Assembly (NCBI GenBank): GCA_946478645.1
Contig: CAMLCW010000061.1
Location: 1-18,410, forward strand
Source of the DNA: an uncultured Variovorax sp.
GTDB lineage: Bacteria; Pseudomonadota; Gammaproteobacteria; Burkholderiales; Burkholderiaceae
Reading direction: 5' to 3'
Length of the DNA stretch: 18,410 nt
Shown: positions 1 through 18,410 of the stretch, piece after piece
How the letters are laid out: each line of letters starts with the position of its first letter
Numbering within the stretch: the first letter of the stretch is position 1
Notes under the pieces: generated by a model
Told to the model about the DNA's origin: nothing
Database searches by the model: none
Seen by the model: the letters and a program-made list of their open reading frames with translations, nothing else
Position numbers and translations under genes: made by a program

Positions 1-252
1 GCGATCGCCGCGCTCGCGCTCGCGGCCGTGGCGCTCAACTGGATCACCACCGGCGACCACCTGGGCAAGACCCTCGCGCAGGGCTACTGGCCGGTGGCCG
101 GTTTCGACCTGGCGCTGCTGGCGAGCGCCGCGCTCGCCGGCCTGGCGGCGCTGCGGCTGCGCCGGCGCGAGCGGCAGGGCGTGGTGCCTGTCACCGGCGG
201 CGGCGGCTCGCTGAAGCCGGTGCCGATGGCGGAGGCGGACCGCCATGGCTGA
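1..252 (+). CDS. PepSY-associated membrane protein, C-terminal fragment (5' end outside window)
   Basis: The reading frame is open from the first base and stops at TGA 250-252, so only the last 83 residues are present. The visible part has two hydrophobic stretches around a short loop reading ALNWITTGDHLGKTL, then an Arg-rich patch (RLRRRER) and a Gly-rich cytoplasmic-looking tail. A transmembrane segment followed by a TTGDHL-type loop and a final helix is typical of the C-terminus of PepSY-associated TM proteins, which sit beside TonB-dependent siderophore receptors and are thought to help reduce or move iron at the inner membrane. The overlapping DUF3325 gene downstream supports this. The stop overlaps the next start (245) by 8 bases, so the two are probably translationally coupled. 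The fragment is too short to exclude another multi-pass membrane family. Confidence 0.6.
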   Translation, partial: AIAALALAAVALNWITTGDHLGKTLAQGYWPVAGFDLALLASAALAGLAALRLRRRERQGVVPVTGGGGSLKPVPMAEADRHG

Positions 253-565
253 GGCCCTGCTGCTGCTTGCCGCCGTGTTGGCCAACTTCGCCGGCATGGC
301 CTGGCTGGCGTTGGCGATGGAGGCGCATTGGGAGCAGGTGCGCGGCAGCACCGCGCGGCTGCGCGCGGGAACGGCGGCAACCATGCGTTTCGCCGCGGCA
401 CTCGCGATCGCCGCCGCGTTCGTGCTCTGCCTGCGCGCCGACCATCCGACGATGGCGGTGCTGGTGTGGATCATGACGCTGACCGGTGCCGCCGTGACGG
501 TCGCGCTGGCGCTCGCCTGGCGGCCCGCGGTGCTGGCGCCGATGGTGGCGTGGGTGCGGCGCTGA
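245..565 (+). CDS. DUF3325 family small membrane protein
   Basis: This 106-residue protein starts at ATG 245, inside the end of the preceding gene. It has three hydrophobic segments, at about residues 4-25, 45-65 and 70-95, with an Arg-rich loop between the first and second (EQVRGSTARLRAG) and a short basic tail (WVRR). Length, three-helix topology and position directly after a PepSY-type protein match DUF3325, a family of unknown function found at the end of siderophore-receptor/PepSY operons in betaproteobacteria. It probably sits in the inner membrane as an accessory to ferric-siderophore uptake, but no catalytic residues are visible. It is the last gene of its operon, because AT-rich non-coding DNA follows. 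Confidence 0.7.
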   Translation: MAEALLLLAAVLANFAGMAWLALAMEAHWEQVRGSTARLRAGTAATMRFAAALAIAAAFVLCLRADHPTMAVLVWIMTLTGAAVTVALALAWRPAVLAPMVAWVRR

Positions 566-577
566 CGTGGCGGCTCA

Positions 578-595
578 CTTTTTTTGCTAAAAAAG
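578..595. terminator. Possible weak terminator after the DUF3325 gene
   Basis: Thirteen bases after the DUF3325 stop, a C plus six T residues (578-584) can pair with six A residues plus G (589-595) across the 4-base loop TGCT. The stem is almost all A-T, and the T run comes before the loop rather than after it, so this is a poor match to a Rho-independent terminator on the plus strand. It is listed because it is the nearest structure to the end of the operon. Confidence 0.25.
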
Positions 596-645
596 CGCGC
601 AGAGAAAAATAAAAAGCGCAAAGAACATCGAATTTGTTTGATTTC

Positions 646-670
646 GAGCTCCCGTGGCAATGGGAAGCTC
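646..670. repeat. Bulged stem-loop, 8 bp
   Basis: GAGCTCCC (646-653) pairs with GGG (662-664) and AGCTC (666-670), leaving A665 as a single bulge and an 8-base loop. The stem is GC-rich inside otherwise AT-rich DNA. It is immediately followed by the palindrome CAAATATTTG (670-679), and a run of six T comes at 693-698. It could be part of a terminator or a regulatory RNA element. The sequence alone does not say which. Confidence 0.35.
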
Positions 671-761
671 AAATATTTGCATCCTCGCCTAATTTTTTGC
701 CGAATTCCCGATTCGCAGTTAAAAACGTAAAAACCCTCTGCAAGAATGCCGGTGGTATAGT

Positions 762-787
762 TTTCCGAAAGAAAATTATCCCGGAAA
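762..787. promoter_or_regulatory. Candidate operator: inverted repeat TTTCCG-N14-CGGAAA
   Basis: A perfect 6-base inverted repeat, TTTCCG (762-767) and CGGAAA (782-787), lies 37-62 bases before the ATG at 824, in the AT-rich region where the promoter of the four-gene operon should be. The 20-base centre-to-centre distance is about two helical turns, which suits a dimeric regulator. No clear -35/-10 pair can be assigned around it, so the call rests only on symmetry and position. Confidence 0.3.
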
Positions 788-797
788 TATTGTGTAT

Positions 798-810
798 CGC
801 CTCGAAGGCG
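798..810. repeat. Small hairpin next to the ribosome binding site of the 824 gene
   Basis: CGCCT (798-802) and AGGCG (806-810) form a perfect 5-bp stem with a 3-base loop. It ends two bases before the strong ribosome binding site AGGGGG (813-818), which is 5 bases from ATG 824. In the mRNA this would place a stable hairpin just upstream of the ribosome binding site, which may influence translation of the first gene of the operon. Confidence 0.3.
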
Positions 811-823
811 TCAGGGGGTTCTA

Positions 824-1405
824 ATGAAATCAGAAACAGTCGGTATGGTGACCACTGCCGGCCGGTTCGTGGCCAGCGGTTATGACCATGAATACCGTCT
901 CGAAGACGGCAATGTTTTCGATCTCAGAAATAAACGTGCATTGAAGCCGGAAGATGTGCAGGTCGATGCGGCGCTTCGCCTGGAAAGCGGCACCGGTGAT
1001 GCAGCAAATATCTATGCCATCTCGGATCAGAAGACGCAATCCAAGGGCTTGCTGATCGACCGCTTCGACATATTCGACGGGCTCTGCGACGGGTTGTTGA
1101 AAGAGAAGCTTCTGAAAAAGCGGGATGCCCAGCGTCTCGCCGACGATGATGTACCGAGCCGGTATGGACTGCGAAAAGTATTCAAGGAAGAATTCGACCG
1201 GGATCCTGAACGCTATGTATTTCGCATCGGGTATCCCGATTTTCCGAAATGCCCGTTCGACCAGTCGTATTCGGCGCTCGGTTTCGATTCGACCGAGCGG
1301 GCCTATGTCTGGCTCGTCACGAGCATCCTGAAGGATCCGCGCCTCGACCGGATTCGGTATCAACACGCCGATGAGCCTGGCAACCAACCGGGGGCCGAAG
1401 CGTGA
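824..1405 (+). CDS. Hypothetical protein, unrecognised family
   Basis: I do not recognise this 193-residue protein. The start ATG 824 is supported by AGGGGG five bases upstream. There is no signal peptide or membrane segment, so it is probably cytoplasmic. The first 70 residues look like alternating beta strands (SGYDHEYRLEDGNVFDL, then VQVDAALRLE). Residues 75-125 are charged and helical with a Lys-rich patch (LLKEKLLKKR), and the C-terminal third contains aromatic-rich YVFRIGYPDFPKCPF and a short hydrophobic helix (AYVWLVTSIL). Two Cys (88, 143) are present. Base composition is less GC-rich than the following genes, with more A/T-ending codons, which hints at separate ancestry. Its TGA overlaps the next start as GTGA (1402-1405), so it is translationally coupled to the DUF2231 gene and belongs to the same transcript. 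Confidence 0.75.
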   Translation: MKSETVGMVTTAGRFVASGYDHEYRLEDGNVFDLRNKRALKPEDVQVDAALRLESGTGDAANIYAISDQKTQSKGLLIDRFDIFDGLCDGLLKEKLLKKRDAQRLADDDVPSRYGLRKVFKEEFDRDPERYVFRIGYPDFPKCPFDQSYSALGFDSTERAYVWLVTSILKDPRLDRIRYQHADEPGNQPGAEA

Positions 1406-1836
1406 AGCAAACCGTGGCCACACGCTCCCGGTTGGCGTGCACCGTATTCGCCTTCTTCAATCCCCTGCCTTTCGGATTTTTCGTCGCGGCGCTGCTATTC
1501 GACGCGGTCTACGCGAACACCGCCGACGTGCTCTGGATCAAGTCGGCGGCTTGGCTGAATGCGATGGGACTGGTCTTCGCGATCATTCCGCGCCTGATCA
1601 ACCTGGTCCACGTCTGGATGCCTGCGAGCCGAAGCGCTCGCGCAGAAAAGCTGGATTTCTGGCTCCATTTCGCGGCCATTGCGCTGGCGATCCTCAATGC
1701 TTTCGTCCACAGCCGTGATGCATTCGGCGCCATGCCCGAAGGGCTCTGGCTCTCCGCCGCCACCGTGCTTCTTCTCGCGATCGGATTCATCGTCAGCGGA
1801 TGGCACCAAGCCACCCCGCGCGAGGTGCTGCCATGA
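1402..1836 (+). CDS. DUF2231-type inner-membrane protein
   Basis: This 144-residue protein starts at GTG 1402 inside the stop of the previous gene. It has four predicted membrane helices, at about residues 13-37, 48-70, 86-103 and 114-134. An early NPLPFGFFVAALLFD segment and a loop with HVWMP and basic residues follow the pattern of DUF2231, a four-helix family often encoded next to soluble quinoprotein-like dehydrogenases. The role of the family is not established. Four helices with His residues (70, 89, 103) are compatible with a redox or cofactor-linked membrane component, but that is inference. Its stop overlaps the start of the sorbosone-dehydrogenase-like lipoprotein by 4 bases (ATGA, 1833-1836), suggesting that the two products are made together and may form one periplasm-facing unit. 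Confidence 0.7.
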   Translation: MKQTVATRSRLACTVFAFFNPLPFGFFVAALLFDAVYANTADVLWIKSAAWLNAMGLVFAIIPRLINLVHVWMPASRSARAEKLDFWLHFAAIALAILNAFVHSRDAFGAMPEGLWLSAATVLLLAIGFIVSGWHQATPREVLP

Positions 1837-3155
1837 ACAAGCCACACTGGACCAAGGCCTGCGCCGCCATGATGCTGCTGGCGTTGGCGGGCTGCGAGAA
1901 GGCCACCTACGATGCCGCGCAGCAGTCGGGCCCGAACCCGCCGCTGCCCGAGGCGCAGAATTTTCTCGTCCCGCCGATGAAGGTGCCGCAAGGCACGGGC
2001 TGGGCCGAAGGCGAGAAGCCGGCGGTGGCCGAAGGCTTCGCCATCGAGAAAATCGCCTCCGGCCTGATGCATCCGCGCCAGCTCCTGGCATTGCCGAATG
2101 GCGACGTGCTGGTGGTCGAATCCAACAGTCCCGGCACGGAGCACGTGCTGTCGCCCAAGCAGATGATCGCTGGCATCGTCAAGAAGCGCTCCGGCAAAGG
2201 TGAGAAGGGCGGCAACCGCATCACCTTGCTGCGCAAGGTGGCGGGGCAGGACGGCGAATGGGAGAAGCACGTCTTCATCGAGAACCTGCATTCGCCTTTC
2301 GGGGTGCAGTTGATCGGCGACACGCTGTTCGTCGCCAACACCGACAACATCGTGAAGTACCGCTACACGGCGGGCGAGACGCGCATGTCCGACCCGGGTG
2401 TGGTGTTCACCGACCTTCCCGGCACCGTCAATCACCACTGGACGAAGGCGCTGCTTGCGAGCCCCGACGGCAAGCGGCTCTATGTCGGCGTCGGCTCCAA
2501 CAGCAACATCACCGAGAACGGCCTGGCCGTGGAATACCGCCGTGCCGCCGTGCTCGAGGTCGATGCGCAGACCGGGGGCAGCCGCATCTATGCCTCGGGC
2601 ATCCGCAACCCCACGGGGCTCGACTGGGAGCCGCAGACCGGCAAACTCTGGGTCATCGCCAACGAGCGCGACGAGATCGGCGCCGACCTCGTGCCCGACT
2701 ACCTCACGTCGGTGCAGGAAGGCGGCTTCTACGGCTGGCCCTACAGCTATTACGGCCAGCACGTCGATACGCGCGTGCGGCCGCAGCGTCCGGACCTGGT
2801 GGCCAAGGCCATCAAGCCCGACTACGCGCTCGGCTCGCATGTGGCGCCGCTGGGCCTGAAGTTCTATCGTGGCCGTAACCTGCCGGAAAAGTACCGCGGC
2901 GGCGCTTTCATCAGCAACCACGGCAGCTGGGACCGCACGCCCCTGAGCGGTTACGACGTGGTCTTCGTGCAGTTCAAGGACGGCATGCCGCAGGGCCTGC
3001 CGAAACCGATCGTCACCGGCTTTGCATCGGCGGACGAAGAAACCCTGAAGGGCGCGCCCGTGGGCCTGGCGGAGGATGCCGAAGGCGCACTGCTCATCGC
3101 GGACGACGTGGGCAACATGGTTTGGAGGGTCAGCCATGAAAACAAGCAACAGTGA
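1833..3155 (+). CDS. PQQ-dependent sugar (sorbosone) dehydrogenase-like lipoprotein
   Basis: This 440-residue protein belongs to the glucose/sorbosone dehydrogenase beta-propeller family. The start ATG 1833 overlaps the previous stop. Residues 1-20 are a lipoprotein signal ending in the lipobox ALAGC, with Cys21 as the lipidated residue, so the enzyme is probably membrane-anchored in the periplasm. Propeller-like segments follow: PRQLLALPNGDVLVVES (81-97), FGVQLIGDTLFVANTDNIV (156-174), TGLDWEPQTGKLWVIANERD (261-280) and GLAEDAEGALLIADD (411-425). The His pair in NHHWTK (200-205) and the arginine in SGIRNPTG (255-262) sit where soluble quinoprotein dehydrogenases keep their catalytic His and substrate Arg. 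Family members oxidise sugars or sorbosone using PQQ, but many homologues are untested and the substrate is unknown. No PQQ synthesis genes are in the window. The 3' end overlaps the thioredoxin/MsrA-like gene by 20 bases. Confidence 0.85.
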   Translation: MNKPHWTKACAAMMLLALAGCEKATYDAAQQSGPNPPLPEAQNFLVPPMKVPQGTGWAEGEKPAVAEGFAIEKIASGLMHPRQLLALPNGDVLVVESNSPGTEHVLSPKQMIAGIVKKRSGKGEKGGNRITLLRKVAGQDGEWEKHVFIENLHSPFGVQLIGDTLFVANTDNIVKYRYTAGETRMSDPGVVFTDLPGTVNHHWTKALLASPDGKRLYVGVGSNSNITENGLAVEYRRAAVLEVDAQTGGSRIYASGIRNPTGLDWEPQTGKLWVIANERDEIGADLVPDYLTSVQEGGFYGWPYSYYGQHVDTRVRPQRPDLVAKAIKPDYALGSHVAPLGLKFYRGRNLPEKYRGGAFISNHGSWDRTPLSGYDVVFVQFKDGMPQGLPKPIVTGFASADEETLKGAPVGLAEDAEGALLIADDVGNMVWRVSHENKQQ

Positions 3156-4041
3156 CCAGCCCCGAGAACTGGGAAAAGTCTCCTGGTTTCGTGACTTCGA
3201 CGAGGCCGTCGCCGAAAGCGCCCGCTCGGGCAAGCCTGTCCTCCTGCTTTTCCAGGAAGTGCCGGGATGTTCCAACTGCGTCGACTTCGGCCGCAACATG
3301 CTGACGCATCCGCTGTTCGTCGAAGCCATCGAGAACGAGTTCGTTCCCCTGGCGATCTTCAACAATGTCGAGGGCGCCGACAAGGTCGTATTGCAGAGGT
3401 TCAACGAGCCGGCCTGGAACAATCCGGTGGTGCGATTCATCCGCACAGACGGCGCCGACCTCGTCGCGCGGTTCGAGTTCTCCCTGAGTGCGATCGCTTT
3501 CCACATGCAAATGCGAAAGGCCATCGCCGCCAGCGGCCGGGAGATGCCCAGGTACTTCGAACTCCTGGCCGGCGAACTGAAGATCCTGTCGGGAACCAGC
3601 CAGATCGCGTACTACCAGACCCCGTGTTTCTGGTCTGGCGAGACAAGCCTGATCCAGCATCCGATGGTGTTGTCCACGGAAGCCGGCTGGATTGCCGGCG
3701 AAGAAGTGGTGAAGGTCCACTACGACCCGGAGATCGGGCCCTTGAGCGAATTGAACCGCTACGCAGCCGATCAGCAGTTCAGTTTCATCGAAGGCGATGA
3801 AAGGTCGTACCGGAAAGATGCAGAGCCGCAATACTATTTGAAGAAGTCCGTCTTCAGGTTCCTGCCGCTCGGCTTCACGCAAAGAAGCTGGTTGAATTTT
3901 GCGGTCGCCCACAACGAGGACGGCAAGGCCTGCCTGGACCCGCGGCAGCAGCAGTTGCTGAGAATGCACGCAGGCGATGGAGGCCGCGGCGCCGATGTCC
4001 TGTATGACCGGGACATGGAGGACGCCTGGCCTTGGGCGTGA
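3136..4041 (+). CDS. Thioredoxin-like protein with shortened MsrA-like C-terminal domain (VPGC/VPGU type)
   Basis: This 301-residue protein starts at ATG 3136 behind GGAGGG (3124-3129). An in-frame ATG at 3076 would overlap the previous gene far more and lacks this site. Residues 15-130 look like a thioredoxin fold: KPVLLLFQEVPGCSNC has a CxxC pair (Cys45, Cys48), preceded by the VPG motif of the VPGUxxT thioredoxin-like (seleno)protein family, where the first Cys is often selenocysteine. Residues 155-210 resemble methionine sulfoxide reductase A: CFWSGE (Cys164, Glu169) matches the catalytic CFWxxE, and STEAGWIAGEEVVKVHYDP matches the following MsrA core, but the GRTGHAE stretch and the HDPTQ motif are missing. 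It therefore keeps the reactive Cys but has lost much of the substrate pocket. No export signal is visible. Its coupling to the quinoprotein gene suggests a redox partner or maturation role. Confidence 0.75.
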   Translation: MKTSNSDQPRELGKVSWFRDFDEAVAESARSGKPVLLLFQEVPGCSNCVDFGRNMLTHPLFVEAIENEFVPLAIFNNVEGADKVVLQRFNEPAWNNPVVRFIRTDGADLVARFEFSLSAIAFHMQMRKAIAASGREMPRYFELLAGELKILSGTSQIAYYQTPCFWSGETSLIQHPMVLSTEAGWIAGEEVVKVHYDPEIGPLSELNRYAADQQFSFIEGDERSYRKDAEPQYYLKKSVFRFLPLGFTQRSWLNFAVAHNEDGKACLDPRQQQLLRMHAGDGGRGADVLYDRDMEDAWPWA

Positions 4042-4080
4042 GCCGGGCTGCGGTCCTGTCCCGCATTCGGACCATGCCCA
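4033..4080. terminator. Hairpin between convergent operons, possible bidirectional terminator
   Basis: The plus-strand operon ends at 4041 and the minus-strand operon at 4096, leaving 54 bases. TGGGCGTG (4033-4040) can pair with CATGCCCA (4073-4080) with one G-T wobble. Inside it, GGTCC (4052-4056) can pair with GGACC (4069-4073), sharing one base with the outer stem. There is no T tract on either strand, so it is not a classical intrinsic terminator. Its position makes a shared transcription stop plausible. Confidence 0.3.
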
Positions 4081-4095
4081 AGCACGACCGTCGGC

Positions 4096-4800
4096 TTAGA
4101 CCCCCAGGTACGCGAGTCGCAGGTTCTCGTCGGCCAGCAGGGCCTTCGCCTCGCCCGACATGACGACCTCGCCATGCTCGAGCACGTAGCCGCGCTGCGC
4201 GTAGCTGAGCGAGCGGTGCACGTCCTGCTCGACGAGCAGAATCGTGATGCCGCGCGCGCTGATCTGCGGCAGCTTCTCGAAGATGTCCTTGACCATGATC
4301 GGCGCGAGCCCGATCGAGGGCTCGTCCAGCAGCAGCAGGCGCGGCGAAGTCATGAGGGCGCGCCCGATCGCCAGCATCTGCTGCTCGCCGCCGCTGAATG
4401 ACCGCGCGAGCTGGCGCCGGCGCTCCTTCAGCCGAGGGAACAGGCTGTACACCCAGTCCAGGTTGTCGTTGGCACGCGACGCATCGCGCAGCAAGTCGCC
4501 GCCCACGCGGAGGTTGTCTTCCACCGCCATGTGGCCGAACAGCCTGCGGCCTTCCATGACCTGCGCCATGCCGAGCCGTGCGATCTGGTGTGCGGGCCGC
4601 CCGCCGATGCGCTCGCCAAGAAAGCGGATCTCGCCCGACATGGGCGAGATCGTGCCCATCACGGTGCGGATCAGCGTCGTCTTGCCGGCGCCGTTGGCGC
4701 CCACCATGCTGACGATCTCGCCTTCGCGCACGTCGAGGCTGACGCCGCGCAGCACCTGCACGTCGCCGTAGCCGGCGTCGAGTTCGCGCACCTCAAGCAT
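4096..4800 (-). CDS. livF: Liv-type ABC transporter ATP-binding protein LivF
   Basis: This 234-residue ATPase is of the hydrophobic amino acid (HAAT) importer type. Walker A is GANGAGKTT (34-42), the signature is FSGGEQQ (135-141) and Walker B is LLLLDEP (155-161). Gln192 in LLVEQD sits where most ABC ATPases have the switch His, as is normal for LivF. The ending LRLAYLGV is also typical. It pairs with LivG to power import through LivH/LivM at the inner membrane. The start overlaps the livG stop by 8 bases, and this is the last gene of the nine-gene minus-strand array. Homologues carry branched-chain amino acids, but also amides, urea, aromatic acids and other small carboxylates, so the name states the family and not the substrate. 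Confidence 0.93.
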   Translation of the reverse strand: MLEVRELDAGYGDVQVLRGVSLDVREGEIVSMVGANGAGKTTLIRTVMGTISPMSGEIRFLGERIGGRPAHQIARLGMAQVMEGRRLFGHMAVEDNLRVGGDLLRDASRANDNLDWVYSLFPRLKERRRQLARSFSGGEQQMLAIGRALMTSPRLLLLDEPSIGLAPIMVKDIFEKLPQISARGITILLVEQDVHRSLSYAQRGYVLEHGEVVMSGEAKALLADENLRLAYLGV

Positions 4801-5512
4801 GGGCTTCTCCCAGATAGGCGGACACCACTTGCGGATCGTTCGCGACGGCCTGCGGCTGCCCCTCGGCGATCTTGCGGCCGTGGTGCACCACCACGATGCG
4901 GTCGGACATGCGCATGATGGCCTTCATGTTGTGTTCGATGACAAGCACGGCCACGCCGTCGTTCCGCAGCGAGAGCACGAGATCGACCATCTCCGCCGTC
5001 TCGACCGTGGTGAGCCCCGCCATCACCTCGTCGAGCAGCAGCAGGCGCGGCGTGGTCGCGAGCGCCTTCGCGACCTCGAGGCGCTTGCGGCCCGACAGGG
5101 TGAGGGTGCGCGCCACCTGGTGCTCGCGCCCGCCCAGGCCCACGCGGTGCAGCACCGCTGCGGCCACGCGCTCGGCGTCGGCCCGGCGGCGATGGCGAAG
5201 AAAGGCGCCGATCATGGCGTTCTCCAGCACCGTGAGATCGCCGAACGGTTTGACGATCTGGAAGGTGCGCACCAGCCCGGCCGCGCACACGCGCGCGGTG
5301 TCGTGGCCGTCGATGCGCCGGCCGTCGAACCAGATCTGGCCGTCGGTCGGCTTGAGGAAGCCCGAGGCCATCGCGAACAGCGTGGTCTTGCCCGCGCCGT
5401 TCGGGCCGATGAGGCCGACGATTTCATGCGGCTCGACGCTGAAGCTGACGTCGTCGGACGCGCGCAGGCCACCGAAGCTCTTGCCCACGCCGCGAAATTC
5501 GAGAAGGCTCAT
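4793..5512 (-). CDS. livG: Liv-type ABC transporter ATP-binding protein LivG
   Basis: This 239-residue ATPase is the second nucleotide-binding subunit. ATG 5512 is preceded on the minus strand by AAGGAGG, which fixes the start, although the frame stays open far upstream. Walker A is GPNGAGKTT (36-44), the Q-loop region is VRTFQIVKPF (81-90), Walker B is LLLLDEVMAGL (157-167) and the switch region is VIEHNM with His194. The ABC signature is the degenerate LTLSGRKRLEVAKAL instead of LSGGQ. This form is usual in one LivG subgroup, so the pair has one canonical (LivF) and one degenerate site. The start overlaps the livM stop as ATGA (5509-5512). Confidence 0.93.
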   Translation of the reverse strand: MSLLEFRGVGKSFGGLRASDDVSFSVEPHEIVGLIGPNGAGKTTLFAMASGFLKPTDGQIWFDGRRIDGHDTARVCAAGLVRTFQIVKPFGDLTVLENAMIGAFLRHRRRADAERVAAAVLHRVGLGGREHQVARTLTLSGRKRLEVAKALATTPRLLLLDEVMAGLTTVETAEMVDLVLSLRNDGVAVLVIEHNMKAIMRMSDRIVVVHHGRKIAEGQPQAVANDPQVVSAYLGEAHA

Positions 5513-6543
5513 CGCGCGGCCTCCTTCGCGCCGGCATGGCGCGCCGGCAACGTACCCGCACGCCGCGCAGCGGCGCGCTCGCGCCAGCCGAGCCACACGT
5601 CCCAGAGGCCGCGCGGGTTCCAGCGGATCACGATCATCAAGAGCAGGCCGTAGAGCATCATGTCGACGCCGACCATGCCGTCCGACAGCGCGCGCGCCAG
5701 CTCCTCGCCCGGAAGCAGCAGCAGCGCGCCGACCACCGGGCCCCAGAGCGTGCCGCGCCCGCCGATGATGCAGACGACCGCGATCACCACGCCCAGGTTG
5801 GCGCCGAACACCTTGTCGGGGCTGATGTAGAGCACGAACTGGGCATAGAAGGTGCCGCCCAGCGCGGTCAGCGCGGCACTGATCATGGCGGCCGCGAGCT
5901 TGTAGCGCCGCACCGGAACGCCGAGCGCCAGCGCCGCATCCTGGTCGTTGCGCACGGCGGCCAGGTAGTAGCCGAAGCGGCTGCGCAGGATCGCATGGTT
6001 GACCCACAGCGCGCCCGCAGCAAAGACCAGCGCCACCGCGTAGTAGAACTCCTTGCGCGTGTGCTGGAACTGCAGCGGCGCGTCGCGCAGCAGCGTGACC
6101 TCCATGCCGCGCGGCCCGCCGAGCAGCGCGTCGGCGTTCTCGACCAGCGTCTTGAGCACCATCGCGGTGGCGATGGTCGCCAGCGCGAAATAGGCGCCGC
6201 GCAGATGCATGCACGACAACCCCACGATCACCGCCGCCACCATGGCCAGCAGCGCGCCGGCCCCCATGCCCAGCCAGGGGCTGATGCCAAGGTTCACGAA
6301 CAGCCAGGTGGAGGTGTAGGCACCGATGCCGAAGTACGCGGCATGCCCGAGCGACAGCTGCCCGGCAATGCCGCCGAGCACGTTCCATGAGAGCGCAAGG
6401 TACGCGTACAGCACCGTGAGCACGGCGATCGACAGCAGGTACTGGCTGCCGCTTGCGAGCGGCGCCAGCGCGGCCAGGACGAGCACCGCCGCGAGCGCCT
6501 TGCGCGCCGCCGGGGTGCGGAAGGAGGGCAGGGCGGCGTTCAT
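5509..6543 (-). CDS. livM: Liv-type ABC transporter permease LivM
   Basis: This 344-residue permease is rich in hydrophobic helices. Family marks include LSLGHAAYFGIGAY (63-76), near the membrane entry of LivM proteins, and the cytoplasmic coupling segment AVRNDQDAALALGVPVRRYK (196-215), which contacts the ATPase. The helix pair GVVIAVVCIIGGRGTLWGPV (251-270) is also characteristic. The C-terminal tail after residue 310 is basic and soluble. ATG 6543 overlaps the livH stop by 4 bases, and the stop overlaps livG by 4 bases, so the membrane and ATPase subunits are translationally coupled. It forms the translocation channel with LivH. Confidence 0.92.
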   Translation of the reverse strand: MNAALPSFRTPAARKALAAVLVLAALAPLASGSQYLLSIAVLTVLYAYLALSWNVLGGIAGQLSLGHAAYFGIGAYTSTWLFVNLGISPWLGMGAGALLAMVAAVIVGLSCMHLRGAYFALATIATAMVLKTLVENADALLGGPRGMEVTLLRDAPLQFQHTRKEFYYAVALVFAAGALWVNHAILRSRFGYYLAAVRNDQDAALALGVPVRRYKLAAAMISAALTALGGTFYAQFVLYISPDKVFGANLGVVIAVVCIIGGRGTLWGPVVGALLLLPGEELARALSDGMVGVDMMLYGLLLMIVIRWNPRGLWDVWLGWRERAAARRAGTLPARHAGAKEAAR

Positions 6544-7421
6544 TCGTTCTCCACGCCGAAGAGGCCGCTCGGGCGAAAGTACATGACACCGAGGAACAGC
6601 AGGAAGATCAGGGCTTCGGCGTAGGTCACCGGAATGAGCTGGCTGCCCACCGACTCCAGAACGCCGACGAGGATGCCGCCCCAGAACGCGCCCGCCACCG
6701 AACCGATGCCGCCCAGCACCACGATCACGAAAGCCCGCAGGCCGAAGATGTCGCCGACGAAGGGATTCACCGGATAAAGCGGCAGCAGCAGTGCACCGGC
6801 CACGCCCAGCACACCGAGGCCGATCGCGAACGAGAGCTGGTAAATGCGTGCGCTGTCGATGCCGAGCACGCTCGCGGCCTCGCGGTCCTGGCCCGTCGCG
6901 CGGATGGCGCGGCCCATGGCCGTGTGGCGCAGGAACGCCACGAGCGCAGCCGTGATGGCGCAGGCCAGCACGAGGCCCGCGATTTGCGGATAGGTGAAGA
7001 TCAGGTCGCCCGCCACCAGCACTTCGTTGGCCCACGGGCTGTCGACGTTGCGGCTGTCGGGCCCGACCAGCGCGAGGAATCCGTAGTCGAGAAAGATCCA
7101 CAGCCCGGTGGTGAAGATCAGCACGCCGATGGGCTCGCGGCTCGTCTCCTTGCGGTAGATCGCATCGATGAGCCAGCGCTGCACCGCGTAGCCCACTGCG
7201 AACAGGGCCACGGCCGTGAGCGGAGCCGTCAGAAGCGGATGGAGTCCGGCATGCTGCGCCAGCGTCCACGAGACATACATGGCCATCATCAGGAAGGAGC
7301 CATGGGCGAAGTTGATGATCTTCATCACGCCGAACTGCAGGCTCAGCCCGAGCGCGATGAGGCCGTAGACGGCGCCGCTGGCGATGCCGCTCAGCAGGGC
7401 CTGGATGAGAGTGGTTGACAC
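6540..7421 (-). CDS. livH: Liv-type ABC transporter permease LivH
   Basis: This 293-residue permease has the LivH start pattern SGIASGAVYGLIALGLSLQFG (11-31) followed by INFAHGSFLMM (36-46). The coupling loop is RAIRATGQDREAASVLGID (171-189), and the ending YFRPSGLFG is standard for the family. The first codon is GTG 7421, with GAGGA about nine bases upstream on the minus strand. No in-frame ATG fits the family start better. A 30-base gap separates it from the binding-protein gene, and its stop overlaps livM as ATGA (6540-6543). It should form the inner-membrane channel with LivM. Confidence 0.92.
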   Translation of the reverse strand: MSTTLIQALLSGIASGAVYGLIALGLSLQFGVMKIINFAHGSFLMMAMYVSWTLAQHAGLHPLLTAPLTAVALFAVGYAVQRWLIDAIYRKETSREPIGVLIFTTGLWIFLDYGFLALVGPDSRNVDSPWANEVLVAGDLIFTYPQIAGLVLACAITAALVAFLRHTAMGRAIRATGQDREAASVLGIDSARIYQLSFAIGLGVLGVAGALLLPLYPVNPFVGDIFGLRAFVIVVLGGIGSVAGAFWGGILVGVLESVGSQLIPVTYAEALIFLLFLGVMYFRPSGLFGVENE

Positions 7422-7451
7422 GCGTCGGGGTCCTCGTGGGGCGGGGGTGCG

Positions 7452-8705
7452 TCAGGGCTTGGCGGCGTTCATCGGCCACACCATGCGGTAGCTCTTGGAG
7501 GCCACCTCCTGCGGCCACACCGTGCGGTACTGGCCTTCGGGCGTGATCTGCTGCATGGCAAAGCGCTTCTTCGGGTTCTGGCCCTTCTCGTCGATCGCGA
7601 TGTCGTAGCCGAGCAGCTTGTTGAGGTCGGTGCCTTCGATGCGCGTCGTTGCGAGCGCATTGCGGATCGCCTCCGGCTCGGCCTTGCCCGCGCGCTCCAG
7701 CGCGTCCTTGATGACCCACACCGCGCCATAGGCGCTGACCGACAGCTCGTTGGGCTCGACCTTGTTGGCGGCGACGAACTCGTCCCAGAAGCGCTTGGCA
7801 AAGGGCGTGGTGACCGCGCTCTCGTAGCCGGCCCAGCCATTGGTGGTGAACACGTTGGCCGCGGCCGCCTTGCCCACGAGCGGCAGGAACTGGCTGTCGA
7901 TCTGCCCGGCCGCGCTGCCGATGTAGGCCATCGCCTCCACGCGCATCTGGGCCAGCAGCTTGTGCAGCTGCACCGCGTCCGCGGCGTACGAAGTGACCGT
8001 GACGATGTCCGGCTTCTTGCCCTTGATCTTCAGCACCAGCGGGCGCAGGTCGGGCGAGTTCGGCGGATAGCCCTCGTCGAGCACCACCTCGATGCCCGCG
8101 GCCTTGAATTTCGCACGCAGCGTGTTGGCCATGTCCTGGCCCCAGTCGGTGTTTTCGTAGACCATCGCGACGGTCTTGGCCGGCTTGCCGCTGGCCTTGC
8201 CGGCGAAGCTCACGAAGTCGACCATGCTCTCTGCATTGCCCGACGCGGGCACCTGCACCGGGCGGAACACGTACTTGAAGCCGCGCTCGGTGATGTCGGC
8301 CTTCGCCGCCAGGTCGACGACCCAGGGCGTGCGGTTCTTCTCGGCCACCGCGGTGGCGGGAAAGGTCACGCCGCTCTGGAACGCGCCCAGCAGCACCGGT
8401 GTCTTCTCGCGCGTGATCAGGCGCTCGACCTCGGTGATCGCCACCTTGGCGTCGCCGCGCGAATCGACCTCGACCAGCTGCAGCTGGGCGCCGCCCATCG
8501 ACTTGATGCCGCCCGCCGCATTGATGTGCTTGACGGCGAGGTGCGTGGCACGCGACATGTCCTTGCCGATGGAAGCCGCGGCGCTGCCCGACAGCGGAAT
8601 GAGATAGCCGATCTTCACGGGCTCGGCCGCCATGGCGGCAGAAAAGCCCAATATGGCGCAAAGCGCGAGGCCTGCGGCGGCGCGCCGGTGGATGAATTGG
8701 TTCAT
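7452..8705 (-). CDS. Periplasmic substrate-binding protein of the Liv-type transporter
   Basis: This 417-residue type I periplasmic binding protein determines what the neighbouring importer carries. Residues 1-26 form a signal peptide ending in SAAMA, and the mature protein starts AEPVKIGYLIPLSGS. Typical LivK-like stretches are HINAAGGI (60-67), VYENTDWGQD (182-191) and SAYGAVWVIKDALERAG (324-340). Start ATG 8705 has AAGGAG a few bases upstream. A second in-frame ATG at 8732 overlaps the stop of the hydrolase gene as ATGA but would put nine polar residues before the signal peptide, so 8705 is preferred. Pocket residues cannot be assigned by eye, so the ligand is unknown. It is longer than classic LivK and closer to the versions linked to aromatic or amide catabolism, which is only suggestive. 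Confidence 0.9.
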   Translation of the reverse strand: MNQFIHRRAAAGLALCAILGFSAAMAAEPVKIGYLIPLSGSAAASIGKDMSRATHLAVKHINAAGGIKSMGGAQLQLVEVDSRGDAKVAITEVERLITREKTPVLLGAFQSGVTFPATAVAEKNRTPWVVDLAAKADITERGFKYVFRPVQVPASGNAESMVDFVSFAGKASGKPAKTVAMVYENTDWGQDMANTLRAKFKAAGIEVVLDEGYPPNSPDLRPLVLKIKGKKPDIVTVTSYAADAVQLHKLLAQMRVEAMAYIGSAAGQIDSQFLPLVGKAAAANVFTTNGWAGYESAVTTPFAKRFWDEFVAANKVEPNELSVSAYGAVWVIKDALERAGKAEPEAIRNALATTRIEGTDLNKLLGYDIAIDEKGQNPKKRFAMQQITPEGQYRTVWPQEVASKSYRMVWPMNAAKP

Positions 8706-8728
8706 GAGGTTGTCTCCTTCTCTTTGAG

Positions 8729-9958
8729 TCATGCGGGGAATATGGAGGCAGCCATGGAGGGCGGCCGCTGGTCGATGCAGGCGTGGACCGCGTCCACCAG
8801 CCGGTGGGCGCGCTCGTTGAGCAACACGCCCGGGCCCATGCGGTTCATCACGTAGCCCAGGCCGAGGCGTCGCGCGGGCGATGCGATGCCCAGCGAGCCG
8901 CCCGCGCCGACGTGGCCGAAGGCATCCGCGCCGATGCAGGCGCTGTCCTGTCCCGTCGCGCGGTTGTCCATCTGCCGCATGAAGCCGGCGCCGAAGCGGG
9001 TTGGCACGCGCAGGCAGGCATCGTCGTGGGTGGCCGCGCTGACCTCGACGGCGCGCGCGAGCGTGTCTTCGCGCAGCACCCGCGTGGTGCCGCGCGCGCC
9101 CCCCATGGCCAGCGTGCCGTAGAGACGCGCCAGGCTGCGCGCGTGGGTGACGCCGCCCGCCGCGGGCACGCCAGCGGCGCGGCCGGCGCGGCTGTTGAAG
9201 CCGCTCGGGCGCCATCCGCCGGTGTTCTTCATGTACAGCGCGGTGGGCGACTGGGGCTCGTGCAGCAGCGCGTGCTCGAAGGCATTGCGCGCCGACGCCA
9301 GCGGCGGGGGCGGCGCGATGCGCGCGACGCGCGGCTCCTCGGATTCGGGCAGGCCGATCCAGAAGTCGAGGCCGAGCGGATCGGCGATCCGGTCGCGAAA
9401 GTAGTCGCCGGGCAACTGGCCCGACAGCCGCCGCACCAATTCGCCGACCAGCCATCCGAAAGTCAGCGCGTGATAACCCACGCGCGTGCCGGGTGCCCAG
9501 AAGGGGCGCTCCCGCGCCAGCAGCCCGGTCATGCGCGCCCAGTCGAATGCGTCCCCCTCGGCCAGCGGCGCGCGCAGCGCGGGCAGGCCGGCACTGTGGT
9601 CCAGCAGCATGCGCGGCGTGATCGACTGCTTGCCTTCGGCGGCGAACGCCGGCCAGTAGTGCGCCACCGGCCGGTCGAGGTCGAGTTCGCCAGCCTCGGC
9701 GAGCTGGTGCGCGCAGAGCGCGGTCGCGGGCTTGGTGTTGGAGAACACCACGCAGACCGTGTCGCGGCGCCATGGCGTGCCACCGGGCGCGTCGGCCCAA
9801 CCGCCCCAGAGATCGATCACGGGGCGCCCGTCGATCTCGACCGCCAGCGAGGCGCCGAGCTCCTCGCCCTCGGCCACGCTGCGCTCGAAGAGCGCGCGCA
9901 CCGGGAGGAACGCAGCATCGCAGTGGCCCTCGACCCGGGCCGCCAGCGCGTTCGTCAT
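8729..9958 (-). CDS. Serine hydrolase of the beta-lactamase/EstB family (S12-like)
   Basis: This 409-residue enzyme has a class C beta-lactamase fold. The nucleophile motif SxxK is SNTK (Ser73-Lys76) within VVFSNTKPATA. The second motif is the Tyr of GYHALTFGWLVGEL (Tyr162), and the third is HVGAGG (349-354) in place of KTG, as in EstB-type esterases. MLLDHSAGLPAL (117-128) is another family mark. There is no signal peptide, so it works in the cytoplasm, which argues against antibiotic resistance and for hydrolysis of an ester, lactone or amide. ATG 9958 overlaps the stop of the dioxygenase gene as ATGA. Its place between the ligase/dioxygenase genes and the importer suggests that it processes the imported compound or a pathway intermediate. 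Confidence 0.88.
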   Translation of the reverse strand: MTNALAARVEGHCDAAFLPVRALFERSVAEGEELGASLAVEIDGRPVIDLWGGWADAPGGTPWRRDTVCVVFSNTKPATALCAHQLAEAGELDLDRPVAHYWPAFAAEGKQSITPRMLLDHSAGLPALRAPLAEGDAFDWARMTGLLARERPFWAPGTRVGYHALTFGWLVGELVRRLSGQLPGDYFRDRIADPLGLDFWIGLPESEEPRVARIAPPPPLASARNAFEHALLHEPQSPTALYMKNTGGWRPSGFNSRAGRAAGVPAAGGVTHARSLARLYGTLAMGGARGTTRVLREDTLARAVEVSAATHDDACLRVPTRFGAGFMRQMDNRATGQDSACIGADAFGHVGAGGSLGIASPARRLGLGYVMNRMGPGVLLNERAHRLVDAVHACIDQRPPSMAASIFPA

Positions 9959-10887
9959 CTCATGAACGGCGCACGCGCGCCGAAGCCCAGCAGGTAGCGC
10001 GCCTCGTGGGAAAGCGTGGCGACGACCTCGGCCGGCAGGGTGCTGGTGAAGTCCGCGAAGTTGCGCAGCCACGAAACGTTGTAGTTGCACAGGATGGCGC
10101 GGCGCTGGCCGTCGGTGTCGTTGGGCCCCGAGCGGTGCCACGTGTTCGACAGCCAGATCGCTACCGAGCCCGCGGGCGCGGTGAGCGTGACTTCGCCGTC
10201 CATCGGGCCGCTGCCCCAGGGTGGCGACTTGCGCAGCTTGTGGCTGCGCGGCATGACGCGCGTGGCGCCGTTCTCCGCGGTGAAGTCGTCGAGCATCCAC
10301 ACGTTCTGCAGCGTCAGCGGAAATTCCGGCAGCGGCTCGGGGATCTGCCCGAGCGGTGCATCCACGTGCCACGCACCGCCGCCCGTGCGCGGGCCGATGC
10401 TGGTGGACTGGAAGTCGTGCAGGTTGCAGTCCTCGCCGAGCACGTGGCGCACCATCGGCAGGATCACCGGGTGCTCGGCCAGCGGGATCAGGTCCGGCGC
10501 CTTGTTCAGCAGGTTCCACACGCGCTGCGACTGGTCATGGTCGAACAGCGTGGGCAGGTGCAGGAAGTTCTTCGACACCTTCTGGATCGGCACCGGCCAG
10601 CGCGTGTCCGCGTTGTCGCGGCGGTACTGGTGCACCCGCGCGACCATGCGGCGCGCCTCGGCGTCGCTCACGGTGTAGTGCTTGCGGTAGTAGGCCTCGA
10701 TCTCCGCGTCGTCCTCGTGCTGTTCGGTGTCCAGCGGAAAGGGCTCGGCGAGCTCCTTGGCCATGAGCTGCGCGACGCGCTCGCGCGCCCGCGCGAGCTG
10801 GCCGGCATCGAGCACGTTCTCGATGACTGCATAGCCTTCTTCGGCCAACTGGTGCTTCAAGGCGTCGATGTCGATCTGTCGTGTCAT
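9955..10887 (-). CDS. PhyH-family 2-oxoglutarate/Fe(II) dioxygenase, second copy
   Basis: This 310-residue protein belongs to the phytanoyl-CoA dioxygenase superfamily, whose members hydroxylate carboxylates, amino acids or CoA thioesters using Fe(II), O2 and 2-oxoglutarate. The metal triad is visible as HVD in GGAWHVDAPLG (His174, Asp176) and His251 in SNTWHRSGPN. Arg262 or Arg263 (GQRRAILCNYN) would bind 2-oxoglutarate. DDFTAENGATRVMPRSH (200-216) is the standard PhyH core. The region from 45 to 165 carries a long charged insertion not shared with the other copy. The start ATG 10887 has AGGAA upstream, and a 59-base gap separates it from the ligase gene. It is a diverged paralogue of the 12485-13351 gene, so the two may act on different positions or intermediates. 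Confidence 0.88.
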   Translation of the reverse strand: MTRQIDIDALKHQLAEEGYAVIENVLDAGQLARARERVAQLMAKELAEPFPLDTEQHEDDAEIEAYYRKHYTVSDAEARRMVARVHQYRRDNADTRWPVPIQKVSKNFLHLPTLFDHDQSQRVWNLLNKAPDLIPLAEHPVILPMVRHVLGEDCNLHDFQSTSIGPRTGGGAWHVDAPLGQIPEPLPEFPLTLQNVWMLDDFTAENGATRVMPRSHKLRKSPPWGSGPMDGEVTLTAPAGSVAIWLSNTWHRSGPNDTDGQRRAILCNYNVSWLRNFADFTSTLPAEVVATLSHEARYLLGFGARAPFMR

Positions 10888-10946
10888 GTCTCTGGTTCCT
10901 GTCTTTCGTTCGTGGGGCGGTTGCCGGTCTCGAGGGCGGCCGGTGC

Positions 10947-12488
10947 TCAGGCCGTGGCGCCGACCGGGGCGAGTGTGTTGCGCGCGAGCTTGCCGACGCT
11001 GGTCCTGGGCAGGCGGTCGAGCACGCCGATCGCGCGCGGCACCTTGTAGCCGGCCAGCTCGGTGGCACAGTGCCGCAGCAGGCGCTCCACGTCGACGCTG
11101 CGGCCGGGAGCCGTGGTCACCCAGGCGTGCACCACCTGGCCCATGCGTGCATCGGGCGCGCCGAAGGCGGCGGCTTCCCCGACCTCGGGGCAGGCGAGCA
11201 GCACCTGCTCGATCTCGATCGGGTAGACCTTGAAGCCGGCGACGTTGATGGTGTCGTGCTGGCGGCCGTGAATGTGCACGTAGCCGTCGGCGTCGATGTG
11301 GGCGACGTCGCCGGTATAGAGCCATCCGCCCCGCAGCGCCTCCGCGGTCTGCGCCGGCAGGTTGCGATAGCCGGCCATCACGTGCGGGCCGCGCACGCGG
11401 ATCTGGCCCGGCTTGCCGGGCGGCAGCACGGCCGCGCCGTCGTCGAGCGCCACCACCTGCAACTCGCCGCCCGGCACCGGCAGGCCGACCGAGCCGGCGC
11501 GGCGCTCACGGTGCATCGGATTGAAGGTCAGGCAGGGGCCGGCCTCACTCATGCCGTAGCCCTCGTGGATGGCGCAGCCGGTGGCCTGCTCGAAGCGCTC
11601 CAGCGTCTCGCGCGGCAGCGGCGCGGCACCGGAGAAGCAGGCCCGCAGGCTCGCGAGGCGCGCACGCGAGAGCGGCTGTTTCAAGAGGTCGTAGAAGATG
11701 GTGGGCGCCGCCGACATCAGCGTGACCCGGTGGTCGGCGATCGCCTGCAGCACCGCGGGCGCATGGAAGCGCCGGTGGATGACCAGCTCGCCGCGCGCAT
11801 GCAGGCACAGATGCAGCGACATCGACACCGCCGAGACGTGGAACAGCGGCATGGTGCACAGCACCACCTCGGCCGCGCGGCGCGTCGGCAGCCAGGCGTC
11901 GCGCTGCGCGATGTTCCAGGCGATCTGGCGGTGCGTGATGTTCACGCCCTTGGGCCGGCCGGTGGTGCCGCCGGTGTATTGCAGCGTCGCGAGGTCGTCG
12001 TGGCAGGGCAGAAGCTCTGGCAGCGCGCAAGACTGTGCGAGCAGCCCGACCAGCCCCCGGCCGTCGCCGGTCGGCCAGAAGGCCTCCGCCGCGAGGTGCG
12101 GGCAGAGGCGGCGCGGGTCCACGCCGACGCTGTCGTCGAACAGCACCATCGCGGGCTCGGCGTCGGCGAGCATCAGCGCGAGTTCGCGTTCGCTGTAGCC
12201 CGGGTTCAGCGCCACCACCTGGGCGCGCAGCGCGTGCACCGCGAGCGTCGCCACCGCCAGATCGAGCGAGTTGCGCATCAGCAGCACCACGCGGTCGCCC
12301 ACGCCCGCGTGCGCGCCCAAGCGCCGCGCCACGACCCCGACGAGGCCCGCGTACTCTGCGTAGTTCAGCCGCGTGCCTTCGAAGAACAAGGCGGGAGCCT
12401 CGGGGCATTCGGAGGCCGCATCGCGCAGCAGATGGACCACCGATTCGGGCACCGGGCCGAGCGCCGGCGCGCTGCTCATGCCGCTCAT
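10947..12488 (-). CDS. AMP-forming acyl-CoA ligase / acyl-CoA synthetase
   Basis: This 513-residue adenylate-forming enzyme would activate a carboxylic acid as acyl-AMP and then acyl-CoA. The P-loop is YTGGTTGRPKG (171-181). Further core motifs are GYGMSEAGPC (310-319), WLYTGDVAHID (389-399), RQHDTINVAGFKVYPIEIE (409-427) and the C-terminal catalytic lysine in PRTSVGKLAR (Lys500). All catalytic positions are intact and there is no carrier-protein domain, so a free CoA ligase is most likely. ATG 12488 is preceded by AGGAAGG on the minus strand and overlaps the upstream dioxygenase stop as ATGA. A second ATG lies three codons in. The substrate is unknown: medium-chain, aromatic or branched acids are all possible. 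Confidence 0.92.
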   Translation of the reverse strand: MSGMSSAPALGPVPESVVHLLRDAASECPEAPALFFEGTRLNYAEYAGLVGVVARRLGAHAGVGDRVVLLMRNSLDLAVATLAVHALRAQVVALNPGYSERELALMLADAEPAMVLFDDSVGVDPRRLCPHLAAEAFWPTGDGRGLVGLLAQSCALPELLPCHDDLATLQYTGGTTGRPKGVNITHRQIAWNIAQRDAWLPTRRAAEVVLCTMPLFHVSAVSMSLHLCLHARGELVIHRRFHAPAVLQAIADHRVTLMSAAPTIFYDLLKQPLSRARLASLRACFSGAAPLPRETLERFEQATGCAIHEGYGMSEAGPCLTFNPMHRERRAGSVGLPVPGGELQVVALDDGAAVLPPGKPGQIRVRGPHVMAGYRNLPAQTAEALRGGWLYTGDVAHIDADGYVHIHGRQHDTINVAGFKVYPIEIEQVLLACPEVGEAAAFGAPDARMGQVVHAWVTTAPGRSVDVERLLRHCATELAGYKVPRAIGVLDRLPRTSVGKLARNTLAPVGATA

Positions 12489-13351
12489 GCCGCGCCTTCC
12501 TGGCGCTTCTTCCCGCGCTTCAGGTCGCTCGCTTCCCAGACGGTGCGCCGGCCCTGTTCCACGCCCAGCAGCGTGATCGGGTCGCCGTTGTCGATATGGC
12601 CGTACTGGCCCTTGTAGATGCCATAGCCGCACAGCTCCTGCAGCCGGCGCGGAAAACGGCGCGCGATGTCGCGCGCGATGCCCAGCTGCAGGTTCTCCTG
12701 CTGCCGCATCCAGCCGGCGCAGTAATAGCACGACAGGGCGTAGCGCCGGCTCTCGGTGGTGTTGGCGCCACCCTTGTGCCAGAGCGCGCTGTCGAACAGC
12801 ATCACGCTGCCGGCTTTCATGGTGGCCTGAACGGTCTCCACCTCGGCGCCGTAGGGCGGGGGCGACGGCGCGCGGTGGCTGCCCGGCACGATGTGCGTGG
12901 CGCCGTTCTCCGCCGTGAAATCGCTCAGCGCCCAGATCGCGTTGACGGCCACTGGCGGACGCGGGCGCGGCAGCGGCAATTGCTGCGTGTCCTCGTGCAG
13001 CGGCTGGGCCTCCTGGCCGGGCCCGAGCGTGAGCGAGCACAGCGACGACAGCAGCAGCTCCACATCGAGCAGCCGCTCGGCCAGGCCCAGCACCTGCGGC
13101 TGCAGCGGCACCTGCCAGAACAGCGGGTCGTATACCAGCAGGTTGTTGATGCGCACCGTGTTCGTGCCCTCGAAGGACGTGCGGGCATAACCGAAGCCGT
13201 GCTCGGCTTCCACGCGCAGCAGCGCTTCGGTCAGCGCCAGCACGTCCTGGCGCGGAATGATGTCGGGCAGCACCACGTAGCCGTCGCGCTCGAACGCCTC
13301 CTGCCAGCGGGCAAGGCGTTCGTCCGATGCGGCCCGGGAAGATGTCTCCAT
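12485..13351 (-). CDS. PhyH-family 2-oxoglutarate/Fe(II) dioxygenase, first gene of the array
   Basis: This 288-residue protein is a second phytanoyl-CoA dioxygenase-type enzyme. The iron ligands are HED (His119, Asp121) in QPLHEDTQQ and His192 in SALWHKGGAN. Arg202 or Arg203 (ESRRYALSCYY) would hold 2-oxoglutarate, and SDFTAENGATHIVPGSH (143-159) is the family core. It shares this core, the AGSV segment and the WHxxGxN segment with the 9955-10887 protein but little elsewhere. ATG 13351 begins at the natural PhyH N-terminus (WQEAFERDGYVVLPD); a more distal in-frame ATG at 13447 would add 32 low-complexity residues across the regulatory region and is not preferred. It opens the nine-gene array and is read away from the AraC-type regulator. 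Confidence 0.87.
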   Translation of the reverse strand: METSSRAASDERLARWQEAFERDGYVVLPDIIPRQDVLALTEALLRVEAEHGFGYARTSFEGTNTVRINNLLVYDPLFWQVPLQPQVLGLAERLLDVELLLSSLCSLTLGPGQEAQPLHEDTQQLPLPRPRPPVAVNAIWALSDFTAENGATHIVPGSHRAPSPPPYGAEVETVQATMKAGSVMLFDSALWHKGGANTTESRRYALSCYYCAGWMRQQENLQLGIARDIARRFPRRLQELCGYGIYKGQYGHIDNGDPITLLGVEQGRRTVWEASDLKRGKKRQEGAA

Positions 13352-13512
13352 GGTTCTCGTCGTCGTTGGTGATGGGAGGCGATCTTGCGGTGAACCCGCG
13401 AGCGCGCACAGTGCGCCCGGTCCACGGCGGCCATGCATTGCGTCCATGGCAGGGGCGGGGTTCGCCCTGTCTCGGGGGCCCGCGCCGCGTCGCTAAGATC
13501 AGCCGCATTCCC
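13352..13512. promoter_or_regulatory. Divergent control region between the catabolic array and its AraC-type regulator
   Basis: These 161 bases separate two divergent starts, so they should hold both promoters. Visible structure: a direct repeat GTCCACGGC (13420-13428) and GTCCATGGC (13442-13450), matching 8 of 9 bases and spaced 22 bp, about two helical turns, as AraC-family sites often are. There is also a dyad GCCATG-N9-CATGGC (13430-13450) and a short palindrome GCGCA-CAG-TGCGC (13404-13416). TAAGAT (13494-13499) resembles a -10 box for the regulator and lies only 13 bases before its ATG, with no good -35 at normal spacing. The sites are pattern-based candidates. Confidence 0.5.
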
Positions 13513-14451
13513 ATGAGCGACCCGAGCTATCACCGAACCACCGAGCGTGTTGCGCCGCGCGACCAGTTCGCCTATTGGCGCGATGCCATCTCCGACGCCT
13601 ACGTGCCGCTGGAGCCCGAGCGCGACAGCGCACTCGGCTTTGCGGGCCGCATCGACGGCCTCATGCTTCCCGCGCTGCGCAGCTCGACCATCACCGCCCA
13701 GGCGCACGAGGTGCGCCTCTCGGCCAGCGGCCTTGCGCGCCGCGGCGGCTCGCCGTTCTTCGTGAACCTGCTGCGCGACGGCGAGGCGGTCGTCACGCAA
13801 GACGGCCAGACGCTGCTGGCGCGGCCGGGCGACGTCTACGTGGTCGACTGCGATTCGCCCTGGCAGGTGAACTTCCGGCGCGGCTTCAGCATGTTCTGCA
13901 TCGAGATCGACGATGCGCTGCTGCGTCCGCGGCTCGGCCGGCGCGGACGCCTCGCCTCGCCCGTGCTCGGCGGCGACAGTGGCACCGGCCGCATCCTCGC
14001 GAGCTACATGCGGCTGGTGCACGAACTGCCGCCCGACGACCTGCTGCAGGTGCAGTCGCTCATGGTGGGACACTGCAGCGAGCTGCTCTCGCGCGCGCAG
14101 CAGGCCGAGCCGCCCGAGGCGCGTGCGCGCCGGGTGCGCCACGAAACCCTCGAACGGATCCTCGCGCTGGTGCACCGCCGGCTGCAGGACCCACAGCTCA
14201 CGCCCGAATCGGCCTGCGCCGAACTCGGCATCTCCCGCAGCTACCTCTTCAAGATCCTCGCCGAGGGCGGCCACAGTTTCAGCGGCTACGTGCGCGGATG
14301 CCGGCTCGACGAATGCCGCCGGCTGCTCATCGAGCAGCCGCGCCGGCCGGTGTCGGACATCGCGGCCGACTGGGGCTTCACGGACGTGTCGTCGTTCAAC
14401 CGGGCCTTCCGCGCGCGCTTCGGCCATCCGCCGGGGAGACTGCGGCAGTAG
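13513..14451 (+). CDS. AraC-family transcriptional regulator
   Basis: This 312-residue regulator has an N-terminal AraC-binding-like domain (about 15-190), opening with the family pattern FAYWRDAISDAYVPLE (19-34). The C-terminal DNA-binding domain has two helix-turn-helix units, ESACAELGISRSYLFKIL (232-249) and PVSDIAADWGFTDVSSFNRA (279-298), ending FRARFGHPPGRLR. This N-domain is found in activators of catabolic and oxygenase operons. ATG 13513 has no ribosome binding site, and TAAGAT ends 13 bases before it, so the message may have a very short leader. An in-frame ATG at 13327 exists but would run through the control region. Its divergent position makes it the likely regulator of the nine-gene minus-strand array, with the inducer probably the imported compound or a CoA derivative. 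Confidence 0.9.
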   Translation: MSDPSYHRTTERVAPRDQFAYWRDAISDAYVPLEPERDSALGFAGRIDGLMLPALRSSTITAQAHEVRLSASGLARRGGSPFFVNLLRDGEAVVTQDGQTLLARPGDVYVVDCDSPWQVNFRRGFSMFCIEIDDALLRPRLGRRGRLASPVLGGDSGTGRILASYMRLVHELPPDDLLQVQSLMVGHCSELLSRAQQAEPPEARARRVRHETLERILALVHRRLQDPQLTPESACAELGISRSYLFKILAEGGHSFSGYVRGCRLDECRRLLIEQPRRPVSDIAADWGFTDVSSFNRAFRARFGHPPGRLRQ

Positions 14452-14565
14452 AGGCGGTCGAGGGGGTCCGGCGTGGCGCCAAACCCACGAATCTATACCC
14501 AAATATGTAAACAAATGGGTTAAAAAACGTCCGTCGCGTTACATTCTCGGGTTCACGAGGGCAAC
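14452..14565. promoter_or_regulatory. AT-rich promoter region of the glycosyltransferase operon
   Basis: The second half of this 114-base gap is AT-rich against its surroundings (14488-14530). It holds an inverted repeat ACCCA (14497-14501) and TGGGT (14516-14520) flanking an A/T core, then a run of six A. TACATT (14540-14545) could be a -10 box, without a convincing -35. CGAGGG just before GCAAC forms the ribosome binding site of ATG 14566. The inverted repeat overlapping the expected promoter could be an operator. Confidence 0.4.
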
Positions 14566-15903
14566 ATGACCGACGCGCATCACGGCAGGCCACGATCGAG
14601 GCTCTACCTGCCCGTCGTCGCCAAATTCTTCATCGCACTGGCAGGCGCCGGCGCCTGGATGGGTTTTTCCATCTGGGCGGCGGGACCCTGGCTCGCCGAC
14701 CTGCGGCAGTACGTGGGCATCGTGTTCGCGGTGTTCCTGGTCTACGGCATCGCCGTGATTCCCGGTTTCATGAACGCGTTCCTCGCGATCAGCCTGATGC
14801 TCGACCGCCGGCCCGTGCGCCGGCCGCTCGAGGCCTATCCGCCGATCTCCATCCTCGTCGCAGCCTACAACGAGGAAGCCTCGATCGAGGAAACCCTGGT
14901 CAGCATCGACCGGCAGAACTACCCGGGCGAGCTGCAGGTCATCGTCATCAATGACGGCTCGAAGGACGGCACCGCACAGGTGGTCCGGGCGGCCGAGGCG
15001 CGGTTTCCGTGGCTGACCTTCGTCGACCTTGAACAGAACGGCGGCAAGGCGCGCGCGCTGAACATCGGCTTCAAGTCGGTGCGCCACGACCTCGTCGTCA
15101 CGGTCGATGCGGACTCGTTCCTCTATCGCGGCGCACTGGTCAACATCGTCGAGCGCTACCGCGCCGACCCGCCCAACACGCGCGCGGTGGCGGGCAAGAT
15201 CCTGGTGCGCAACTCGCGGCTCAATTGGCTCACGCGCTGCCAGGAATGGGACTACTTCCACGGCATCGCCTCGATCAAGCGGGTGCAGTCGCTGTTCCAG
15301 GGCACGCTGGTGGCGCAGGGCGCCTTCTCGATCTACGACCGCGCCGCGCTGGCGGAGGTGGGCGGCTGGCCCGAGTGCGTGGGCGAGGACATCGTGCTCA
15401 CCTGGGCGCTGCTCAAGGCCGGCTACCGCGTCGGCCACTGCGAGGATGCCTGCCTGTTCACCAACGTTCCGGCCACGGTCGGGCAACTGGTCAAGCAGCG
15501 CCAGCGCTGGGCGCGCGGCATGGCCGAGGCCTTCGTGCAGCACCCGGGCATCCTGCTGCAGCCGCGGCTCTCGACCTTCTTCATCTACTGGAACGTGTTC
15601 TTCCCATGGCTCGACGTGGCATTCACCCTCGGCTTCATCCCGGGCGTGGTGGCCGCGCTGTTCGGCTACTACTGGATCGTCGGCCCGATGACGCTGGCGC
15701 TGCTGCCCGCGGCCTTCGCGCTGAGCTTCCTGATGTTCTCGATCGAGCGCCGCATGTTCAGGAGCACGGGCTTGGTGGTGCGGCGGAATTTCCAGGGCTT
15801 CTTCGTCTATGTGCTGCTCTACAGCTTTCTGCTGCAGCCGGCGAGCGCGCTGGGCTACCTGGACGAATTGCTGAGAAAGCCCAAATCGTGGGGAACGAAA
15901 TGA
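14566..15903 (+). CDS. Processive family 2 glycosyltransferase, PgaC/HmsR-like polysaccharide synthase
   Basis: This 445-residue inner-membrane synthase has two N-terminal hydrophobic segments (about 18-40 and 48-75), a cytoplasmic GT-A domain, then three or four C-terminal helices (338-430). Catalytic marks are VAAYNEE (98-104), INDGSKDGT (128-136), DAD (181-183), GED (273-275) and QRQRW (311-315). These are the D,D,D,QxxRW set of processive enzymes that polymerise and export beta-linked polymers such as poly-N-acetylglucosamine. The tail PKSWGTK is also typical of the group. No PgaB deacetylase or PgaD partner is encoded next to it, so the polymer cannot be named. The stop overlaps the barrel-protein start as ATGA (15900-15903). 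Confidence 0.85.
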   Translation: MTDAHHGRPRSRLYLPVVAKFFIALAGAGAWMGFSIWAAGPWLADLRQYVGIVFAVFLVYGIAVIPGFMNAFLAISLMLDRRPVRRPLEAYPPISILVAAYNEEASIEETLVSIDRQNYPGELQVIVINDGSKDGTAQVVRAAEARFPWLTFVDLEQNGGKARALNIGFKSVRHDLVVTVDADSFLYRGALVNIVERYRADPPNTRAVAGKILVRNSRLNWLTRCQEWDYFHGIASIKRVQSLFQGTLVAQGAFSIYDRAALAEVGGWPECVGEDIVLTWALLKAGYRVGHCEDACLFTNVPATVGQLVKQRQRWARGMAEAFVQHPGILLQPRLSTFFIYWNVFFPWLDVAFTLGFIPGVVAALFGYYWIVGPMTLALLPAAFALSFLMFSIERRMFRSTGLVVRRNFQGFFVYVLLYSFLLQPASALGYLDELLRKPKSWGTK

Positions 15904-16868
15904 CCGGGGTTGTTGTTGTGCGCGCACTGGCTGGCGCGCTGTCGGGCTGTGTGCTGCTGGCCGCGTCCTGCTGGGCCGAGGAGGCACCGCCGAAGGCCGC
16001 GGCCGAGCGCTCGGGCATGGCCTTCGGCAGCGAGGTGTTCCTGACCGACGACAGCGACAATTTCCAGGCACGCCGCGTGTCGGCCGAGTTCTTCCCGGCC
16101 TTCGAGCACGCCGATCGCTACCTCGGTTTCCGGCTCGGCGAATACCAGTACCGGCAGGACAGCTGGCGCAGGAACGGTCAGAAGGTCTCGTTCCTCGCGC
16201 GCTCGGTCGAGACCCGCACCACCGACGGCGGCACCATCGAGGCGGGCCTGTTCCGCCAGGGCGGGCACACGCTGCTGACGCTCGACGGCAGCTACCGCAT
16301 GTCGCCGACCCAGAGCACGGCGGTGGAGTTCATCGTGAACCGCGACTGGGTCGAGACGCCCCGCGCGCTCGACCGCGGCATCGATTTCTCGCTCGTCGGC
16401 GTGGCCGTGGACCAGGGTCTCGGCAGCCACGTCACGCTGGTGGGCCTGCTCGGGCAGCAGTACTTCTCGGACGGCAATCGGCGCGACCTGGGCCGCCTGC
16501 GCGTGATCTACCAGCCCTCGCTCGACCTGGGCCTGACGCTGCAGGCGCGCTTTCGCACCTACCGCAGCACGCAAGAGGACGTGGGCCGCGCCTACTTCAA
16601 CCCGAAGAGCTACAGCGAAACGATGCTCGCAGTGGGCTGGCGGCACCGTTTCCAGGGCTGGACTGCGGCGGTGACTGCGGGCCTCGGCAACGAGAAGATC
16701 AACCATGACGTGAGCCAGCCGACGCGGCTGCTCGACATCAACCTGCAAAGCCCCGTGCGCGGCGCACAGGTGTTCCGCTTCAGCGCCGGCTACAGTCGCA
16801 GCACCAGCTTCTCGGGCCCGAGCTACCAGTACCGGTACCTGCGCGGCGAGTGGGTGATCCTCTTCTGA
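15900..16868 (+). CDS. Outer-membrane beta-barrel protein, probably polysaccharide-associated
   Basis: This 322-residue protein has an N-terminal signal peptide (LAGALSGCVLLAASCWA, cleavage likely after residue 26). From residue 40 on it is a regular series of amphipathic strands with alternating aromatic and polar residues, for example RYLGFRLGEYQYRQD (73-87), VTLVGLLGQQYFSDG (178-192) and VFRFSAGYSRSTSF (291-304). It ends in YLRGEWVILF, with the terminal Phe expected for proteins inserted by the Bam machinery. About 14 to 16 strands are plausible. No tetratricopeptide region like that of PgaA is present. Coupling to the polysaccharide synthase suggests an export or surface-anchoring role, which is inference. 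A weak lipobox-like AASC at 21-24 is probably coincidental. Confidence 0.7.
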   Translation: MTGVVVVRALAGALSGCVLLAASCWAEEAPPKAAAERSGMAFGSEVFLTDDSDNFQARRVSAEFFPAFEHADRYLGFRLGEYQYRQDSWRRNGQKVSFLARSVETRTTDGGTIEAGLFRQGGHTLLTLDGSYRMSPTQSTAVEFIVNRDWVETPRALDRGIDFSLVGVAVDQGLGSHVTLVGLLGQQYFSDGNRRDLGRLRVIYQPSLDLGLTLQARFRTYRSTQEDVGRAYFNPKSYSETMLAVGWRHRFQGWTAAVTAGLGNEKINHDVSQPTRLLDINLQSPVRGAQVFRFSAGYSRSTSFSGPSYQYRYLRGEWVILF

Positions 16869-16898
16869 ATTCACCGAACTGCTGACTGCCGAACGTCG

Positions 16899-17318
16899 AT
16901 GCTCGCCCGCCTCATCTACGCCAGCAAGGCCATCGGCTTGCGCGCCGCCGACCTGGCCGACATCCTCGAGGTCTCGCGCATCGACAACCCCAAGGCGGGC
17001 ATCACCGGCGCGCTCGGCCTGCTCGACGGGGTGTACCTGCAGTACCTCGAGGGCGATGACGCTGCGCTCGAAGCGCTGTACGCGCGCATCCAGGTCGACC
17101 TGCGCCATCGCGATCCGGTCGTGCTCGACCGCACCTTCATCGCGGTGCGCGCGTTTCCCGAATGGTCGATGGCGCTGCTGCACTGGGACGAGCGCATCCG
17201 GGCCGTGGCCCGGCGGCATGGCCTCGATCCCTCGCAGTCGCCCTACGACATCGCGCCCGCCGCGGTCGCGCCGTTCTTCCGCGCGCTGGCGGCCACGCCG
17301 AACTGGGTCGCGCTGTAG
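16899..17318 (+). CDS. Short BLUF-domain blue-light sensor
   Basis: This 139-residue protein is a stand-alone BLUF (blue light using FAD) domain covering residues 1-95, with a helical tail of about 40 residues. The flavin-site residues are all present: Tyr7 in RLIYASK, Asn30 in IDNPKAGITGALG, Gln48 in YLQYLEG, and Trp89 and Met91 in FPEWSMAL. These correspond to the Tyr, Asn, Gln, Trp and Met of AppA and PixD that carry the photocycle, so light response is likely. There is no EAL, GGDEF or cyclase domain, so it must signal through a partner, as PixD, BlsA and PapB do. The gene starts 30 bases after the barrel gene, with only a weak ribosome binding site, and is probably on the same transcript. 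That position suggests light input to polysaccharide production. Confidence 0.92.
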   Translation: MLARLIYASKAIGLRAADLADILEVSRIDNPKAGITGALGLLDGVYLQYLEGDDAALEALYARIQVDLRHRDPVVLDRTFIAVRAFPEWSMALLHWDERIRAVARRHGLDPSQSPYDIAPAAVAPFFRALAATPNWVAL

Positions 17319-17337
17319 CCGGCGTTGCGCGGCGGGC

Positions 17338-17784
17338 TCAAGCGCGGTCGAGCCCGAGCGCCCGCAGCTTCGCGTCGGCGGCCGAGTAGGGCCTTTCGCA
17401 CACGATCCGGTCGGAGCCCGGCGCGAACTCGAAGCTCGCGGCCATGCGGATGCGAAAGCGGCGGCCGGTGGCCTCGTACACGCGGCCCTCGGCCTGCAGC
17501 GGCCCCAGGTGCGTGCCGCTGAGCCAGAACTCGACCAGCACCGTGTCCTGGTCCGCCGCGATCGCGATGATCTCGTTGGCCAGGTCGGGGAAGGGCGTGC
17601 GCGAGCTCTCGAAATAGCCGCGCACCTCTTCCTCGCCGTCGAACACCGCGCCGCTGCCATGCATCTCGTAGCGCGGATGCGCGAAGGTCGCGATCACCGC
17701 ATCCCACTCCTGGGTGCATTCGAGCGCCATGTGGTCGCGCACGGTCTTGATTCTTGCCGCCTGCAGCATGGCTGGGGTCTCCAC
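17338..17784 (-). CDS. SnoaL-like / NTF2-fold protein
   Basis: This 148-residue protein has the alpha+beta layout of the NTF2/SnoaL fold: a helix near the start (TVRDHMALECTQEWDAVIATF), the segment HPRYEMHGSGAVFDGEEEVRGYFESS (36-61) and curved strands such as VLVEFWLSGTHLGPL (82-96) and RFRIRMAASFEF (109-120). Members include polyketide cyclases, ester cyclases, isomerases and non-catalytic binding proteins, so the reaction cannot be named. The start is GTG 17784 because GAGGAG lies eight bases upstream; an in-frame ATG at 17769 would be too far from it. It lies 12 bases after the VOC gene in a minus-strand operon that continues outside the window, and converges with the BLUF gene across a 19-base gap. 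Confidence 0.78.
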   Translation of the reverse strand: METPAMLQAARIKTVRDHMALECTQEWDAVIATFAHPRYEMHGSGAVFDGEEEVRGYFESSRTPFPDLANEIIAIAADQDTVLVEFWLSGTHLGPLQAEGRVYEATGRRFRIRMAASFEFAPGSDRIVCERPYSAADAKLRALGLDRA

Positions 17785-17796
17785 GTGGTGTTCTCC

Positions 17797-18348
17797 TCAA
17801 GGATTGGAAATGGGTGCGCCGATGCGGCGAATCGGCTCGGTGCGGCCGTCCCAGCTCTCGGCCGCGCGCCGGATCTCGCGAAAGTAGTCGCCCTTGCCGC
17901 CCGCCATCTCCGAGACCTCGAACATGCCGCTCGGCAGCGCCGGATGCACGAAGTACGCAAAGCGTCCGCGTGCGCCCATGCGCCCGCTATGGCCCTCGAC
18001 GTAGCCCATCGACAGCAGCTGCCGCACGGCGTCGTCGAAGCCGTCGTCGGTCCACCAGGCCAGGTGCTGCGCACCTTCGCCGCTGCGCCGCAGCGAGTCG
18101 AGATAAAGCGACGGCGCATCGTCGCGCTGCTGGATCAGTTCGATCTGCAGGTCGCCGGAATTGGCCAGCGCGATCGAGAGCCTCGGCAGCCGCGAAGGCC
18201 GGCCGTAGTAGTTGAATTCGGTCGTGCCGACGTCTTCCTTGTAGAACCACGGGCCCACCCCCAGCGTGCCCGACCAATGGGCCATGGCCCGCTCGATGTC
18301 GGTGACGACGTAGCCGACCTGGCGCACGCTGCCGAAGAGTTTGCTCAT
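17797..18348 (-). CDS. VOC-family (glyoxalase/dioxygenase superfamily) protein
   Basis: This 183-residue protein has the paired beta-alpha-beta-beta-beta modules of the vicinal oxygen chelate superfamily. The first begins VRQVGYVVTDIERAMAHW (8-25), with strand LQIELIQQ (67-74); the second begins GAQHLAWWTDD (92-102), with strand SGMFEVSEM (140-148). By position, Gln10, Glu70, His95 and Glu144 are the likely metal ligands, which would make it a metal enzyme such as a lyase, epimerase or dioxygenase. The start ATG 18348 has AAGGA 11 bases upstream. It lies between a probable short-chain dehydrogenase and the SnoaL-like gene, a set often found in degradation of cyclic or aromatic compounds. Confidence 0.85.
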   Translation of the reverse strand: MSKLFGSVRQVGYVVTDIERAMAHWSGTLGVGPWFYKEDVGTTEFNYYGRPSRLPRLSIALANSGDLQIELIQQRDDAPSLYLDSLRRSGEGAQHLAWWTDDGFDDAVRQLLSMGYVEGHSGRMGARGRFAYFVHPALPSGMFEVSEMAGGKGDYFREIRRAAESWDGRTEPIRRIGAPISNP

Positions 18349-18381
18349 GATGAAGTCGATCCTTGAAGAAGTGCGTGCGGC

Positions 18382-18410
18382 TCAGCGCATGTAGGCGCCG
18401 CCATTGACGT
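18382..18410 (-). CDS. Probable short-chain dehydrogenase/reductase, last codons only
   Basis: On the minus strand the frame entering from the window edge reads VNGGAYMR and stops at TGA (18384-18382). A VNGGAYMR or VDGG ending is the usual C-terminus of short-chain dehydrogenase/reductase (Rossmann NAD(P)-dependent) proteins. The gap to the VOC start is 33 bases, in the same direction, so they are probably cotranscribed. Only nine codons are visible, so the assignment rests on this short match. Confidence 0.5.

Follow-up and report, generated by a model that had tools for sequence, protein, structure and literature searches.

Positions 4096 to 13351 of the window, by which we mean the whole 18,410-nucleotide stretch of DNA analysed, hold nine genes, all on the minus strand, with an AraC-type gene lying divergently beside them. 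In transcription order, the nine encode an Fe(II)/2-oxoglutarate oxygenase, PhyH1 (12485–13351; 288 aa; PF05721; H119-x-D121, H192, R203); an AMP-forming acid:CoA ligase, LIG (10947–12488; 513 aa; PF00501, 277.8 bits; PF13193, 62.3 bits); a second Fe(II)/2-oxoglutarate oxygenase, PhyH2 (9955–10887; 310 aa; PF05721; H174-x-D176, H251, R262); an EstB-like S12 serine hydrolase (8729–9958; 409 aa; PF00144, 249.3 bits); and an ABC importer comprising a LivK-type periplasmic substrate-binding protein with, by eye, a signal-peptide-like N-terminus (7452–8705; 417 aa; PF13458, 204.5 bits), a LivH-type permease with a GTG start (6540–7421; PF02653, 131.5 bits), a LivM-type permease (5509–6543; PF02653, 133.6 bits), a LivG-type ATPase (4793–5512; PF00005, 95.2 bits; PF12399, 42.7 bits) and, as the last gene of the array, a LivF-type ATPase (4096–4800; PF00005, 103.5 bits). 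The divergent gene (13513–14451, plus strand) encodes an AraC-type regulator of 312 aa (PF12833, 75.1 bits; PF14525, 72.9 bits). Each of the ten proteins is assigned above Pfam's cut-offs; none exceeds an NCBIfam cut-off among the matches listed (for LivF, LivG and the ligase, the best 25 rows each, which for LIG were the best 25 of 108), and Rfam returned no match. The junctions, again in transcription order, measure −4, +59, −4, +23, +30, −4, −4 and −8 bases, giving four overlaps of 4 bases, one of 8 bases and a widest gap of 59 bases. Coordinates and Pfam assignments thus confirm the original prediction of nine same-strand genes with gaps of at most 59 bases and a divergent AraC-type gene, while its count of six overlapping junctions is corrected to five.

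The 161 bp separating the AraC gene from PhyH1 contain a candidate operator (13434–13452, minus strand) built around a TGGACG core (13441–13446), which recurs in all nine AraC–PhyH1 gaps aligned, those of loci L048–L050 lying outside the alignment. The core begins 66–71 bases away from the araC start, and 89–136 bases separate its end from PhyH1. The AraC-type protein probably controls the cassette. By eye, the window's copy of the element is among the most diverged. A promoter scan of positions 3950–14600 found no sigma-70-like site, and terminator-like sites numbered two, below the 3.5 of shuffled sequence.

The catalytic machinery of the four enzymes is preserved among relatives. In both oxygenases, the metal-binding HxD…H triad, together with the Arg for 2-oxoglutarate, is invariant (60/60 and 59/59 rows of the two alignments), and the PF05721 domain and facial triad place both within the PhyH family of Fe/2-oxoglutarate oxygenases. 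In Fe/2-oxoglutarate halogenases the triad Asp is replaced by Ala or Gly; here this Asp is invariant in both alignments, and halogenase identity was rejected. LIG has the AMP-binding and C-terminal domains and the A10-motif Lys (GK, in 11/11 loci) of the ANL acyl/aryl-CoA ligases, to which it is assigned, with the P-loop and A5 motifs matching strict patterns in 8/11 and 9/11 loci, respectively; it is predicted to form the CoA thioester of an acid. The hydrolase displays the features of family VIII, namely PF00144, the SxxK Ser/Lys (SNTK) and the catalytic Tyr (YHxLT), both motifs occurring in 11/11 loci, and is probably cytoplasmic, as its N-termini in the 11 loci do not look signal-like by eye.

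The five remaining genes provide, side by side, the binding protein, two BPD_transp_2 permeases and two ATPases of a Liv/HAAT-type ABC importer; Walker A in LivF and LivG, Walker B in LivG and the SGGEQQ signature in LivF are found in 11/11 loci. The original prediction of a complete Liv-type importer therefore stands, with its ligand, previously described as the small polar acids and amides of the family, now refined by residues of the binding protein. Five cassette LivKs (the window, L001, L005, L008 and L011) were aligned to E. coli LivJ, in which we take Tyr18, Ser79, Thr102, Tyr202 and Glu226 to anchor alpha-amino acids. All five retain Ser79 and Tyr202, and all five show Tyr18 to Ser, Ala100 to Leu, Thr102 to Ala or Gly, and Glu226 to Ala (LivJ numbering), at an identity of 24–25% that makes the alignment of any single residue uncertain. 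Loss of Glu226 would remove the partner of the amino group, making an alpha-amino acid unlikely, while the retained Ser79 would leave room for a carboxylate; the ligand is thus probably not an alpha-amino acid, and a function as a branched-chain amino acid importer is disfavoured by the replacement of Tyr18, Thr102 and Glu226 in 5/5 LivKs, although single residues read at so low an identity are a weak guide to the ligand.

Conservation of the gene order in other genomes was the check proposed with the original prediction. Scanning genome contigs with six exact PhyH1 peptides, an approach that recovers close relatives only, identified 13 loci, ten of which have the complete set of nine genes, on a single strand and in unchanged order, eight of these with the divergent AraC gene. 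The other three (L009, L012 and L013) have PhyH1 without the remaining cassette genes nearby, the L009 contig stopping 0.5 kb past PhyH1, and in these genomes the best match to PhyH2 is the PhyH1-type gene itself. Among 268 genomes of the Achromobacter family, PhyH1 was found at E <= 1e-50 in 14, ten of them being the ten complete loci, and all 14 carry the nine genes in order, which argues that the array is more than a chance arrangement; the AraC gene is divergent from PhyH1 in 11 of the 14 cassettes, being missing from L005 and L007, both Advenella, and from L051. In the one family tested, homologous arrays without the importer or the enzymes in most relatives, named beforehand as the outcome that would count against a single unit, did not appear. 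The carriers among the ten loci belong to Achromobacter, Advenella, Pusillimonas and two further Alcaligenaceae lineages, and the flanks mostly differ from group to group and from those of the window. The left flanks of Achromobacter and L007 have two broad protein families in common, one of which is also present in L010.

Partial blocks, here and further afield, were sought by means of PhyH1 and PhyH2 only. PhyH2 was detected in 1/399 genomes drawn from the order and 1/398 drawn from the phylum, each being the centre genome already known as a carrier, and in 0/74 genomes of the family of G005; PhyH1 was detected in 2/398 phylum genomes, one known already and one stand-alone (L047). The stand-alone gene of L047 adjoins housekeeping-like genes, as read from protein starts. 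Relatives of PhyH2 also occur in Azospirillum and Tistlia among the matches listed, and at least 15 apparent sources, besides that of the window, are common to the listed relatives of PhyH1 and PhyH2 (counted by eye, with one further pair of differing sources excluded), which hints at linkage.

The genes also share a history. Across ten loci, the pairwise distances computed for each of the nine proteins are correlated with one another at r 0.80–0.99, L004 being omitted because its LivH was missed by ORF calling, though tblastn finds it; since related species correlate even without linkage, this supports a shared unit and does not prove one. A PhyH1 tree with 73 rows contains a branch, with support of 100/98, that splits 23 cassette rows from four stand-alone rows, the other 46 rows being unlabelled. 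The cassette rows comprise the ten loci read, the window, four identical or near-identical database copies of loci read, one Achromobacter protein labelled by name, and seven others whose label rests solely on indirect pairing with a PhyH2 relative.

Presence or absence of the block as a whole is visible within the genus represented by 43 genomes, where PhyH2 occurs in exactly the eight genomes with PhyH1, a coincidence whose chance, if both sets of eight were drawn independently and shared ancestry is ignored, would be 1/C(43,8), or ~7e-9. The gene left of the cassette is present in 31/43 of these genomes, and the site was read in five that have this gene and no cassette. In three (L037, L038 and L041), genes known from the two sides of the cassette in carriers adjoin, 35, 70 and 85 bases apart as measured between match ends, the right neighbour in L041 being the second gene right of the cassette in carrier L003; in L039 and L042, the site is occupied by different sequence, ~3.5 and ~7.6 kb long. 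In L003, the left gene and the first gene on the right are separated by ~10.4 kb, which contain only the nine genes and the AraC gene, and the empty site is established at gene resolution. Carriage on plasmids or phages was considered and rejected: PhyH2 had no match in phages (E 1e-20) or plasmids (E 1e-30) and no relative in viral contigs, PhyH1 had none in plasmids (E 1e-40), and of the 13 plasmid records with relatives of EstB, the three regions opened held other gene sets in two cases and were unannotated in the third.

A SnoaL/glyoxalase pair at 17338–18348 of the window was considered as an extension of the pathway, since L007 (G057) has homologues at a distance of 5–6 kb from its cassette. 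Relatives of the glyoxalase at E <= 1e-60 occur in 19/268 family genomes and only two of the 14 carriers, on another contig in G002, and the pair was rejected on this count, with the caveat that a looser threshold of 1e-40 recovers 85/268 genomes and 13/14 carriers, as ~47–50% identical copies present in most of the genus, with or without the cassette. PHROG returned no match for three neighbour genes.

Taken together, these observations favour, with a probability that we put at roughly 70%, a self-contained cassette that imports a compound other than an amino acid, cleaves it, activates the resulting acid and oxidises it twice; the single dedicated import-and-metabolise unit of the original prediction is accordingly upheld by 14/14 complete carriers and by empty sites in three of the five non-carriers read. 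LivK would capture a small compound that is not an amino acid and probably carries a carboxylate, ester, lactone or amide, for import by LivHMGF; the EstB-like hydrolase would cleave it inside the cell; and LIG would activate the acid so freed. The two oxygenases, acting non-redundantly, would each act on a single inert carbon, oxidising it through hydroxylation with or without ensuing dealkylation, and the final product would join the general acyl-CoA metabolism of the host. Among the nine genes there is none for beta-oxidation and none for an enzyme that would handle the doubly oxidised product, and a complete pathway cannot be written from them. Hosts of this kind encode their general acyl-CoA metabolism at other places in the genome; a product entering it would need no beta-oxidation genes beside the cassette, and their absence is thus no argument against catabolism.

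The strongest of the competing explanations, itself unlikely, is a route like alpha-oxidation, with LIG first making the CoA thioester of the imported acid and the oxygenases hydroxylating it, as PAHX (human phytanoyl-CoA dioxygenase; 2a1x) hydroxylates phytanoyl-CoA in peroxisomes. The position of LIG between the two oxygenase genes fits such an order, as do the membership of PAHX and both window proteins in PF05721 and the 4-base overlap of PhyH1 with LIG in the window and 8/10 other loci (the genes lie 2 bases apart in two Advenella loci). Against this, the scanned window proteins include no 2-hydroxyacyl-CoA lyase, which the phytanic acid alpha-oxidation pathway would place beside the ligase and PhyH, and by sequence PhyH1 is far nearer to DhiD (8zyb; E 1.1e-16), its closest solved relative, than to PAHX, a weak match at E 3.5e-5, with PhyH2 showing no match to PAHX up to E 1. 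The 50 structural matches listed for each oxygenase include the tailoring enzymes AndA, SptF, FtmOx1 and AsqJ and not PAHX, an absence that for such a list excludes nothing. With both proteins closer by sequence to natural-product oxygenases than to PAHX, a CoA thioester seems the less likely target of hydroxylation.

The same resemblance to AndA, SptF, FtmOx1 and AsqJ could be taken to indicate salvage or tailoring, in which an imported precursor is modified into a product that is used or released and does not serve as food. We consider this improbable: the array combines an importer with a hydrolase, none of its nine genes encodes an exporter, transferase or carrier protein, and the block is present or absent whole, as a nutrient-use module would be. 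Detoxification of a toxic natural product or pollutant entering the cell seems highly improbable, for all that the closest solved relative of the hydrolase is a herbicide esterase and occurrence is patchy (14/268); a five-gene importer for a toxin would make little sense, and PADLOC, an anti-phage library and hence a weak test, had no match for EstB, PhyH1 or PhyH2. That two unrelated modules, one operon for import and one for enzymes, are neighbours by accident, for which one could cite the gaps measured across loci between EstB and LivK (19–55 bases) and between LivK and LivH (30–107 bases), is scarcely credible given complete blocks in 14/14 carriers of several genera and lineages with mostly different flanks, empty sites without either module, and correlated protein distances.

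Within the favoured reading of a catabolic import cassette, a more specific and decidedly speculative proposal is that these bacteria may eat a bulky plant or fungal natural-product ester by an undescribed pathway, with the tandem natural-product-type oxygenases dismantling it. Were this so, oxygenases known from making such compounds would serve in an import operon that is gained or lost as a block. A literature search with limited journal coverage found no description of this gene combination and no paper giving a role for the two PhyH oxygenases; PhyH genes are mentioned in the available portions of three papers (PMC6449761, PMC11192067, PMC5987411), which establish no tie to this block. 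Operons that join import to enzymes offer a good handle on nutrients, as the compound can be read from the binding protein: a single LivK ligand would indicate what nine genes do that, in the window and in 14 other genomes, are recognised here by family alone, and would also reveal a role of PhyH oxygenases in bacterial catabolism.

Like the E. coli Liv/HAAT system (LivJ/K-HMGF), the cassette combines five types of component, arranged K-H-M-G-F, but its LivK is only 24–25% identical to E. coli LivJ and LivK and lacks three LivJ anchors; against the NCBIfam Liv and urea models, the importer falls below cut-off in all rows listed. The closest solved relatives of LIG, the malonyl-CoA (4fuq), feruloyl-CoA (8wev) and oxalate-CoA (5ie0) ligases, match it over nearly the full length at 228–240 bits and share the A10 Lys, a similarity from which specificity is not assignable. 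The hydrolase is likewise matched over nearly its full length, at 250–267 bits, by fenoxaprop-p-ethyl hydrolase (7y3z) and the carboxylesterases 8j5v and 5gmx, and shares the SxxK and Tyr motifs of EstB and the family VIII esterases, but at 212 bits lies far below the 650-bit cut-off of the NCBIfam esterase/beta-lactamase model LipL. Tistrella has a 52% identical hydrolase whose neighbours encode an AMP-binding protein, an NAD(P)/FAD-dependent oxidoreductase and a TRAP importer, a set with a similar hydrolase and ligase but a different importer and gene content. The window oxygenases are 16–26% identical to AndA, SptF, PrhA, FtmOx1, AsqJ and DhiD, for the last of which the literature search found no described reaction. 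The known natural-product oxygenases among the matches belong to fungal or actinobacterial biosynthesis, and we know of none from an import operon. Each part of the cassette belongs to a known family; what seems new is the set of enzymes brought together within an import-plus-catabolism operon.

Beside LivF, the last gene of the cassette, the plus strand of the window (1833-4041) encodes a glucose/sorbosone dehydrogenase-like protein (Pfam accession: PF07995) followed by an overlapping thioredoxin-like protein (PF13899), a gene pair that is convergent with LivF and for which no counterpart was matched in the 13 loci compared. To the right of the AraC-type gene, a family 2 glycosyltransferase precedes a protein with a weak match to the PgaA beta-barrel (E 0.0014, below the cut-off), and these plus-strand genes (14566-16868) are perhaps an exopolysaccharide pair; a 139-residue protein with a BLUF blue-light sensor domain (PF04940, 84.6 bits) is encoded at 16899-17318, also on the plus strand. 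Adjoining minus-strand genes at 17338-18348 specify one SnoaL-like and one Glyoxalase_4 protein, and a similar pair lies at 3597-4843 of L007, one of two Advenella loci that lack the AraC gene, 5-6 kb before its cassette; among close relatives of the glyoxalase in the Achromobacter family, no link to the cassette was found.

Stand-alone relatives of the oxygenase PhyH1, 62-66% identical, occur in other lineages (loci L009, L012, L013 and L047), and at E <= 1e-20 a total of 3518 proteins matched PhyH1, compared with 436 that matched PhyH2. A 52% identical relative of the cassette's S12 hydrolase is encoded on Tistrella mobilis plasmid pTM2 (L043, 8941-10158). Genes for an AMP-binding protein, an NAD(P)/FAD-dependent oxidoreductase and a TRAP importer lie close by, and together with the hydrolase gene they may constitute an analogous gene set for uptake and cleavage.
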